From Lichenibacterium dinghuense (GTDB taxonomy: Bacteria > Pseudomonadota > Alphaproteobacteria > Rhizobiales > Beijerinckiaceae): a stretch of 64,000 nt of DNA. The first letter of the stretch is position 1; each line of letters opens with the position of its first letter. The position numbers and the translations under genes were made by a program. The notes below the pieces were generated by a model. The model did not search any database, was not told the DNA's origin, and saw nothing but the letters and a program-made list of their open reading frames with translations. The DNA is taken from the NCBI RefSeq assembly GCF_021730615.1, contig NZ_JAJLMN010000001.1, forward strand, positions 992,001 to 1,056,000, written 5' to 3'. Below are positions 1-64,000 of this stretch, piece by piece.

Positions 1-723
1 ATCGCCGGCGAGCGGCTGCAGCTCGGCCTCAGCCGCGGCTCGCCCGAGCAGGTCGTCGAGGGCTGGCGGCACTTCGGCTACGCGCCGGCGGCGGGCGAGA
101 GCGACGCCGACATGGGGCGCCGCCACGCCGAGGTGTTCCTCGACGTGCTGCGCGGCGAGGGCTTCGCCGAGCCGAGCCCGCGCCCGATGTTCCCGAACCC
201 GCCGGGCCTGCTGCGCGTGGAGCCGCATTCCCCGACGCTGCGGGACCGGATCTGGTGGGGCTCCGCGTCGGACGCGACCGCGGTCTGGGCAGCGACGCGC
301 GGCATGAACCTGCAGAGTTCGACCCTCAAGGCCGACGAGACGGGCGAGCCCTTCCACGTCCAGCAGGCGCGGCAGATCCGCCTCTACCGCGACGCCTGGG
401 CGAAGGCCGGCCACGCCCGCGCGCCGCGGGTCTCCGTGTCGCGCTCGATCTTCGCGCTGGTGAGCGACCGCGACCGCGCCTTCTTCGGCCGCAGCGGCGA
501 AGGCGGCGATCAGGTGGGCGTGATCGACAACATGCGCGCGGTGTTCGGCCGCTCCTACGCGGCCGAACCCGACCGGCTGGTGGAGCAGCTCCGGGAGGAC
601 GAGGCCATCGCCGAGGCCGACACGCTGCTGCTCACCGTGCCGAACCAGCTCGGCGTGGGCTACAACACGCACGTGATCGAGAGCGTCCTCAAGCACGTCG
701 CGCCCGCGCTCGGCTGGCGCTGA
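1..723 (+). CDS. LLM-class flavin-dependent oxidoreductase (C-terminal part)
   Basis: The reading frame is open from the first base, so the N-terminus lies outside the window; 240 residues are visible. The sequence fits the C-terminal two thirds of a bacterial luciferase-like (TIM-barrel, FMN-dependent) monooxygenase: an RLQLGLSRGSPEQ segment, then an IWWGSASDATAVWAATRGMN stretch typical of the substrate/flavin side, and a late VPNQLGVGYNTHVIESVLKHVAP helix region. The family oxidises small organic substrates with reduced FMN in the cytoplasm; the substrate cannot be read from this sequence. The next gene is on the same strand but 145 nt away, so co-transcription is not evident. Confidence 0.8.
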   Translation: MAGERLQLGLSRGSPEQVVEGWRHFGYAPAAGESDADMGRRHAEVFLDVLRGEGFAEPSPRPMFPNPPGLLRVEPHSPTLRDRIWWGSASDATAVWAATRGMNLQSSTLKADETGEPFHVQQARQIRLYRDAWAKAGHARAPRVSVSRSIFALVSDRDRAFFGRSGEGGDQVGVIDNMRAVFGRSYAAEPDRLVEQLREDEAIAEADTLLLTVPNQLGVGYNTHVIESVLKHVAPALGWR

Positions 724-868
724 CGGCGAGGCCCTGCCGTTTCGGGGTGAACCTCCTCCGCGGCACCGTGTTGGGCTCCGGCGGGATCGAGGGCGCCCCG
801 TCGGCGCCCCGCTCCCGCGCGAGCTTTGCGGCGTCTCCGCAGGGCGGCGGGATGTGAGGAGCCGGACC

Positions 869-1495
869 ATGGCCAAGGAAAAGACGCTCAGCGACGCGTT
901 CTACGAGACGCTGAAGGACGCCTACTGGGCGAAGAAGCAGGCCGCCCGCGCGCTCGGCAAGTCGGCCAAGGCAGCCGAGGACGCCGGCCTGAAGGAGGCC
1001 ATCGAGGGCCACCGCGAACAGAGCGCCGGGCAGATCGAGCGGCTGGAGCAGGTGTTCGAGATCATCGGCAAGACCGCCCGCGCCAAGACCTGCGAGGCCA
1101 TGAAGGGCATCGTCGAGGAGATGACGGAGGACCTTGAGGAGTTCGAGGACACCGAAGCGTCCGACGCCGTGCTGATCGGCTGCCTGCAGGCCGTCGAGCA
1201 CTACGAGATCGCCCGCTACGGCTCGCTCAAGGCCTGGGCCAAGCAGCTCGGCCACGCCGACGCGGCGAAGCTGCTGGAGGAGATCACCGGCGAGGACAAG
1301 GCCTTCGACGCGAAGCTGAGCAAGATCGCCGAAGCCCAGGCCAACGCGGCGGCCGGGAAGGGCGAGGTCGAGGAGGACGACGACGAGGACGAGGAGGACC
1401 GGGAAGCCGAGGGCGAGCTCGAAGGCGACGAGGCCGCCGAGGCCGCCGAGAAGCCCGCGAAGAAGGCTCCCAAGAAGGCGCCCGCCAAGGCCTGA
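869..1495 (+). CDS. DUF892 (YciE/YciF) ferritin-like protein with acidic/lysine-rich tail
   Basis: 208 residues starting at ATG 869; AGGAG at 857-861 gives 7-nt spacing and excludes the in-frame upstream GTG at 854. Residues 1 to about 155 are an all-helical ferritin-like bundle of the YciE/YciF type (motifs such as ETLKDAYWAKKQAARAL, HREQS and AVEHYEIARYGSL, with Glu/His at metal-ligand spacing). The last 50 residues are low complexity: a Glu/Asp run followed by Lys/Ala/Pro repeats, resembling a histone-H1-like tail. DUF892 proteins are linked to general stress; a di-metal or ferroxidase role is proposed for the family, not shown here. A second DUF892 gene lies at 2504-3001. Confidence 0.85.
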   Translation: MAKEKTLSDAFYETLKDAYWAKKQAARALGKSAKAAEDAGLKEAIEGHREQSAGQIERLEQVFEIIGKTARAKTCEAMKGIVEEMTEDLEEFEDTEASDAVLIGCLQAVEHYEIARYGSLKAWAKQLGHADAAKLLEEITGEDKAFDAKLSKIAEAQANAAAGKGEVEEDDDEDEEDREAEGELEGDEAAEAAEKPAKKAPKKAPAKA

Positions 1496-1555
1496 GCGGC
1501 GCGCACGGGCGCGGCGGCGCAGTGAACCATCGCATGTGTGAAACATTCGGTGTGC

Positions 1556-1966
1556 ATGGCTGCTCCGCTCCCCGACCGACCGCCTCACGCCCTCGTCGTC
1601 GACGACGACGACATCCTGCGGATGGATGTGTCCGACCTGCTGGCGGGCCTGGGCTTCCGCACCCTAGAGGCGGCCGACGGCGACGCGGCCATCCTCATGC
1701 TCGAACAGCGCCACCTCGACGTGACGCTGCTGTTCTCCGACGTTGAGATGCCGGGCTCGCGCGACGGTTTCGCCCTGGCGCGGGAGGTCGCGGCGAAATG
1801 GCCCGCGATCTCGATCGTGGTCGCCTCGGGTCGGCTCCGGCCGCACGACGGCGACATGCCGGCCGGGGCCCGCTTCATCGGCAAGCCGTTCAGCGCCGAG
1901 ACGGTGCACGGCCACCTGCGCGAGATCATGCCGGAGGGCCGCAAGCCGGAGGGGCTGCGGTCCTGA
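1556..1966 (+). CDS. single-domain response regulator (CheY-like receiver)
   Basis: About 136 residues from ATG 1556; an in-frame GTG at 1538 is an alternative. It is a receiver domain only: acidic cluster VDDDDILRMD near the N-terminus, phospho-acceptor Asp in LLFSDVEMPG, a Ser/Thr switch position in VVASG and the conserved Lys-Pro in FIGKPF. No output domain follows, so it probably acts through a partner kinase or phosphorelay. No kinase gene is adjacent. Similar stand-alone receivers occur at 22144 and 29449 in this window. Confidence 0.85.
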   Translation: MAAPLPDRPPHALVVDDDDILRMDVSDLLAGLGFRTLEAADGDAAILMLEQRHLDVTLLFSDVEMPGSRDGFALAREVAAKWPAISIVVASGRLRPHDGDMPAGARFIGKPFSAETVHGHLREIMPEGRKPEGLRS

Positions 1967-2098
1967 GCGCCGCCCGGACGAGCTGGCGAACGGGATCCGC
2001 GCTCCCCTCGCGGGGCGGGGGCGGCCCGATCTCCCCGGCCGGAACCCGGACGGCGGAACGGGACTTGATCCGCATCCACGTCGAGGGATGTTCTGCAG

Positions 2099-2479
2099 AT
2101 GGCGGACCGCGCACCCGAAGCCCCCCTGCTCCGCACCGTGGCCATGCCGGCCGACACCAACGCGAGCGGCGCCATCTTCGGCGGCTGGATCCTGTCGCAG
2201 ATGGATCTGGCGGGCGGCACCTTCGCGGCCCGCCGCAGCCGGGGCCGCGTGGTCACGGGCAGCATCGAGGCGATGCGGTTCCTCCACGCCGTCTCGGTGG
2301 GCGACGAGGTGAGCTGCTATTGCTCGCTTGACCGGGCGGACGACGAGTCCCTGACGGTGAAGATCGAGACCTGGTCCCAGAGCCGCGACGGCGACGATGC
2401 CGAGAAGGTCACCGAGGGGCTGTTCACCTACGTGCCGGTCGACGACGCGGGCAAGCCGCGCGGGTTCCGCCGAGGCTGA
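2099..2479 (+). CDS. acyl-CoA thioesterase, YciA-like hotdog fold
   Basis: 126 residues. TVAMPADTNASGAIFGGWIL is the signature of the hotdog acyl-CoA hydrolases (YciA/BACH group), with the catalytic Asp-Thr-Asn segment and the Phe-Gly-Gly-Trp turn; MRFLHAVSVGDEVSCYC is the second conserved strand. Length matches the single-hotdog subfamily, which works as a hexamer. The enzyme hydrolyses acyl-CoA to free acid and CoA in the cytoplasm. The gene stands alone and converges with the DUF892 gene 24 nt downstream. Confidence 0.88.
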   Translation: MADRAPEAPLLRTVAMPADTNASGAIFGGWILSQMDLAGGTFAARRSRGRVVTGSIEAMRFLHAVSVGDEVSCYCSLDRADDESLTVKIETWSQSRDGDDAEKVTEGLFTYVPVDDAGKPRGFRRG

Positions 2480-2503
2480 TCGCCCCGGCGCGGCGGGCCC
2501 GCG

Positions 2504-3001
2504 TCAGGCGCCCGAGCCGGCCCGCTCGTTGAACTTGTCCTCGGCGAGCTGCGTCATCCGCTCGTCCGCGGCCTTCATCTCGTCCGCCAAGCCCTTCAGC
2601 GCCCGCGCGTCCTCGTCGAGCCCGAGGTGCTTGGCGTTGGAGGCCAGCGTGCCGTAGGCCGCGATGAAATAGTGCGTGGCGATCTGCGCCGCGGCGACGA
2701 CGCTGGCTTCCCGCACGCCCGCGTCCTGCGCGGCCTGGATCATGTGCTGGCTGCCCTTCTGGATGCCGTCCCAGAAGGGATTCGGCGCGCTGCCCGCGGC
2801 GCCGCCCGCCTTGTGCAGCAGGCCGCCCAGCGTTTCGGCGTGCCGGCCGAAGACCTTGGCACCGCCCTCCATCAGCTCGCGGATCTCGGGCGGCGCGTTC
2901 CGGGCGTGCTCGCTGCCCGACGCCGCGCGCCCCTGGTCGGCGGCGGTCCTCACCGCCTGCAGCCCCTGCACGTACCACTGCTCGAATGCCGCGTCGGCCA
3001 T
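2504..3001 (-). CDS. DUF892/YciE-like ferritin-like protein
   Basis: 165 residues, all helical. The C-terminal half carries the YciE-like helices (ASVVAAAQIATHYFIAAYGTL followed by GLADEMKAADERMTQLAED). The N-terminal half (residues 1-60) is less typical and lacks the usual start of the family, so this is a divergent member. It is encoded convergently to the thioesterase. Together with the gene at 869 it makes two stress-associated ferritin-like proteins within about 2.1 kb. A function beyond family membership cannot be stated. Confidence 0.75.
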   Translation of the reverse strand: MADAAFEQWYVQGLQAVRTAADQGRAASGSEHARNAPPEIRELMEGGAKVFGRHAETLGGLLHKAGGAAGSAPNPFWDGIQKGSQHMIQAAQDAGVREASVVAAAQIATHYFIAAYGTLASNAKHLGLDEDARALKGLADEMKAADERMTQLAEDKFNERAGSGA

Positions 3002-3352
3002 CGGACCCTCCTCCCGTTCGGGCCGCGGACGTCGGCGACCCTTCAGGGCTGGCCAATGGGGGCGATCAAGCGATCGCCGAGCGATGCTGCACCACGCCGC
3101 AGGAGGATGCAGGCCGGCCCGCGACGCACCGTCGGCCTGGCGGCGACGCCCCAGCTCCGGGGAGAGCGTCGGTCGCCCGGTCGCGGGGATATCCTCAATT
3201 GATCATTGCATCGCCCTGCCCGCGACCCTAGTCTCGGGGCAGGAGCGACGACGGCGGGCCGCCTCTTCGATGTCGCTCGTCGCCGTCCGCTGGCCTCAGA
3301 GGCCCACGGCGGAAGAAGGGTTGCGACGGATGGCCGGAGCTTGATCCCCGCG
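3002..3352. other. gene-free stretch
   Basis: About 350 bases between the DUF892 gene and the exported-protein gene. It contains an AT-richer patch around 3195-3215 that could hold promoters for the plus-strand gene, but no convincing -35/-10 pair, RNA gene or repeat was seen. Confidence 0.5.
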
Positions 3353-4156
3353 GTGCCGCGTTGCCCGACCCCGGTGCGGGCGAGCGCGGCACGGCTCGCC
3401 ATCCTGCTGGGCTCCGTCGCCGTCCAGCCCGCCGCGGCCGGGCCCTGGAATCGGCCGCAAGGCCAGGGCCTCGCCATCGTCGACTACACGCTGGACTCCG
3501 GAACAGATTATTTCGACGGCCGCGGGCGTCTGGCGCCCGCGCGGAGCTACAGCAAGTCCGAGCTCGCCGCCTACGTGGAATACGGCGCCACCGAAAGCCT
3601 GACCCTGATCGCCCGCCCGTCGCTCGACGACATCCGGATCGGGGCGCCCGATGCGGGCCGCTACCGCGGCCTCGGCGAAGGCACGGTCGGCGCGCAGTGG
3701 CAGGCGCTGGCGTTCGGGCCCGCCGTGCTGGCCGTGCAGGGCACTTTCACGCTGCCGGGCTCCACCTCGCGCGCCAATCCGGCGCTGGTGGGCAACACGT
3801 CCCGCGAGGGGGACCTGCGCGTGCTCGCCGGGGCCAACCTGCCCCTGCCGTTCAGGCCCTTCCTCGACCTGCAGGCCAGCTACCGGCTCCGCTCCGGCGG
3901 GGCGGCCGCGGAGGGCCACGCCGACGCCACCGTCGGCTTCTACCCGACCGACCGCCTCCTGGTGCTGCTGCAGAGCTTCACGACGGTGCCGGTGGGGCCC
4001 GGCGACCTGCGGTCCCGGTCCACGCGCGTCGCCGCGACGGGCGTCTACGCGCTGACGCAGGCCTGGGCCCTGCAGTTCGGCGCCTTCACGACGGCGTCTC
4101 GGCGCGACGCGCTGCACGGGCGGGGCTTCACGGCCGGTGTCTGGCACTACTTCTGA
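3353..4156 (+). CDS. exported, probable outer-membrane beta-barrel-like protein
   Basis: About 267 residues if started at GTG 3353; TTG 3341 and GTG 3374 are alternatives, and a GGAG at 3336-3339 favours 3353 slightly. The N-terminus is a signal peptide: basic residues, a hydrophobic stretch LAILLGSVAV, then an Ala-rich cleavage site before GPWNRPQGQG. The mature part is full of alternating amphipathic strands (EYGATESLTLIARPSLDD, LDLQASYRLRSGG, FYPTDRLLVLLQSF) and ends in Tyr-Phe, as expected for an outer-membrane barrel. It resembles the uncharacterised XagA-like / AGPWxxPxGxG family of alphaproteobacteria; this is from memory of the family pattern. No function is known. Confidence 0.65.
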   Translation: MPRCPTPVRASAARLAILLGSVAVQPAAAGPWNRPQGQGLAIVDYTLDSGTDYFDGRGRLAPARSYSKSELAAYVEYGATESLTLIARPSLDDIRIGAPDAGRYRGLGEGTVGAQWQALAFGPAVLAVQGTFTLPGSTSRANPALVGNTSREGDLRVLAGANLPLPFRPFLDLQASYRLRSGGAAAEGHADATVGFYPTDRLLVLLQSFTTVPVGPGDLRSRSTRVAATGVYALTQAWALQFGAFTTASRRDALHGRGFTAGVWHYF

Positions 4157-4223
4157 CCGGGACCGAGACTTCGGGAGCGATTTCCGTTGTCACGTCAAGG
4201 CAATCAAGTAGAATGCGTGCGTC

Positions 4224-4299
4224 GCCGGTTTAGCTCAGCTGGTAGAGCAGCGGTTTTGTAAACCGAAGGTCGCAGGTTCGATTCCTGCAACCGGCACCA
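4224..4299 (+). tRNA. tRNA-Thr (anticodon TGT)
   Basis: Acceptor stem GCCGGTT (4224-4230) pairs with AACCGGC (4289-4295). The D-arm TAGCTCAGCTGGTAGAGCA, the anticodon loop TTTGTAA and the T-arm GGTTCGATTCC are all present. Discriminator A is followed by an encoded CCA ending at 4299. Confidence 0.97.
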
Positions 4300-4410
4300 C
4301 TCCTCATCAATCGAGCCAGTCACGACAGCGAGGTCCGTCGCCTTCGCTGCCCTGAAGACCAGATCGTCGTGGCGGCGGGTCGGGCGCGAGGCGCCGACCC
4401 GCCGCCGCGG

Positions 4411-5832
4411 TCATTCCGCCGCGTCGGCGCGCAGCAGGCTCGCCCGGCCCTGCCGCCCGGCCTTGAGCAGCTCCGCCACCAGGAACGCCACCTCGATCGA
4501 CTGCTCGGCGTTGAGCCGGGGGTCGCAGTAGGTGTGGTAGCGGTCGTGCAGGTCGGTGTCGGAGATCGCGCGAGCACCGCCCGTGCATTCCGTCACGTTC
4601 TTGCCCGTCATCTCCAAGTGGACGCCGCCCGGATAGGTCCCTTCCGCCGCGTGGACGGCGAAGAAGGTGCGGATCTCGCCCATGATGCGGTCGAACGGGC
4701 GGGTCTTGTAGCCGCTCGACGCCTTGATGGTGTTGCCGTGCATCGGGTCGCAGGACCACACGACGGTGCGGCCCTCGCGCTGCACCGCGCGGATCAGGGC
4801 CGGCAGGTGGTCGCCCACCTTGTCGGCGCCGAAGCGGCAGATCAGCGTCAGGCGCCCGGCCTCGTCGGCCGGGTTGAGGATGTCGATCAACTTCAGCAGG
4901 CCGTCGGCCGTCATGCTCGGCCCGCACTTCAGGCCGATCGGGTTCTTCACGCCGCGGAAGAACTCCACGTGGGCGCCGTCCGGCTGCCGGGTGCGGTCGC
5001 CGATCCAGATCATGTGGCCCGAGGTGGCGTAGGGGTCGCCGCTGGTCGAGTCGATCCGGGTCAGCGCCTGCTCGTAGCCGAGCAGCAGCGCCTCGTGCGA
5101 GGTGTAGAAATCCGTCGCGCGCAGCTCGGGGTGGTGTTCGGCGTCGAGCCCGATGGCGCGCATGAACTCCAGGCTCTCGGTCAGCCGGTCCGCCACCGCC
5201 GCGTAGCGCGACGAGGACGGGCTGTCGGCGACGAAGCCCAGCATCCAGCGGTGCGCGTTCTCGAGGTTGGCATAGCCGCCGCCCGCGAAGGCGCGCAGCA
5301 GGTTCAGCGTCGCGGCCGACTGCCGGTAGGCGTCGAGCTGGCGCTGCGGGTCCGGCGTGCGGGCCGCGGCGTCGAACTCGATCCCGTTGATGATGTCGCC
5401 GCGGTAGCTCGGCAGCTCGACGCCGTCGACCGTCTCGGTCGGGGCCGAGCGGGGCTTGGCGAACTGGCCCGCGATGCGGCCGACCTTCACCACCGGCACC
5501 GCGCCCGCGAAGGTCATCACCAGCGCCATCTGCAGGAACACGCGGAACGAGTCGCGGATCGTGTCGGCGGCGTGCTCGCCGAAGGCTTCCGCGCAGTCGC
5601 CGCCCTGCAGCAGGAAGGCCTCGCCCTTCGCCACCTGGCCCAGCGTGCGCTTCAGCTTGCGCGCCTCGCCGGCGAAGACGAGCGGCGGGAAGCCGGCGAT
5701 CTGCCGCTCGACGGCGTCGAGGCTCGCGGCGTCCGGATACACGGGCGACTGCTCGACCGGAAACCCCCGCCAGCTCGCGGGCGTCCAGTTCGCGCGGGCC
5801 CCGCCCTCGAACAGCTTGCGATCCTGTGCCAT
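4411..5832 (-). CDS. class II 3-deoxy-7-phosphoheptulonate (DAHP) synthase
   Basis: 473 residues from ATG at 5832, the usual size for the class II (plant-like) enzymes. It condenses phosphoenolpyruvate with erythrose 4-phosphate, the first step of the shikimate pathway. Visible class II features are [15 protein letters not shown] near the N-terminus, [57 protein letters not shown] and [17 protein letters not shown], which together hold the metal-binding Cys/His/Glu/Asp residues. The frame stays open far upstream, but the family start [11 protein letters not shown] fixes the N-terminus. It is divergent from the MFS gene; the 276-nt gap should hold both promoters. No attenuator was seen. Confidence 0.96.
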
Positions 5833-6108
5833 GGTTCCACTCCCCGCGGCGCCTCGCTCCGGCGCCGACGGTCCTTTTCCCGACCGTGAGGCCGCGCTTA
5901 TACACCAGCGCGCGCATCGGTCCACATTCGGGGCGCCCTCGACTGCGGCGCGCCGGCAACACGGCTCCGGCGAACGCGTCCGAACGGCTCCAATCGTCGG
6001 TTTTATCGGCGCGGAGACACGGTTCCGCCGCCTTGGCGCGGGCAGGAAGGGCGGCCCCGTCGACGAACCCGCGCCGCCGGCCCGTCCCAGCCCTCCCGCA
6101 CCCAGCCG

Positions 6109-7305
6109 ATGCCCGCCGCCGTCTCGTCCATCGCCGCGCTCCTGTCCTCCGTGCTCGTGCTCATCGCCGGCAACGGGCTCGTCAACACGCTGGTGCCGCT
6201 GCGCGCCAAGATGGAGGGCTTCCCGGACCTCGCCATCGGCCTGCTCGGCTCTGGCTATTTCGCCGGCATGCTGGCCGGCACGCTGGCGGCGCCGGGCCTC
6301 ATCGCGCGGGCGGGCTACATCCGCGCCTTCGCGGCCTTCGTGGCGGGCGCCGTGGTGGTGGCGCTCGTCTACCCGCTCGCGGTCGTGCCCGCCGTGTGGG
6401 TGGGGCTGCGCTACGCGATCGGCTTCCTGTTCTCCGGCTTCTACGCCGTGATCGAGGCCTGGCTCAGCGACAAGTCCAACGCCGGCAACCGCGGGCGCAT
6501 CTACGCCGTCTACCAGGTGGTCAGCTACGGCGCGACCGCGGCCGGGCAGGAGGTGCTGGCCTTCGTCGACCCGCGCTCGGCGGCGCTGTTCTCGCTCGTG
6601 GCCGGGCTCTTCGCCCTCGCCATGCTGCCCATGGCCTTCACCCGGGCGGAGCCGCCGCCGAAGCCGCGCACCGTCAGCCTGCGCCTGCCCTGGCTGTGGA
6701 ACACGGCGCCGGTCGGGGCGGTGGCGGCCTTCGCGATCGGCTGCGCCAACGGCTCGTTCTGGGCCATGGTGCCGGTCTACGGGCTGAGCCTCGGCCTCGA
6801 CGCCGGCCGCGTGGCGGGCTTCATCACCTGCGTGATCATCGGCACCGCGCTGGCGCTCTACCCCGCCGGCCGCCTGTCGGACCGGATCGACCGGCGCCTC
6901 GTGCTGATCGGCTTCGCGGGCGTCGGCGCGCTGGCCGAGGCGGCGCTGGCGCTCGGCTCCGCCCTGCCCTACGGCCTCGTCTGCGCGCTCGGCTTCGCGG
7001 TGGGCTCCACCACCATGGTGCTCTACACGCTGGCGGTCAGCCACGCCAACGACCGCGCGGGGCCGCTCCACGCCGTCACGGTGTCGTCGGGGCTGCTGTT
7101 CCTGTACTGCGCCGGCGCGATCCTCGCGCCCGTGCTGGCCGCGGCCCTGATGGGGCGGTTCGGCGCCACCGCGCTGTTCTGGCAGAACGGCGCCACCCAC
7201 GCGGCCCTGGCCGCCTACGCGATGTGGCGCGTCGGCGTCCGTGGGCGCGGCCCCGCGCTGCGGCGCGAGCCGACGCTCGGGGAGATCGAACCTGGCCGCG
7301 GTTGA
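6109..7305 (+). CDS. MFS transporter (YcaD-like)
   Basis: 398 residues with about 12 hydrophobic segments from residue 5 to 375. The cytoplasmic loop after TM2 is short, and a Gly/Ser-rich TM5 with the [21 protein letters not shown] motif is typical of the YcaD/UMF group of major facilitator permeases. The loop [14 protein letters not shown] between TM8 and TM9 is the second-half MFS signature. Substrate unknown; the family is usually annotated as a putative exporter. Start ATG 6109 gives an N-terminus directly at TM1. The aminotransferase gene begins 56 nt downstream on the same strand and may be co-transcribed. Confidence 0.9.
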
Positions 7306-7361
7306 CGGTTCCGTGACGACTCGGGGTTAGCGTCCGCGCGGATCCCTCGGCGGAGCGCCCC

Positions 7362-8210
7362 ATGCATTCGCGAACCTGGACCTTCTTCGAGGACCGCTGG
7401 CACGAGGGCAACGTGCCGATCATGGGGGTGCGGACGCACGGCGCCTGGATGGCCTCGTCCGTGTTCGACGGCGCCCGCGCCTTCGAGGGCGTGACGCCGG
7501 ACCTCGACCTCCACTGCGCGCGGATCAACGCCTCCGCCGCGGCCTTCGGGCTCGACCCCGTCGTGGGTCCCGCCCGCTGGATGGACCTCGCCCGCGACGG
7601 CATCGCGCGCTTCGGCGCCCGGCCCGAGCTCTACGTCCGCCCCATGTACTGGGCCGAGGCCGGCTACGGCGGCGGCGTGATGTTCGACCCCGCCACCACG
7701 CGCTGGTGCCTGTCGGTCTACGAGGCCCCGATGCCGAAGCCCGCCGGCGTGGCGGTGACGCTGTCGCCGTTCCGCCGGCCCCGGCCCGACACGGCGCCGA
7801 CCGAGGCCAAGGCCGGGTGCCTCTACCCCAACGGCGCCCGCGCGCTGGCCGAGGCCAAGCGGCGCGGCTTCGACAACTGCGCCATGCTGGACGCGTACGG
7901 CGACCTGGCCGAGCTCGCCAACGCCAACCTGTTCCTGGTGAAGGGCGGCACGGTCTTCACGCCGGCCCCGAACGGCACCTTCCTGGCCGGCATCACCCGC
8001 GCCCGTGTGATCGGGCTGCTGCGCGGCGCCGGGACGGAGGTCGTCGAGGCCCGGCTGTCCTACGAGGACGTGGCGCGGGCCGACGAGCTGTTCTCGACCG
8101 GCAACTATTCGAAGGTCGTGCCGATCACGCGTGTCGACGACCGGGAGCTGCCGCGGGGGCCGGTCGCGGCCAGGGCCCGCGCGCTCTACTGGGACTTCGC
8201 GCACGGCTGA
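7362..8210 (+). CDS. PLP-dependent class IV aminotransferase (branched-chain type)
   Basis: 282 residues. The fold-type IV signature is complete: SSVFDGARAFEG near the N-terminus, Arg in VRPMYW, the probable PLP lysine in PTEAKAGCLYPN (about residue 150), LAELANANLFLVKGG and a GITRARVIGLL phosphate-binding loop. Family members include branched-chain amino acid aminotransferase and D-amino acid aminotransferase; the EAKAG lysine context and the ENANLF-like motif favour an IlvE-like enzyme, but amino-acid specificity cannot be fixed. It ends 13 nt from the convergent glutamine amidotransferase gene. Confidence 0.87.
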   Translation: MHSRTWTFFEDRWHEGNVPIMGVRTHGAWMASSVFDGARAFEGVTPDLDLHCARINASAAAFGLDPVVGPARWMDLARDGIARFGARPELYVRPMYWAEAGYGGGVMFDPATTRWCLSVYEAPMPKPAGVAVTLSPFRRPRPDTAPTEAKAGCLYPNGARALAEAKRRGFDNCAMLDAYGDLAELANANLFLVKGGTVFTPAPNGTFLAGITRARVIGLLRGAGTEVVEARLSYEDVARADELFSTGNYSKVVPITRVDDRELPRGPVAARARALYWDFAHG

Positions 8211-8223
8211 GGGCGGCGCGGCG

Positions 8224-8919
8224 TCACGGCCGCGCGATGAACCGCCTGATCCAGCCGCCGACGCGCGCGGCGTCGCTCGGCGCGTCGAGGCTCGCCCGCA
8301 TGCGGTCGGCCTCGGCCTCGTCGAGCTGCGGACGGCGCAGGTCGACCAGCGCCTGCGCCATGCCGCGCTCGAACTCGGGGTGGAACTGGAACGACACGGC
8401 CTCGCCGCCCGCGTAGAGCAGCGCCGCGTTGGGCGTGAAGCCGCTCGACAGCAGCACCGTGGCGCCGGGCGGGGCTTCCACGACCTGATCCTGGTGCGAG
8501 GCCGCGACGGCCACGCCGGCCGCGCCGTCCATCCAGGGCTCCGCCCGGTCGACCGCGTAGCGGTGCAGCCCGAGGCCCCAGCCCTTGTCGCTCCTCTCGA
8601 CGCGGCCGCCGAGCGCCTGCGCCATCACCTGGTGGCCGAAGCACACCCCCACCATGCGGGCGCGGCCGTGGATGGCACGGATGAAGTCCTCCAGCGGCGC
8701 GATCCAGGGCAGGTCCTCGTAGGCGCCGGCCGACGAGCCGGTGATCACGTAGGCCGGATGCGCGTCGGGCGCGGCCGGCAGCTCGCCGTCGCGCACCCGG
8801 TAGGTGCGGCAGGCGAAGCCGTCGCCCAGCATGCGCCGCATCATGGCGTCGTAGCGGCCGAAGCGCGCCGCGAGGTCGTCCGGCGGCACGCCGGTTTCGA
8901 GGATGCCGATGGTGGTCAC
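8224..8919 (-). CDS. type 1 glutamine amidotransferase (GMP synthase-like)
   Basis: 231 residues of a stand-alone class I GATase domain. The nucleophile elbow is GVCFGHQVMA, and the His-Glu of the triad sits in FQFHPEF. An oxyanion Gly lies in VITGSSAGAYED. Such stand-alone proteins resemble GuaA's amidotransferase half but are often gamma-glutamyl hydrolases or transferases of unknown substrate. There is no synthetase gene next to it, so a role in guanine synthesis is unlikely. Confidence 0.88.
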   Translation of the reverse strand: MTTIGILETGVPPDDLAARFGRYDAMMRRMLGDGFACRTYRVRDGELPAAPDAHPAYVITGSSAGAYEDLPWIAPLEDFIRAIHGRARMVGVCFGHQVMAQALGGRVERSDKGWGLGLHRYAVDRAEPWMDGAAGVAVAASHQDQVVEAPPGATVLLSSGFTPNAALLYAGGEAVSFQFHPEFERGMAQALVDLRRPQLDEAEADRMRASLDAPSDAARVGGWIRRFIARP

Positions 8920-8992
8920 GGGGTCGCCTCCTCGGCGCGGCTGCGAGGCCCGCTCCGGGGCCGCCCGGTGGCACCACGGGCGCGGCGGACCG

Positions 8993-9862
8993 TCAAGGCC
9001 CGAACAGGGCGAGCTCGGTGTAGCTGAGGTCCCCCACCCGCGGCGGGTTGGGGCCCCGCGCGTATTTGCGGCTGCGCCGGATGCGGCGCCGGCCCACCGC
9101 GCCCGGCGGCAGGTCGCCGTCGACCAGGAGCCCGAAGGCGCCGCGCGGCGCCATCCAGCGGCCGAGCGCGCCGGCGAAGCGCGGCACGTCGGCGGCGTCG
9201 CGGCAGAACACCACCTGCATGACCGGCAGGGGGTAGCGGCCGGCCCGCGCCCGCACCGGCAGGAGCACGATCGGGCGCAGCTCGCCCCCGGCCTCGACCG
9301 TCAGGCAGGAGCAACCGAAGCCGCGGTGGTCGTCGAGCATCGCCGCCTCGGGCAGGCCGCGCCAGGATGCGGGGTCGGAGGACGCGCGCGCCCGCGCGCC
9401 CGGCCGGCCGAGCAGCGGCACCATCAGGCTCTGGTCCTCGGAATAGGCCCGGAAGCCCTGCGACTCGATGATGGGCCAGGTGTGGGGCGCGGGCGAGATG
9501 TTGGTGAACGTCACGTCCGCCCGCCGGAGCGCGGAGGCGACGAGCAGCGGCGCCTGCGCCCTGTAGGCCGGGTCGACCGTCCAGCTCGACAGGTTGCAGC
9601 GCGTGGCCCCCGCCCCGTCGCGGCTGAACAGGGTCAGGGCGACGCCGACCGGCCGGGCGCCGTCGTCGAGCAGGAAGCCGAAGCGCGGGCAGCCCTCGAC
9701 GGCCGGGCGGGCCGCCATGCGGCGCAGGCCCCGCTCCCAGAAGCCGCGCGGCCGGTGGGCGAAGCCCCGCAGCAGCAGGTCGGCGACGCCCGGCAGGTCG
9801 TCCTCGCGGATCTCTCGGCGGCGCAGGCCGGGCAGCATCCCCGGTTGCACCCCGTTCACCAC
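8993..9862 (-). CDS. GNAT-like acyltransferase, function unknown
   Basis: 289 residues. The N-terminal part (REIREDDLPGVADLLLRGF) is a GNAT-type beta1-alpha1 start, and LLDDGARPVGVALTLF with SSWTVDPAYRAQAPLLVASA looks like the acetyl-CoA-binding core. The C-terminal 140 residues repeat weak GNAT-like strands, ending in SYTELALFGP. No catalytic residue can be named. The gene is divergent from the ACP-ligase-SDR set at 9935; in a short biosynthetic locus it could acylate or transfer a carrier-bound product, which is inference from position only. Confidence 0.6.
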   Translation of the reverse strand: MVNGVQPGMLPGLRRREIREDDLPGVADLLLRGFAHRPRGFWERGLRRMAARPAVEGCPRFGFLLDDGARPVGVALTLFSRDGAGATRCNLSSWTVDPAYRAQAPLLVASALRRADVTFTNISPAPHTWPIIESQGFRAYSEDQSLMVPLLGRPGARARASSDPASWRGLPEAAMLDDHRGFGCSCLTVEAGGELRPIVLLPVRARAGRYPLPVMQVVFCRDAADVPRFAGALGRWMAPRGAFGLLVDGDLPPGAVGRRRIRRSRKYARGPNPPRVGDLSYTELALFGP

Positions 9863-9934
9863 GCGGGTGCGTTCTCGTTGTCGCGGCAGGACGGCATGCT
9901 AGCGTGGCTCCGGTTCCAAGAGGGGTTCTATCCG

Positions 9935-10207
9935 ATGCACATGAGGTCGGTCATCCTTGCCGCGATCGAGGCCGTCGCGGCGGAGCAGAGCAAGCCGCTG
10001 AAGCCGCTGACGGACGACCTCGTGCTGCTTGACTCGGGCCTCGACTCGCTCTGCTTCGCGGTGCTGGTGACGCGCCTCGAGGACGAGGTCGGCTTCGACC
10101 CCTTCACCCTGTCGGACGACGTGTACTTCCCCGTCACGCTCGGCGACTTCATCCGGTTCTACGACGATGCCGCAAGCCGCCAAGCCGCTCCGACGCTGGC
10201 TGCTTGA
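9935..10207 (+). CDS. acyl carrier protein
   Basis: 90 residues from ATG 9935, with a purine-rich AAGAGGGG site about 10 nt upstream. It is a four-helix carrier protein with the phosphopantetheine attachment Ser38 in LLDSGLDSLCFAVLV (variant of the usual DSL). The C-terminus, YFPVTLGDFIRFYDD, is helix 4. It is not the housekeeping AcpP, whose sequence is highly acidic and conserved. The ligase gene starts inside its 3' end (41-nt overlap), so the ligase probably loads this carrier. Confidence 0.88.
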   Translation: MHMRSVILAAIEAVAAEQSKPLKPLTDDLVLLDSGLDSLCFAVLVTRLEDEVGFDPFTLSDDVYFPVTLGDFIRFYDDAASRQAAPTLAA

Positions 10208-11540
10208 GGCGGAGCCCCGGCCGGGGCGCGCGATCCACGCGCCCGGCCGGAGCCTCCCCCTCGACGACCTCCGCGCGTCCACGAGCATCGGCCCGCTGCG
10301 CGGCGCCCTCGGCGGGCGCTCGGTGCTGGTCGCGACCGGCACGCAGATCGCCGCCGGCCTCGCCCTGATCGAGCTCGACGGGCTCGCGCGCCGCGTGGTG
10401 CTGGCGCCGCCCGACCTGAAGCCGAGCGACCTGCCGGGCGTCGTCGCCGGCGCGGCGATCGACGCCGTGGTGTGCGACGGCGACCACCCGAGCCTGCCCG
10501 GAGGGCTGCTGGTCGCCGTGCCGGGCCCGCTGTCCCCGCTGCCGCCCGACGGGGGCGAGGCGCGCGACACCGAATGGGTGATGCTGACCTCGGGCACCAC
10601 GGGCACGCCGAAGATGGTGGTGCACAGCCGCGCCGGCCTCGTCGGCGCCATCGACCCCGCCGTCTCGGCGCCGGTGTGGGGCACCTTCTACGACATCCGC
10701 CGCTACGGCGGCCTGCAGATCTTCCTGCGCGCGGTGCTGGGCGGCGGCTCGCTGGTGCTGTCGGAGGCCGGCGAGCCCGTGGCCGACCACCTCGGCCGCC
10801 TCGCCCGCCACGGCGTCACCCACCTGTCCGGCACGCCGTCGCACTGGCGCCGCGCCCTGATGGCGCCCGAGGCGGCGTCGATCGCGCCCCGCGCCGTGCG
10901 CCTGTCGGGCGAGATCGCCGACCAGGCGGTGCTCGACGCCCTGGCGCGCGCCTACCCGAACGCCGCGCTCGGCCACGCCTACGCGTCGACCGAGGCCGGC
11001 GTCGGCTTCGAGGTGACGGACGGGCTGGAGGGTTTCCCGGCGTCCTTCCTCGACCCCGGCCGCGCCGTCGCGATGAAGGTCGAGGACGGCTCGCTCCGCA
11101 TCCGCTCGGCCCGCACGGCGAGCCGCTACATCGGCGGGGCGGCGCTGGCCGACCCCGAGGGCTACGTCGACACGGACGACCTCGTCGAGCGCCGGGGCGA
11201 GCGGATGCACTTCGTCGGCCGCCGCTCGGGCGTCATCAACGTCGGCGGCCTGAAGGTGCATCCCGAGGAGGTCGAGGCCGTGATCAACCGCCACGCCGGC
11301 GTCCGCATGTCGCTGGTGAAGGCCCGCGCCAACCCCATCACGGGCGCCATCGTGGTGGCCGACGTGGTGGCGGAGGCGCCCTTCGCGGAGGGTGCGAAGG
11401 CCGGGCAGGCGGCCCTGAAGGCCGAGATCCTCGACCTGTGCCGGGCCACGCTGCCGGCCTACAAGGTGCCGGTGCTGCTGCGCTTCGCCGACGGCCTCGC
11501 GGTGACGCCGGCCGGCAAGCTGCAACGCCACCACGCGTGA
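10167..11540 (+). CDS. AMP-dependent acyl ligase (ANL superfamily)
   Basis: 457 residues, slightly short for an acyl-CoA synthetase because the N-terminal domain is trimmed. The P-loop-like signature is WVMLTSGTTGTPKMVVHSRA. YASTEAGVGFEV is the adenylate-binding A5 motif, and YVDTDDLVERRGERMHFVGR with VINVGGLKVHPEEVE contains the hinge (D-x-GR region) and A8 loop. The catalytic A10 lysine is in TPAGKLQRHHA at the extreme C-terminus. It adenylates a carboxylic acid and passes it to a thiol, most likely the carrier protein encoded just upstream with overlapping reading frames. The acyl substrate is unknown. Confidence 0.9.
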   Translation: MPQAAKPLRRWLLEAEPRPGRAIHAPGRSLPLDDLRASTSIGPLRGALGGRSVLVATGTQIAAGLALIELDGLARRVVLAPPDLKPSDLPGVVAGAAIDAVVCDGDHPSLPGGLLVAVPGPLSPLPPDGGEARDTEWVMLTSGTTGTPKMVVHSRAGLVGAIDPAVSAPVWGTFYDIRRYGGLQIFLRAVLGGGSLVLSEAGEPVADHLGRLARHGVTHLSGTPSHWRRALMAPEAASIAPRAVRLSGEIADQAVLDALARAYPNAALGHAYASTEAGVGFEVTDGLEGFPASFLDPGRAVAMKVEDGSLRIRSARTASRYIGGAALADPEGYVDTDDLVERRGERMHFVGRRSGVINVGGLKVHPEEVEAVINRHAGVRMSLVKARANPITGAIVVADVVAEAPFAEGAKAGQAALKAEILDLCRATLPAYKVPVLLRFADGLAVTPAGKLQRHHA

Positions 11541-11547
11541 GGGGACG

Positions 11548-12297
11548 ATGGTCCAGGGCTCCAGGCGCAACGTCCTCGTCACCGGCGGCAGCCGCGGCCT
11601 CGGCCTCGGCATCGTGCGCGACCTCGCGGCCTCCGGCCACCGCGTGCTCGCCGTGGCGCGCCGCCCGAGCGACGCGCTCGACGCCGCCGCCGAGGAGGCC
11701 GCGCGGGACGGCGCGGGCGAGGTGCATTTCGTCGCCCTCGACCTCGGCGACATCGACGCCATCCCGGCCATGGTGCAGGAGCAGCGCCGCCTCCACGGCC
11801 CGCTCTACGGCCTCGTCAACAACGCCGGCATCGGCACCGAGGGCCTGCTCGCGACGATGCACAACTCCCAGATCGAGGCGCTGATCCGCATCAACACGCT
11901 GTCCCCCATCGTGCTCAGCAAATACGCGGTGCGCGGCATGATCGCGGAAGGGCGCGGGCGCGTGGTCAACATGGCCTCGATCATCGGCTCGACCGGCTAC
12001 AACGGCCTGTCGGTCTACGGCGCCACCAAGGCGTCGCTGGTCGGCTTCACGAAATCGCTGGCGCGCGAGGTCGGGCGGGCGGGCATCACCGTGAACGCGG
12101 TGGCGCCGGGCTTCGTCGAGACGGAGCTGACCGGCGGCCTCGGCGACGCCCAGCGCGGCAAGATCGCCGGCCGCAGCGCGCTGCGCCGCCTCGCCGAGGT
12201 CGAGGACGTGGCGAAGGCGGTCGGCTTCCTCATGAGCGACGCCGCGCGCAACATCACGGGGACGGTGCTGACGGTGGACGCCGGCAACACGGCGTGA
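11548..12297 (+). CDS. SDR-family oxidoreductase (FabG-like)
   Basis: 249 residues. Rossmann motif NVLVTGGSRGLGLG at the N-terminus, NNAG motif in LVNNAGIGTEG, catalytic Ser (MASIIGST), and Tyr-x-x-x-Lys in VYGATKASLVG. The late segment VAPGFVETELTGG is typical of FabG-type ketoreductases using NADP(H). It starts 7 nt after the ligase stop, so the three genes (ACP, ligase, SDR) form one transcription unit. Reduction of a beta-keto or aldehyde group on the carrier-bound acyl chain is the natural inference. Confidence 0.9.
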   Translation: MVQGSRRNVLVTGGSRGLGLGIVRDLAASGHRVLAVARRPSDALDAAAEEAARDGAGEVHFVALDLGDIDAIPAMVQEQRRLHGPLYGLVNNAGIGTEGLLATMHNSQIEALIRINTLSPIVLSKYAVRGMIAEGRGRVVNMASIIGSTGYNGLSVYGATKASLVGFTKSLAREVGRAGITVNAVAPGFVETELTGGLGDAQRGKIAGRSALRRLAEVEDVAKAVGFLMSDAARNITGTVLTVDAGNTA

Positions 12298-12315
12298 GCC
12301 GGGGAGGACAGCACG

Positions 12316-12834
12316 GTGGATGAGGTCGAGGATGTCGCCGTGGCGCCCGTCCCGGCTTCGGACAGGCCGGTCCTGGACCGGCTCCTCCAGCTCTACCTGC
12401 ACGACTTCTCGGAGTTCGCCCCGCGCGGCAGCCCCTATGGGGAGGTGGATGCGGAGGGGCTCTTCGCCTACCCGCCGGGGCTCGACGGCTACTGGCGCGA
12501 GCCCGGCCACATGCCGGTGCTGATCCGCGCCGACGGGCGCGTCGCCGGCTTAGCGCTGGTGAACCGCTGGCCGCCACTCGACGCGCCCCTCGATCACGCC
12601 CTGGCTGAATTCTTCGTGCTGCGGAAATATCGACGAGCCGGCGTCGGACGGCGAGCCGCGCAGGCTTTGTTCAGCCTCTATCCCGGACGATGGCAGGTCG
12701 GCGTCGCGTCCTACAACACCCCTGCCCTGTCCTTCTGGCGCATGGTCGCGCGGCACCTGCCGAGCGTCGAGGAGCGACTTGGAACGGAGGGGCGTTGGGA
12801 GGGCGTCGTGCTATGCTTCGAGGCCGGGGCTTGA
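12316..12834 (+). CDS. GNAT-family N-acetyltransferase
   Basis: 172 residues from GTG 12316, 18 nt after the SDR stop. The acetyl-CoA loop is RKYRRAGVGRRAAQALF (Q/RxxGxG/A type), preceded by the LAEFFVLRKYR strand and followed by SYNTPALSFWRMV, the late conserved Asn/Phe segment. Substrate unknown. The second half (about 12560-12830) is visibly less GC-rich than the operon upstream, so it may be a later arrival rather than part of the ACP pathway. Confidence 0.82.
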   Translation: MDEVEDVAVAPVPASDRPVLDRLLQLYLHDFSEFAPRGSPYGEVDAEGLFAYPPGLDGYWREPGHMPVLIRADGRVAGLALVNRWPPLDAPLDHALAEFFVLRKYRRAGVGRRAAQALFSLYPGRWQVGVASYNTPALSFWRMVARHLPSVEERLGTEGRWEGVVLCFEAGA

Positions 12835-12873
12835 CGCGGCCGATCGGGGCCGCCCTCTCACACCCTGCATCGC

Positions 12874-13347
12874 ATGGGATCCTCGAGGGGCATGTACGTC
12901 GTCCGCACGCCCCGTTATCGCAAGAGCGATCCCGCGATGCGCTGGGCCTTGCCGGACCGGGTGTTCTTCGCCTGCGGCGCCTGCCACATCCTCGCCCACG
13001 CGTTTCTGGAGCGCCATGAATCAGTGCGGGTGCGCGTCGTCTGGATCAGGCCGGACACGGGCTTCGCCGGCCACCACGTCTTCGTCGACGGAGGCGCCTG
13101 GACTTTCGACTACCACGGATTCGTACGGCCGGGCGCGCTGTTGATCCACCACGAGACGCGTGCACGGCAGCGCTGTCCAGGATGGGATGCGGATCTGATC
13201 GAAATCCCGCCGGCCGTGCTCACGTCCGAGGCCGGCTCGCGCGCCTTCGATCCGGCGCTCCGGCTGCGGGAGCCGGGGCAGTTCCTCCACGACGCCCTGC
13301 CACGGGCGCGGCGCTTCCTAGACCGGTTCCCGGCCCCACCCGGGTGA
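12874..13347 (+). CDS. conserved hypothetical protein, possibly cysteine-hydrolase-like
   Basis: 157 residues from ATG 12874; ATG 12892 is equally possible. No family recognised with confidence. Conserved-looking elements are FFACGACHILAHAFLE, GFAGHHVFVDGG, FDYHGF and the C-terminal LREPGQFLHDALPRARRFL. The order Cys, then His within a strand, then Asp/Asn is reminiscent of papain-fold hydrolases, but this is only pattern-based. It is convergent with the amino acid:carrier ligase gene (17 nt apart). Confidence 0.6.
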   Translation: MGSSRGMYVVRTPRYRKSDPAMRWALPDRVFFACGACHILAHAFLERHESVRVRVVWIRPDTGFAGHHVFVDGGAWTFDYHGFVRPGALLIHHETRARQRCPGWDADLIEIPPAVLTSEAGSRAFDPALRLREPGQFLHDALPRARRFLDRFPAPPG

Positions 13348-13364
13348 GCGCCACGCCCTTCTTC

Positions 13365-14297
13365 TCAAAACCGCAGCGCGTCGCGCACCGCCGTCGGCCA
13401 TCCCGCCGTGTCGGTCCCGTGGATCGCGAACATCGCCACCGCCAGCCGGTCCATGCCGAAGGCCACGCAGCCCGTGTGGGCGACGCCGCCCGTCGCGTCG
13501 CGCAGGCCCCACACCTCGCCGAAATGGTCCTTGTGGTTGTTGAAGCTCATGCAGGCGGTCGGCTTCTCGGGGGTGCGGACCGGCACCACGAGCTCGAACT
13601 TCAGCGCGTCGTGGCGCTGCATCTCGGCCATCATCAGCCCGACCTTGCCGAAGAACGGGTCGTTGGCGACCTCGACCTGGTAGGGCAGCCCGAGCCGCTC
13701 CGCCATGCCGCGCGCCTTGACGATCCAGCGCTCGCGGAAGGCCGCGACGTCGGCCGGCGAGCCGATGCACACGTATTCGCGCATGCGGAAGGACTGGAAG
13801 CGGTCGGCGTGGGGCGAGGGCTCGCGGCGGAAGCAGTCGCTCGCCACGTCGAAGCGCAGGCCGCCGGCGGGCAGCGCGCCGCGGCGCGCCGCGATCGGGT
13901 AGACCGGGTAGCAGGCAGCCGGCGTCAGCACGAGGTCGCCGGCCTCGAGCCCCTCGGTCCAGTCGCCGCCCGTCTCGAAGCGCGACACGGCGGAGCGGAT
14001 GTCGCGCTCGGTGCCGCCGAGCGCGCACATGCAGCCGAGCAGGTTCGGGAAGCTCTTGAGGTAGCCCGAGCGCTCCAGCGTGCGCCGGCTCATCACGGGC
14101 GGGAAGCGCATCACCTCCGTGTCCTCCTCGCGGTGGCCGGAGATGAAGGCGGCGAGGCGCTCGACCACGTCCTCGTAGGCGCCGCGGCGGCCGTAGACGC
14201 CCGCCACCCCGGTGGGGTGGAACAGGGCCTCCATCAGGCCGACGAGGCGGTCGTCGACCTCGTTGAAGGTCTCGTCCAGGCGGAGCGGCGCGTTCAT
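13365..14297 (-). CDS. amino acid:[carrier protein] ligase (seryl-tRNA synthetase homologue)
   Basis: 310 residues, the length of the truncated class II synthetase homologues from Bradyrhizobium and Agrobacterium that load Gly or Ala onto carrier proteins instead of tRNA. There is no N-terminal tRNA-binding coiled coil. Class II motif 2 is in CFRREPSPHADRFQSFRMRE and motif 3 in GMDRLAVAMF. The active-site zinc ligands are visible as Cys129, Glu174 and Cys277, the same spacing as the Cys131/Glu176/Cys279 set I recall for the Bradyrhizobium enzyme. It forms an aminoacyl-adenylate and transfers the amino acid to phosphopantetheine. The acyl-CoA dehydrogenase gene lies upstream on the same strand and the probable carrier is encoded divergently at 15858. 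Confidence 0.9.
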   Translation of the reverse strand: MNAPLRLDETFNEVDDRLVGLMEALFHPTGVAGVYGRRGAYEDVVERLAAFISGHREEDTEVMRFPPVMSRRTLERSGYLKSFPNLLGCMCALGGTERDIRSAVSRFETGGDWTEGLEAGDLVLTPAACYPVYPIAARRGALPAGGLRFDVASDCFRREPSPHADRFQSFRMREYVCIGSPADVAAFRERWIVKARGMAERLGLPYQVEVANDPFFGKVGLMMAEMQRHDALKFELVVPVRTPEKPTACMSFNNHKDHFGEVWGLRDATGGVAHTGCVAFGMDRLAVAMFAIHGTDTAGWPTAVRDALRF

Positions 14298-14335
14298 GTC
14301 GGGGCTTCCGGGGTGTCGTCTGCGGAGGGCGGCGG

Positions 14336-15610
14336 TCAGTCGGCGAGGCCGGCCGGCACCGGCGCCATCAGGGCGGGGCTGGCGAGGCTCGACACGATGC
14401 GGTCGTTGTTGATCATCAGGGGCGACGACAGCACGTCGCGCAGCTGGCGGCCGATGCTGCTCTCGCCGTCGTTGCGGTAGCCCGACAGGCCGCAGGCGCG
14501 CAGCGCGCTCATCACCGTCGCGACCGCGGCCTCCGAGGCCTCGACCTTGAGGAGGTTCATCGCCACGGCGAAGTCGAAGGCGCCGTACCGCGCCTCGTCG
14601 GCGAAGGCCGCCTCGCAGCGCGCCACGCCGTCCCGCACCATCAGGCGCAGGTTGCGCAGGCCCGACTGGGCGCGGGTGTAATGCGCGGCGCCGGGGGGCA
14701 TCTGCCCCCTGGCCTTGCGCGCGGCGGTGCGCAGGAACGTCTGCGCGCGCTCCACGGCCGCGGCCGCGATGCCGCTCCACACGGCGCCCCACAGCACGTG
14801 GGCCACGGGCGCCATGGTGCGGGCGTGGATCACGTCGTAGCCGACCGGCAGCACCTGCTCGGCCGCCGCGCGGGCGCGGAGCTTGAAGCCGCGGCTGCAG
14901 GTGCCGCGCATGCCGAGCGTGTCCCAGGACTGGCCGGGGTCGAGCCGGTAATGGTCGCGCAGCAGCACCACGAGCACCTGGTCCGAGCCGGCCGCCTCCG
15001 CGGACCGGCGCGCCGTGGTCACGATGGCGTCGGCCTGCGCGCCGTAGGAGATCACGGTGGAGTCGCGGTCGAGCGCGACCGTGCCGTCCTCCAGGGCTTC
15101 CACGGCGGCCGCGCTGTGGCGCACGTTGCCGCCGTTGAGCCCTTCCGTGGTCGAGGACGCGAGCAGCCACTGCTGCGCCGCGACCCCGCGCAGCACGCCC
15201 TCGTGGAAGGCCGAGCCGCCCGCGTGGCGCAGGATGCAGTGGAGCTTGATCTGGTGCATGGCGAAGATCAGCGCCGCGGAGGAGCACTGACGGCCGAGCC
15301 TGAAGCACACGTCGGCCACGTCCCCGAGCGAGGCGCCGTCGCCGCCGAGCGACTGCGGCACCGCCATGCCCATCAGGCGCTGCGCCTTGCACCCAGCCAG
15401 AGCCTCGGCGGGGAAGCGCCCGTCCCGGTCCACCGCCGCGGCGTGTTCGCCCGCGATGCCCGCCACCGCCTCCGCCCGCAGCGCGAAGGGCTGCGGCTCC
15501 CGGCCGTCGAGCCCGAAGATCGATGGAGCGATGGTCGCGGCCTCGATCGTCCCGTCAAGCATGTCACCCGCTCCGGCTCGGGCGGCGACGTCCACCACGC
15601 CCTGTTGCAT
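14336..15610 (-). CDS. acyl-CoA dehydrogenase-like flavoprotein
   Basis: 424 residues from ATG 15610 (a GTG at 15613 is adjacent). N-terminal helices (AEALAGCKAQRLMGMAVPQSLGG) are followed by the middle beta domain (LLASSTTEGLNGGNVRHS, VISYGAQADAIVTTAR, WDTLGMRGTCSRGF) and the C-terminal helical domain with RNDGESSIGRQLRDVLSSPLMINNDRI. This is the complete acyl-CoA dehydrogenase architecture binding FAD. It is 38 nt upstream of the amino acid:carrier ligase gene, so the two are one operon. By analogy with prolyl-S-carrier dehydrogenases, the substrate may be a carrier-bound aminoacyl thioester; this is inference. Confidence 0.88.
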   Translation of the reverse strand: MQQGVVDVAARAGAGDMLDGTIEAATIAPSIFGLDGREPQPFALRAEAVAGIAGEHAAAVDRDGRFPAEALAGCKAQRLMGMAVPQSLGGDGASLGDVADVCFRLGRQCSSAALIFAMHQIKLHCILRHAGGSAFHEGVLRGVAAQQWLLASSTTEGLNGGNVRHSAAAVEALEDGTVALDRDSTVISYGAQADAIVTTARRSAEAAGSDQVLVVLLRDHYRLDPGQSWDTLGMRGTCSRGFKLRARAAAEQVLPVGYDVIHARTMAPVAHVLWGAVWSGIAAAAVERAQTFLRTAARKARGQMPPGAAHYTRAQSGLRNLRLMVRDGVARCEAAFADEARYGAFDFAVAMNLLKVEASEAAVATVMSALRACGLSGYRNDGESSIGRQLRDVLSSPLMINNDRIVSSLASPALMAPVPAGLAD

Positions 15611-15781
15611 CACCTACCCCAAGCGGCGACCATCTGCAGTAACTTGCCCCGATCATCGTTAAGCGCGCACCAACCCGCAAATCCTTAACGGGATCTGAAG
15701 ATCACGGATTCAAGTCGACGAAGTCGACCACGACACCCTATACCAAGGGTTTCGTTTGCTTCGGAATCGACTCAACTTGCG

Positions 15782-15810
15782 TTGACAGTCGAAAAGCCGA
15801 AAACCATTGT
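15782..15810 (+). promoter_or_regulatory. possible promoter of the carrier-protein gene
   Basis: A perfect TTGACA (15782-15787) is followed after 17 nt by CATTGT (15805-15810), a weak -10. It lies in an AT-richer intergenic tract between the divergent acyl-CoA dehydrogenase and ACP genes. Only the -35 is convincing. Confidence 0.4.
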
Positions 15811-15824
15811 CGCCTCAGCAAGGC

Positions 15825-15839
15825 GCTGGATCATCCAGC
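15825..15839. promoter_or_regulatory. perfect palindrome in the ACP leader
   Basis: GCTGGATCATCCAGC is a 7-bp perfect inverted repeat around one base, placed just upstream of the AAAGGA ribosome-binding site (15845-15850). It could be an operator or a leader hairpin affecting translation. Confidence 0.4.
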
Positions 15840-15857
15840 CAGTCAAAGGACGCACCG

Positions 15858-16124
15858 ATGCTCGACAACGTGACCCCCTCGCCGGCCCACCGCATCGGCG
15901 CCCTCGTGACCGAGATCCTGGCCCGCCGCGGCCACCGCGACGCCCTCCCGGCCGACGCCGAGCTGGCGCGCCTGGGCCTGACGTCGATCGACATGGTCGA
16001 GGTCATGCTCGGCGTGGAATCGGAGTTCGACCTCGCGATCCCGCCGCGCGACATCACCCTCGACAACTTCCGCTCGGTGAACGCCATCGCGGGCCTGGTG
16101 GGCCGCATCGCGCACGCGGCCTGA
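15858..16124 (+). CDS. acyl/aminoacyl carrier protein
   Basis: 88 residues from ATG 15858 with AAAGGA 7 nt upstream. Carrier-protein fold with the phosphopantetheine Ser43 in LARLGLTSIDMVEVML, and a helix 3-4 segment ITLDNFRSVNAIAGLV. It is encoded divergently from the acyl-CoA dehydrogenase and amino acid:carrier ligase genes. In Bradyrhizobium-type loci the small carrier next to the ligase is its cognate substrate, so this protein is the best candidate acceptor. It is distinct from the ACP at 9935. Confidence 0.9.
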   Translation: MLDNVTPSPAHRIGALVTEILARRGHRDALPADAELARLGLTSIDMVEVMLGVESEFDLAIPPRDITLDNFRSVNAIAGLVGRIAHAA

Positions 16125-16148
16125 GCGCGGACCCCTCCCGCGCTTGCC

Positions 16149-19100
16149 TTGGCGGGCGCGTCCGGCTTTGGTGCGGCGGATGACGCAGCCGAGGGTCGGG
16201 CCCTGAACGCACAGGACACAGGCGGGGACCGCGCGGTCGCCGGGAGCGCGGCCGACCGGCTGGTGCAGCTCCTCGACTACGTGGAGCAGGTGGTGAGGCT
16301 CGACGAGCGCGTGGCGATGCGCGTCGCCGACTACCGCCTCCCGGACGGGACCACCTTCTCGGTCCGCCCCGCCGACGTGGCGGGCCTGCCCGGCGTGACG
16401 CTCGACGGGCCGGACGGCGACCCGCCGGCCTGGCTCGCGGTGCAGCGGCTCCCCCGTGTGCCGCCCCCGCCGCCGCCGGAGGCCCTCCGCCCCTGGCTCG
16501 CCGAGGTCGCCGACCCCGCGGTGCTGCCGGCGGCCCGCGCCGAGATCCTGCGCACCGTGTCCCCGGCCGAGCGCGCGGCGCTGATCGCCGCCGACCGCGC
16601 CGCCGAGGAGGACTTCGCCCCCGTCCCGGCCCGCGAGGGCGCGGAAGGCCACGGCGACCACGACCTGCGCCTCCGCTTCGCCGACCAGCCCGGCCTCGCC
16701 GGGGCGCTCGACGCCTACCGGGCCGGGCCCTGGGCCGCGTGGGCCGCCGACGAGGGCCCGCGCCGGCGCACGCAGGCGCTCTACGGCGCGCTCTACAGGC
16801 TGCAGCAGGCCCTGGAACTCGGCGGCGGCGGGGGCGCGGTCGAGGCCGTGTGGGGGATCGGCCCGGTGCGGTGGCGGCGCGGCGCCCGCGCGGTCGACCG
16901 CCCGCTGATCGAATGCGCCGTCGAGCTCGACCTCGACCCCGACGGCCGCCTGTCCGTGCGGCCCACCGGCGCGCCCGCGCGCCTCGACCTCAAGCCCCAC
17001 GAGGAAATGGGCGCCGACGGCCTCGGCGCGCTCGACGCCGCGCTGCGCGCCGGCCTCGCCGCCCTGGAGGCCGAGGACGGCCTGTCGCCGTTCCGCCCCG
17101 CCGGCTTCGCGCCGCTGCTGCGCCTCGCCGCCACCCGCCTGTCGGCCGGCGGCGCCTTCCACGAGGCCGACGCGGCCGCGGCCGACGAGGGCGACGGCGA
17201 GCCCGCGGTGTCGGGCGGCTGGGTTCTCTACGCCCGGCCGCGCTCGCAGCACGTGGTGCTCGACGACATCGCGCGGTTCCGCGCGGCGGCGCTCGGCGGC
17301 GTGCCCGTGAACGGCCTCGCCGAGCGCCTCGTCACGCCGCCCTCAGACGGCGCGGGCGGAGCCTGGGCGCCGCTCGGCACCGCGATCGGCGAGGGCGCGC
17401 CGGGTGGCCCGGCAGGGGCCGACGAGCCCGCCTTCGGCGAGGTGTTCTTCCCCAAACCCTTCAACGACGACCAGGTCGCCATCGTGCGCCGGCTCGCGGG
17501 CGCGGACGGCCTCGTCGTGCAGGGGCCGCCCGGCACCGGCAAGACGCACACGATCGCCAACGTCATCTGCCACGCCATGGCGCTCGGCCAGCGCGTCCTC
17601 GTCGTGTCGCGCGGCGAGGCGGCGCTCAGCGTCCTGCGCGACCAGCTGCCCGAGAAGGTGCGCCCGCTCACCATCGCGATCCTGTCGTCGGAGCGCCAGG
17701 GCCTGCGCCAGGTCGAGACCGCGATCCGCGAGATCCAGGCGGTGGTGGAGGAAAGCCGGCCCGAGATCCGGCTGTCCGCCATCCGCCGCTGCGAGGCCGA
17801 GATCGTGAAGATCCGGGCGCGCCTCGCCGCGATCGACGCCGAGGTGGACGGGCTCGCGGCGCGCGAGGCCGTGCCGCTCGGCCCGGACGGCGAGCTGCCG
17901 GCCGACCTCGCCCGCCGCACCGCCGCGGAGCGCGGCGCGCGCGCCTGGTTCGACGACGCGCCGGCGCTCTACGCCGCCGAGGCCGGGCTCACCGAGCCCG
18001 ACCTCGCGCGGCTGCGCGACGCCCGCGCCGCGGCGGGCGACTTCCTCGACCACGCCGAGGCCGCGCTGCCGCGGCCCGACGCCCTGCCGGACCCCGCCGC
18101 GCTGGCGGCCTGGCACGAGGACCTGCTCGACGGCGAGCGGCTCCTCGCCGCGAGCGCGGCCGGCCCGGCGCCGCCGATCCACCTCGCGCCGGAGGCCGCC
18201 CCCGCCGCGGGCCGCGCCGCCGCGGCGCTGCGCGACCTCGCCGCGGCGGCCGAGGGCGCGGCGGCGCGGCCCTCGCTCTCGGCGGTCCTGCCGGGCACGC
18301 TGTCGCGCGACGGCGCACCCGCGACGGCGGCGCTGCTGTCCTGCCGCGACGCCTGGGCGGAGGTCGAGCGCGAGGCCGCGCGGCTCGCCGCGGCCGCGGT
18401 GGAGCTGCCGCCGGAGATCCTGGACGACGCCGAAGCGCGCGCCGCGGTCGCGCGGGCGCGGCGCGGCGAGCGGCTGTGGCCGCTGGTGTCGCTCGGGCAC
18501 GGCACCGCCAAGGCGCGCGTGGCCGCGATCCGCGTCCGCGGCCGCGATCCGGGCCGCGACGCCGGGGACTGGGCCGCGGTCGACGACGCGCTCGCGCTGG
18601 CCGACGCGCGCCGGGCGCTCGCGGCCCGGTGGCGGCAGCTCGCGGGCGGGGCGGGCGGGGACGGCGACCTCGACGGGCTCGCGGGTGCGGCGCGCCTGCT
18701 CGGCCTCGCGGACGCGATGGCGGGCCTGTTCGCCGCGCTCGGCCCGGCCGGGCGGCGCCTGCCCCCGCCGCCCCGCCTGGCGCGGGACCCCGGCGCGGCC
18801 CGCGCCCTCGCGGCGCAGATCGAGGCGGCCGCCGCCTCGGCGCGGCTCGTCGACGTGGCCGCCGATGTGGCGGCGGCGGCCGCGCGGTTTCCGGGAAGCG
18901 ACCGCACCTCCGTCATGGCGCGGCAGATCCTCGACCAGCTCGTCGGCCGCTCGGACCTGCCGGCCGACAAGATCGCCGCGCTGTGGCGGGCCCTGCTGGC
19001 GCGCCTCGGCGAGGTCGCGGACCGGGCCGGCGCCTTCGCGCTCGTGCGCGACACCACGGCCCGCCTCGCGAGTGCGGGCGCGCCGCGCTGGGCCGCGCGG

Positions 19101-21008
19101 CTGCGCGCGGACCCGGACCCGGCCGCCCTGCCGGCGGATTGGCGCCGCGCCTGGGACGGCGCCGCGGCGGAAGCCAAGCTGGCCCGCGCCGACGGGCGCG
19201 AAGCGCTGCTGGCGCTGGCGCGCGAGCGCGACGCGCTCGACAGGCGCGGCCGCAAGCTGTTCGTGGAGCTCGTGCGCGAGCGGGCCTTCTACGCGCTGGA
19301 GCGGCGCCTGTCGCCGCGGGTCAAGTCGGCCCTCGTGGAATACGTCCGGGCGCTCGGGCGCCTCGGCAAGGGCACCGGCAAGGGCGCGGGCCGCCACCGC
19401 CGCGTGGCGCGGGACGCCATGGCGCGCTGCTACGACGCCGTGCCGTGCTGGATCATGCCGACCTGGCGCGTCGCCGAGCAGCTGCCCTCCGACATAGCGG
19501 CCTTCGACCTCGTGGTGCTCGACGAGGCGTCGCAGTCCGACGTGACGGAGCTTCCGGCCCTGCTGCGCGGCCGCAAGATCCTCGCGGTGGGCGACGACCG
19601 GCAGGTGAGCCCGACGCCGCCCTTCGTGTCGCAGGCCGCCGTGGCGCAGCTCCGCCACCGCTACTTGAGCCGCCTGCCCTACGCGGCGCTGCTGGAGCCG
19701 GGCGAAAGCCTCTACGACCTGATGCGCGCGGTGTTCCCCGACAGCCGGCTGATGCTGAAGGAGCACTTCCGCTGCGTTGAGCCGATCATTCGATTCTCGA
19801 TGGGCTTCTATCCCGAGACGCTGATCCCGCTGCGCGTGCCGGCCGCGGCGGAGCGGCTCGACCCGCCGCTGGTCGACATCCACGTGCCGCACGGGGTCCG
19901 CGACGGGGCGCGCAAGATCAACCGCGCCGAGGCCGAGGTCATCGTCGACGAGGTCGAGCGGCTGATCGCGAGCCCGGAAGGCGCCGCGCGCTCGCTCGGC
20001 GTGATTTCGCTCGTCGGCGCCGAGCAGGCGGAGCTGGTGCGCGTGCTCCTCACGGAGCGCATCGGCGAGGAAGCCATGCAGCGCCACCGCGTGCTGTGCT
20101 CGAACAGCGCCGGCTTCCAGGGCAACGAGCGCGACGTGGTGTTCCTGTCCATGGTGGCAGACCGCCGCCGGCGCACGACGCTGACCGCCCTGCCCTACGA
20201 GCAGCGCTTCAACGTCGCGGCCTCCCGCGCGCGCGACCGGCTGGTGCTGGTGCGCTCGGTCGGGCTCGACGACCTCGCGGCGGCCGACCTCAAGCACCGC
20301 CTCATCTCGCATTTCGAGCGCCCCATGCCGGCGGCCGCGCCCGCGGGCGACCTCGCCGAGCGCTGCGAGTCGGGCTTCGAGCGCGACGTGCTGGCGCGCC
20401 TCCTCGCGCTCGGCTACCGCACCCTGCCCCAGGTCGGCTCCGAGGGCTTCCGCATCGACCTCGTGGTGGAGGGCGCGGAAGGCCGGCGCCTAGCTGTGGA
20501 ATGCGACGGCGACAGCTTCCACGGGCCGGAGCGCTGGCGCGACGACATGCGGCGCCAGCGCATCCTGGAGCGCGTCGGCTGGCGCTTCTGGCGCTGCTTC
20601 GCCTCGTCGTTCTACCGCGACCCCGACGCCGTGATGGCCGACCTCGTGGCGGCGCTGGAGCGCGAGGGCATCGCGCCCCAGGCGGGCGAGGGCGCGCGCG
20701 ACGCGTCGGCGCGGCTGGTCGAGCACCGCGTCGCCCCGGTGCCCGCGGGCCTCGACCGCGCCGGGGACGCCCGCGCGGCCGAGCGGATCGCGGTGGGCGA
20801 CCGGGTGGCGCTGCTGTTCCCCGACCGCCGCCGGCTGACGCTGCGCCTGACGGAGGGCGCCGACGACCGCGCGGGCGGCCTCCTGTCCGTGGCGACGCCG
20901 CTCGGCGCCGCGGTGGCGCGCGCCGAGGAGGGCGACGAGGTGGAGGTGGCCGAGGCCGGCGCCGCGCCGACGCGGGTCCTGGTCGAGGCGGTGATGCGGG
21001 CCGCGTGA
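16149..21008 (+). CDS. SF1 DNA/RNA helicase with C-terminal endonuclease-like domain
   Basis: Up to 1,619 residues; the start is uncertain (TTG 16149, or GTG 16263 giving 1,581). Motif I (Walker A) is VVQGPPGTGKTHTIAN at about residue 456, motif II VVLDEASQSD at about 1,120, motif III VGDDRQVSPTPP, motif V SAGFQGNERDVVFLSMV and motif VI FNVAASRARDRLVLV. These place it in the Upf1-like/DUF4011 type of SF1 ATPases. Residues 600 to 1,080 between motifs Ia and II are a long Ala/Arg-rich helical insertion. Residues about 1,405-1,510 form a DUF559/MTES-type nuclease-like domain (ESGFERDVLARL, FRIDLVVEG, LAVECDGDSFHG, RFWRCFASSFYRD) with the Asp and Glu of a PD-(D/E)xK-like site; the Lys is replaced by Cys-Asp. 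Similar helicase-nuclease fusions occur in antiviral islands, but no other defence gene is next to it. Confidence 0.85.
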   Translation: MAGASGFGAADDAAEGRALNAQDTGGDRAVAGSAADRLVQLLDYVEQVVRLDERVAMRVADYRLPDGTTFSVRPADVAGLPGVTLDGPDGDPPAWLAVQRLPRVPPPPPPEALRPWLAEVADPAVLPAARAEILRTVSPAERAALIAADRAAEEDFAPVPAREGAEGHGDHDLRLRFADQPGLAGALDAYRAGPWAAWAADEGPRRRTQALYGALYRLQQALELGGGGGAVEAVWGIGPVRWRRGARAVDRPLIECAVELDLDPDGRLSVRPTGAPARLDLKPHEEMGADGLGALDAALRAGLAALEAEDGLSPFRPAGFAPLLRLAATRLSAGGAFHEADAAAADEGDGEPAVSGGWVLYARPRSQHVVLDDIARFRAAALGGVPVNGLAERLVTPPSDGAGGAWAPLGTAIGEGAPGGPAGADEPAFGEVFFPKPFNDDQVAIVRRLAGADGLVVQGPPGTGKTHTIANVICHAMALGQRVLVVSRGEAALSVLRDQLPEKVRPLTIAILSSERQGLRQVETAIREIQAVVEESRPEIRLSAIRRCEAEIVKIRARLAAIDAEVDGLAAREAVPLGPDGELPADLARRTAAERGARAWFDDAPALYAAEAGLTEPDLARLRDARAAAGDFLDHAEAALPRPDALPDPAALAAWHEDLLDGERLLAASAAGPAPPIHLAPEAAPAAGRAAAALRDLAAAAEGAAARPSLSAVLPGTLSRDGAPATAALLSCRDAWAEVEREAARLAAAAVELPPEILDDAEARAAVARARRGERLWPLVSLGHGTAKARVAAIRVRGRDPGRDAGDWAAVDDALALADARRALAARWRQLAGGAGGDGDLDGLAGAARLLGLADAMAGLFAALGPAGRRLPPPPRLARDPGAARALAAQIEAAAASARLVDVAADVAAAAARFPGSDRTSVMARQILDQLVGRSDLPADKIAALWRALLARLGEVADRAGAFALVRDTTARLASAGAPRWAARLRADPDPAALPADWRRAWDGAAAEAKLARADGREALLALARERDALDRRGRKLFVELVRERAFYALERRLSPRVKSALVEYVRALGRLGKGTGKGAGRHRRVARDAMARCYDAVPCWIMPTWRVAEQLPSDIAAFDLVVLDEASQSDVTELPALLRGRKILAVGDDRQVSPTPPFVSQAAVAQLRHRYLSRLPYAALLEPGESLYDLMRAVFPDSRLMLKEHFRCVEPIIRFSMGFYPETLIPLRVPAAAERLDPPLVDIHVPHGVRDGARKINRAEAEVIVDEVERLIASPEGAARSLGVISLVGAEQAELVRVLLTERIGEEAMQRHRVLCSNSAGFQGNERDVVFLSMVADRRRRTTLTALPYEQRFNVAASRARDRLVLVRSVGLDDLAAADLKHRLISHFERPMPAAAPAGDLAERCESGFERDVLARLLALGYRTLPQVGSEGFRIDLVVEGAEGRRLAVECDGDSFHGPERWRDDMRRQRILERVGWRFWRCFASSFYRDPDAVMADLVAALEREGIAPQAGEGARDASARLVEHRVAPVPAGLDRAGDARAAERIAVGDRVALLFPDRRRLTLRLTEGADDRAGGLLSVATPLGAAVARAEEGDEVEVAEAGAAPTRVLVEAVMRAA

Positions 21009-21042
21009 GCCGCAGCGTCGACCGGGCGGGCCCGCCCCGCGT

Positions 21043-21759
21043 TCACGTCAAGGGGCCGATCAGGCGGCGGTATTCGGCCTCCGGGCGGCCGTAGGCGTCC
21101 GCCGCGAAGAGTTCGAGCGCGCGCCGGTCGCGGATGGTGATGAGGCCCCGCTCCGCCCGGATGAAGCCGTTGCCTTCGAGGACGTGCAGCGCCGTCGTCA
21201 CGCTCGGCCGGCGCACGGCCAGCATCAGCGACAGGAACTCGTGGGTCAGGGGCATGTCGTCGCTGACGCTGCGGTCGTGGCACATCAGCAGCCAGCGCGC
21301 GAGCCGCTCGTCCACCGGATGGACCGCGTTGGACAGCGCCGTGAAGTTCGACTGCAGCCCCTGCACCTGCGCGAAGCGCAGCAGCAGCCCCCGCAGCGAG
21401 GCGCTGCGCTCCAGCGCCCCGACCAGCACCGCGCCGGCCACCCGGTAGGCGTCGCCCGGCACCTGCATGACGACGCGGTGCGGCGAGCGGTCCGACCCCA
21501 GCACGATGGGCAGGGGGCCGCAGCCGTCCTTGCCGAACAGGCCGGCTTCGACCTCGAGCCCTTCGGGTGAGGTCACGATGATCGAGGCGATGCTGCCTTC
21601 CGAGAAGTAGAGGTGCTCGATCGGCCCGTCCGCGTCGACGAGGATGTCGGCCCTCCTCATCCTGCGGTGTTCGAGCGAGGGGGCGAGGAGGCCGAAGTCT
21701 TCGTCCGACATCAGCGCGAGCAGGCGGTTGCGGCAGTCGATCTTGGAAGGGATGGGCAT
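21043..21759 (-). CDS. Crp/Fnr-family transcriptional regulator
   Basis: 238 residues from ATG 21759 (a TTG at 21798 would add 13 residues). N-terminal cyclic-nucleotide-binding-like beta roll with the sensor segment EHLYFSEGSIASIIV, a dimer helix, and a C-terminal winged helix with recognition region LTHEFLSLMLAVRRPSVTTAL. It lacks the Cys set of FNR and the cAMP-contact Arg of CRP, so the ligand is unknown. Many rhizobial Crp paralogues of this type are stress regulators. It is divergent from the response regulator at 22144. Confidence 0.88.
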   Translation of the reverse strand: MPIPSKIDCRNRLLALMSDEDFGLLAPSLEHRRMRRADILVDADGPIEHLYFSEGSIASIIVTSPEGLEVEAGLFGKDGCGPLPIVLGSDRSPHRVVMQVPGDAYRVAGAVLVGALERSASLRGLLLRFAQVQGLQSNFTALSNAVHPVDERLARWLLMCHDRSVSDDMPLTHEFLSLMLAVRRPSVTTALHVLEGNGFIRAERGLITIRDRRALELFAADAYGRPEAEYRRLIGPLT

Positions 21760-22143
21760 GCGTATCCCGGCGCCGAAGTAATGCGAGGTCGCCCTCAAGA
21801 CGTCCGCGCCTGACGGGCCGGCGGACGGCGGCGACGGTCGGCCCTCGCCGGGGCGACGTCCTTCACCCAGGTTGTTCTGCGCCGAAATATCGGACTGTCA
21901 TCGCGCGAGAAGCCGTCGTCTGCTGTGTTCCTGCCGAGGGTTCCTCAACGTCAGGCGCCATGCTCGGATCGCCCTGCCGGCCCGGGCTGTCCACGGGCTC
22001 GGTACGACAGCGGACGCTTCCCCGCCGCCCCGCCGGGCCGGCCTATAGGCGGGGGTGCCGGACGGCCCCGGGATGCGGAGCGGGCCCGGACGGACCGGGG
22101 CCGTGCGGGATCGCGCGGCGGGGAAACGGGGCATGGCAGATCG
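21760..22143. other. gene-free divergent intergenic region
   Basis: 384 bases between the divergently read Crp/Fnr and receiver genes; it should contain both promoters. An AT-richer patch GAAATATCGG lies near 21883. No clear -35/-10 pair, RNA gene or repeat was found. Confidence 0.4.
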
Positions 22144-22536
22144 ATGACGGCGCGGGCGGTCCTGGCGGGACGGCGCATCCTGGTGGTCGACGGCGACTAC
22201 TTCGTCGCGCATTGCCTCGCCGACGACCTCCGGCGTGCGGGGGCCGACGTCCTCGGGCCCGTCGGCACGGCGGCCGAGGCCCTGCGGCTCATCGAAGCCG
22301 GCCCGCTCGACGGCGCGATGCTGGACGCCGACCTGCCCGGCGTCGCCGCCCACCCGGTCGCCGACGCGCTCGCCGGGCGCGCGGTGCCGTTCGTCTTCGT
22401 CACGGGCCGCCCCGCGGTCCCGATGCCGGAGCGCCACGCGGCCGTGCCGCGGCACGACAAGCTGGTCGACGTCGAGCGGCTCGGCGCGGACCTGTCCGCG
22501 GATCGACGGGCCGCGCAGCCGCCGAGGGTACGGTAG
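22144..22536 (+). CDS. atypical single-domain response regulator
   Basis: 130 residues from ATG 22144. Receiver features: RRILVVDGDYFVAHCLADDL at the N-terminus (one acidic residue of the usual pair is kept beside VDGD), putative phospho-Asp in GAMLDADLPG and Thr in FVFVTGRP. The conserved Lys-Pro near the end is degenerate (RHDKLVD), so phosphorylation-driven switching may be altered. It lies between two Crp/Fnr genes on the strand of the second. Confidence 0.75.
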   Translation: MTARAVLAGRRILVVDGDYFVAHCLADDLRRAGADVLGPVGTAAEALRLIEAGPLDGAMLDADLPGVAAHPVADALAGRAVPFVFVTGRPAVPMPERHAAVPRHDKLVDVERLGADLSADRRAAQPPRVR

Positions 22537-22699
22537 CAGACGCAACTCACCGTCCCACCTGCGGTCGGTAATCTGGTGAAAGGGCCGCCCCATCGGCGTG
22601 CGCGGGGACACTGGCGGCCCATCCTCGGCGACCGGGCGACCTCGGCGGCACCGCCGCCGCGTCCGCACCGCGAGCACACCACGCAGCATTCGAGCGGTG

Positions 22700-23488
22700 A
22701 TGACCCGTCCATTGATCGCCCGCCTCCGGCTGGTGCCCCTCCTCACCGCGCACGAGCTCGCGATGATCGAGGGGCTCTGCGGCTCCACGCGGACCGTCCC
22801 GGCGGGCGCCGACATCGCGCCCCAGGGTGACCGGCCCCGGAGCCTGCACGTGGTCGTCGACGGCTGGGCGGCGCGCTACAAGAGCCTGCCGAACGGGCGC
22901 CAGCACTTCCCGGCTCTGTTCCTGCCCGGCGACGTCTGCGACCTCGATGGCCTGCTGCTCCACACCGTCCATTCCGGAGTGCGCGCCCTGTCGCCCTGCA
23001 CCGTGGCGGTCCTGCCCCACGCCCAGCTCCGGGACCTGATCGACCAGAGGCCCGCGATCCGCGACGCCTTCTGGTGGATGGGATGTGTGGAGAACGCCAT
23101 CGCGACGGAATGGAGCTTCGGCCTGGGCCGCCGCACCGCGGGCGAGCGGCTGGGGCACCTCCTGTGCGAGCTCCTCGCCCGGCTCCGGATGGCGGGCCTC
23201 AGCACCGACGACGGCTACGCGCTTCCGCTGTCGCAGGTCGAGGTGTCCGACGTGCTCGGCCTCAGCGCCGTCCACGTCAACCGCGTCTTCAAGGAGCTGC
23301 GGGAAATCGGCGTGCTGACGGTGAAGAATCGCTGGCTCACGATCCACGACCACCGCGCGCTCAAGGGCCTGAGCCACTTCGACCCCGATTACCTGCACCT
23401 CGAAGGCCCGCGCGCGCGGGCGGGGGCCGACCGACGCGGCGCCGCGGATCCGGCGTTGGACGTCGAGCCGCTGTTCATGCCGCGATGA
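22700..23488 (+). CDS. Crp/Fnr-family transcriptional regulator
   Basis: 262 residues from ATG 22700 (GTG 22697 directly before it). An N-terminal cyclic-nucleotide-like domain (LHVVVDGWAARYKSLPNGRQ, LFLPGDVCDLDGLLL) and a C-terminal HTH with LPLSQVEVSDVLGLSAVHVNRVFKEL are complete. It belongs to the large rhizobial group of Crp-like regulators without FNR cysteines. About 35 residues after the HTH wing form a Pro/Ala/Arg-rich tail. The signal is unknown. Confidence 0.9.
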   Translation: MTRPLIARLRLVPLLTAHELAMIEGLCGSTRTVPAGADIAPQGDRPRSLHVVVDGWAARYKSLPNGRQHFPALFLPGDVCDLDGLLLHTVHSGVRALSPCTVAVLPHAQLRDLIDQRPAIRDAFWWMGCVENAIATEWSFGLGRRTAGERLGHLLCELLARLRMAGLSTDDGYALPLSQVEVSDVLGLSAVHVNRVFKELREIGVLTVKNRWLTIHDHRALKGLSHFDPDYLHLEGPRARAGADRRGAADPALDVEPLFMPR

Positions 23489-23512
23489 TGCGGGCCCCGC
23501 CGCGCGCCGGCG

Positions 23513-23767
23513 TCAGTTGTGCGGCTGCGGCTGCCCGGCCGAGATCGACGGCGTCTTGGCGGTCGCGCCCTGCCCGGTCGAGGGCGGGTAGACGCCGTCC
23601 GGATCGTTGCGGCAGGCCGGGGCGTCGCATTTCGAGCCGGCGCTGCGGAACTCGTCCGCGACGCGTTGCTGGTCGGGCGAGTTGTCGATGCCGTCGTTGC
23701 GCTGGGCGAGGGCGGGCGCCGCACCCGCCAGCCACGCCGCCGCCACCACCGTCGCTGTCCTGATCAT
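23513..23767 (-). CDS. small exported protein, function unknown
   Basis: 84 residues with a clear signal peptide (MIRTATVVAAAWLAGAAPAL, cleavage after ALA). The mature peptide of about 62 residues is polar and has a Cys pair in GSKCDAPACRND, which could form a disulphide in the periplasm. No family recognised. It is convergent with the Crp gene and precedes no operon partner. Confidence 0.65.
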   Translation of the reverse strand: MIRTATVVAAAWLAGAAPALAQRNDGIDNSPDQQRVADEFRSAGSKCDAPACRNDPDGVYPPSTGQGATAKTPSISAGQPQPHN

Positions 23768-23818
23768 GCCGTCCTCCGTGCGGGTTCCAACACGCGGGGC
23801 GGCCGAAGGATCGCGGGA

Positions 23819-25621
23819 TCAGGCGATGCGCCGCGCCCGGTCGCCGAACTGGGTCGCGAAGAAGGAATGGTAGGAGCCGAGCCGCGCCATCAGCTCGTCG
23901 TGGGTGCCGTATTCCACCGCCCGGCCGTTCTCGATCACGCAGATGCGGTCGGCGTCGACGATGGTCTGCAGCCGGTGCGCCACCACCACCGTGGTGCGCC
24001 CGACGCGCAGTTCGTCGAGCGCCTTCTGGACCTCGCGCTCGGACTCGGAATCGAGCGCCGCCGTGGGCTCGTCGAGCAGGATGATCGAGGCGCGCTTGAG
24101 GAAGGCGCGCGCGATGGCGATGCGCTGGCGCTGGCCGCCCGACAGCTTGGCGCCCTGCTCGCCGACCTCGGTGTCGAAGCCGCGGTCGAAGCCCATGATG
24201 AAGTCGTGGGCGTGGGCGCGGCGCGCGGCGTCGACGATCTCGGCCTCGGTGGCGCCGGGGCGGCCGAGCGCGATGTTGTCGCGGATCGTGCCGCGGAACA
24301 GGAACACGTCCTGCGCCACGAAGGCGATGGCGTCGCGCAGCGAGCGCGTGTTGACGGCCGTGACGTCCTGACCGTCGATCCGCACCGCGCCCGAGCCGGG
24401 CTCGTAGAGGCGCTGGATCAGGCTGATGATCGTCGACTTGCCGCCGCCCGACGGGCCGACCAGCGCCGTGGTCCTGTCCGGCTCGGCCAGGAGGTCGATG
24501 CGATCGAGCACGTTTTCGCCCTCGCGATAGGAGAACGACACGTCCCGCAGCTCGATGCGCCCCGGCCCCGGCCGGAGGTCGGGCTTGGCGGCGTCGCGCG
24601 CGTCGGGCAGCGGCTCGTCGAGCAGGTCGTAGACGAGGCGGGCGCCGACGAGGCTGTTCTGGAGGTCGAGGTTGAGGCGGCCGAGGCGCTTGGCCGGCTC
24701 GTAGGCGGACAGGAGCGCCCCCATGAAGGCGAAGAAGGAGCCGGGGTCGCTGTGCGCCACCGCGACCTTCCAGCCGCCGTAGAGGATGATGATCGCGACC
24801 GCGAGGCCGCCCAGCGTCTCCGACACGGGCGACGACAGCGCGATGCCGATCGCCATGCGGTTCGCGGCCTTCTCGACCTCGCCGACCGCCCGGGCCATGC
24901 GGGCCCGCATCACGCCTTCGAGGTTGAAGCTCTTGATGATGCGGATGCCCTGGGCGGTCTCGCCCATGTGCTTCATGATGTCGGCGGAGCCATCGAAGGA
25001 GCGGCGCGCGGCGCGGCGCACCTTCTTCATCAGCCGGCTCAGCATCAGCACGCCGACGGGGGCGATCGACAGGGCGATCAGGCTCATCAGCGGGTCGTTG
25101 TAGACCATCACGCCGGCGAGGCCGATCACCGTCAGCACGTCGCGGCCGGCCGAGTTGATCACGAACTGCACGGCGTCGCGCGCGCCGTTGGCCGCCATGG
25201 CGAGGCGCGCCATCAGCTCGGAGGAGTGGCGGTCCGCGAAGAAGCGCACCGGCTGGTGCAGCAGGTGGTCGTAGACGCGCCGCTGCAGGGTGGCCACGAT
25301 GCGGTTGCCGGCCCGCGACATCAGCACGAGCTGCCCGCAGGTGGCGAGGCCGCGCACGATGTAGAGCACCGCCACCGCGACCGCGAGGTTGCGCAGCATC
25401 TTGAAGGCGCCGGGCTCGGCGACCGTCATGCCCGTCATGCCGTTGACCACGGGGCGCAGCAGCGCCACCGAGCCGACCGAGGCGGCGGCGCTGATCGCCA
25501 TCAGCAACAGCGCCAGCGCGTAGGACCCCGCGTGGGCGCGGGCGTGCTCGGCCATCAGGCGGCGGATCAGCGGGAGGGAGCGGCCCTCCCCGTCTGCAGG
25601 AACCGTCGCGGTCTTCGCCAT
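23819..25621 (-). CDS. ABC transporter, fused permease/ATPase (MsbA-like exporter)
   Basis: 600 residues: a six-helix transmembrane domain (about residues 20-320) fused to a nucleotide-binding domain (about 350-590). Walker A is VGPSGGGKSTIISLI, the Q-loop is AFVAQDVFLF, the ABC signature LSGGQRQRIAIARAF, Walker B ASIILLDEPTAALD and the switch His in VVVAHRLQTI. This is the half-size exporter design of lipid-A flippases and multidrug exporters; it works as a homodimer in the inner membrane. The substrate cannot be deduced. The large membrane protein at 25753 is upstream on the same strand. Confidence 0.93.
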   Translation of the reverse strand: MAKTATVPADGEGRSLPLIRRLMAEHARAHAGSYALALLLMAISAAASVGSVALLRPVVNGMTGMTVAEPGAFKMLRNLAVAVAVLYIVRGLATCGQLVLMSRAGNRIVATLQRRVYDHLLHQPVRFFADRHSSELMARLAMAANGARDAVQFVINSAGRDVLTVIGLAGVMVYNDPLMSLIALSIAPVGVLMLSRLMKKVRRAARRSFDGSADIMKHMGETAQGIRIIKSFNLEGVMRARMARAVGEVEKAANRMAIGIALSSPVSETLGGLAVAIIILYGGWKVAVAHSDPGSFFAFMGALLSAYEPAKRLGRLNLDLQNSLVGARLVYDLLDEPLPDARDAAKPDLRPGPGRIELRDVSFSYREGENVLDRIDLLAEPDRTTALVGPSGGGKSTIISLIQRLYEPGSGAVRIDGQDVTAVNTRSLRDAIAFVAQDVFLFRGTIRDNIALGRPGATEAEIVDAARRAHAHDFIMGFDRGFDTEVGEQGAKLSGGQRQRIAIARAFLKRASIILLDEPTAALDSESEREVQKALDELRVGRTTVVVAHRLQTIVDADRICVIENGRAVEYGTHDELMARLGSYHSFFATQFGDRARRIA

Positions 25622-25752
25622 GGAACTCCTCGGGTCCCGCCGGACACCGGGGGAATGGGCGGATGGGTCGGGGGGCGCCCCGTCTGAGCGATCCCCTTAA
25701 CCCATCGAGGGCGGGGGGGCCAACGCATGTGCTCGGCCCCGCGCCCCCGCGG

Positions 25753-28095
25753 TCACGGAGGCGGCGCCCAGTAGCCCCCGACGCCCTCCTCGCACCCCGC
25801 CTCGCAGGTCGTCTCCAGCACCAGCTCCGCCGTGCCCGGCGGCAGCGCGACCGACATGGACTGCGGCGCGCGGTCGGCCGCGGCGGCGCGGTCGAGGCAG
25901 CGCCGCCACAGCGGCGCCTCGCCGGCGGCGGGGCGGACCGCGAAGCACAGCCGTCCCGCGCCCGGCGGCGCATCCTCGGCCAGCGCGAGGCCGAAGCCGA
26001 GGTCGAGCCGCGACAGGCCGGCGACCGGGACGGCGAGGCGCGAGGGCGGCGCCGTGCCGAGGTCGGGCGCCCCCGGCGGGAGGGCCTGAGCGTCCGCGAC
26101 GGCCTGCCAGGCCGAAGTCGGCGCCGTCGAGGCCGGGGCGTCGCCGCCCGTCACGTCCCGCAGCTCGACGCTGATGCGGGGCGACAGCAGCGCCCGCAGC
26201 CGCGGCGGCACGTGGAGGCTGAAACCCGCCACGGTGCGGTCCGGCGGCGGCGCGACGCCGTCCGCCAGCGCGTCGAAATCGGCCGCGTCGTCGACCAGGG
26301 GCGACAGGACGAAGCCCGCCGCGCCGATCCCCGACACGAAGCGGTAGGACGCCGCGTGGCCGTCCGCGAAGCGCACCGCCATCGTCAGGGCCGGCGGCTT
26401 GAACAGGAAGGCGGCCAGCCGCCCGAGCAGCGTCGGGCGCACGTCGACGGCGGCGAGCACGGCCCGCACCCCGCCGCCGAGGGGCGCCACCGGCACCTCC
26501 TCGTCGAAGCCGACCTCGCTCCGCTCCGGCGCGCCGACCGCGAAGGGCGCCGGGACGGCGCGCCGGTGCAGCGCCAGGAGGTCGCCGAGGCGCCGCTCCG
26601 GGCGGTAGAGCCGCAGGAGGTCGAGCCAGAGCCCGCCTTCGGCCAGGTTGGGGTAGCGGCCGTCCACCGACAGGCCGCCGCCGGCGCCCTCCGGTCCGAA
26701 CAGAACCCAGGCCGGCGCCCGCGGGCCTTCGAGGAAGGTGCGGTTCATCGCGACGAGCGCCGGCGTGTAGGTGGAATATTCCTGGAAGCTCGGGCGCGGG
26801 CGGTAGTCCAGCCCGGCGGCCAGCACCCGGCCCTGCCGCGACGGGATGACGTCGACGCCGCCGGGGAGCGGCGGCAGGGGCGCGAGGTCGGCGAGCTGGC
26901 GCCAGCGCGCCGCCGTGGCGGCGCGGCGGGCCTGCGCGAAACCCGCGGGGTCGCGCGCGAGCTCGGCGGCCGCGGCGAGCTGCGCGGCCGGCCCCGCGAC
27001 CAGGACCCTTTCCGCGGCCGCGCGCGAGCCGGCCGGCGCCGCCGCGGGCCCGACGAGCGCGAGGCCGAGCAGCGCGGCCCCCGCAGCCGCCGCGGCCGGG
27101 ACCGCCGCGGCGGCGCGGGACCGGAACCGCGCGGGCGCCGCGAGCGCGGCGGCCAGCGCCAGCCCGAACCACGCGATCAGCGTGTGCGTGTCCTGCCGCA
27201 CGAAGCCGGCCTTGAACAGGATCAGCAGCAGCCAGGCGAGGCCGAGCGGCAGCGCGATCCGCGAGCCGTGCCGGCCCCGCGCCCGTTCCGACGCGGCGGC
27301 GAGGCCGACCAGGGCGACCGCGGCGAGGGCGAAGGCCGCGACCTCGCCCCGGCGGCCGTCGATCGCCATGGCCTCGCTGTAGCCCGCGATGACCTGCCCC
27401 TGCCCCTGCAGGAACAGCGGCAGGTCGCTCAGCCGCTGCCCGTAGAGCAGGTCGGCGGCCAGGAAGCCGAGCGCGCAGGCGGCGGCGAGCACGGGCGCGC
27501 GGCGGCGCAGCAGGGCCGCGGCGTCGGCGAGCAGGAACAGGGGCAGGGCCGCCAGCGGGAAGCTCATCTTCGCCATGCCGACCGCGCCCACGGCGAAGGC
27601 CGCCGCGCCCGCGACGGCGGCCGGCCCGGCGCCGGCGCCGGACAGGCGGAGCAGCGCGGGCGCGAGCGGGAGCACCAGGAAGAAGCTGTCCGGGTAGCCG
27701 GTCGACAGGGCCGCGATCAGCCCCACGGCGAGGGCCGCGCCGACCCGCCGGCCCGGCGGCACGGCCAGCGCCGTGCAGGCCCCGAACAGCAGGCAGGTGG
27801 CGAGCAGGATCGGCAGCGTCAGCGTGAGGTAGGTGCCGTTGAAGTACCCCGTCACCAGCGAGGCGGCCGGCCCGTAGGTGAAGGCGAGGTCGGGCCCCCA
27901 GCGCAGGCCACGCGCCGCGGCCTCGCCCATCACGGCCACCCAGGAGGCGTCGAGGCCGGGCTGCGGCACCGCCGGGGTGAAGGGACGGAAGGCCGCGACC
28001 GCGAGCCAGCCCCCGAGGGTGACGGCCACCGCCGCGGCCCCGGCCGTCGATCGTCGGCCCTTCGGCGGGCGATCCGGTCCGTCGGTGGCGGTCAT
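25753..28095 (-). CDS. large polytopic membrane protein, GT-C glycosyltransferase-like
   Basis: 780 residues from ATG 28095. Residues about 20-450 contain some 10-12 hydrophobic helices; the C-terminal 330 residues look extracytoplasmic and rich in beta strands. The first periplasmic loop has LDASWVAVMGEAAARGLRWG with LAFTYGPAA, a pattern I associate with GT-C-type membrane glycosyltransferases whose acidic loop residue is catalytic. That assignment is tentative. The C-terminal part ends with PPGTAELVLETTCEAG. The ABC exporter gene follows 131 nt downstream on the same strand, so a cell-envelope role for both is possible. Confidence 0.65.
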   Translation of the reverse strand: MTATDGPDRPPKGRRSTAGAAAVAVTLGGWLAVAAFRPFTPAVPQPGLDASWVAVMGEAAARGLRWGPDLAFTYGPAASLVTGYFNGTYLTLTLPILLATCLLFGACTALAVPPGRRVGAALAVGLIAALSTGYPDSFFLVLPLAPALLRLSGAGAGPAAVAGAAAFAVGAVGMAKMSFPLAALPLFLLADAAALLRRRAPVLAAACALGFLAADLLYGQRLSDLPLFLQGQGQVIAGYSEAMAIDGRRGEVAAFALAAVALVGLAAASERARGRHGSRIALPLGLAWLLLILFKAGFVRQDTHTLIAWFGLALAAALAAPARFRSRAAAAVPAAAAAGAALLGLALVGPAAAPAGSRAAAERVLVAGPAAQLAAAAELARDPAGFAQARRAATAARWRQLADLAPLPPLPGGVDVIPSRQGRVLAAGLDYRPRPSFQEYSTYTPALVAMNRTFLEGPRAPAWVLFGPEGAGGGLSVDGRYPNLAEGGLWLDLLRLYRPERRLGDLLALHRRAVPAPFAVGAPERSEVGFDEEVPVAPLGGGVRAVLAAVDVRPTLLGRLAAFLFKPPALTMAVRFADGHAASYRFVSGIGAAGFVLSPLVDDAADFDALADGVAPPPDRTVAGFSLHVPPRLRALLSPRISVELRDVTGGDAPASTAPTSAWQAVADAQALPPGAPDLGTAPPSRLAVPVAGLSRLDLGFGLALAEDAPPGAGRLCFAVRPAAGEAPLWRRCLDRAAAADRAPQSMSVALPPGTAELVLETTCEAGCEEGVGGYWAPPP

Positions 28096-28297
28096 GGCGT
28101 CTCGTTCGTCCGGTGCGGCGCGGCGAGCACCGGCGGGAGCGGTAGCGGCGCGGGCGCGTCCGCACAAGCCGGGGCGGGGTCCGCCGGCCGATCGGCCCCG
28201 ATGGGTTCGGCCGGCCGCGCAACGACGGGGCCGCCCGGGCGTTGGCGCGGTCGAGGCCCCGCAGCATCGTCGCCGCGTCCCGGTCACAGGAGGAACC

Positions 28298-29002
28298 ATG
28301 TCCCGCCGAGCCATCACGATCGCGGCCGTCCTCGCCGGCCTCGCCCCCGCCGCGGTCCTGGCCGCCCCGCCGGCCGCGGCGCCCGCCGCGGACGCGCGGG
28401 CCGCCGGCGCCGAGCCCGACCCCGTCGGCGCCCACGCCGCCATCGCGCAGGCGCAGGAGCGGCTGGCCGAGATGGACGCGACCATCTCCGTGCTGCAGGA
28501 CGACGCCGACAAGGTGGATGCCGCCGCCCGCCAGAAGGCCCACGACGCCGTCGTGGCGCTGAAGACGGTGCGCGACTCCTACAAGAACCAGATCGCCACG
28601 GTGTCGGCCCAGGCCCGGCAGATGACGGTGGACCAGCTCCGCACCGCCCGCGCCGCGCTCGAAGCGCCCTACAAGCAGTTCGACGCGGCGACCGACGCCG
28701 CCGTGGCGCAGTTCCGGCTCGACGTCGCCCAGCGCAAGGCCGTGGTCGAGGCGCGGCTCAAGGCCGAGCAGAGCTACTGGCTCGGCGTCGCCGGCGACCT
28801 GCAGGGCAAGGTCGCCGACCTCACGGCGGAGCAGCGCGACGCCGTCGAGGCGCGCATCGCGGCCGTGAAGGGCCGGGCCGCCGCCGCACAGGCGCGCCTC
28901 GCGAAGCTGTCCACGGCGACCAGGACGGCGTGGTCGGCCCTGAAGCAGGGCTTCATCAGCTCCGGCCGCATCCTCACGGACGCCTACAACACGAACCGCT
29001 GA
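28298..29002 (+). CDS. exported coiled-coil protein, function unknown
   Basis: 234 residues from ATG 28298 with a strong AGGAGGA site at 28288-28294. A signal peptide (MSRRAITIAAVLAGLAPAAV) is followed by an Ala/Pro linker and then roughly 190 residues of continuous helix with heptad character (AHAAIAQAQERLAEMDATIS to ARLAKLSTATRTAWSALKQG). It resembles periplasmic helical-bundle proteins of unknown function; there are no cysteines and no enzyme motif. Convergent with the response regulator gene at 29449. Confidence 0.7.
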   Translation: MSRRAITIAAVLAGLAPAAVLAAPPAAAPAADARAAGAEPDPVGAHAAIAQAQERLAEMDATISVLQDDADKVDAAARQKAHDAVVALKTVRDSYKNQIATVSAQARQMTVDQLRTARAALEAPYKQFDAATDAAVAQFRLDVAQRKAVVEARLKAEQSYWLGVAGDLQGKVADLTAEQRDAVEARIAAVKGRAAAAQARLAKLSTATRTAWSALKQGFISSGRILTDAYNTNR

Positions 29003-29059
29003 CGCCGGGGCGCCGCGACCCCGCCGGGGCGTGGCGGCCGCCCGCGGGGCGGATCGGGT

Positions 29060-29449
29060 TCAGTGCGCCGACACCATGCCGGCCACGCGGGCCACCATGT
29101 CCTCCGGCAGCCAGGGCTTGCGGATGAACCCGGCGCAGGGTGGCAGCAGGCGAGGGTCGACCAGCGGGCCGCCCGAGGTGATCAGCACCGGCACGCCCGG
29201 CCACAGCCGGTCCAGGATGGCGACGAGCTCCAGCCCGTTCACGGAGCCGGGCATCTGCACGTCGGTCACGATGGCGGCCGTCTCGCCGCCGTGCTCGCGC
29301 AGGTAGGGCAAGGCGGCGTCGGCGCAGTCGAACTCGACCACGGTGAAGCCGTTGTCTTCGAGCTCGCAGACCGCGAGGTCGCGCACGAGGAACTCGTCCT
29401 CGACGACCACAACGGTCCGCCGGGACCCTGAGTTGTGAAGCTGTGCCAT
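29060..29449 (-). CDS. single-domain response regulator (CheY-like receiver)
   Basis: 129 residues. VVVVEDEFLVRDLAVCELED is the acidic N-terminal segment, TDVQMPGSVNGLELV carries the phospho-Asp, the Thr/Ser position is in VLITSGGP, and IRKPWLPEDMV holds the Lys-Pro. This matches FixJ/PAS-kinase-associated stand-alone receivers frequent in Methylobacterium and Rhizobium. No partner kinase is in the window. Confidence 0.88.
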   Translation of the reverse strand: MAQLHNSGSRRTVVVVEDEFLVRDLAVCELEDNGFTVVEFDCADAALPYLREHGGETAAIVTDVQMPGSVNGLELVAILDRLWPGVPVLITSGGPLVDPRLLPPCAGFIRKPWLPEDMVARVAGMVSAH

Positions 29450-29541
29450 GTCATCGTAACGACACGCTGTCGGGGGAGTTCCGGAGCATTCGAACGATCC
29501 GGTTCACCATGCTTTACCACGCGTAAAAAGGTGTCATCGCC

Positions 29542-30255
29542 GTGCTCCTGCTGGCCGACGCGCTCGCCGCTTTCCGCGAGATCCTGACCCCGCCGTTCCG
29601 CGCGGCGCTCATCAAGGTGCTGGGGCTCACGCTGCTGATCCTCGTCGGCGCCGTGGCGCTGCTCGACCACGGGCTGCTGCTGCTCGTGGCCGTCCACGCC
29701 GCCTGGCTGTCGACCCTGATCGGCCTCGTGGCGGGGCTGGGGCTGCTCGTGGGCTCGGTGTTCCTGGTCGCGCCGGTGTCGTCGGTCGTGGCGGGGTTCT
29801 TCATCGACGACCTCGCGGAGCGCGTGGAGCGCGACCTCGACCCGCTGTCGCCGCCGGGCCGCCCGCTTCACATCATGCCCGCGGTGGTGTTGTCGGTGCG
29901 GTTCGGCGCGCTGCAGCTCGGCGTGACGCTGGTGGCGCTGCTGCTGCTGCTCGTGCCCGGCGTCAACGCCGTGGCGTTCCTGGGCGCCAACGCCTACCTG
30001 CTCGGCCGGCAGTATTACGAGTTCGTGGCGCTGCGCCACCTGCCGCCCGCCGACGCGGAAGCGCTGCGCAGGCGCCACGGCACCCGCATCTTCCTCGCCG
30101 GGCTCGTGATGGCGGCCGTGGTGGCGGTGCCGGTGCTGAACCTGCTGACGCCGCTCTTCGCTACCGCCTTCATGGTGCGGGTGTTCAAGCGCCTGCCCGA
30201 GGTCCGCGCCGACCCGCGCCGCTTCCAGCCCTGGGAGGGCCGCCGCGCCCTATGA
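29542..30255 (+). CDS. EI24/CysZ-like membrane protein
   Basis: 237 residues from GTG 29542. Four main hydrophobic segments (about residues 25-50, 60-90, 120-150, 195-215) and the VAPVSSVVAGFFIDDLAERVE loop fit the EI24 domain family, which includes the sulfate permease CysZ. The segment FLGANAYLLGRQYYEFVALR is the most conserved part of the family. No cysteine-biosynthesis gene is nearby, so sulfate transport is only the family default. Its last codons overlap the convergent SDR gene by 6 nt. Confidence 0.82.
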   Translation: MLLLADALAAFREILTPPFRAALIKVLGLTLLILVGAVALLDHGLLLLVAVHAAWLSTLIGLVAGLGLLVGSVFLVAPVSSVVAGFFIDDLAERVERDLDPLSPPGRPLHIMPAVVLSVRFGALQLGVTLVALLLLLVPGVNAVAFLGANAYLLGRQYYEFVALRHLPPADAEALRRRHGTRIFLAGLVMAAVVAVPVLNLLTPLFATAFMVRVFKRLPEVRADPRRFQPWEGRRAL

Positions 30256-31062
30256 CGCCCAGTTCGTCGCGAAGTCGCCGTAGAGCGTGAGGCCGCCGCA
30301 GGCGTAGACGGTCTGGCCCGTGATGTAGCGCGCGTCGTCGGAGGCCAGGAACGCGAAGACGGTCGCGATCTCCTCGGCCGAGGCCGCGCGTCCCATGGGG
30401 ATGTGCGCCTCCACCGCGGCCCGCGCCGCGGGGTCGCCGGTCCAGGCGGCGTTCATGTCGGTGGTGACGGCGCCCGGCCCCACCGCGTTGACCCGGATGC
30501 CGCGCGACGCGAACTCCAGCGCCAGCGTGCGCGTGAGGTTGCCGAGCCCGCCCTTGGCGACCGAGTAGGCCGCGTAGCCGGGCTTGGGGATCAGCTCGTG
30601 CACGCTCGTCGTGTTGATGATCGTGCCGCTCCCCTGCGGCAGGAACAGGCGCAGCGCCGCGCGCGAGCACAGGGCCGGGCCGATCAGGTCGACGCCGAGC
30701 ACGCGCAGGAAAGCCGCGTCGTCGAAGCCCTCGCCCGGCGTCGGGACCTGCATGCCGGCGTTGTTGACCAGCACGTGGAGCCGGCCGCAGCGGGCCGCGA
30801 CGTCCGCGAACATCCGCTCCACCGCGGCGGCGTCCGACACGTCGGCCTCGGCGGCGGCGTGCGTGCGGGCGGGATGGCCCTCGGCCGCCGAGGCCGCGTG
30901 CAGCGCCGCCACCGCGGCCTCGGCCGCCTCGGCGTCGCGCCAATGGTTGACCACCACGGTCGCGCCTTCGCGCGCGTAGAGCTCGGCGACGGCGCGGCCG
31001 ATGCCGCGCGACGCGCCCGTCACCAGCGCGACGCGGTCCGTCAAGCGGTGCGCGTTCCTCAT
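30250..31062 (-). CDS. SDR-family oxidoreductase
   Basis: 270 residues from ATG 31062 with AGAACGAAGG upstream. TGASRGIGRAV is the cofactor glycine loop, NNAGMQVPTPGEG the NNAG motif, INTTSVHE the catalytic Ser and YAAYSVAKGGLGNLT the Tyr-Lys pair. It resembles glucose 1-dehydrogenase or 3-oxoacyl-ACP reductase-type SDRs. The start is 14 nt after the stop of the metal-transporter gene, so both are probably one transcript, although no metabolic link is obvious. Confidence 0.9.
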   Translation of the reverse strand: MRNAHRLTDRVALVTGASRGIGRAVAELYAREGATVVVNHWRDAEAAEAAVAALHAASAAEGHPARTHAAAEADVSDAAAVERMFADVAARCGRLHVLVNNAGMQVPTPGEGFDDAAFLRVLGVDLIGPALCSRAALRLFLPQGSGTIINTTSVHELIPKPGYAAYSVAKGGLGNLTRTLALEFASRGIRVNAVGPGAVTTDMNAAWTGDPAARAAVEAHIPMGRAASAEEIATVFAFLASDDARYITGQTVYACGGLTLYGDFATNWAS

Positions 31063-31076
31063 CCTTCGTTCTCCTG

Positions 31077-32033
31077 TCAGACCACGGTCTCGGGGGCCAG
31101 CGCGCAGACGGTGGCGGCGTCGGTCTCGACCTGCAGCGTCGCGTGGCCGATGCCGAAGCGCTCGCGCAGCCCCGCGCAGCACGCCATCAGGGCGTCGTCG
31201 CCGGGGTGGCCGCCCGGCATGACGAGGTGGGCGGTCAGGGCCGTCTCGGTGGTCGAGATCGGCCAGATGTGGAGGTCGTGCAGCCCCTGCACGCCCGGCC
31301 GCTCGGCGAGGAAGCGTCGCACCGCCGCGGGCTCGATGCCGGGCGGCACGGCTCCCATGGCCAGGACGGTGCTGTCGCGCAGCAGGCTCCAGGTGCCCCA
31401 CACGATGACGGCGTTGACCGCGAGGCTGACCGCGGGGTCGACCCACAGCCACCCGGTGAGCAGGATGAGGAGGCCCGCCGCCACCACGCCGGCCGACACG
31501 ACGGCGTCGGCGAGCATGTGGACGAAGGCGCCGCGCAGGTTCAGGTCGCCGTGGCGGCCCGCGGCGAACAGGAGGGCGCAGCCCCCGTTGACGGCGATGC
31601 CGGCCGCGGCGACGGCCATCACGGTCCAGGGCGCGACGGGCTCGGGCTGCGCGAACCGGAGGATCGCCTCCCAGGACAGGCCGCCCACCACCACGAGCAG
31701 GAACACGGCGTTGAACAGCGCCGCCAGGATCGACGACGAGCCGAATCCGTAGGTGAAGCGCCGCGTCGGGGCCCGCCGCGTCAGCGCGTGGGCGCCGCCC
31801 GCCACCGCCAGGCCCAGCACGTCGGACAGGTTGTGGCCCGCGTCGGCCAGCAGCGCCATGGAATGGCCGAGCAGCCCGAAGACGGCCTCGGCCACCACGA
31901 AGCCGGCGTTGAGCGCGATGCCGAGCGCGAAGGCGCGGCCGAACGAGGCGGGCGCGTGGGAATGGCCGCCGGGGCCGTGGGCGTGCCCGTGATGGCCGTG
32001 GCCGGCGTGGTCATGGTCCGCGGGGTGAGGCAA
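31077..32033 (-). CDS. cation diffusion facilitator (CDF) metal exporter
   Basis: 318 residues from a TTG start at 32033, chosen because GAGGAG sits 9 nt upstream and no ATG is near. The N-terminus is a His-rich metal-binding tail, six TM helices follow, and the Asp/His zinc site appears as ADAGHNLSDVLG (TM2) and AFVHMLADAVVSAG (TM5). The C-terminal ferredoxin-like domain has GVQGLHDLHIWPIS. CDF proteins export Zn, Co, Cd or similar ions against protons. The HNLSD and HMLAD motifs are the Zn-CDF type (CzcD/ZitB-like). Confidence 0.92.
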   Translation of the reverse strand: MPHPADHDHAGHGHHGHAHGPGGHSHAPASFGRAFALGIALNAGFVVAEAVFGLLGHSMALLADAGHNLSDVLGLAVAGGAHALTRRAPTRRFTYGFGSSSILAALFNAVFLLVVVGGLSWEAILRFAQPEPVAPWTVMAVAAAGIAVNGGCALLFAAGRHGDLNLRGAFVHMLADAVVSAGVVAAGLLILLTGWLWVDPAVSLAVNAVIVWGTWSLLRDSTVLAMGAVPPGIEPAAVRRFLAERPGVQGLHDLHIWPISTTETALTAHLVMPGGHPGDDALMACCAGLRERFGIGHATLQVETDAATVCALAPETVV

Positions 32034-32162
32034 CGTCGGGGTCTCCTCGTCGGGATCTCAGGTCCGGCGGTCGCCGGGGATCGGGCACCCGGTCGGCGGC
32101 CCCACTTCGCGCGTCATCGCACGATATGCCCGCCGCCGCCCAGCCACTCACGGACAAGCGCG

Positions 32163-33056
32163 ATGCGATCCGACACCCTTTCCGGCATTTTCGACGGCTC
32201 CGGCGCCCCCCTGCGCCGGCGCGCGGTCCTGCTCGGCCTCGGCGCGGCCGCGCTCTGCCCCGCCGCCTCCGCCGCGGCGGAGGACGCGCTCGCCGCCGTC
32301 GAGCGGCGCAGCGGGGGGCGGCTCGGCGCCTTCGCGCTCGACACGGGCTCGGGCCGCAGCCTCGCGCACCGGGCGGACGAGCGCTTCCTGATGTGCTCCA
32401 CCACCAAGCTCGCCTCCGTGGCGGCCGTTCTGGCGCGGGTCGACGCGGGGGCCGAGCGGCTCGACCGCCGCGTCCCCTACACGGCGGCCGAGATCGCCGT
32501 GGGCTACGATCCGGACACGGCGGCCCACCTCTCCGAGGGCGGCATGACGCTGGACGCCCTGTGCCGCGCCGCGATCGTGCACAGCGACAACGGCGCCGCG
32601 AACCTCATCTTCGCGAGCCTCGGCGGCCCGGACGCCGTGACGCGCTTCGTCCGCGGGCTCGGCGACGCCGCGTCGCGCTTCGACCGGGTCGAGCCCGCCC
32701 TGAACCACCCCGACGGGGAGCGCGACACCACGACGCCGCGCGCCTTCGCGGGGCTGACCCGCGCGCTGCTGCTCGGCGACGCCCTCGCTCCCCCCTCCCG
32801 CGCGCGCCTCGACGGCTGGACGGTCGCCTGCGAGACCGGGCTGAAGCGCATCCGCGCCGGCGTGCCGGCCGGCTGGACCGTCGGCGACAAGACCGGCACC
32901 GCGGGGCCGGTCGCGGACGACGTCGCCGTGCTGCGGCCGCCCGGGCGGCCTCCGATCGTGGTGGCGGCCTATTGCGACGCGCCCGGCCTCGCCGACGCGG
33001 CGCGCGAGGCCGTGCTGGCCGAGGTCGGCCGGGTCGCGGCGGGGCTGGCCGGGTGA
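32163..33056 (+). CDS. class A serine beta-lactamase
   Basis: 297 residues from ATG 32163. A twin-arginine-like signal (LRRRAVLLGLGAAALCPAAS) is followed by a complete class A active site: Ser79-Thr-Thr-Lys82, Ser-Asp-Asn 141-143, Glu177 in EPALN (the position of Glu166) and Lys-Thr-Gly 243-245. The enzyme hydrolyses beta-lactams in the periplasm. No LysR-type ampR gene is adjacent and no mobile element flanks it, so it looks like an intrinsic chromosomal gene. Its spectrum cannot be judged from sequence alone. Confidence 0.93.
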   Translation: MRSDTLSGIFDGSGAPLRRRAVLLGLGAAALCPAASAAAEDALAAVERRSGGRLGAFALDTGSGRSLAHRADERFLMCSTTKLASVAAVLARVDAGAERLDRRVPYTAAEIAVGYDPDTAAHLSEGGMTLDALCRAAIVHSDNGAANLIFASLGGPDAVTRFVRGLGDAASRFDRVEPALNHPDGERDTTTPRAFAGLTRALLLGDALAPPSRARLDGWTVACETGLKRIRAGVPAGWTVGDKTGTAGPVADDVAVLRPPGRPPIVVAAYCDAPGLADAAREAVLAEVGRVAAGLAG

Positions 33057-33205
33057 AACGGCATCGCCGCACCGGTCGCCGCGCCCCGAAAGCGCGCTCC
33101 GCTCGGATGCCCTCCCGCCCTTTCCGGAAACGGTAACCATTCGTCGGTCAAGGTGCCGGGAGCCGCGGGGCCGCCGGGCCGATGCGGGAAAGGAAGTTCG
33201 CGACG

Positions 33206-34642
33206 ATGTTCGGACGACGCGCGTCCGGCGGGGCCGCTCCCGCCCTGGCCCCGACCCCGTCGCGGCCCGAGCCGGCCGGCGCGCCCGGCGGATATCGCCC
33301 GACGGCCGTCCCGGCCGCGCCCCCGCCGCCCGTGGCCGAGGCCCGCCGCTCGGACGACTACTACCTCACGAAAAGCACGATCTTCTCGGCCCTGATCGAG
33401 GCCATCGACCTGTCGCAGCTGTCCAAGCTCGACGCCGAGACGGCGCGGGAGGAGATCCGCGACATCGTCAACGAGATCATCTCGATCAAGAACGTCGTGA
33501 TGTCGATCGCCGAGCAGGAGGACCTGCTCGACGACATCTGCAACGACGTGCTGGGCTACGGGCCGCTGGAGCCGCTGCTGGCGCGCGACGACATCGCCGA
33601 CATCATGGTCAACGGCGCCACCCGGACCTTCATCGAGGTCAACGGCAAGATCCAGCTCACCAACATCCGCTTCCGCGACAACGCGCAGCTGATGAACATC
33701 TGCCAGCGCATCGTCAGCCAGGTGGGCCGCCGCGTCGACGAGTCCTCGCCCATCTGCGACGCGCGCCTGATGGACGGCTCGCGCGTCAACGTCATCGCGC
33801 CGCCGCTCGCCATCGACGGGCCCGCCCTCACCATCCGCAAGTTCAAGAAGGACAAGCTCACCCTCGACCAGCTCGTGAAGTTCGGCGCCATCTCGCCCGA
33901 CGGCGCCGAGGTGCTGAAGATCATCGGCAAGGTGCGCTGCAACGTGCTGATCTCGGGCGGCACGGGCTCGGGCAAGACCACGCTGCTCAACTGCCTGACC
34001 AACTACATCGAGCACGACGAGCGGGTGATCACCTGCGAGGACGCGGCCGAGCTGCAGCTCCAGCAGCCCCACACGGTGCGGCTGGAAACGCGGCCGCCGA
34101 ACCTCGAAGGCACGGGCGCCATCACGATGCGCGACCTCGTGCGCAACTGCCTGCGCATGCGGCCCGAGCGGATCATCGTCGGCGAGGTGCGCGGCCCCGA
34201 GGCCTTCGACCTGCTCCAGGCCATGAACACCGGCCACGACGGCTCGATGGGCACGCTCCACGCCAATTCGCCGCGCGAAGCCCTGAGCCGCCTCGAATCC
34301 ATGATCACCATGGGCGGCTTCTCGCTGCCGTCCAAGACCATCCGCGAGATGATCGTCACCTCGGTCGACGTGATCATCCAGGCGACGCGCCTGCGCGACG
34401 GCTCGCGCCGCATCACCCACGTGACCGAGGTGCTGGGGCTGGAGGGCGACGTGGTCATCACGCAGGACGTGATCCTCTACGACATCCTGGGCGAGGACGC
34501 GCAGGGCAAGCTGAGGGGCCGCCACCGCTCGACCGGCATCGGCCAGCCGCGCTTCATGGAGCGCGCCCGCTACTACGGCGAGGAGGAGCGCCTCGCGGCC
34601 GCGCTCGACCGCGCCGACCTCAAGGAGGGGGGCCTCCTGTGA
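33206..34642 (+). CDS. cpaF: CpaF/TadA-type secretion ATPase
   Basis: 478 residues from ATG 33206, preferred over ATG 33182 because GGAAAGGAAG precedes it at good spacing. A Pro-rich N-terminus is followed by the helical N-domain and the VirB11/PulE-like ATPase core: Walker [15 protein letters not shown], the Asp box [12 protein letters not shown], Walker [17 protein letters not shown] and the His box [15 protein letters not shown]. It powers Flp/Tad pilus assembly at the inner membrane. The downstream genes tadB and tadC overlap or follow directly. Confidence 0.96.
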
Positions 34643-35634
34643 CGCTCTCGCTTCCCGCGGTCGACGGCCAGACCGCCATGGCCTACGGGCTCGGCATCGC
34701 GGCGGTCGGCTGCGCGCTGTTCGTGGCGAGCCCCTACCTGACGGGCGACATCAAGGCCGAGAAGCGCCGCGCCGCCGTGGCGACCCCCCGCGCGAAGCGC
34801 ATCGGGGCCGAGCGCGTGGTGGACGCCGCGAGCCGGCGCAAGCAGGTCGCCGACAGCCTGAAGGAGGTCGAGAGCCGCGGCAAGGCGCGGAAGGCGAGCC
34901 TCGAGATCCGCATCCAGCGGGCCGGCCTCGAGTGGAGCCGCAAGACCTACGTCACGGTGTCGGCGACGCTCGGCGTGCTGCTCGGCCTGGTCCTGCTCGC
35001 CGTGCAGGACAGCTGGGCCGTGGCGGCCGCGGCGGCGCTGGTCGGCGGCTTCGGCCTGCCGTCCTGGATCCTGGGCTACCTCAAGAAGCGCCGGCTGGCG
35101 AAGTTCTCCGCCGAGTTCCCCAACGCCATCGACGTGGTGATCCGCGGCGTGAAGGCCGGCCTGCCGCTCGGCGACTGCCTGCGCGTGATCGCCGGGGAGT
35201 CGCCCGAGCCCCTGCGCTCCGAGTTCCGCCGCGTCGTGGAATCGCAGGCCATGGGGCTCGGCATCGGCGAGGCCGTCGAGCGCATGGCCGAGCGGGTGCC
35301 GATCACCGAGACCAACTTCTTCGCCATCGTGATCGCCATCCAGGCCAAGGCCGGCGGCAACCTCACCGAGGCGCTCGGCAACCTGTCCCGCGTGGTGCGC
35401 GACCGCAAGAAGATGAAGGCCAAGGTCAAGGCCATCTCGTCGGAGGCCAAGGCCTCGGCGGGCATCATCGGCAGCCTGCCGTTCATCGTCGGCACGTTGG
35501 TGTGGCTGATGTCCCCCGACTACATCGCGCTGCTGTGGACCACCTCGACCGGCCGCATGATGCTGGCCGCCGGGCTGTTCTGGATGAGCATCGGCGTCTT
35601 CGTGATGAAGAACATGATCAACTTCGAAATCTGA
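34639..35634 (+). CDS. tadB: Tad pilus inner-membrane protein TadB
   Basis: 331 residues from GTG 34639, overlapping the cpaF stop by 4 nt with AAGGAGGGG upstream. GspF/type II secretion F domain in the second half (FSAEFPNAIDVVIRGVKAG, PLGDCLRVIAGESPEPL, AIVIAIQAKAGGNLTEALGN) between TM pairs at about residues 110-150 and 275-325. It is the usual TadB partner of CpaF in the inner-membrane platform. Confidence 0.94.
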   Translation: MTLSLPAVDGQTAMAYGLGIAAVGCALFVASPYLTGDIKAEKRRAAVATPRAKRIGAERVVDAASRRKQVADSLKEVESRGKARKASLEIRIQRAGLEWSRKTYVTVSATLGVLLGLVLLAVQDSWAVAAAAALVGGFGLPSWILGYLKKRRLAKFSAEFPNAIDVVIRGVKAGLPLGDCLRVIAGESPEPLRSEFRRVVESQAMGLGIGEAVERMAERVPITETNFFAIVIAIQAKAGGNLTEALGNLSRVVRDRKKMKAKVKAISSEAKASAGIIGSLPFIVGTLVWLMSPDYIALLWTTSTGRMMLAAGLFWMSIGVFVMKNMINFEI

Positions 35635-35653
35635 CCGACCAAGCGCCCTCGCG

Positions 35654-36634
35654 ATGATCGACATCATCTACGCCCGGCTGTCCGACCAGCATTTCATGAC
35701 GGCGCTGCTCGCCGCGGTCGCGGCCGCGGCCACGATCCTGACGCTGGTCATGCCGCTGCTCGAGACCGACACGCTGGGCAAGCGCATGAAGCAGGTCTCG
35801 TCCGAGCGGGAGCGCATCCGGGCGCGCGAGCGCGAGAAGCTCGCCAAGGGCAGCAGCAAGCCGAACCTGCGCCCCGAGGCCAAGCCGTTCATGTCGCGCG
35901 TGGTCGAGGGCTTCAACGCGTCGAAGTGGCTCGGCACCGAGGGCGCCAAGCTGAAGCTCGCCATGGCGGGCTATCGCGGCCAGGGCGCCGAGGTCACGTT
36001 CCTGTTCTTCCGCCTGGTCGCGCCGGTCGGATTCTTCGTCTTCGCCCTGTTCTACGTGTTCGTCGTGTGGGACCCCGACATCGCCTTCGCGTTCAAGGGC
36101 GGCATCTGCCTCGCCGCCGCCTATGCCGGCATCAAGGCGCCCGAGATCTTCCTGTCCAACGCGACCGGCAAGCGGCAGAAGTCGATCCGCTCGGCCTTCC
36201 CGGACACGCTCGACCTGCTGCTGATCTGCGTCGAATCCGGCATGTCGCTGGAACACGCGGGCCGCAAGGTCGCCTCCGAGATCGGCGTGCAGTCGGTCCC
36301 CATGGCCGAGGAGATGACGCTCACCATGGCGGAGATGTCCTACCTGCCGGACCGCCGCGTCGCCTTCGAGAACTTCGCGAAGCGGACCGGGCTGGAGCTC
36401 GTCCGCTCGCTGTCGACCGTGCTGATCCAGTCCGAGAAATACGGCACCCCGCTCGGCGCGGCGCTCCGCGTGCTGTCGCAGGAGGGCCGCGACAGCCGCA
36501 TGATGGAGGCGGAGAAGAAGGCGGCCTCGCTGCCGCCCAAGCTCACCGTGCCGATGATCCTGTTCTTTCTGCCGGTGCTGTTCGTGATCATCGGCACGCC
36601 GGCCGCGATCCAGATCATGAACGCCACGAAGTGA
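35654..36634 (+). CDS. tadC: Tad pilus inner-membrane protein TadC
   Basis: 326 residues. GspF domain with IRSAFPDTLDLLLICVESGM, SLEHAGRKVASEIG and STVLIQSEKYGTPLGAALRV; TM helices at about residues 10-35, 115-165 and 295-320. It completes the CpaF-TadB-TadC engine. Genes for the prepilin, secretin and CpaE localiser are not in this window. Confidence 0.94.
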   Translation: MIDIIYARLSDQHFMTALLAAVAAAATILTLVMPLLETDTLGKRMKQVSSERERIRAREREKLAKGSSKPNLRPEAKPFMSRVVEGFNASKWLGTEGAKLKLAMAGYRGQGAEVTFLFFRLVAPVGFFVFALFYVFVVWDPDIAFAFKGGICLAAAYAGIKAPEIFLSNATGKRQKSIRSAFPDTLDLLLICVESGMSLEHAGRKVASEIGVQSVPMAEEMTLTMAEMSYLPDRRVAFENFAKRTGLELVRSLSTVLIQSEKYGTPLGAALRVLSQEGRDSRMMEAEKKAASLPPKLTVPMILFFLPVLFVIIGTPAAIQIMNATK

Positions 36635-36651
36635 GGCGGCGTCGGGCCGCC
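36635..36651 (+). terminator. possible hairpin after tadC
   Basis: GGCGGC-GTCGG-GCCGCC begins on the base after the tadC stop. It has no T-tract, so it is a weak candidate for transcript-end stabilisation or factor-dependent termination. Confidence 0.3.
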
Positions 36652-36686
36652 GAGGCCGGGGCAAGGGCCACCGAGCCGCCCGCGGT

Positions 36687-37139
36687 TCAGGGCTCCGTCG
36701 ACCCGTCCGGGGCGGGGGGATAGGCCGCCGGGAAGGTCACGGTGCCCCGGCCGTAGGGGAAGCGCGCCCGCTGCAGGGGATCCGGGCCGGTGAAGATCAG
36801 CCGGGTCCGGAAGGCCACCGGGCTCGCCGCGACGAGGTAGGCCCGCATGCCGGGGCGGTCCGGCACGAACCAGGCTTCCGTGAGGTAGCGCGCGTCCGAC
36901 CGCACCCACCGGGGCAAGGGCAGTCTCCACCGCTGGGCGAGGTGTTCGCCCACGCCGCCCAGGAAGGCGTCGGCGCGCGCGTCGGCGAGCAGGCCGGGGT
37001 CGGCCGCGATCATGCCGGCCTGTAGGTCCTCACGGCCGTCGCGGGCGTAGAAGGCGTCGAGGAACTCCCGCAGGTGATGGTCCCAGTCGCCGTCCGCCGC
37101 GGCGCGCCCCGTCACCTCCGTCAGGGTGTCCGGACGCAT
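36687..37139 (-). CDS. hypothetical protein paired with a nucleotidyltransferase-like gene
   Basis: 150 residues, ATG 37139. No family recognised. The protein is mixed alpha/beta with conserved-looking WDHHLREFLDAFYAR, LAQRWRLPLPRWV, YLTEAWFVPDRPGMRAYL and SPVAFRTRLIFTGPDPLQRA. It starts 6 nt after the stop of the nucleotidyltransferase-like gene, so they are co-transcribed. The pairing, small size and slightly lower GC resemble toxin-antitoxin-like modules of the DUF6036/AbiEii type, but which partner would be the toxin is unknown. Confidence 0.6.
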   Translation of the reverse strand: MRPDTLTEVTGRAAADGDWDHHLREFLDAFYARDGREDLQAGMIAADPGLLADARADAFLGGVGEHLAQRWRLPLPRWVRSDARYLTEAWFVPDRPGMRAYLVAASPVAFRTRLIFTGPDPLQRARFPYGRGTVTFPAAYPPAPDGSTEP

Positions 37140-37145
37140 GCGGGC

Positions 37146-37703
37146 TCACGCCAGAACGGAGGCGAACGACGCCAGCAGCTCCGCCGCCGGCTGCTCGCCG
37201 TGGATCGACGCGTAGAGACGCTGGAGGGCCTCGACATCGCCGATCCGCAGTTCCCGCGCCAGCATCCTCGCGTCGTCCATGTCCCTGTCGCCCCGGTCCA
37301 GGTTCGAGAGCGCCATGAGCTTCATCGCGCGGAGATAGTGCGGCTTGGCGACCAGGACGCGCAGCCCCGGCACGCCGATGTCGGGGTAGACGCCCGACAG
37401 GTCGAACAGAGCGTCGTCTTCGACAAGGGGCGTGAACATGCCGACAGCGTCGTTGATCCAGTCGTCGGGCAGGCCCATCAGCGCCGCGACGCGCGCGGCC
37501 GAGGGCGCCAGGAGGCGCTCGTCGGACCCGGGCCGCAGGACGGCATCGACCCCCTCGGTCCCTTTTCGCCAGATGTAGTGCAGCATGATGGCGCTGCCGC
37601 CATAGACGGCGAGCTCCAGGAACACTCCCCGCGATGCGAGGTCGCGACCGAGATGGCCGAAGGCCTCGACGAGCCGTCCGCCATCGAATGCCGCTCGTGC
37701 CAT
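37146..37703 (-). CDS. DUF6036-like nucleotidyltransferase-fold protein
   Basis: About 185 residues if started at ATG 37703; the frame is open to 37778. LAVYGGSAIMLHYIWRKG followed by TEGVDAVLR is the Gly-Gly-Ser helix plus metal-site strand of the MNT/AbiEii-like nucleotidyltransferase fold. The usual motif here is hDhD; the first Asp reads as Gly (E-G-V-D), so catalysis may be impaired or use the preceding Glu. The middle part, VLVAKPHYLRAMKLMALSNL and DRDMDDARMLAREL, matches the C-terminal helices of this family. It is the first gene of a two-gene unit with 36687-37139. Confidence 0.68.
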   Translation of the reverse strand: MARAAFDGGRLVEAFGHLGRDLASRGVFLELAVYGGSAIMLHYIWRKGTEGVDAVLRPGSDERLLAPSAARVAALMGLPDDWINDAVGMFTPLVEDDALFDLSGVYPDIGVPGLRVLVAKPHYLRAMKLMALSNLDRGDRDMDDARMLARELRIGDVEALQRLYASIHGEQPAAELLASFASVLA

Positions 37704-37844
37704 CTCTGCGCGACCGCCCGGGAGGAACCGACGCCGGGCGGCCGAATGCCGGCCTCGCCCCGCGCCCGCCGTTAGCACGCGGGCCCGGCCCCGTCACGGA
37801 GGCCGAGCCGCCCGGTCCGGCCGGACGCGGGGGTCAGGGCCGCG

Positions 37845-39257
<1,413 letters not shown>

Positions 39258-39495
39258 GGAACGGCGGCCTTTCGGACGGATGCGCGCGGCGCTGGTGCGA
39301 CGCCGTGTAGCCGTTCGGCGCCGCGCGATCCAGCCGCGGGGCCGAACACCGGACGAGGTCCCGGTCGGCGGCGGTTAACGCTGATCTCCATCGACCGTGG
39401 CACCGCCGCGGCGGAGCGGTTTCCGGACGGCGGATCGCGCTATCATCCGCGCGGGGCCGAAGGACCCACACCGACCGCGACCAGGGAGCGCCACG

Positions 39496-39963
39496 TTGCC
39501 AGCCACCGCCATCGTCCACGGGCACACGGCCGTCGAGCTGAAGCCGGCGCCGATCCGGCCGGAATGGATCGAGGCGGGCGACCCGGTGGCGCGCAACGCC
39601 GTGCTGTCGCGCAGCGCCGACGGCATGGCCACCACCATGGTCTGGGCCTGCACGCCGGGCGTCTTCACCTGGCGCTACCACATCGACGAGACGATCCACC
39701 TGCTCGAAGGCTCGGTGGTGATGGAGGACGGCGCCGCCCCGCCGCGCCGCCTCGGCCCCGGCGATGTGGTGTTCTTCCCCGCCGGCGCCGCCGTGCGCTG
39801 GACGGTGGAGACGCCCGTGCGCAAGCTCGCCTTCTTTCGCCGCCAGATCCCGATGCCGCTCGGCCTCGTCACCCGCGCGGGGCGCGACGCCAAGGATCGC
39901 CTGAAGGCGCGCCGGGCGGGGCGCCCCCCGGCCGAGCCGGCCCTTCACCGCGCCGGAGCGTGA
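39496..39963 (+). CDS. cupin-domain protein (DUF861-like)
   Basis: 155 residues from TTG 39496; GGGAG lies about 7 nt upstream, whereas the in-frame upstream extension has no site. A single small beta-barrel: WRYHIDETIHLLEGSVVM is cupin motif 1 with metal-type His/Glu residues, and LGPGDVVFFPAGAAVRWTVE is motif 2. DUF861 (Cupin_3) members include ureidoglycolate- and ethanolamine-related proteins, but this one has no diagnostic neighbour. The C-terminus is a basic Arg/Ala tail. An IS3 remnant follows at once. Confidence 0.8.
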   Translation: MPATAIVHGHTAVELKPAPIRPEWIEAGDPVARNAVLSRSADGMATTMVWACTPGVFTWRYHIDETIHLLEGSVVMEDGAAPPRRLGPGDVVFFPAGAAVRWTVETPVRKLAFFRRQIPMPLGLVTRAGRDAKDRLKARRAGRPPAEPALHRAGA

Positions 39964-39965
39964 GG

Positions 39966-40456
39966 AAGCCTCAGCCGGCTGAGTGTTTGGCCGGACCGCT
40001 CGGGGATTCCCCAAGGCCGGTTGAGCTGGAATACCGCCGCCATCGGCGTGGCCTCAGGCGCGGCATAGCAGGCCGCTTCGGCTTGGGCCGTCGGGATGTC
40101 GCCGATCGGATCGAGCGATCGGCGGTGGCTGGTCCAGTCGCCCCACCGGAGCGTGGCATCAGCGACGGCCTCGAACGGCCGGCTTGGCCCGCACCGGGGG
40201 ATCACCTCGGCTTTGAACAGGCCGCCGACGGCTCCCGTGAGGGCGTCGCTTCAGCTGTCGCCTGCACCACCGAATGAGCGATCACTGTCTCGACGATGCA
40301 GGGTGTTGCCCTCTCCGACAGGCCGCCGGTCGTGCAGGGACTGCTCTGACGCGTCCAGCACGAAGCCGGCTTGGGCCGAGTGGCAAGCGCCGCAGCCGAC
40401 GACGCGGCGGGCGAACACATCGATGACGAGGGCCAGGTAGCAGGCCGAGGCGCTCC
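39966..40456 (-). pseudogene. decayed IS3-family transposase (OrfB C-terminal half)
   Basis: Read on the minus strand, the remnant starts inside the integrase core (CYLALVIDVFARRVVG, FVLDASEQSLHDRRPVGEGN), jumps over a deleted part of the catalytic domain with an in-frame stop, then resumes with DALTGAVGGLFKAEVI, FEAVADATLRWGDWTSHRRS and DPIGDIPTAQAEAACYA, the usual IS3 (IS51-like) C-terminus. Upstream orfA and the left end are gone, so it is immobile. This and the flanking 40457-40681 account for the 718 bases without an intact gene; in the latter nothing else was recognised. Confidence 0.8.
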
Positions 40457-40681
40457 TCGCGGAGGCACCGGCCTCGACGCCCTCAGTTGCCCGTCACTCC
40501 ACCCGCTCCCGGAGGGGCAGGGTCGCGTCGAGACGGGCACCGCTCGGCCGGTGCGGCAGCCATGCGGGGTTCCGGCCTTCCATCCCTGGCACTCTTCGAC
40601 GACCCGTGCGCGCCCTCCAAGGCGAACGGCCCGACCTGCCGCACCCGCCGGGTGGCCGCAACGACGGGGCGCCGTGCGGCG

Positions 40682-41404
40682 TCAGGCGGCCTCGCGCAGC
40701 GCCGGCGCCTCGCGGCCCAGCGCGAAGTCGAGCGCCGCGGCGGCGTGGATGGCGGTCGAGTCGAAGCCGGGCAGCGGCAGGCCCGCGGGGTCGAGCAGCA
40801 GGCAGATCTCCGTGCAGCCCAGGATCACGCTGTCGGCGCCCCGCGCCGCGCCGCGGCGGATCGCCTCGATCAGCCGGGCGCGGGACGCGTCGCGCACGAT
40901 GCCCTGGCACAGTTCGTCGAAGATGATCCCGTGCACCAGCGCGCGGTCCTCGGCCTCCGGGATCACGGGGTCGACGCCGGCCGCGCCGGCGAGGCGCGCC
41001 GCGTAGAAGCCGTGCTCCATCGTGTAGCGGGTGGCGAGCAGCAGCGGGCGGCGGCAACCGGCCCCGGCCACGGCGCGGCCGGTCTCGGCCACGATGTCGA
41101 TCAGCGGCACGGGGGCGGCGCGCTCCACCGCCGCCGACACGAGGTGCATCGTGTTGGTGCAGATGAGCAGGCAGTCGGCGCCCGCGCGGGCGAGGCCGGC
41201 GCCGGCGGAGGCGAGCATCGCCCCGGCCTCGTCCCAGCGGCCCGCCTTCTGCAGCCGCACGACGGCCTCGAAGTCGAGCGAGTGGAGCAGCACGTCGGCC
41301 GAATGCAGGGCGCCGCGGCGGGCCCGGACGCCCTCGTTGAGCAGGCGGTAGTAGACCAGGGTGCTTTCCCAGGACATGCCGCCGATGAGGCCGATCGTCT
41401 TCAC
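40682..41404 (-). CDS. aspartate/glutamate racemase-family protein
   Basis: 240 residues from GTG 41404; AAGGAG 9 nt upstream and the N-terminus KTIGLIGGMSWEST fix the start. The two catalytic Cys are Cys82 in LLICTNTMH and Cys197 in VILGCTEICLL, as in cofactor-independent Asp/Glu racemases (YgeA type). Both are present, so racemase activity is plausible; the amino acid is not determined. It is divergent from an Lrp/AsnC regulator 165 nt away, a typical regulator-target arrangement. Confidence 0.9.
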   Translation of the reverse strand: MKTIGLIGGMSWESTLVYYRLLNEGVRARRGALHSADVLLHSLDFEAVVRLQKAGRWDEAGAMLASAGAGLARAGADCLLICTNTMHLVSAAVERAAPVPLIDIVAETGRAVAGAGCRRPLLLATRYTMEHGFYAARLAGAAGVDPVIPEAEDRALVHGIIFDELCQGIVRDASRARLIEAIRRGAARGADSVILGCTEICLLLDPAGLPLPGFDSTAIHAAAALDFALGREAPALREAA

Positions 41405-41569
41405 GCTGCGCGCTCCTTCTTCCGAACCTGCCGCCATCATGGCGTGGGGTAGCGACAAAGGGCGCGCGTCGTCGCGGGCCGCTGCCCGAAATCCTGCAAG
41501 ATCCCGGCGCCGAACCGGGGCGGGACGCTCCTCGCTTGCGTGGACCTCCGCGCCGCCGCAAAAGGCGGC

Positions 41570-42031
41570 ATGCTCGACGACCGCGACCGCAAGCTCCTCA
41601 CCCTGATCCAGCGCGACGCCGACCTGTCGGTGACGGACCTCGCCGAGCGGGTGGCGCTGAGCGTGTCGGCCTGCTCGCGGCGGATCGCGCGGCTGCGCGA
41701 GAGCGGCTACGTCGCCCGGCAGGTGGCGATCCTCGACCGGCGCGCCATGCGGGTGCCCACCACCGTCTTCGTGATGCTGCGCACGACGCGCCACGCCGCC
41801 GACTGGCTCGACGCCTTCCGCCGCGCCGTGGCCGACATCCCCGAGATCGTCGAGGTGCACCGGCTGACCGGCCACTACGACTACGTGCTAAAGGTGGTGC
41901 TGCCCAACGTCGAGCATTATGACCAGGTCTACAAAGACCTCGTCGGGCGCGTGGAACTGTTCGACGTGTCGGCGTCGATCTCTATGGAGACGCTGAAGGA
42001 CGACACGGCGCTGCCGACCGGCTTCGCGTGA
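41570..42031 (+). CDS. Lrp/AsnC-family transcriptional regulator
   Basis: 153 residues from ATG 41570. An N-terminal HTH (LDDRDRKLLTLIQRDADLSV, VALSVSACSRRIARLRESG) is followed by the RAM ligand-binding domain (VPTTVFVMLRTTRHAADWL, IVEVHRLTGHYDYVLKVVL). It most likely senses an amino acid and controls the divergent racemase gene and itself; that target is inference from position. Confidence 0.92.
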   Translation: MLDDRDRKLLTLIQRDADLSVTDLAERVALSVSACSRRIARLRESGYVARQVAILDRRAMRVPTTVFVMLRTTRHAADWLDAFRRAVADIPEIVEVHRLTGHYDYVLKVVLPNVEHYDQVYKDLVGRVELFDVSASISMETLKDDTALPTGFA

Positions 42032-42074
42032 CATCCGCGCCGGTCCACGCCCTCCGCCGCATCCCCATCGCCGC

Positions 42075-42455
42075 TCACCCGACGAGGTTGCTGATCTCGA
42101 TCAGGTTGCCGTCGTGGTCCCGCACGTAGACTGACAGCAATCGGCCGGTCGCGCCTGTGCGGCTAACCGGCCCCTCGATCACCGGCACGTCGCAGCGCGC
42201 GAGGTGGGTCAGAACGTCGGAGATCGGCGTCGCGGTGAGGAAGCACAGGTCGCCGGAGCCCGGCGTCGGGCGCTCCGCCTTGGGCTCGAAGGTGTTGTCC
42301 TTCTGGTGGAGGTTGATCTTCTGCGCGCCGAAGCGCAGCGCGTGGCGGCCTTCGAACTCGACGTGCTCCATGCCGAGCACGGCCTCGTAGAACACGCAGG
42401 CCCGCTCGATGTCCGCGACCGTGAGGACCAGGTGGTCCAGGCTGTCGACCTTCAT
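42075..42455 (-). CDS. VOC-family (glyoxalase/bleomycin-resistance fold) protein
   Basis: 126 residues from ATG 42455. The paired beta-alpha-beta modules begin with SLDHLVLTVADIERACVFYE (metal-type His8) and end with SVYVRDHDGNLIEISNLV (late Glu). NLHQKDNTFEPKAERPTPGS is characteristic of the virulence protein/glyoxalase subgroup annotated in many proteobacteria. Substrate unknown. It is divergent from the second VOC gene at 42523. Confidence 0.85.
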   Translation of the reverse strand: MKVDSLDHLVLTVADIERACVFYEAVLGMEHVEFEGRHALRFGAQKINLHQKDNTFEPKAERPTPGSGDLCFLTATPISDVLTHLARCDVPVIEGPVSRTGATGRLLSVYVRDHDGNLIEISNLVG

Positions 42456-42522
42456 GCTACCCTCCGCCGCCCGGCGGATCCGGGCGGCACGGCAACGCGC
42501 GAGCGCGCGAAGAGGTGACGGC

Positions 42523-42914
42523 ATGGCCCGGCGGATCGCCCTCGCGACGCTCCTGGTGCGCGACTACGACGAGGCGCTGGCCTTCTTCGTCGGCGCGCTC
42601 GGCTTCGCGGTCGCGGACGACAAGCCGCTCGACGGCGCCGGCCGGCGCTGGGTGACGGCGGTGCCGCCGGGCGGGGGGCCGGGCTGCTGCTGGCGCGGGC
42701 CGAGGGCGAGGAGCAGCGCGCCGCCGTGGGCCGGCAGGCGGCCGGGCGCGTGGCCTTCTTCCTCCACACGGACGACTTCGCGCGCGACCACGCGGCCTTT
42801 CTCGCCGCGGGCGTCCGTTTCACGGAGGCCCCGCGGCGCGAACCCTACGGCACGGTCGCGGTCTTCGCCGACCTCTACGGGAACCTGTGGGACATGATCG
42901 AGCCGCGGGCGTGA
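42523..42914 (+). pseudogene. VOC-family protein with a frameshift
   Basis: From ATG 42523 the frame reads MARRIALATLLVRDYDEA and GFAVADDKPLDGAGRRWVTA, a normal VOC start. After VPPGGGPG it runs into nonsense, while another frame resumes with LLLARAEGEEQRAAVGRQAA, VAFFLHTDDFARDHAAFLAA and FADLYGNLWDMIE, a normal VOC end at 42914. The switch falls in a G-rich run near 42668-42685; adding one G restores a continuous protein of about 130 residues. Either a real one-base deletion or a sequencing error in the homopolymer. Confidence 0.8.
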
Positions 42915-43026
42915 AGCCGTCCGGGCTGGACGCGCGGCCGTCGGCGCGCGATGTCCCCGGCAGACCGCATCCGGAGAGCACCGTGACCCCGAGCCGACCC
43001 GTCCCGTTTCGCGCGGAGCCGCGACC

Positions 43027-43923
43027 GTGAGCCCCGGCTACCTGCCCTTCGCCGGCGCGCTCGATCTGCCGGCCTTCTTCTGCGACAACTGCGGCTTCTG
43101 GCAGCGCCACTTCGAGGTGCCGCCCTCCTGCCCGCTGTGCCTCGACGCGCGCCACGTGGTGCCCCAGACCGGCTGGAGCTTCCGCACCCTGGCCGAGGCG
43201 CAGTCGCTCTATCCCTGCCACTGGGAGAAGCTGGAGCCCGGCCTGTGGCGCTTCTGGAACGAGCCGGTGAGCGGCATCGGCTCGATGAGCTACCTGGTCG
43301 AGAGCCCGGGCGGCAACCTGATGTTCGAGGGCTGCGCGGCCTTCAGCGACGCGGCCCTCGACTTCATCGCGGGCCGCGGCGGCGTGCAGGTTCTGTCGGC
43401 CTCGCACCCGCACAGCTACGGCGCGCTGTGGCAGATCCAGGACCGATTCGACCCCGAGCTGGCGCTGCACCCCGGCGACCTCGCCTGGTCGGCCGCGGTC
43501 TGCGTCACCTGGCCCTTCGACGACTTTCTGGAGCCCCTGCCCGGCCTGGAGCTGCACCTCACGGCCGGCCACTTCGACGGGCATACCGTGCTGTACGACC
43601 GGGCGCGCAGGATCCTGTTCTGCGGCGACGCGCTGAAGTTCGAGCTCGACCCCGCGGACCGGCGCCGCGCCACGACCATCTCGGCCCACAAGGCCTTCGT
43701 GCGGGGCGTGCCGCTCACCCCGAAGGAGCTCCGGCGCTACCGCGACGTCTTCGGAGCCCTCGACTTCGCCTCGACCTTCACGCCCTTCGAGCAGGTGGTG
43801 AACAGCGGCCGCGGCGAAGCGCTGGCCTTGATCGACGACATGCTGGCGACGCGGTCCCACGCGCGGCCGGTGCCGCTGGAGGAGGTGACGCCGCGGGCGG
43901 TGACGGGTCTCGGGCGGGCGTAG
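43027..43923 (+). CDS. MBL-fold protein with N-terminal rubredoxin-like zinc ribbon
   Basis: 298 residues from GTG 43027 (GGAG 8 nt upstream). Residues 15-40 hold two Cys pairs (Cys19/22 and Cys35/38). The rest is a metallo-beta-lactamase-like fold: VLSASHPHSYGALWQ in place of the HxHxDH motif, LTAGHFDGHTVLYD and ILFCGDALKFE. The first metal motif keeps only the first His pair (HPH), so the active site is partly degenerate. Fusions of a rubredoxin-type ribbon to an MBL domain recall redox flavodiiron-type proteins, but there is no flavodoxin domain. Function unknown. Confidence 0.75.
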   Translation: MSPGYLPFAGALDLPAFFCDNCGFWQRHFEVPPSCPLCLDARHVVPQTGWSFRTLAEAQSLYPCHWEKLEPGLWRFWNEPVSGIGSMSYLVESPGGNLMFEGCAAFSDAALDFIAGRGGVQVLSASHPHSYGALWQIQDRFDPELALHPGDLAWSAAVCVTWPFDDFLEPLPGLELHLTAGHFDGHTVLYDRARRILFCGDALKFELDPADRRRATTISAHKAFVRGVPLTPKELRRYRDVFGALDFASTFTPFEQVVNSGRGEALALIDDMLATRSHARPVPLEEVTPRAVTGLGRA

Positions 43924-43969
43924 CGACGACCGCCGTGCGCGCCCTCCTCCCCGGAAGCGATCAGGGGGC

Positions 43970-44878
43970 TCATCCCCTCAGGATCGCCACGGTGATGTTG
44001 TCGCGCCCGCCCATGCCGTTCGCCTCGGCGACGAGGCGGCGGCACACCAGCGCCGCGTCGGCGCCCCCCGCGGCCGCGTCGGCGTGGGCCTCGCCGAGCG
44101 CGCCCTCGTGGTCGTGGTAGTTCCACAGACCGTCGGTGCAGAGCAGGAGCGACGATCCGGCCGGCAGCTCCGCCGACAGCGCGTGCACCTCCAGCTCGTC
44201 GAGCGGCATGCCGAGGCACTGGGTGATGGCGTGGGCGCGGGGGTCGCGGGCCGCGGCCTCGCGGCCGAGGACGCCGCGCGCCACCGCGTCCCAGGCCCAC
44301 GAATCGTCGTGGGTGAGGAGCGTCTCGTCCGCGCCCGCGAGCCGGTAGGCGCGGCTGTCGCCCACCCAGGCGATCCCGGCCACGCCGTCCCGCACCACGG
44401 CCAGCACCACCGTGGTCTCGGGCGGGTCGAGGTCCGGGTCGACGCCGAGGCGCGGCACCCCGAGCACCGCCGCGGCCGCCGCCTCGACGCAGCGCCGCGC
44501 TTCCCCCATCACCGAGACGGCGCCGTCCGGCCCCGCCGCGAAGCGCTCCAGCGCCGCCGCGACGGCCGCGGCGGAGGCGCCCTCGGCGTTGTCGGCCGAG
44601 GACACGCCGTCCGCCACGCAGAGCAGCACGGCGCCGTCCGGCCGCCGCGCCACCGCGCCGGCGTCCTGGTTGACGGGGTGGCGCCGGCCGCGGTCGCTCG
44701 CCATGGCGAGGCGCGCGTCGATCGCCTCCTCGCAGGCGGCGGCGGGCGGCCCCGCCGGGTTCTCGGCCGGCGCGGGCGCGGCCAGGGACGCGCCGCAGCT
44801 CTCGCAGAAGCGCGCGGCCGGGTCGTCGGCCGGCTCTCCGCAGGCGGGGCAGCGCGGCGGGCTCGAAACCGCGCTCAC
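43970..44878 (-). CDS. PP2C-family Ser/Thr phosphatase with N-terminal zinc ribbon
   Basis: 302 residues from GTG 44878, which overlaps the kinase stop (GTGA). Residues 10-28 are a CxxC...CxxC ribbon (Cys10, 13, 25, 28). The PP2C domain has SDRGRRHPVNQDAGAV and VLLCVADGVSSADNAEG for the metal site, IAWVGDSRAYRLAG, LLLCTDGLWNYHDHEG and a final GRDNITVAILRG with its metal Asp. It should dephosphorylate Ser/Thr targets, most naturally the products of the kinase encoded next to it. Last gene of the seven-gene operon. Confidence 0.92.
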   Translation of the reverse strand: MSAVSSPPRCPACGEPADDPAARFCESCGASLAAPAPAENPAGPPAAACEEAIDARLAMASDRGRRHPVNQDAGAVARRPDGAVLLCVADGVSSADNAEGASAAAVAAALERFAAGPDGAVSVMGEARRCVEAAAAAVLGVPRLGVDPDLDPPETTVVLAVVRDGVAGIAWVGDSRAYRLAGADETLLTHDDSWAWDAVARGVLGREAAARDPRAHAITQCLGMPLDELEVHALSAELPAGSSLLLCTDGLWNYHDHEGALGEAHADAAAGGADAALVCRRLVAEANGMGGRDNITVAILRG

Positions 44879-47235
44879 AGCAGCGTCACCGGGCGCACCG
44901 CGTGGGCGAGGTCGACCAGCCGCGCCTTCTCGGAGCGGGACGCGGCGCGCCGCCCGGCTTGGAGGTAGGCGGCCTCGGCGCCGCGCCGCAGCGCGTTGGC
45001 GGTCATCGGCCGGCCGAGCAGGGTCACGTCCCGCCGCTCGGCCACGGTGCCCTCGGCCACGGGCTTCAGGGCCGCCGCGAAGAGGCGGGCGGTCAGCAGG
45101 TGCATCTCGGCCGTGTCGGCCTTGATGCCCTCGATGACCCCCGCGGCCCGCGCGAGCCGCGCCTCGTCGACTGCCGTGCCCATGCCGATCAGCAGCGACA
45201 CCAGCTCGGTGCGGGCCGCGACGGACAGGCTGTGGGTCGCCGGCACGGCGGACAGCGCCGCCGCGGCGTCGTCGAAGCGCCCGGCGCGGCCCTCGCAGCG
45301 CGCGAGGCCGAAGCAGGCCGAGGCGTAGGACGGGTCGGTCGCCACCACGCGGCGGTAGAGCGCGGCCGCCTGGGCGTCGCGCCCGCCGGCCTCCGCCGCG
45401 AACGCCATGGCGAGCTTGGGGGCGAGCTCGCCCGGCATCTCGAAGTAGACGCGGTCGAAGGCCGTGTAGGCCCGGTCGGCGTGGCCGGCGCCGAGGTGGA
45501 CCAGCCCGGCATACCAGTAGGCGCGCCACTCGAACTCGTTGGCCTTGAGGGCGTCGCCGAGTTCCGCGACGGCGCGATCGCCCCGCCCGACCGCGATCAG
45601 GGCCTCGGCGAGGCGGAGCTTGGCTTCGGCCGAGTTCGGGCGCTTCCGAACCAGCGCCCGGAGGCCGTCGATGCGCCGCGCGGGGTCGAGCACCGCGGCG
45701 AGGCTCAGGACGTCGGCGGCGCCGGGGTCGCCGGTGTCGAGCCGGAGCGCGGGCAGCAGCCGGGCGAGCGGCGCCGCCGCGCCCGCGCGGTCGGAGCCGT
45801 CGGCGAGGCCGTCGCCGAAGAAGACGCGGCTCTCGGCCGGCCTGGGTCCGGACTTCAGGGCCACGGTCTCGCGCAGCACGCCGAAGAGCTGGCCCTCCAT
45901 CTCCTCGGCGGTCTGGAAGCGCTGGTCGGGGTCGTCGTGGGTGGCGCGGATCAGGAAGCGGTAGAGCGGGTCGTTGGCGGCGAGGATCGGCGCGACGTCC
46001 GGCGTCGGCAGGGCGTGGACGTAGTCGGCGCGCATGCGCCGCGTGGCGGTCACGGCGCCGGTCGCCGGGTCGGTGTCCTTCTGCACGCGGTACAGGAAGT
46101 CCATCAGCAGGACGGCGAGCGTGCGGCCGACCGTGTAAAGGTCCGACACGGGCGTCGGCTCGTCGGAGGCCTCCTTGGCCGAATAGCCGTCGGTGCCGAA
46201 GACCGCGCCGTCGGGGTCGCCGATGCGGCGCACCGCGCCCATGTCGATGAGCTTCACGTCGTCGCTCTCGACCATCAGGTTGCCGGGCTTGAAGTCGCAA
46301 TAGACGAAGCCCTGCGCGTGGAGCGCGCCGAAGGCCGGCAGGATGCCGAGGATGTACGCGATGGCCTCCTCGGGCGGCAGCGGCCCGCGCTCCTCGCGGA
46401 TCGCCTCGACGGTGCGGCCGCCCACGTATTCGAGCACCATGAAGCCCTCGGGGCCTTGGCTCACGAAGTCGTAGATGCCGACGATGCGGGCGTGCTTCAC
46501 GGCGGCGAGGAACTGCCGCTCGGCCAGGGCGGCCGCGACCGCCTCGGGGTCCTTGGAATTGAGGAGGCCCTTCAGCACCACCCAGCGCGACAGGACCGCG
46601 TCCCAGCCGAGGTAGACCCAGCCCATGCCGCCGAACGCGATGGCGCCCTTGACCTCGTATTTGCCGGCCACAACGTCGCCCGGCTTCAGCTTGGGCTCGA
46701 AGTCGTAGGCCTCCGAGCACTGCGGGCAGAAGCCCTTCACGCGGTTGACGCGCGCGTCGCAGTGCGGGCAGCGGCGCTTGCCGAGCGACACCTCCGGCCG
46801 CGCGATGACCAGCGACAGCGGGTCCTGGCTCGGCTGCGGCGGGAGCGAGACGAGGCCGCCGCCGAGCGACTGGCGCCGGCTGGTGGTGCCGCGCGACTGA
46901 CGGCGGCTGGCGCGGCTGCCCTTGGTGTGGCCGACCGTGTGGCCGAGCGGCCCGGTGCGGGCGGCCGTGCCGGTCGTGCGCGACACGGTGGCGCCGCTCC
47001 AGCCGCCGGCCGCGAGGGGGCTCTCGGCCTGAGCCGCAGGCGCCGCGGCGGCGCCCCAGGGGCCGGGCTGGGCCGCGAGGTTCGGCGACGCCGTGGCGGC
47101 CGCCGCCGTCGCGACGGCGCCGGCCAGCGCGCCGCTCTCGGCGGGCCGGCCGCAGGTGGAGCACACGCCCTCGTCGATCTCGCCGCCGCAGACGCGGCCG
47201 CGCGCGTCGACGCGGGTGCAGGTCAGGGCCGCCAT
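44875..47235 (-). CDS. pknG: PknG-type Ser/Thr protein kinase (rubredoxin-kinase-TPR)
   Basis: 786 residues from ATG 47235, with GGAAGGAG 7 nt upstream. Order: a first zinc ribbon (Cys6, 16, 25, 28); a Ser/Thr/Arg-rich disordered stretch (about 80-125) where PknG is autophosphorylated in mycobacteria; a rubredoxin-like CPHC...CPQC (156-173); the kinase domain (about 193-490) with the PknG-style loop GAIAFGGMGWVYLGWD, Lys222 in VVLKGL, Asp314 in VYCDFKPGN and Asp331 in LIDMGAV (DFG replaced as in PknG); then a TPR region (about 500-786) ending KARLVDLAHAVRPVTLL. Domain order and many segments match mycobacterial PknG, including the ERQFLA, PGELAPKLA and VRP endings. Mycobacterial PknG phosphorylates the FHA protein GarA and controls glutamate metabolism. 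Confidence 0.95.
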   Translation of the reverse strand: MAALTCTRVDARGRVCGGEIDEGVCSTCGRPAESGALAGAVATAAAATASPNLAAQPGPWGAAAAPAAQAESPLAAGGWSGATVSRTTGTAARTGPLGHTVGHTKGSRASRRQSRGTTSRRQSLGGGLVSLPPQPSQDPLSLVIARPEVSLGKRRCPHCDARVNRVKGFCPQCSEAYDFEPKLKPGDVVAGKYEVKGAIAFGGMGWVYLGWDAVLSRWVVLKGLLNSKDPEAVAAALAERQFLAAVKHARIVGIYDFVSQGPEGFMVLEYVGGRTVEAIREERGPLPPEEAIAYILGILPAFGALHAQGFVYCDFKPGNLMVESDDVKLIDMGAVRRIGDPDGAVFGTDGYSAKEASDEPTPVSDLYTVGRTLAVLLMDFLYRVQKDTDPATGAVTATRRMRADYVHALPTPDVAPILAANDPLYRFLIRATHDDPDQRFQTAEEMEGQLFGVLRETVALKSGPRPAESRVFFGDGLADGSDRAGAAAPLARLLPALRLDTGDPGAADVLSLAAVLDPARRIDGLRALVRKRPNSAEAKLRLAEALIAVGRGDRAVAELGDALKANEFEWRAYWYAGLVHLGAGHADRAYTAFDRVYFEMPGELAPKLAMAFAAEAGGRDAQAAALYRRVVATDPSYASACFGLARCEGRAGRFDDAAAALSAVPATHSLSVAARTELVSLLIGMGTAVDEARLARAAGVIEGIKADTAEMHLLTARLFAAALKPVAEGTVAERRDVTLLGRPMTANALRRGAEAAYLQAGRRAASRSEKARLVDLAHAVRPVTLL

Positions 47236-47299
47236 GGTGCGCTCCTTCCGAGGCTTCCGCTCATTGTCTCGCCATGGTTCGGGACGGGGTGCGACCGCA

Positions 47300-48433
47300 T
47301 CATGGCGTCCGCCGGCTGGCGGCGAGCCCGTCCTCCCAGGCTGCGAGCAGCGCCCGCGCCCGCGCGGCGTCGAAGGGTCTCGTGTCGAGCGCCGCCGCGA
47401 CGGCCGACGAATGCGGGGCGGCAGGTTCCCGCGCCGCCAGGGCGGCGGCCTTGGCCCGCAGGGCGCGGAAGCGGCCGCGCAGGTCGTCGCGCTCGCGGAG
47501 CCGCGCGGCGACGGACTCCGCCTCCGCTTCGGCGGCGCCGCGCGCGGCGGCGCAGCCCTGCGACCATCGTTCGAGGCCGACCAGGGCGGCGTCGCCCTGC
47601 CCGGCGGCGCCGGCGGCGGCCAGCCGGTCGAGCCAGGCGGCGAGGTCGTCGGCGCCATCCACGGCCGGCGGCAGGTCGAGCAGGCCCGCGGCGTCGCGCC
47701 GGGCGCCGTCGCGCCGCCGGAGCGCGTCGCGCAGGGCCGCGAGGTCGGCGTGGGCGCGGTCGAGGCCGTCGGCCAGCGCCGCGCGCCGACGCCCGGCGGC
47801 CCCCACTTCCGCCCGCCGCGCCGCCAGGGCGGCCGCGAGGGGGGCGATGAGGCCGGCGGCCGCCAGCGGGTCGCGGTCGAGCGCGCGGGCCGCGGCGTCG
47901 AGCCTCGCCGCCAGGGGCGCCTCGGCGGCGGCCGGCTCGGCGCGCAGCGCGTCGAGCTTCAGGCGGCCGGCCGTCGCTGCGGCCGCGATCGCGGCGGCGC
48001 CGCGCCGCGCCGCCTCGAAGCCCTCCACCATCGCGTCGAGCACGGCGGCGGGGGTGATGGCGGCGCTGCGCTCGGCGGCGTCGAGCAGGCCGCGCGCGCC
48101 GAGCGGCACCGCGACGGCCGGAAGGCGGATCGAGGCGCCGTCGAGCAGCGCCGCCGCCTCACCGTCGCGGGACTGGCCGAACAGCGGGCGGCGCGCCAGG
48201 GCGGCGGCCTCCTCGACGGTGCGGGACACGAGCAGGTAGTCGGCCCACAGCCCGTCGAGCGCAGCCGCGACCCGCCGGGCCGCGGCCAGCGTCGCGCCCT
48301 CGTAGGCGCCCTCGCCGGCGAGGCGGGCGCGCAGGCGCCGCACGTCGTCGCTGCCGTTGAGGTCGGCGAGGTTGCGCGCCGCCGCGGCGAGGCGGTCCCG
48401 CCACATCTCCACGGCGCGGCGCGCGGGCTCCAC
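47300..48433 (-). CDS. helical protein of unknown function in the pknG operon
   Basis: About 377 residues from GTG 48433, 5 nt after the stop of the GlnX-like gene. No signal peptide or TM segment; the whole protein is Ala/Arg/Leu-rich helix with coiled-coil character (MWRDRLAAAARNLADL to RALLAAWEDGLAASRRTP). No family recognised. In Actinobacteria this position, between glnX and pknG, belongs to the glutamate-binding lipoprotein GlnH; this protein shows no GlnH features. The pknG start lies 64 nt downstream. GC is extremely high, so some apparent helix may be compositional. Confidence 0.72.
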   Translation of the reverse strand: MEPARRAVEMWRDRLAAAARNLADLNGSDDVRRLRARLAGEGAYEGATLAAARRVAAALDGLWADYLLVSRTVEEAAALARRPLFGQSRDGEAAALLDGASIRLPAVAVPLGARGLLDAAERSAAITPAAVLDAMVEGFEAARRGAAAIAAAATAGRLKLDALRAEPAAAEAPLAARLDAAARALDRDPLAAAGLIAPLAAALAARRAEVGAAGRRRAALADGLDRAHADLAALRDALRRRDGARRDAAGLLDLPPAVDGADDLAAWLDRLAAAGAAGQGDAALVGLERWSQGCAAARGAAEAEAESVAARLRERDDLRGRFRALRAKAAALAAREPAAPHSSAVAAALDTRPFDAARARALLAAWEDGLAASRRTP

Positions 48434-48438
48434 GGGGC

Positions 48439-49878
48439 TCAGAACCGGTACTCGTCGAGGCGCCGGCCGATGCCGAACCACGCCGCCGCGACCGCCAGGA
48501 CGAAGCCGGCCACCAGGACGGCGCCGAGCGGGGCGTCGTCGCCCTCGGCGGCGGCGATGTGAGCCGCAAATTCCGCACGATTGATGTCCAGCACCTTGCC
48601 CAGAGCATCGTCGAAACCGGCGAAGGCCCGGCGCGCGGTGCCGGGACCGTTCTGGGTCAGCGAGGCGATGGCGATCCCGCGCTGACCGTGTGAGTCGTCC
48701 GCGCGCAGGGCATCGTTGGCCGTGATGACGCGGCGCCAAGCGCCGACGAGGGCCACGGCGGCGTTCCGCTCCCCCGGGAAGGTGATGTTGCGCAGTTCCT
48801 CGCCGATGTAGCCCCCGCCGTTCGGTATGACGGACGTGCCTTTCAGGATCTGCTCGACCCGCTCCGCATCCATGTCGAGCAAGCGCCGCACCAACGATGC
48901 GTAGGTCGCGGCGTACCGACCCCGGCGATCGCTCCCCGGATCGGCGAGCAAGGAGAAAGCCTGAGCCGTCTCTGCATCCGTGGCGACGGCACCGGCCGAA
49001 GACAGGGCCGAGACGGAGTCGAAGGCGTCGGACTTGGCGACGTGCAGGTCGACTTGCGCGGCCAGGAGGCGCCAGCCGAGCAACGCCGTGACCGTGGCGA
49101 CAGCCAGCGTCGCCACGAGCAGGCCGGGGTTGAGCAGGCGTTTGGCCGTGCGCGCCACGTCCACCTGCACAGCGACGAGGCCGGCCATCAGCAGGCCGCC
49201 GGCTGCCGCCATCCACCAGATCGGCCATCGCCCGAGGTAGGCTCGGTGCTCCCGGTCGAGATGGTCGGCATTGACGCGCTCAAGGTCCACGGCGGCGGGC
49301 AGCACGATCGAGTGCAGGAGGTCGTCGGCCGCGAAGGCGAGGTCGCGGCGGGCGTCGGCGGTGCTCGCGACCGACCGGCCGACGAGTTGTTCGTAATCGC
49401 CGAGCCCCTGCAACACGCGGATGATGGGGCCGCGCTCCTCCTCGCCGTAGGTGACGTTGACGGCCGCGTCCACGATCGCGGTGCGGACGGCGCCGAGCCG
49501 CGACCGCATGGCGGACAGGGAGGGACCGTCGAGGCCCTCGCCCGACAGCATCGCCAGCGCGTAATCCGCGTTGGCGGCCGCGAGGCCGGTGCGGATCGCC
49601 TCGGCGGCCGACACGGAGGGCGCCGCGTCGTGGCCGACGGTGCGGACGATGCCGGCCGTGGCATTCAGCCCGGAGAAGCCCGCGGCGAGCCACAGCAGCG
49701 CCATCACCACGACGGCAGCGCGGCCGACCCTAAGGCGCGCCGGGAAGGGCGAGCGATACTCGCCCGGCGCCGTTCGCCCGAGCCACAGGTGCAGGACCGG
49801 CGCCGCCGTTGCGACGCCGCGCGCGAGGCCGGCGCGGAAGCTCGCCACGCTGAGGCCGGCGGGGGCGGGCAGGCTCAT
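48439..49878 (-). CDS. GlnX-like membrane sensor with two periplasmic helical domains
   Basis: 479 residues. Four TM helices are visible: about 52-72 (VVVMALLWLAAGFSG), 222-243 (WWMAAAGGLLMAGLVAVQV), 254-274 (LLVATLAVATVTALLGWRLL) and 450-470 (LGAVLVAGFVLAVAAAWFG). Between 1-2 and 3-4 lie two periplasmic helical domains of about 150 and 170 residues. This 2+2 topology with internally similar halves is that of actinobacterial GlnX, which relays extracytoplasmic amino-acid sensing to PknG. The FHA gene ends 1 nt upstream. Parts of the gene (about 48580-49300) are less GC-rich than its neighbours. Similarity is by architecture and pattern, not by alignment. Confidence 0.75.
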   Translation of the reverse strand: MSLPAPAGLSVASFRAGLARGVATAAPVLHLWLGRTAPGEYRSPFPARLRVGRAAVVVMALLWLAAGFSGLNATAGIVRTVGHDAAPSVSAAEAIRTGLAAANADYALAMLSGEGLDGPSLSAMRSRLGAVRTAIVDAAVNVTYGEEERGPIIRVLQGLGDYEQLVGRSVASTADARRDLAFAADDLLHSIVLPAAVDLERVNADHLDREHRAYLGRWPIWWMAAAGGLLMAGLVAVQVDVARTAKRLLNPGLLVATLAVATVTALLGWRLLAAQVDLHVAKSDAFDSVSALSSAGAVATDAETAQAFSLLADPGSDRRGRYAATYASLVRRLLDMDAERVEQILKGTSVIPNGGGYIGEELRNITFPGERNAAVALVGAWRRVITANDALRADDSHGQRGIAIASLTQNGPGTARRAFAGFDDALGKVLDINRAEFAAHIAAAEGDDAPLGAVLVAGFVLAVAAAWFGIGRRLDEYRF

Positions 49879-49879
49879 C

Positions 49880-50545
49880 TCACCGCGCTTCCAGCGTCAG
49901 CAGCGTCCAGGCGCCGAGGATGAGGCTGTCGCCCGCCTTCAGGGGCGCCTCGACGCCCTCCGTCAGGGGGGCGCCGTTCAGCAGAGTGCCGTTCGACGAT
50001 CCGACATCGACGCCGTAGAGGCTGCCGTCCGGGCGGCGGCAGATCTTGAGGTGGCGCGCCGACACCGACGGGTCGGCGACGGGGATCTCCGGATGGACGT
50101 CGCGCCGGCCGTTGCGGCGCCCGACGAGGTTCTCGGCGAGGTCCAAGGGGTAGGCGCGGTCGGGCTCCGGAGGGGCGTCGGCGTCGAGCCGCGCGGGGTC
50201 GCGGCTCACCACCACCCACATGTTGCCGACCGCGCCCGCGTCGGCGAAGGGCGACAGCGGCGGCGGAGCCACGGGTGGGAGCGACGGAGGCGGCGCTGCG
50301 GGCGGCGGCGGGGGCGCGGCCGGTGCGGGGGACGAAGCGGCCGAAAAATCGTGCCGGCACACCTCGCAGAAGCGCGCGCCCGGCACGCGCGGCGTGCCGC
50401 AATCGGGGCAGAGCTGCGCGGCCGTCGCCGCGGCGGCCGGCGGCGTCGGGCCGGCGGGCGCCGCCGCGGCGATGCGCAGCCCGCATTCGGAGCAGAAGTC
50501 CGGATCGTCCGACAGGTGCCCGCGCGGGCAGACGGCCTCGGTCAT
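49880..50545 (-). CDS. FHA-domain protein with double zinc ribbon
   Basis: 221 residues from ATG 50545, overlapping the vWA gene's stop by 4 nt. Two ribbons (Cys6-His10-Cys18-Cys21 and Cys46/49/60/63), a Pro/Ala linker (about 70-105), then an FHA domain (about 128-221) with LVGRRNGRRDVHPEIPVADP, the Ser-x-x-His of PSVSARHLKI and VGSSNGTLLNG, the phosphothreonine-binding set. It should read Thr-phosphorylated proteins, presumably of the kinase in the same operon, as GarA does for PknG. It lacks the N-terminal TxxETTS phospho-motif of GarA. Confidence 0.9.
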   Translation of the reverse strand: MTEAVCPRGHLSDDPDFCSECGLRIAAAAPAGPTPPAAAATAAQLCPDCGTPRVPGARFCEVCRHDFSAASSPAPAAPPPPPAAPPPSLPPVAPPPLSPFADAGAVGNMWVVVSRDPARLDADAPPEPDRAYPLDLAENLVGRRNGRRDVHPEIPVADPSVSARHLKICRRPDGSLYGVDVGSSNGTLLNGAPLTEGVEAPLKAGDSLILGAWTLLTLEAR

Positions 50546-51819
50546 GCGCCCGGCCGCCGCCGCACCGTGCGGGTGCCGCCCATCTCGAGCTCCAGCGCCT
50601 CGGCCTTGCCGGCGCCGCGCTTCAGCCGCACCGTGCCCGAGGTCGCGTCGACCACGTCGACGACCTTGTTGAGCCGCCGCGTCACGTCCTCGTTGCCCGA
50701 GGCCGCGGCGATGCGGGCCGCCTTGCCGAGCAGGCGCGTGGCGGCCGCGTCGTCGCCGCGGTCGCGCGCTTCGAGCCCGTCGCGGATCGAGGCGGCGATC
50801 TCGGCCTGTCCGGTGTAGTGGGCGACCTCCGGGTTGAGCCGCGCCGTCAGCCCCGAATCCTCGCTCCAGGTGGCGACCACCGGCGCGCCCGCGGCCTTCT
50901 GCTCGCCCGCGCCATCCCCTGCGCCCATGCCCCACACCACGGTCGGGCGGCACACCAGCATGTCCTCGCCGACCGCGCCGTCGCCCACCTCGAACACCGC
51001 GTGGTAGTCGCGCGCCTCGCGGCCCCAGGCGCCGAGGTTCCACAGGGTCGCGCGCGCGCTCTCGGGCTCGCCGAGCGCGGTGATGTCGATGTCGTCCGGG
51101 TTCATCTGGTGCAGCGACACGAGCCGCGACGAGGCCGGCTGCCACAGGCGCAGGGCCACGCGGCCGGTGGCCTTGCTGAGCGCGCGCCCGAGGCAGGCGC
51201 GGAAGTCGGCTTCGAGGTTCGCGGGCTCGGGCACGGCGTCGGCGGTGCCGAGCAGCACGGTGGAGATGCGGCGCAGGTCGTCCGGCTCCCAGTCGGTGCC
51301 GACGCCGCGGCAGTCGACGCCGATGCGCCCGCGGCAGGCCTCCACGGCGCGGCCGAGGTCCTCGCGGTCGTCGACGTCGTTCTGTCCGTCCGTGAGGAAG
51401 TAGGCGTAGCAGATCGCGTCCGGGGCGCGCTCGAACTCGCGGCGCAGGGCGGACAGGCCCTTGGACATGAAGGTCGCGCCGTTGGCCGAGATGTTCTGCA
51501 CGGCGCGGTGCGCGGCGGCGCGGTTGGCGTCGGTCGCCTCGCAGAGCGGCACCACGATCTGCGAGGCGGTGCCGAAGGTGATCACCGTGAACAGCGCGTC
51601 CCGCGGCAGCAGGTCGATGCAGCGCCGCGCCGCGTGGCGGGCCGCCTCCATCTTGCCGGCGACGTTCATGGAGCTCGAATTGTCGAGCACGATGCCGACC
51701 GCGCGCCGGGCCCCGCCGGTGCCCGCCTCGCCGTCCGCCGTCACGGTCAGGATGGCGTCGAGCCGCCGCACGCCGGGCGCGAGGTGCGGGTTGAAGAAGC
51801 TGTCCAGCCTGAACTGCAT
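50542..51819 (-). CDS. von Willebrand factor A (vWA) domain protein
   Basis: 425 residues. The vWA domain (about 35-215) carries a full MIDAS motif Asp-x-Ser-x-Ser in VLDNSSSMN, a Thr in NGATFMSKG and Asp in FLTDGQNDVDD. It is followed by a beta-rich domain (about 240-340) and a helical end (IRDGLEARDRGDDAAATRLLG). Similar stand-alone vWA proteins occur beside PP2C and FHA genes in bacterial kinase clusters and act as metal-dependent scaffolds. Its stop overlaps the FHA start (ATGA). Confidence 0.9.
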   Translation of the reverse strand: MQFRLDSFFNPHLAPGVRRLDAILTVTADGEAGTGGARRAVGIVLDNSSSMNVAGKMEAARHAARRCIDLLPRDALFTVITFGTASQIVVPLCEATDANRAAAHRAVQNISANGATFMSKGLSALRREFERAPDAICYAYFLTDGQNDVDDREDLGRAVEACRGRIGVDCRGVGTDWEPDDLRRISTVLLGTADAVPEPANLEADFRACLGRALSKATGRVALRLWQPASSRLVSLHQMNPDDIDITALGEPESARATLWNLGAWGREARDYHAVFEVGDGAVGEDMLVCRPTVVWGMGAGDGAGEQKAAGAPVVATWSEDSGLTARLNPEVAHYTGQAEIAASIRDGLEARDRGDDAAATRLLGKAARIAAASGNEDVTRRLNKVVDVVDATSGTVRLKRGAGKAEALELEMGGTRTVRRRPGA

Positions 51820-51849
51820 GATCCCCTGCCCCCGCCCGCCCGTCCCGGA

Positions 51850-53025
51850 TCAGGCCGGGCGTTCCGCCTGGACGGCCCGCTCGCCCGCGGCGGCGAGCCC
51901 GTCCACGTAACGCTTCTTCGTGCCTTCGAGTGCCAGCTGCGCCTCGGCCCGCTCGGCGCGGTTGCGGGCGTCGATGGCGGCGCCCCGGTCGATCATGCCG
52001 ATGATGCGGTCCGCGATCTCGCCCATGGCGGCCACCTCGCCGAGCGCGCCGCCCTCGCTCTCCTTGGCGCGGAGGTAGGCGGCCTCCAGCGCGTCGACGC
52101 CGGCCACGTTCATCTGCTGCGCCAGGCGGCGGCGGGCCTCGCTGGCCTTGGACGCGTCGGTGATGCTCTTCAGCGCCGCGATGCGCAGGATGGCGGACTT
52201 CAGCCGCGGCAGGTCGAACAGCAGCGTGTCGAGGATGTTGCGGTATTCGATGCGCCCCGCCGTCTGGGCGTTGCGGGTCTGCGGCACGGACAGCATGGCG
52301 TCGCCCATGGCCACCGCGAGGCGCAGCAGCCGCGTCTCGAAGCCGTTGATCTGCTCGCCGAAGTCCCGCACGGCCGCCAGCGCGCTCGGGTCGCGCGATC
52401 GGAGCGCGTCGCGGCGCTCGCGGGCGAAGCGGGCGCGCTCGCGGTCGAGCACGATCTGGCCGGCCGCCACCTGCACCTCCAGCTCGCGCAGGGAGCGCAG
52501 GTTCTCCGCCACCAGCTTGTCCATGCGGCTGTCCATGGCGGCGAGCCGGCCCATCTCGATGCGCCCGCGCTTCTCGATGTCGGAGAACTGGTCGATCACC
52601 AGGCGGTAGTCGGCGCGGAAGCGCGTGAAGGCCGACACGTATCGGCCGACCACGGGCAGGTCGCCCGCTATCCGCACCAGCGCGGTGCCGCGCCCCTCGG
52701 CCTCGCGCCGGAGGCCGGGGATGTCGAGCGCCTTCACGCCGCTGGCGAGCTCGGCCAAGAGCCGCCCGGACACGCCGGCGTCGGCCGTACGGATGCCGTC
52801 GAGCAGCTCGTCCAGGAAGCTGTTGGCGCGGGTCTGGGTGTCGGCGCCGAAGCCGTTGACGGCGGCGCCGTCGAGCGCCGGCAGCTCCGCGGCGATCCGC
52901 TCGGCCGCGGCGCGGTCGTCGGGCGACAGCCGCGCGAGGTCGAGCCTGCGCTCGGCGTCCCACCGGGCGGCGAGGTCGGGCACGGCGGCGGCCGTGGGGG
53001 CGGCGTGGGGGTCGGCGGCGGTCAC
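51850..53025 (-). CDS. TelA/KlaA-family (toxic anion resistance) protein
   Basis: 391 residues, first gene of the operon. Mostly helical with the family-like segments TQTRANSFLDELLDGIRTA, YVSAFTRFRADYRLVIDQF, RSLRELEVQVAAGQIVLDRE and KSAILRIAALKSITDA. KlaA/TelA proteins were named for tellurite resistance on RK2-type plasmids but occur widely next to TerY-like vWA proteins. The start ATG 53025 is near an Ala/Pro-rich tract. No terBCDE genes are present, so tellurite resistance is not implied here. Confidence 0.85.
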   Translation of the reverse strand: MTAADPHAAPTAAAVPDLAARWDAERRLDLARLSPDDRAAAERIAAELPALDGAAVNGFGADTQTRANSFLDELLDGIRTADAGVSGRLLAELASGVKALDIPGLRREAEGRGTALVRIAGDLPVVGRYVSAFTRFRADYRLVIDQFSDIEKRGRIEMGRLAAMDSRMDKLVAENLRSLRELEVQVAAGQIVLDRERARFARERRDALRSRDPSALAAVRDFGEQINGFETRLLRLAVAMGDAMLSVPQTRNAQTAGRIEYRNILDTLLFDLPRLKSAILRIAALKSITDASKASEARRRLAQQMNVAGVDALEAAYLRAKESEGGALGEVAAMGEIADRIIGMIDRGAAIDARNRAERAEAQLALEGTKKRYVDGLAAAGERAVQAERPA

Positions 53026-53186
53026 GGTCGAGCCTCGGTCATGGTCCGGGCGCCGGCGGGCGGTCGGACGGCGCCGCGCCCGCGGCGAGCAGCCCGACGA
53101 CGGCGGCGAGGTTGACGGCGAGAGTGCGGAGCGAAGCCACGGCGCCGAGGCTACATCGATCCCCCTAGCGACGCCAGACGGCGACG

Positions 53187-54011
53187 CTACCCTTCCCAGA
53201 ACTCCGGCACGGCCGGCGACAGCAGCCCGCCGATCCGGACGGGCGCGACCCTCACGGCGAGCCCCGTGCGGTCGTCGGTCTCGACCGCGATGCCGCAGAG
53301 GGTCGCGGGGCCGTCGGCGGGCTCGTAGCGGGAGCCGGGCGTGCGCTGGACGAAGCGGCGGATCGGCTCCTCCTTGGCGACGCCGATCACGCTGTCGTAG
53401 TCGCCCGTCATGCCGGCGTCGGTCAGGTAGGCCGTGCCGCCCGGCAGCACGCGGCCGTCCGCCGTGGGGATGTGGGTGTGGGTGCCGACGACGAGCGAGG
53501 CCCGGCCGTCGAGCACGTGGCCGAGCGCCACCTTCTCGCTCGTCGCCTCGGCGTGGACGTCGACCACCACCGCGTCGCAGGCCACGCCGAGCGGGCAGGC
53601 CTCGATCTCGCGCTCCAGCCCGGCGAAGGGGTCATCGAGCGGATCCATGAAGACGCGGCCCATCACGTTGAGGACGAGCGCGCGGCGGCCGTCGTGGAGG
53701 TCGACCAGGGCGGCGCCGCGGCCGGGCGTACCGGGCGGGTAGTTCAGCGGCCGCACGAGGCGGGGCTGGCGGTCGATGAACACCAGGGCCTCGCGCTGGT
53801 CGAAGGCGTGGTTGCCGAGCGTGACCGCGTCGGCACCCGCATCCAGGATCTCGTCGCAGATCTTCTCGGTGATGCCCTTGCCGCCGGCCGCGTTCTCGCC
53901 GTTGACCACCACGAGGTCGAGCCGCCAGCGCGCGCGCAGGTTGGGCAGCTCAGCCGCCACCGCGGCCCTCCCGGAGCGCCCCATCACGTCGCCGACGAAG
54001 AGGATGCGCAA
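53187..54011 (-). CDS. YmdB/TIGR00282-family metallophosphoesterase
   Basis: 274 residues. MRILFVGDVMGRSGRAAV, LVVVNGENAAGGKGITEK, VTLGNHAFDQREA (Asn-His of the dimetal site), VDVHAEATSEKVAL and VVGTHTHIPTADGRV form the complete metallophosphoesterase site. In Bacillus the homologue YmdB is a phosphodiesterase acting on 2',3'-cAMP and influencing biofilm formation. It starts 4 nt after the 5-FCL stop on the same strand, so the two genes are co-transcribed. Confidence 0.93.
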   Translation of the reverse strand: MRILFVGDVMGRSGRAAVAAELPNLRARWRLDLVVVNGENAAGGKGITEKICDEILDAGADAVTLGNHAFDQREALVFIDRQPRLVRPLNYPPGTPGRGAALVDLHDGRRALVLNVMGRVFMDPLDDPFAGLEREIEACPLGVACDAVVVDVHAEATSEKVALGHVLDGRASLVVGTHTHIPTADGRVLPGGTAYLTDAGMTGDYDSVIGVAKEEPIRRFVQRTPGSRYEPADGPATLCGIAVETDDRTGLAVRVAPVRIGGLLSPAVPEFWEG

Positions 54012-54015
54012 GGGT

Positions 54016-54591
54016 TCAGTCTCCGAAAAGGGTGAGGCCGCGCTCCGTCAGGACGGCGTCGAGCGGCTGGTCGTGGGGCTCGGTGGGGACGGCCGGCACC
54101 TCCTGCGCCGCGAAGGCGACGCCGACGGCGAGGACGGGCCTCACGGCCCGCAGGCGGGCCAGCGCGCCGTCGTAGAAGCCCGCCCCGTAGCCGAGGCGAA
54201 AGCCGCGCCGGTCGAAGGCGGCGAGCGGCACGAACAGGAGGTCGGGGTCGCGCTCGGCGGCCTCGGGCGCCGGCTCGGCGGTGCCGAAGCGGCCCGGCAC
54301 GAGCGGGTCGCCCGGCCGCCAGGCGCGGAAGCGCAGCGGCTCGCCCCGCGGCGGCGTCGCGGGCAGCGCGGTGCGGATGCCCGCGCCCGCGAGGGCGTCG
54401 AGCAGCGGGCGCGTGTCCGGCTCGCCGCGGATCGGCAGGAAGACGGAGACGGCCGAGGGGAACCGGCGCCGGGCGAGGTCGAGCCCGGCCTCGGCCAGGA
54501 GGCGGGCGAAGGAAGCCCTCCCGGTTGGCCCGACCGCGGCGCGGCACGCCAGCGCGCGGGCGCGGACCTCGGTCTTGTCGACGGACGCCAT
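54016..54591 (-). CDS. 5-formyltetrahydrofolate cyclo-ligase
   Basis: 191 residues from ATG 54591. It turns 5-formyl-THF plus ATP into 5,10-methenyl-THF. The conserved core is VSVFLPIRGEPDTRPLL, RFRAWRPGDPLVPGRFG and the phosphate-binding GFRLGYGAGFYDGALARLR, with VGVAFAAQEVPAVPTEPHD at the end. A 6S RNA candidate lies just upstream on the same strand, the ssrS-ygfA order known from many proteobacteria. Confidence 0.94.
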   Translation of the reverse strand: MASVDKTEVRARALACRAAVGPTGRASFARLLAEAGLDLARRRFPSAVSVFLPIRGEPDTRPLLDALAGAGIRTALPATPPRGEPLRFRAWRPGDPLVPGRFGTAEPAPEAAERDPDLLFVPLAAFDRRGFRLGYGAGFYDGALARLRAVRPVLAVGVAFAAQEVPAVPTEPHDQPLDAVLTERGLTLFGD

Positions 54592-54609
54592 GAGGGCCTC
54601 GCGCCGACG

Positions 54610-54750
54610 TGGACAACAGTGCGGGGCCGCAGTGGCCGTGGGATATCGATCCCGGGAACCTACAACGTAGGTGGGCGCCGTGTGCTCAAGACCACGGTCG
54701 AGAACAGGGACAGCTCCCGTTGGAATCGATAAGGCCCCGGGAATACAGTC
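54610..54750 (-). ncRNA. ssrS: 6S RNA (approximate ends)
   Basis: On the minus strand GGGGCC (54738-54733) pairs with GGCCCC (54628-54623) to close a long hairpin of about 115 nt. Inside are CACCTACGTTGTAGGTTCCC and GGGATCGATATCCC, segments I associate with alphaproteobacterial 6S RNA, around an unpaired central bulge. It sits directly upstream of the 5-formyl-THF cyclo-ligase gene, the classic 6S context. Exact ends were not determined. Confidence 0.72.
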
Positions 54751-54970
54751 CTCACGCACCCCGCAGCTCCGCCCGACCGATGTAGGCCGAGCCTCGCCGG
54801 AAATCCAGCCCCCCGCGGCACGGCACGCGTCCCGCCGCGGCGATCCCAGCCGGGACGCGTCGCGGTGGCGGGGGATGCGGCGGCGCGGACGCAAGTTTTT
54901 TCTTCTGCTTCGGCCGAAATCGGCGAAATTGGGCGCAGCGAAGAGAAACTCCGGCCGTCGGACGTCGACC

Positions 54971-55486
54971 ATGCCCCATTCACCCTACCGGCCCTGCGTG
55001 GGCATCACCCTGTTCAACCGCGACGGGCTCGTCTTCATCGGGCGCCGCCGGTCGAAGCGCGCCGCCGATCCCGCCGCCCAGGGGTACGAGTGGCAGATGC
55101 CGCAGGGCGGCATCGACGCGGGCGAAGCGCCGCGCGCGGCGGCCCTGCGCGAGCTCCGGGAGGAGACCGGCGTGTCGAGCGTGTCCTTCATGGCAGAGGC
55201 GCCGCACTGGCTCACCTACGACCTGCCGGCCGACCTCACGCGCCGCAACTGGAAGGGGCGCTACCGCGGCCAGAAGCAGAAGTGGTTCGCCTTCCGCTTC
55301 GAGGGCGACGAGCGCGAGATCAACATCGACATACCCGAGCACGGCCTCAAGCCCGAGTTCGACGCCTGGCGCTGGGAGCGGATCGAGCGCCTGCCCGAGC
55401 TCATCATCCCGTTCAAGCGCCAGGTCTACGAGAGCGTGGTCGAGAGCTTCCGGCCGCTGGGGGCGCACGAGCCGCTCAGCGGCTGA
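54971..55486 (+). CDS. rppH: RNA pyrophosphohydrolase
   Basis: 171 residues from ATG 54971. The Nudix box spans residues 46-68 with Gly47 and Arg/Glu residues of RELREETG. The flanks [31 protein letters not shown] and [19 protein letters not shown] are the RppH/IalA subfamily hallmarks. It removes pyrophosphate from 5'-triphosphorylated RNAs and starts decay. It is divergent from the 6S/5-FCL unit. Confidence 0.95.
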
Positions 55487-55502
55487 TGTCCGCCCGCGCG
55501 GC

Positions 55503-56159
55503 TCATTCGGCCGCGACGCCCAGGCCCACCGGGCAGGACACGCCCGTGCCGGCGAGGCCGCAATAGCCGCGCGGGTTCGCCTGCAGGTACTGCTGGTGGT
55601 AGGTTTCGGCGAAGAAGAACTCCGGCGCCGGGCGAATCTCGGTCGTGATCGGCCCGCGGCCGGCGGCGGCCAGCGCCCGGCCATAGGCCGCCTTGGACGC
55701 CTCGGCCTCGGCGAGCTGCGCGGGGGTCGTGGTGTAGATCGCCGAGCGGTAGGTCGTGCCGACGTCGTTGCCCTGGCGCATGCCCTGTGTCGGGTCGTGC
55801 TCCTCCCAGAACAGCTTCAGCAGCGCCCCGTAGCTCACCTTGGCCGGATCAAAGGCCACCATCACCACCTCGGCGTGGCCCGTCATGCCGGTGCAGGTTT
55901 CCTCGTAGGTGGGGTTCGGCGTCTCGCCGCCCTGGTAGCCGACGGCCGTGGTGACGATGCCATCGCCCAGGCGCCAGAACAGCCGTTCGGCGCCCCAGAA
56001 GCAGCCCATGCCGAAATAGGCGACCTCGGTGCCGGCGGGGTGCGGCCCCTTCAGCGGCGTGCCGAGCACGAGGTGCCGGTCCAGCGTGGGCAGCGGGGTG
56101 GACCGGCCCGGCAGGGCCTCGGCGGCCGTGGGCAGGGTGGATTTCTTGCGGAACAGCAT
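55503..56159 (-). CDS. msrA: peptide methionine sulfoxide reductase A
   Basis: 218 residues. Catalytic Cys53 in [42 protein letters not shown] split across the substrate site, and the resolving cysteines near the C-terminus ([14 protein letters not shown]). It reduces methionine-S-sulfoxide using thioredoxin. The N-terminus of about 40 residues without a signal peptide is longer than in E. coli. Confidence 0.96.
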
Positions 56160-56215
56160 GGGGATCGTCTCCGAAAGCCGCGACGGTGCAGATATGGGGA
56201 CGACGCCGCGGAAAT

Positions 56216-56536
56216 TCAGGCTCGGCGGCTCGACGCGCCGACGCCGGCGGCCGGCGGGCGCCCGGCGTAGAGGAGCAGCAGGCCGAGAGCCCCGGTGACG
56301 GCGAAACCCGGCACGGCGAGCACCCCGGCCACGAGGCGCTGGGCCGGGCCGGGCCAGGCGCCCGCCGCGGCCAGCGCCGCGGCGTAGTGCGCCCCGCCGA
56401 GCCAGGCCGCGATCTCGCCCAGCGTGTAGAAGAGCGCGCGCCCGCCGGCGATGGAGCGGCTGCCGTCCACCACCAGGGTCGCGAAGGCGGCGGCCACCAG
56501 CACGAAGCCGATGGCGCGGAGCAGGAACCGGAGCAT
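56216..56536 (-). CDS. small membrane protein, function unknown
   Basis: 106 residues from ATG 56536 with three hydrophobic stretches (about 5-25, 38-55 region weaker, 70-92). PetM-like: [20 protein letters not shown] at the N-terminus and [19 protein letters not shown] near the end. It precedes msrA on the same strand with a 56-nt gap. A conserved pattern [18 protein letters not shown] occurs in many rhizobial hypothetical proteins. No function known. Confidence 0.7.
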
Positions 56537-56746
56537 GGACCGCCGTCGAAAGGGCGGGCCGGCGCGGCCCGCCCCGGTGCCTTACAACGGAGCCCGTTCC
56601 GGGACCACGGCGGGAGATGCCGCGCGGCGGGGGGAAACCGCGGCCCGGCTGTTGCGCTCGGCGCGTCTCCGATGATAGACCGCTGTCGGCCCCGCCAACC
56701 GGGGGCCCGCCGACCTCCGGGTCGGCCCGGCGCGTGAGCGCCGGCC

Positions 56747-56836
56747 GGAGAGGTGGCCGAGTGGTTGAAGGCGCACGCCTGGAAAGTGTGTATACGGGAA
56801 ACCGTATCGCGGGTTCGAATCCCGCTCTCTCCGCCA
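56747..56836 (+). tRNA. tRNA-Ser (anticodon GGA)
   Basis: Class II tRNA: acceptor GGAGAGG pairs with the TCTCTCC 3' strand, anticodon loop CTGGAAA, a long variable arm (GTGTGTATACGGGAAACCGTAT), T-loop GGTTCGAATCC written in two halves, discriminator G and an encoded CCA ending at 56836. Confidence 0.96.
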
Positions 56837-57396
56837 ACGTTTTCCCCTAAGACATTGCTTTTATCGTTCTTTTCGGCATCGATTTGAGCTATATCCCAGA
56901 CCGTTCCCCAGCAGGTCGCTGAAAAAGGATCGACGTCCAGCCTCTCAGCTTCTTCCTGCGTTGTTTTTGGCTGGTAGATGGCGGAAAGCGTGAGGGTCGG
57001 TCTTTTTGCCGTCCGCTTCTCTGCCGCCGCGACGGGGCTGGCGCTCGTCGCGGCGGGACAGGCGCCCATGCCCCGCCACCTCACGCCACCTCTGGTCCAG
57101 CGAGCAGCTTTGACAGGCAGACGAGGTTGCAGGCGGCCGAGAAGGCGAAGGCCATGTCGACCCGCTCGCGGCCGCGCAGCCCGCGTTAACCTGAGGCGAT
57201 TGCCCTGGCGTGGCTTGCCTGGGGAGCAGGCTGCCCAGCCGTCATGATCTCGGGCTTCACGCATCCCGACAACCCGAGTGCGGAGCCCTGCGGACGTCAC
57301 CGGGGCCGTTGTCACGCCGCTTAGCCTTGGCTAAGACCTGGGGTGAAACGATCGGAACACGCGTCGGAGGGCGGGCCGGTGGCGGAAGATGCGGGA
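56837..57396. other. gene-poor, lower-GC stretch behind tRNA-Ser
   Basis: 560 bases with no intact gene. The first 150 bases are close to 50 % GC, far below the rest. On the minus strand they keep an open frame ([19 protein letters not shown] and [19 protein letters not shown]), a remnant of unknown origin. A transposase remnant lies at 57081-57190. Its position at the 3' end of a tRNA gene suggests old integration. Confidence 0.5.
57081..57190 (-). pseudogene. DDE transposase C-terminal remnant (IS1182/IS5-like)
   Basis: Translation of the minus strand gives [20 protein letters not shown] followed by a [10 protein letters not shown] segment and a stop, which matches the C-terminal helix of IS1182/IS5-type transposases (pattern RGxxRV..AF...AYNLxRLPKLLA). 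Everything upstream is lost. Confidence 0.6.
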
Positions 57397-58500
57397 ATGT
57401 CGTTCGTGAACCTGTCGCGCGGCGACCTGTTCCCCTGGGCCGCGCTGCGCGATGCGCCCGACGTGCCCTTCGGCTACCACACGGTGGCGGGACGCTACCT
57501 CGTGTTCCTGTTCTACGCCTCGGCCGCGGAACCGGCCGTCGCGGCCGCGCTGGCGGCGGTGCGCGGCGGCCGCCACCTGTTCGACGACGAGCGGGCCTGC
57601 TTCTTCGGCATGGGGCGCGACCCGGCCGACAAGGCGGCGGGCCGCGTCGCCGACATGCTGCCGGGTGTCCGTTTCATGGACGACGCCTCGGGCACCGCAG
57701 CCCGCATCTGCGGCGCCCTCGCGCGCGAGCCGGGCGCGTCGGGCCTGCCCGGAGCGTCGCGTCCCTTCTGGCTCGTCGTGGACCCGACGCTGCACGTCCT
57801 CGCCAACGTCCCGCTGGGCGCCGGGCCGGAGGACCACGAGGCGGTGCTGCGCATGCTGCGCGAGCTGCCGGCGCCGAAGGACTACGCCGGCTTCGAGTTG
57901 CCGGTGCCGGTGCTGCTGCTGCCCAACGTGTTCGACCGCGCGCTGTGCCGCCACCTCGTCGGCCTTTACGACGCCGACGGCGGCTCGGAGTCGGGCATCT
58001 ACCGCAACGGCGTCGGGGTGAACGACCATTCGTTCAAGCGCCGCCGCGACTTCACCATCGAGGATCCGCAGTTGATCCGCCGCCTGCAGGGCACGATCGC
58101 GCGGCGGGTATTGCCCGAGATCGAGCGCATCTTCTTCACGAAGGTCACCCGCATGGAGCGCTACATCGTCGGCTGCTACGCCGCCGAGGACAACGCCCAT
58201 TTCCGCCCCCACCGCGACAACGGCCCAGGGCTCACCGCGCATCGCCGCTACGCCGTTTCGATCAACCTCAGCGAGGACTTCGACGGCGGCGAAGTGAGCT
58301 TCCCCGAATACAGCCAGCGCGGCATCAAGGCTCCACAGGGCTGGGCAGTGGTGTTCCCGGCCGCGATCCTGCACGCCGTGTCGCGGGTGACCTACGGCCG
58401 CCGCTACGCCTTCCTGCCCTTCGTCTACGACGAAGCAGGAGCGAAGATCCGCGAGGAGCAATTGAGGTCCTTGGGGATGCTCAGCGCAGCGGCGGAGTGA
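57397..58500 (+). CDS. thioredoxin-fold/2OG-Fe(II) oxygenase fusion protein
   Basis: About 367 residues from ATG 57397 (GGAAG 8 nt upstream; a GTG at 57343 would add 18). Residues 1-165 resemble a peroxiredoxin-like domain (LSRGDLFPWAALRDAPDVPF, RYLVFLFYASAAEPAVAAAL, FWLVVDPTLHVLA), but the peroxidatic Cys position is Ser-Ala, so it is probably inactive. Residues about 195-345 are a prolyl 4-hydroxylase-like double-stranded beta helix with iron ligands His/Asp in HFRPHRDN and His in ILHAVSRV, plus the 2-oxoglutarate-binding Arg in YGRRYAFLPF. Substrate unknown. It lies just left of the first IS110 element. Confidence 0.85.
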   Translation: MSFVNLSRGDLFPWAALRDAPDVPFGYHTVAGRYLVFLFYASAAEPAVAAALAAVRGGRHLFDDERACFFGMGRDPADKAAGRVADMLPGVRFMDDASGTAARICGALAREPGASGLPGASRPFWLVVDPTLHVLANVPLGAGPEDHEAVLRMLRELPAPKDYAGFELPVPVLLLPNVFDRALCRHLVGLYDADGGSESGIYRNGVGVNDHSFKRRRDFTIEDPQLIRRLQGTIARRVLPEIERIFFTKVTRMERYIVGCYAAEDNAHFRPHRDNGPGLTAHRRYAVSINLSEDFDGGEVSFPEYSQRGIKAPQGWAVVFPAAILHAVSRVTYGRRYAFLPFVYDEAGAKIREEQLRSLGMLSAAAE

Positions 58501-58549
58501 TCGGCCATCCGCCGGCACGACCGCGTCGCCGCCGGCGGCGACTCAGAGC

Positions 58550-58823
58550 CTTCTCTGATTGGGGCTCTGGAGGTCAAGCGCTCCTGTCAGGTTTTTTGTC
58601 CCGTTCCCGCGGGTCACACGCTTCTCTTCGCGGTCGGCGTTTCGCCGCCGCATGATGGGGTCAGTCCGGCTCGGTCCCTCGATCTGTTTCACGACCTCGC
58701 GACGTCGCCGCGGGCTCAAGACTCTCAACGAGGTGGCCTTACCGATCGTCCCCACGGGAACGGTCCACATCACCCTTTCAGGTGAAGCTCGTGCGGGTGG
58801 CGGCCCGCGGTGTCCTCCGAGCG
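58550..58823 (-). ncRNA. candidate guide (bridge/seek) RNA region, copy A
   Basis: 274 non-coding bases downstream of the transposase gene inside the element. In IS1111-type elements the target-choosing RNA is encoded in this end. The region has self-complementary stretches such as CGCGACGTCGCCGCGGGC, but no fold was computed. Confidence 0.35.
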
Positions 58824-59873
58824 TCAGGCAACTACGGTGGCGGGCGCGGTGGTCGGCCCGGTGCCGAACCGAAAGTCGGTACCGTCGCTCCACATCCGGT
58901 GCAGGACCACGGCCAGCTTTCGGGCTACGGCAACGCGCGCCCGCGCCATGCCGCGATGCTTGGCGATCGTCATGCCCCAGGCCCGCAGGCTGGACCATTT
59001 CTGGCTGCGCACGAGCAGCGCGTTAGCGGCCTCGTACAGGGCCGTTCGCGCCAGTTCGTCGCCGCATCGGCTGATCTTGCCCTGAATGTCGGTCTCGCCC
59101 GACTGGTAGCGCGAGGGCGTCAGGCCGAGATGGGCACCGACGTCGCGCGAATGGCCGAACCGATCGGGTCGGTCGATCGTGGCGCGAAACGCCAGGGCGG
59201 TGATCGGGCCGACGCCGGGTGCGCTCATCAGCCGCCGACAGATCTTTTCCTCGCGCACGATCTTCAGCACCTGTTTTGTCAATCGGGCGAGCTGCTGGAT
59301 CATCGTCGACAGTACAGTGAGCAACGGCTCCACCATCGCCAGCAACGCTGTGTCGTCCGAGCAGAGTTCGCGCACACGCTTGTCGAAGGCCGCCCGGCTC
59401 GGCGTGCCGACCTTCAGCCCGGCTTCCCGAAGCATGGCCCGAACGACGTTCTCGATCGACCGCATCTCGTTCAGCACCGTGCGGCGTGCGACCAGCAGCG
59501 AGCGCCACAGCCGGCACTGCTGCGACTTGACGTGCACCTGCCGGAACCAGCCGGTGCGCATGATCTGCGCCAGGGCACGCGCGTCGTTGCGGTCGGTCTT
59601 GTTGGGCATGGTCTTCATGGCGGCGTTGGCCTGCCGTGTCTCGATGCAGACCGCCGCCAGCCCCGCCGCGCGCAGGCCCTCGTGCAGCCAAGCCGTCAAC
59701 GAGCAGGCTTCGAGGCCGATCCGCTCGATCGGCAGCTTCAAGCCCTGCAGGGCCGCAACCAGCGGCCCTGGCGCGCTCGCGGCGCGCAGCTCCTTCACGA
59801 TCCGACCCGCGTCATCGACCACGCAGATCGCGGTCTCTTCCAGGGACACGTCCAGTCCGGCATAGTACGTCAT
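58824..59873 (-). CDS. IS110-family transposase, copy A
   Basis: 349 residues from ATG 59873. The N-terminal RuvC-like DEDD domain has Asp8 in YYAGLDVS, Glu55 in RIGLEACS and Asp94/Asp97 in NKTDRNDARA. The C-terminal transposase_20 domain has RLMSAPGVGPITALAFRATI, LTPSRYQSGETDIQGKISRC and the Ser of that motif. The product is the same as that of copy B at 60958-62007. The protein recombines DNA with help of an element-encoded RNA in this family. Confidence 0.95.
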   Translation of the reverse strand: MTYYAGLDVSLEETAICVVDDAGRIVKELRAASAPGPLVAALQGLKLPIERIGLEACSLTAWLHEGLRAAGLAAVCIETRQANAAMKTMPNKTDRNDARALAQIMRTGWFRQVHVKSQQCRLWRSLLVARRTVLNEMRSIENVVRAMLREAGLKVGTPSRAAFDKRVRELCSDDTALLAMVEPLLTVLSTMIQQLARLTKQVLKIVREEKICRRLMSAPGVGPITALAFRATIDRPDRFGHSRDVGAHLGLTPSRYQSGETDIQGKISRCGDELARTALYEAANALLVRSQKWSSLRAWGMTIAKHRGMARARVAVARKLAVVLHRMWSDGTDFRFGTGPTTAPATVVA

Positions 59874-60059
59874 GGTTGCTCCTGTCGCGATGCTTGTGGC
59901 CGCTCGACACGGACCACGTTGAACCATCCGGGCAGGAGCAGCCACCGTTGGGCCTGGGCTGGAGCCCCAATCACCCCATCTGTCTGAGCCGCCTCTGCGC
60001 CTGATCCTCATCTGTCCCGTGTGGAACACCAACAGCCGCTTGGCCGGGCGGCGTTGAGG

Positions 60060-60843
60060 GGTGAGATGTGGACCGGAGCGCATCGGGCACGGCACGAGGC
60101 CGGCCTGAAGAGCATGGTGACGATGCTTGCGGTTGGCCGGATGGCGGCGTGGCCGGAGCAGGCTGACCCGCCACGCAGGGGGCGAGCGGTGCCGACAATC
60201 GCGATCGTGGGGGGCGATCGCCTGACATCTGCGCGTGGGCGACCGCTGGGGCGAGAAGGAGCTGTTCGAGGCGCTGATGTGCCACATGGCGCGGCGCCGG
60301 GCGCGCGGGGCCGACACCACGACCCGCGCCTGGCCGTGGTGGACAGGCAGGCGGTCAAGGCTGTTCCGGTTCGGAGCCCGCGCGGCTCCGACGCCGCCAG
60401 ACGCGTGGTCGGACAAGCGCTCGTCCGCTCGCGCGGTGGCTTCGCCACGAAGATCCATGCCAAGTCCGACGCTTCCGGCGGCATCATCGCTTTCGGCCTG
60501 ACCGGCGGTGAAGCCTGCGACGGGCGACACTTCGAAACCCTGTTCGACCTCGGCCTCGCCATTCGGCCACGTGCCGTGATCTGCGACAAGGGCGATGACA
60601 GGAAAACCAAGCGGAACGCCGCGAGGAAGCGCGGCATGGCACCGCTGATCCCCCCACAGAGCCGATGGGAAGAATTGGCCGGCCTTCATCGCCCGCCCCC
60701 TCTACGAAGCACGAGCCCGCATCGGACGGCTCAAGCGCTTTGAGCGTGCCGCCCGCCGATGCGAAAAGACCGCGAGAAGCTTCCGATCCATCGTCGCATT
60801 CGCCGTGGGACTGTCCTCGAGCAAACTCGTCCACACGACCTAA
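60060..60843 (+). pseudogene. decayed IS5-type transposase between the two IS110 copies
   Basis: Pieces in different frames match an IS5-like DDE transposase: HRARHEAGLKSMVTMLAVGR, GDRWGEKELFEALMCHM, DRQAVKAVPVRSPRG, ALVRSRGGFATKIHAKSDAS, FGLTGGEACDGRHFETLFDL, CDKGDD and, at the end, IGRLKRFERAARRCEKTARS up to a stop at 60843. Frameshifts and lost segments make it non-functional. It fills most of the 864 bases between the copies; 59984-60059 shows nothing recognisable. Confidence 0.75.
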
Positions 60844-60957
60844 GCAAACAGATGGGGTGATTGGGGCTCCAGCCCAGGCCCAACGGTGGCTGCTCCTGCC
60901 CGGATGGTTCAACGTGGTCCGTGTCGAGCGGCCACAAGCATCGCGACAGGAGCAACC

Positions 60958-62007
60958 ATGACGTACTATGCCGGACTGGACGTGTCCCTGGAAGAGACCG
61001 CGATCTGCGTGGTCGATGACGCGGGTCGGATCGTGAAGGAGCTGCGCGCCGCGAGCGCGCCAGGGCCGCTGGTTGCGGCCCTGCAGGGCTTGAAGCTGCC
61101 GATCGAGCGGATCGGCCTCGAAGCCTGCTCGTTGACGGCTTGGCTGCACGAGGGCCTGCGCGCGGCGGGGCTGGCGGCGGTCTGCATCGAGACACGGCAG
61201 GCCAACGCCGCCATGAAGACCATGCCCAACAAGACCGACCGCAACGACGCGCGTGCCCTGGCGCAGATCATGCGCACCGGCTGGTTCCGGCAGGTGCACG
61301 TCAAGTCGCAGCAGTGCCGGCTGTGGCGCTCGCTGCTGGTCGCACGCCGCACGGTGCTGAACGAGATGCGGTCGATCGAGAACGTCGTTCGGGCCATGCT
61401 TCGGGAAGCCGGGCTGAAGGTCGGCACGCCGAGCCGGGCGGCCTTCGACAAGCGTGTGCGCGAACTCTGCTCGGACGACACAGCGTTGCTGGCGATGGTG
61501 GAGCCGTTGCTCACTGTACTGTCGACGATGATCCAGCAGCTCGCCCGATTGACAAAACAGGTGCTGAAGATCGTGCGCGAGGAAAAGATCTGTCGGCGGC
61601 TGATGAGCGCACCCGGCGTCGGCCCGATCACCGCCCTGGCGTTTCGCGCCACGATCGACCGACCCGATCGGTTCGGCCATTCGCGCGACGTCGGTGCCCA
61701 TCTCGGCCTGACGCCCTCGCGCTACCAGTCGGGCGAGACCGACATTCAGGGCAAGATCAGCCGATGCGGCGACGAACTGGCGCGAACGGCCCTGTACGAG
61801 GCCGCTAACGCGCTGCTCGTGCGCAGCCAGAAATGGTCCAGCCTGCGGGCCTGGGGCATGACGATCGCCAAGCATCGCGGCATGGCGCGGGCGCGCGTTG
61901 CCGTAGCCCGAAAGCTGGCCGTGGTCCTGCACCGGATGTGGAGCGACGGTACCGACTTTCGGTTCGGCACCGGGCCGACCACCGCGCCCGCCACCGTAGT
62001 TGCCTGA
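60958..62007 (+). CDS. IS110-family transposase, copy B
   Basis: 349 residues from ATG 60958 with AGGAG just upstream (CAGGAGCAACC). Same protein as in copy A, with the DEDD residues Asp8, Glu55, Asp94 and Asp97 and an intact C-terminal domain ending in TTAPATVVA. Both copies look intact and potentially active. Confidence 0.95.
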   Translation: MTYYAGLDVSLEETAICVVDDAGRIVKELRAASAPGPLVAALQGLKLPIERIGLEACSLTAWLHEGLRAAGLAAVCIETRQANAAMKTMPNKTDRNDARALAQIMRTGWFRQVHVKSQQCRLWRSLLVARRTVLNEMRSIENVVRAMLREAGLKVGTPSRAAFDKRVRELCSDDTALLAMVEPLLTVLSTMIQQLARLTKQVLKIVREEKICRRLMSAPGVGPITALAFRATIDRPDRFGHSRDVGAHLGLTPSRYQSGETDIQGKISRCGDELARTALYEAANALLVRSQKWSSLRAWGMTIAKHRGMARARVAVARKLAVVLHRMWSDGTDFRFGTGPTTAPATVVA

Positions 62008-62281
62008 CGCTCGGAGGACACCGCGGGCCGCCACCCGCACGAGCTTCACCTGAAAGGGTGATGTGGACCGTTCCCGTGGGGACGATCGGTAAGGCCACCT
62101 CGTTGAGAGTCTTGAGCCCGCGGCGACGTCGCGAGGTCGTGAAACAGATCGAGGGACCGAGCCGGACTGACCCCATCATGCGGCGGCGAAACGCCGACCG
62201 CGAAGAGAAGCGTGTGACCCGCGGGAACGGGACAAAAAACCTGACAGGAGCGCTTGACCTCCAGAGCCCCAATCAGAGAAG
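62008..62281 (+). ncRNA. candidate guide (bridge/seek) RNA region, copy B
   Basis: 274 non-coding bases after the transposase stop, much longer than the 110-base 5' non-coding part. This asymmetry is what IS1111-type elements show when the guide RNA is encoded at the right end. RNA boundaries are not determined. Confidence 0.35.
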
Positions 62282-62285
62282 ACTC

Positions 62286-62705
62286 TCAGCGTGATCTGGC
62301 TGTCGATCCTGCGGGCGCGAAGATGCCCAAGATCTCGGAAGCGCCCTCGTCCTCATCCTCGATCAGGTCGCGCGCGTGGAGCATGTCCTCCATCTCCGAG
62401 AACACGTGGTCGACGTCGCCGACGCCCACCGATGCCACGGGCGAGTAGGGACCACGGGCCGGGGGCGAGGCCTGGGGCCGCGGGCCGCCGCCACCGATGT
62501 CGAGCGCGTCGAGGTCGTCGAGCAGCGCCAGCGCCTGCGAGTCGATCGCCTTGATCCACGTGCGATACCGGGCCTCGGCGCCTCGGAAGCTCGGGCTCGA
62601 CCGGTCGGTCACGTCCTCGATGGCGTCGTAGGCCCGGTCGAAGTCGGCCTTGAGCTGGCGGAGGTGCTCGCGATGGGCGGGGGTGATCGCCGCGATACGG
62701 GTCAA
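62286..62705 (-). CDS. small helical protein of unknown function
   Basis: About 139 residues from TTG 62705, favoured by AGGAGAG upstream; a GTG at 62738 would add 11. Residues 1-75 are helical (HREHLRQLKADFDRAYDAIE, YRTWIKAIDSQALALLDDLD); a Gly/Pro linker follows, then an acidic stretch MEDMLHARDLIEDEDEGASE. The stop lies 5 nt outside IS copy B, so the C-terminus may have been changed by the insertion. No family recognised. Confidence 0.6.
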   Translation of the reverse strand: MTRIAAITPAHREHLRQLKADFDRAYDAIEDVTDRSSPSFRGAEARYRTWIKAIDSQALALLDDLDALDIGGGGPRPQASPPARGPYSPVASVGVGDVDHVFSEMEDMLHARDLIEDEDEGASEILGIFAPAGSTARSR

Positions 62706-62897
62706 GCATCTCTCCTGAGCGGTCGTGCGCGAGGCCACCCGCGACGCGCCCCGGCGTTTCGACGGCGCCCCAACCTAGGCGAAGCTCATGGGCCGCACAA
62801 CCATCCGGGGGTGCGGATGTCGTGCCGGAGGCGGGGGCGCGGTCCCAGCGTCCGCCGCTGTGCCCCGCGCGGGTGTGCCCTCCAAGCCTGCGCCCCC

Positions 62898-63908
62898 TCA
62901 GGGCCTGACCTCCGCGGCGACGACGCTGGCCTCGACCCTGCGCCGCACCACGATGACGCCGTCGCGCGAGACGGTGTAGTCCGCCGCGTAGAGGCCCGGC
63001 TGCCAGCCCTGCGGCGGCCGGCGGCGGCCCACGCCGAGGTAGACCTGGTCCTTGTTCGAAGGGAGCGGCGGCTCGCTGCGGTCGATCAGAGTGCCGGCGG
63101 GGCCCGTGATCACGAGGCGCTGCACGTCCCCCCGCCGCAGGTCGATCGCCCGCACGTAGGCCAGCACGGCGGGCGACGAGGGGGCGAGCGGGCCGGCCCC
63201 GAAACCGTCGTCGACCTGCGCCATGGTGACCGGCTCGGGCGACAGGCCGAAGTTGAGCACCGCCCCGTTCTTGTAGGTCAACGCGGGGGCGAGCGACGGC
63301 CGCCACAGCGACGTGCCGCCCGCGCAGGAGCCCTCGACGGCGCCGTAGGCGAAGGGATCGACGACCTGGCCTGCGTGCCGCACGGTGATGTGCAGATGCG
63401 GGAACTCGGTGTCGCCCGACAGCCCGACCCGGCCGATGGCCTGTCCGGCCACGACGGCGTCGCCCGGCTTCACCGCGACGCTGCCCTTGGCCATGTGGCA
63501 ATATTGCGTCTCGAACCCATCGGCATGGGCGATCACGACAGCGTTGCCGCAGTCACGGTCCTTCACGGCGTCGTGCCCCACCACGGCGACCGACATGTCC
63601 TCCATGCCGTCCCTCACGCGCAGCACCCGGCCCGGGGCCGCGGCCAGGACGGCCACGCCGCGGCGCTCATCCGCCAGGGTGGGGACGCGGATATCCGTGC
63701 CGTTGTGGCCCCTGTATGTGACGGTCCCGCAGCGGTAGTCCTTGGCGTCGCCGCCCCCGCCGTGGTCGACGTAGTGCTGGATCTCGCAGTCGGTCCCGAC
63801 GCTGCAGGCGACGGGCCAGTCGAGCACGACCTCGGCCCGGACCGCACCCGGCACGAGGCAGGAAGCGGCCACGGCGGCCAGGAGGACGGGAGCGGGGATG
63901 GGCTTCAT
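62898..63908 (-). CDS. M23-family (LytM-like) peptidase, exported
   Basis: 336 residues from ATG 63908. Signal peptide MKPIPAPVLLAAVAASCL followed by a cleavage site near VRA. The M23 zinc site is in RGHNGTDIRVPT (His-x3-Asp) and FPHLHITVRH (His-x-His), with CHMAKGSVAVKPGDAVVAG between them. An extra beta-rich domain of about 130 residues follows the peptidase. It probably cleaves or binds peptidoglycan in the periplasm. Confidence 0.92.
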   Translation of the reverse strand: MKPIPAPVLLAAVAASCLVPGAVRAEVVLDWPVACSVGTDCEIQHYVDHGGGGDAKDYRCGTVTYRGHNGTDIRVPTLADERRGVAVLAAAPGRVLRVRDGMEDMSVAVVGHDAVKDRDCGNAVVIAHADGFETQYCHMAKGSVAVKPGDAVVAGQAIGRVGLSGDTEFPHLHITVRHAGQVVDPFAYGAVEGSCAGGTSLWRPSLAPALTYKNGAVLNFGLSPEPVTMAQVDDGFGAGPLAPSSPAVLAYVRAIDLRRGDVQRLVITGPAGTLIDRSEPPLPSNKDQVYLGVGRRRPPQGWQPGLYAADYTVSRDGVIVVRRRVEASVVAAEVRP

Positions 63909-63987
63909 GGGGGCAGATTGACGGCCCGATGTGGCGGATCGGCGACGATCGACGCGCTATGACGGGTGCAGGGGTGGAGGGTCGCGC

Positions 63988-64000
63988 ATGACGCTCATCG
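63988..64000 (+). CDS. possible gene start cut by the window end
   Basis: GGGTGGAGGGTCGCGC is followed by ATG ACG CTC ATC, with a GGAGG-like site about 8 nt upstream. Only four codons are visible, so the product is unknown. Confidence 0.35.

Follow-up and report, generated by a model that had tools for sequence, protein, structure and literature searches.

PknG is a Ser/Thr kinase that, according to PMC8546545, is largely confined to Actinobacteria. The published pathway links PknG with the membrane protein GlnX, which has a topology of four transmembrane helices and two periplasmic domains, and with an FHA protein (PMC6069109, PMC9769921), and the PknG-linked GlnH homologues are all predicted to be amino-acid binders (PMC6069109). 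In known PknGs, autophosphorylated N-terminal threonines dock the FHA substrate, and ETTS is the phosphosite motif of the FHA proteins GarA and OdhI (PMC8546545); GarA has been called unique to Actinobacteria (PMC12321487). Co-encoded sets of a kinase, a PP2C phosphatase and a vWA protein, with zinc ribbons, are known from stress and conflict systems (PMC11090510, PMC7159879). In the TerY-P triad, the kinase has a zinc ribbon at its C-terminal end (PMC11090510), and in the sections of PMC7159879 drawn on here PknG is not named among such sets.

The window analyzed here, a 64,000-nucleotide stretch from the alphaproteobacterium Lichenibacterium dinghuense, carries an operon that is a real and well-kept variant of PknG signaling. 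Seven tightly packed minus-strand genes (43970-53025) lie where the first-pass annotation had placed them, with the overlaps and short gaps it had noted. In the order of transcription, they encode a TelA-family protein, a vWA protein, an FHA protein, a GlnX-family membrane protein, a helical protein termed Y5, PknG and a PP2C-type phosphatase. Successive junctions are a 30-nt gap, a 4-nt overlap, a 1-nt gap, a 5-nt gap, a 64-nt gap and a 4-nt overlap, and the overlaps suggest that the genes may form a single transcription unit; a promoter and terminator scan, which found none of either against 0.1 and 1.3 in shuffles, is uninformative at the G+C of this locus. All seven reading frames are open and, with dN/dS values of 0.16-0.46, look to be under purifying selection. 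The Pfam and NCBIfam domain assignments are far above chance. Outside the module lie a TIGR00282/YmdB metallophosphoesterase gene (53187-54011, minus strand) and a gene for an MBL-fold-like protein (43027-43923, plus strand), named by eye as it has no NCBIfam match.

We think it probable that the operon is a block-acquired PknG module of actinobacterial type that acts as a transmembrane Ser/Thr-kinase receptor, running from GlnX to PknG, with an FHA reader, an output complex and a PP2C reset. The module is documented by gene content, domain identity, active-site motifs, co-inheritance, selection, an empty site in a congener and a binding-protein remnant; from these we infer the direction of signaling, FHA docking, complex formation, the interactions, the ligand and the output. 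GlnX would sense a periplasmic signal, originally via a PstS-type binding protein that Lichenibacterium minor still encodes and now directly or via another protein, and would pass it to the TPR domain of PknG. Autophosphorylation of an N-terminal threonine cluster in PknG would then recruit the zinc-ribbon FHA protein, which could form the output complex with the vWA, TelA and Y5 proteins, and the PP2C phosphatase would reset this complex.

The kinase (786 aa, 44875-47235) combines an N-terminal zinc ribbon (C6, C16, C25 and C28, assigned by eye), a Thr117-Thr118-Ser119 cluster, a rubredoxin domain, a non-RD kinase domain and a PknG TPR domain. PF16918 (PknG_TPR) matches C-terminal to the kinase domain at 1.2e-51 (176 bits, cut-off 27), and PF16919 (PknG_rubred), with two CxxC motifs (C156/C159/C170/C173), lies before it at 5.2e-13. 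The kinase domain itself (Pkinase, 6.6e-28) carries K222 and Y-C-D314-x-K316. The best-matching solved structure is a PknG (6.6e-108 over residues 123-784), in which the catalytic loop reads YNDLKPEN as compared with YCDFKPGN here, and a phylogenetic tree joins the window protein and four actinobacterial PknGs in one clade (support 100/99). Together with the alignments, these features confirm that the protein is a true PknG, as first proposed, rather than a generic Hanks-type kinase. The best 25 of the 26 NCBIfam families matching the kinase include no PknG model; PknB/PASTA is the best of them, at 124 bits against a cut-off of 450. The donor lineage is not established, because the tree is midpoint-rooted and long-branched and the four actinobacterial PknGs group together (91/93) without Lichenibacterium nested among them. 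Thr117-Thr118 precedes an LGGGLV segment and is kept in the L. minor PknG; we take mycobacterial Thr63/Thr64 to occupy the equivalent place. In the alignment of the PknG from the actinomycete Nonomuraea, no Thr-Thr pair is visible and the LGGGLV segment is missing. The N-terminal zinc ribbon is common to Nonomuraea and was not seen by eye in two Nocardia or Tsukamurella PknGs.

The suggestion that a GlnX-like membrane protein adjoins the kinase is likewise upheld, by homology below the family cut-off and by predicted topology. The protein (479 aa, 48439-49878) matches NF058618 at 2.7e-59 over residues 46-478, with 201 bits where the cut-off is 250; the GlnX proteins of L. minor, Nonomuraea, Nocardia and Tsukamurella reach 179, 281, 469 and 380 bits. 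Hydropathy gives four transmembrane peaks (51-69, 219-237, 248-266 and 452-470), implying two periplasmic domains, and the structural model is poor (pLDDT 47.5). This low-scoring, poorly modeled GlnX and the Nonomuraea PknG without a visible Thr-Thr pair count against the receptor reading.

In L. minor the operon is headed by a PstS-type binding-protein gene, of which the window retains a 33-codon remnant (53039-53140, minus strand), identified by blastn against L. minor. Positions 53027-53186 align with the L. minor pstS-like region over 121 columns (53182-53065) at 78.5% identity (E 5.8e-17), and the 71 bits observed compare with 38 bits for the best of 100 shuffles; a global alignment was also made. 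The match takes in the start codon and the roughly 25 codons of the signal peptide, and the mature domain is gone. The binding-protein gene thus appears to have been lost in the window species, and for this reason glutamate sensing cannot simply be assumed to apply there. The operon cannot be called complete, as it initially was, since this gene is a stub in the window and encodes a PstS-type protein, not GlnH, in L. minor. Loss of the binding protein might have disrupted the circuit if that protein was its sensor, a point that counts against the receptor reading.

The FHA protein (221 aa, 49880-50545) has N-terminal zinc ribbons (PF12773) and an FHA domain (PF00498, 4.6e-12), the sole FHA match of the genome at E 0.001. 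An FHA phosphothreonine reader is expected to have conserved Gly-Arg, Ser-x-x-His and Asn-Gly motifs, and the corresponding GRR (142), VSARH (161) and SSNGT (NGT 185) are present. The vWA protein (425 aa, 50542-51819; PF13519, PF18571) ends in a VWA_3_C tail (2.1e-14) and retains intact MIDAS-like motifs (DNSSS at 46, GAT at 114, TDG at 143); among 398 sampled Pseudomonadota, PF18571 was matched in one, the window's own genome. The TelA-family protein (391 aa, 51850-53025, GTG start; PF05816, 6.6e-21) is the single match to its family in the genome, and four of six Lichenibacterium genomes have no match. The PP2C-type phosphatase (302 aa, 43970-44878; PF13672, PP2C_2, 1.5e-15) has an N-terminal zinc ribbon and matches the Stp1 family at 1e-33 (117 bits, below the cut-off of 230). 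The metal-binding Asp motifs that mark an active PP2C phosphatase are intact (DRGRRHPVNQD, ADGV, GDSR, RDNIT). Y5 (377 aa, 47300-48433, GTG start) has no match in Pfam or NCBIfam, and its AlphaFold model is nearly all helix and weak (pLDDT 65). Y5 may be related to the gene preceding PknG in Nonomuraea, judging from alignment scores over shuffles (z 4.0-5.9); the pair was not significant by BLASTP (E 0.44) or hhalign (E 0.062, probability 0.9%). TelA, vWA and Y5 proteins have no demonstrated place in PknG signaling, an observation that also counts against the receptor reading.

All seven genes are present in the same order in L. minor, whereas in a congener (G290) the site is empty, with the MBL-fold-like gene 10 nt from YmdB, and therefore the whole operon was acquired (or lost) as one unit. 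PknG_TPR occurs in one of 289 sampled alphaproteobacteria. Nonomuraea gerenzanensis carries a cluster (10550-19011 of its locus, L006) in the order Y5-PknG-PP2C-vWA-FHA-GlnX-GlnH that shares with the window an N-terminally zinc-ribboned PknG and a zinc-ribbon FHA protein and differs in gene order, in its own GlnH-type protein (SBP_bac_3) and in TelA, which was not found in the 25.9 kb covered. Identities to these partners are 40% for PknG, 36% for FHA, 34% for vWA, 32% for PP2C and 28% for GlnX. The expectation that the genes co-occur elsewhere therefore holds for L. minor and, for all but TelA, Nonomuraea; co-occurrence is not universal, because the stretches covered in Nocardia and Tsukamurella showed no vWA, FHA, PP2C or TelA next to PknG. 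In Pseudomonadota, PF16918 had one further match (G405, 41.5 bits), which was rejected as a module because no GlnX, vWA, FHA or TelA was found in the 19.9 kb covered. Loci from Bacillota and Deltaproteobacteria (L004, L005), matching residues 156-469 and 192-450 at 27-28% identity, fall outside the PknG clade. Viral carriage was rejected, as IMG/VR yielded no relative of PknG: a query with the protein gave no pattern match, and with a six-sequence alignment 66 stretches fit a pattern, none of which was confirmed. By tblastn, five plasmid records hold 80% of PknG and one holds vWA, with none for GlnX or TelA.

That an alphaproteobacterium has a full PknG-GlnX module widens the view of PknG as mostly actinobacterial, and the phosphate-type binding protein heading the L. 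minor operon falls outside the amino-acid-only prediction for PknG-linked GlnH homologues. The joining of a phosphatase, an FHA reader, vWA and TelA in one unit offers a possible signaling context for TelA-family proteins, and Lichenibacterium could serve as a natural test of how such a receptor, built on a bacterial Ser/Thr kinase, is adapted to a different ligand. More tentatively, and with some doubt, PknG/GlnX might be a transmembrane Ser/Thr-kinase receptor that is general and portable and whose solute-binding protein can be swapped: the amino-acid type GlnH in actinomycetes, the phosphate type PstS in L. minor and no such protein in the window species. The pair would bring along its own phosphatase and an FHA/vWA/TelA output complex, the metabolic GarA switch of mycobacteria being a specialized offshoot. 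If so, Lichenibacterium would represent a natural transplant in which both ligand and output were rewired.

The co-encoded kinase, PP2C and vWA proteins with their zinc ribbons also resemble the TerY-P triad and actinobacterial kinase-PP2C-vWA sets (PMC11090510, PMC7159879), and the operon might accordingly act against metal or oxyanion stress or phage, with GlnX as a mere membrane anchor. TelA is named for toxic-anion resistance, and in PADLOC the best kinase model reaches 4.2e-38 and a candidate PP2C model 9.8e-8. We nevertheless consider this unlikely: the zinc ribbon and rubredoxin of PknG are N-terminal and its C-terminus is a TPR domain, unlike the TerY-P kinase; a domain search of the seven proteins turned up no nuclease, restriction or ATPase domain; the flanking genes are retained at this position in both L. 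minor and G290; and other members of the module, in L. minor and Nonomuraea, carry a binding protein. The sections of PMC11090510 and PMC7159879 drawn on here describe neither GlnX nor a binding protein. A defense system proper was rejected, as the PADLOC kinase matches listed (25 of 34) all fall within the generic kinase domain and the PP2C match is single and weak.

Compared with the GlnH-GlnX-PknG-GarA/OdhI pathway as outlined in PMC6069109, PMC8546545 and PMC9769921, the locus shares the order of Thr-bearing N-terminal tail, rubredoxin, kinase and TPR in PknG, a co-encoded four-helix GlnX-type protein and an FHA partner. It differs in its additional PP2C, vWA, TelA and Y5, in the zinc-ribbon type of its FHA protein and in its alphaproteobacterial host. 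A true PknG and a GlnX-family protein side by side with an FHA protein could be read as a circuit that senses glutamate or aspartate, one in which, as in Mycobacterium and Corynebacterium, PknG would phosphorylate the FHA protein, which would then release 2-oxoglutarate dehydrogenase and glutamate dehydrogenase. We regard this as very unlikely. Both Lichenibacterium loci lack GlnH, and the binding protein of L. minor is PstS-type. Against the OdhI model NF041660 the FHA protein reaches 19.5 bits (cut-off 200), and against FhaB 23.2 (cut-off 125); it has no ETTS, and its L. minor counterpart has one Thr-Thr, at 35, that is not ETTS. Large NAD-GDH is among GarA's targets, and its family (PF05088) has no match in the window genome, with a positive Caulobacter control. 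Without GlnH, a GarA/OdhI orthologue or a large NAD-GDH match, glutamate sensing is unsupported.

It is equally improbable that a recently acquired operon, its binding-protein gene gone and its GlnX drifting, is losing function in the window strain, as the binding-protein stub, the highest dN/dS values (0.46 for GlnX, 0.40 for Y5) and the 32-50% identity of GlnX residues 321-440 to L. minor might suggest, given seven open frames, low dN/dS in PknG (0.16) and vWA (0.18), intact catalytic and MIDAS-like motifs, and a GlnX whose residues 41-200 are 75-85% identical, a pattern other than uniform decay.

The seven minus-strand genes that the first-pass annotation had grouped as an operon (43970-53025) are all present as open reading frames, and the domains assigned to them are backed by Pfam. 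From 5' to 3', they encode a TelA-family protein (53025-51850; Pfam TelA, 6.6e-21), a vWA protein (51819-50542; VWA_3_C, 2.1e-14), a zinc-ribbon FHA protein (50545-49880; FHA, 4.6e-12), a GlnX-like membrane protein (49878-48439), an unnamed helical protein termed Y5 (48433-47300), a PknG kinase (47235-44875; PknG_TPR 1.2e-51, PknG_rubred 5.2e-13, Pkinase 6.6e-28) and a PP2C phosphatase (44878-43970; PP2C_2, 1.5e-15). Two junctions overlap by 4 nt, and the remaining four have gaps of 30, 1, 5 and 64 nt. The Pfam search returned no match for the GlnX-like protein or Y5; for the former, the NCBIfam GlnX subfamily gives 2.7e-59 and 201 bits, below the cut-off of 250.

The assignment of the kinase to the PknG type held up in the alignment that had been proposed as a check. 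The match to a solved PknG (6.6e-108) covers residues 123-784. It takes in LGGGLV, the four cysteines of the rubredoxin domain (C156, C159, C170 and C173), the catalytic loop YCDFKPGN, which is of the non-RD kind, and the TPR domain. The top NCBIfam match is the PknB/PASTA family, at 124 bits against a cut-off of 450 and in the kinase domain only. In a tree with three other kinases, the window and Lichenibacterium minor kinases form a clade with four actinobacterial PknGs (support 100/99). Because these four cluster together (91/93), the root is a midpoint root and the tree program warned of long branches, the tree gives no donor. By eye, the alignment shows an extra N-terminal zinc ribbon in the window and Nonomuraea kinases that is absent from the PknGs of two Nocardia and a Tsukamurella. 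Judged by its sequence, the window kinase is a genuine PknG.

PMC8546545 describes PknG as mostly restricted to Actinobacteria and names one species each of Chloroflexi and Cyanobacteria with homologues. Counting the window's own genome each time, the PknG_TPR family PF16918 occurred in one of 289 sampled Alphaproteobacteria and 2 of 398 sampled Pseudomonadota; these surveys scored at most 7 and 5 candidates per genome, respectively, and may have missed single cases. Among 60 relatives it occurred in 2, the window genome and L. minor, the genus being represented by 6 genomes. A set of 146 genomes from another phylum gave no match, and the sole VWA_3_C match among the 398 Pseudomonadota was the window genome. 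The second Pseudomonadota PF16918 match was rejected as a module, being partial (41 bits) and having no partner genes within 19.9 kb.

In L. minor, the operon genes lie in identical order and place, and PknG is 90-91% identical to that of the window (90% in the genome scan). In the congener G290, the flanking genes, YmdB metallophosphoesterase (53187-54011, minus strand, in the window) and an MBL-fold-like gene (43027-43923, plus strand), converge 10 nt apart, against 9,263 nt in the window. Since YmdB identity to the window (96% in L. minor, then 91% in G290) places G290 as the next relative, gain of the operon as a block before the window/L. minor split is the simplest reading. Loss in G290 would be the less simple alternative. 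In the other three congeners, PF16918 was searched for with no match, and YmdB and its neighbour FCL alone were matched within 19.9-kb stretches. One YmdB match in a congener (L017, G293:C92:313647-314468) is reported to contain a single internal TAG, with another, partial YmdB match ~1 kb beyond it.

The operon had been called complete, a description that the comparison with L. minor overturns. There, a PstS-type binding-protein gene (L. minor locus L003, 3122-4192) lies immediately 5' of telA; the codon aligned to the window GTG start is CTG and shares a 4-nt overlap with the end of the pstS-like gene, and telA may begin at a different codon there. The encoded protein exceeds the TIGR00975 PstS cut-off (272 bits against 205) and scores up to 285 bits against solved PstS chains, whereas the one named PstS 1 gives 124. 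The higher-scoring chains are presumably those of E. coli and PstS 1 that of M. tuberculosis; if so, a PstS of proteobacterial type would have been added here locally. Its identity to the other PstS match in the L. minor genome is 47%, and the window genome has only that other kind, again at 47%. By eye, no pst transporter genes were recognised among the adjoining listed ORFs. The window retains the signal peptide and the start codon together with the sequence upstream of them (121 columns, 78.5% identity, E 5.8e-17; 100 shuffles reach 38 bits at most), the match then ends, and a stop follows about eight unmatched codons later, leaving a stub of 33 codons. The window operon thus appears to have lost its binding protein, a PstS-type protein that may have bound phosphate.

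Simple Nei-Gojobori dN/dS between the window and L. minor is 0.16 for PknG, 0.18 for vWA, 0.22 for FHA, 0.25 for TelA, 0.26 for PP2C, 0.40 for Y5 and 0.46 for GlnX, with 0.10 and 0.13 for the flanking genes. GlnX identity falls from 75-85% at residues 41-200 to 50-60% at 201-320 and 32-50% at 321-440, the second periplasmic domain. Together, the loss of the binding protein and the rapid change of this domain suggest, from two genomes, an altered input.

Co-occurrence of the gene set elsewhere was borne out in L. minor and, TelA apart, in Nonomuraea gerenzanensis (L006), but not as a whole in the other actinomycete stretches examined. The Nonomuraea locus carries a single row of genes for Y5, PknG, PP2C, vWA, zinc-ribbon FHA, GlnX and a binding protein of GlnH type, the sole actinomycete copy of the expanded module among the loci examined. 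Its record (NZ_LT559118.1, 11.85 Mb) is filed as a plasmid and is chromosome-like. Local identities to the window are 40% for PknG, 36% for FHA, 34% for vWA, 32% for PP2C and 28% for GlnX. Relatedness of Y5 is more weakly indicated (BLASTP E 0.44; hhalign E 0.062, probability 0.9%), although its global alignment scores above 500 shuffles (z 4.0 to 5.9), against z 0.8 and -0.6 for two other helical operon proteins, TelA and GlnX (200 shuffles each). The Tsukamurella and Nocardia farcinica stretches hold GlnX, GlnH and PknG only. On a Nocardia plasmid (L008), PknG is the only module gene found, GlnX and GlnH being undetected in 26 kb; it is preceded by genes for an NAD-glutamate dehydrogenase and for an amino-acid permease (1-14034).

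Judged from its genes, the module would work like the GlnH-GlnX-PknG receptor, with PknG as its kinase. The glutamate/GarA circuit drawn in the first-pass annotation fares poorly: the FHA protein reaches 19.5 bits against a GarA/OdhI cut-off of 200 and is not an orthologue, it lacks an ETTS motif, and the window genome has no match to the large NAD-GDH family. These findings make the mycobacterial output unlikely. Three features that define the GarA/OdhI glutamate pathway are absent, namely a co-encoded GlnH-type protein, a GarA/OdhI orthologue and a large NAD-GDH match, which sets the module outside that pathway. TerY-P triads (PMC11090510) and actinobacterial kinase-PP2C-vWA sets (PMC7159879) are alike in gene content and differ in kinase architecture. 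No description of the expanded PknG set appeared in literature listings and selected text passages of open-licence papers. The module is a variant PknG system in an unexpected host, with its binding protein lost.

For studied PknGs, PMC8546545 gives the TPR domain as the proposed receiver of the signal from GlnX, while threonines near the N-terminus, once autophosphorylated, bring in the FHA substrate. Window PknG carries Thr117-Thr118 immediately before LGGGLV; pair and surroundings are identical in L. minor, although the two kinases are in any case 91% identical overall, and no such pair is visible in the aligned Nonomuraea PknG. At E 1e-5, three Hanks-kinase matches were found in the window genome (6.1 Mb), and as its sole FHA match lies in the operon, this protein is the likeliest partner of PknG. 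FHA, vWA, TelA and Y5 may form an output assembly that PP2C would reset. The window genome holds a single TelA copy, and 4 of the genus's 6 genomes show no match, so TelA travels with the module. Convergent with the operon, the gene for the MBL-fold-like protein keeps its place in L. minor and G290; the protein matches no NCBIfam family, and inspection by eye shows a CxxC...CxxC ribbon at its N-terminus.
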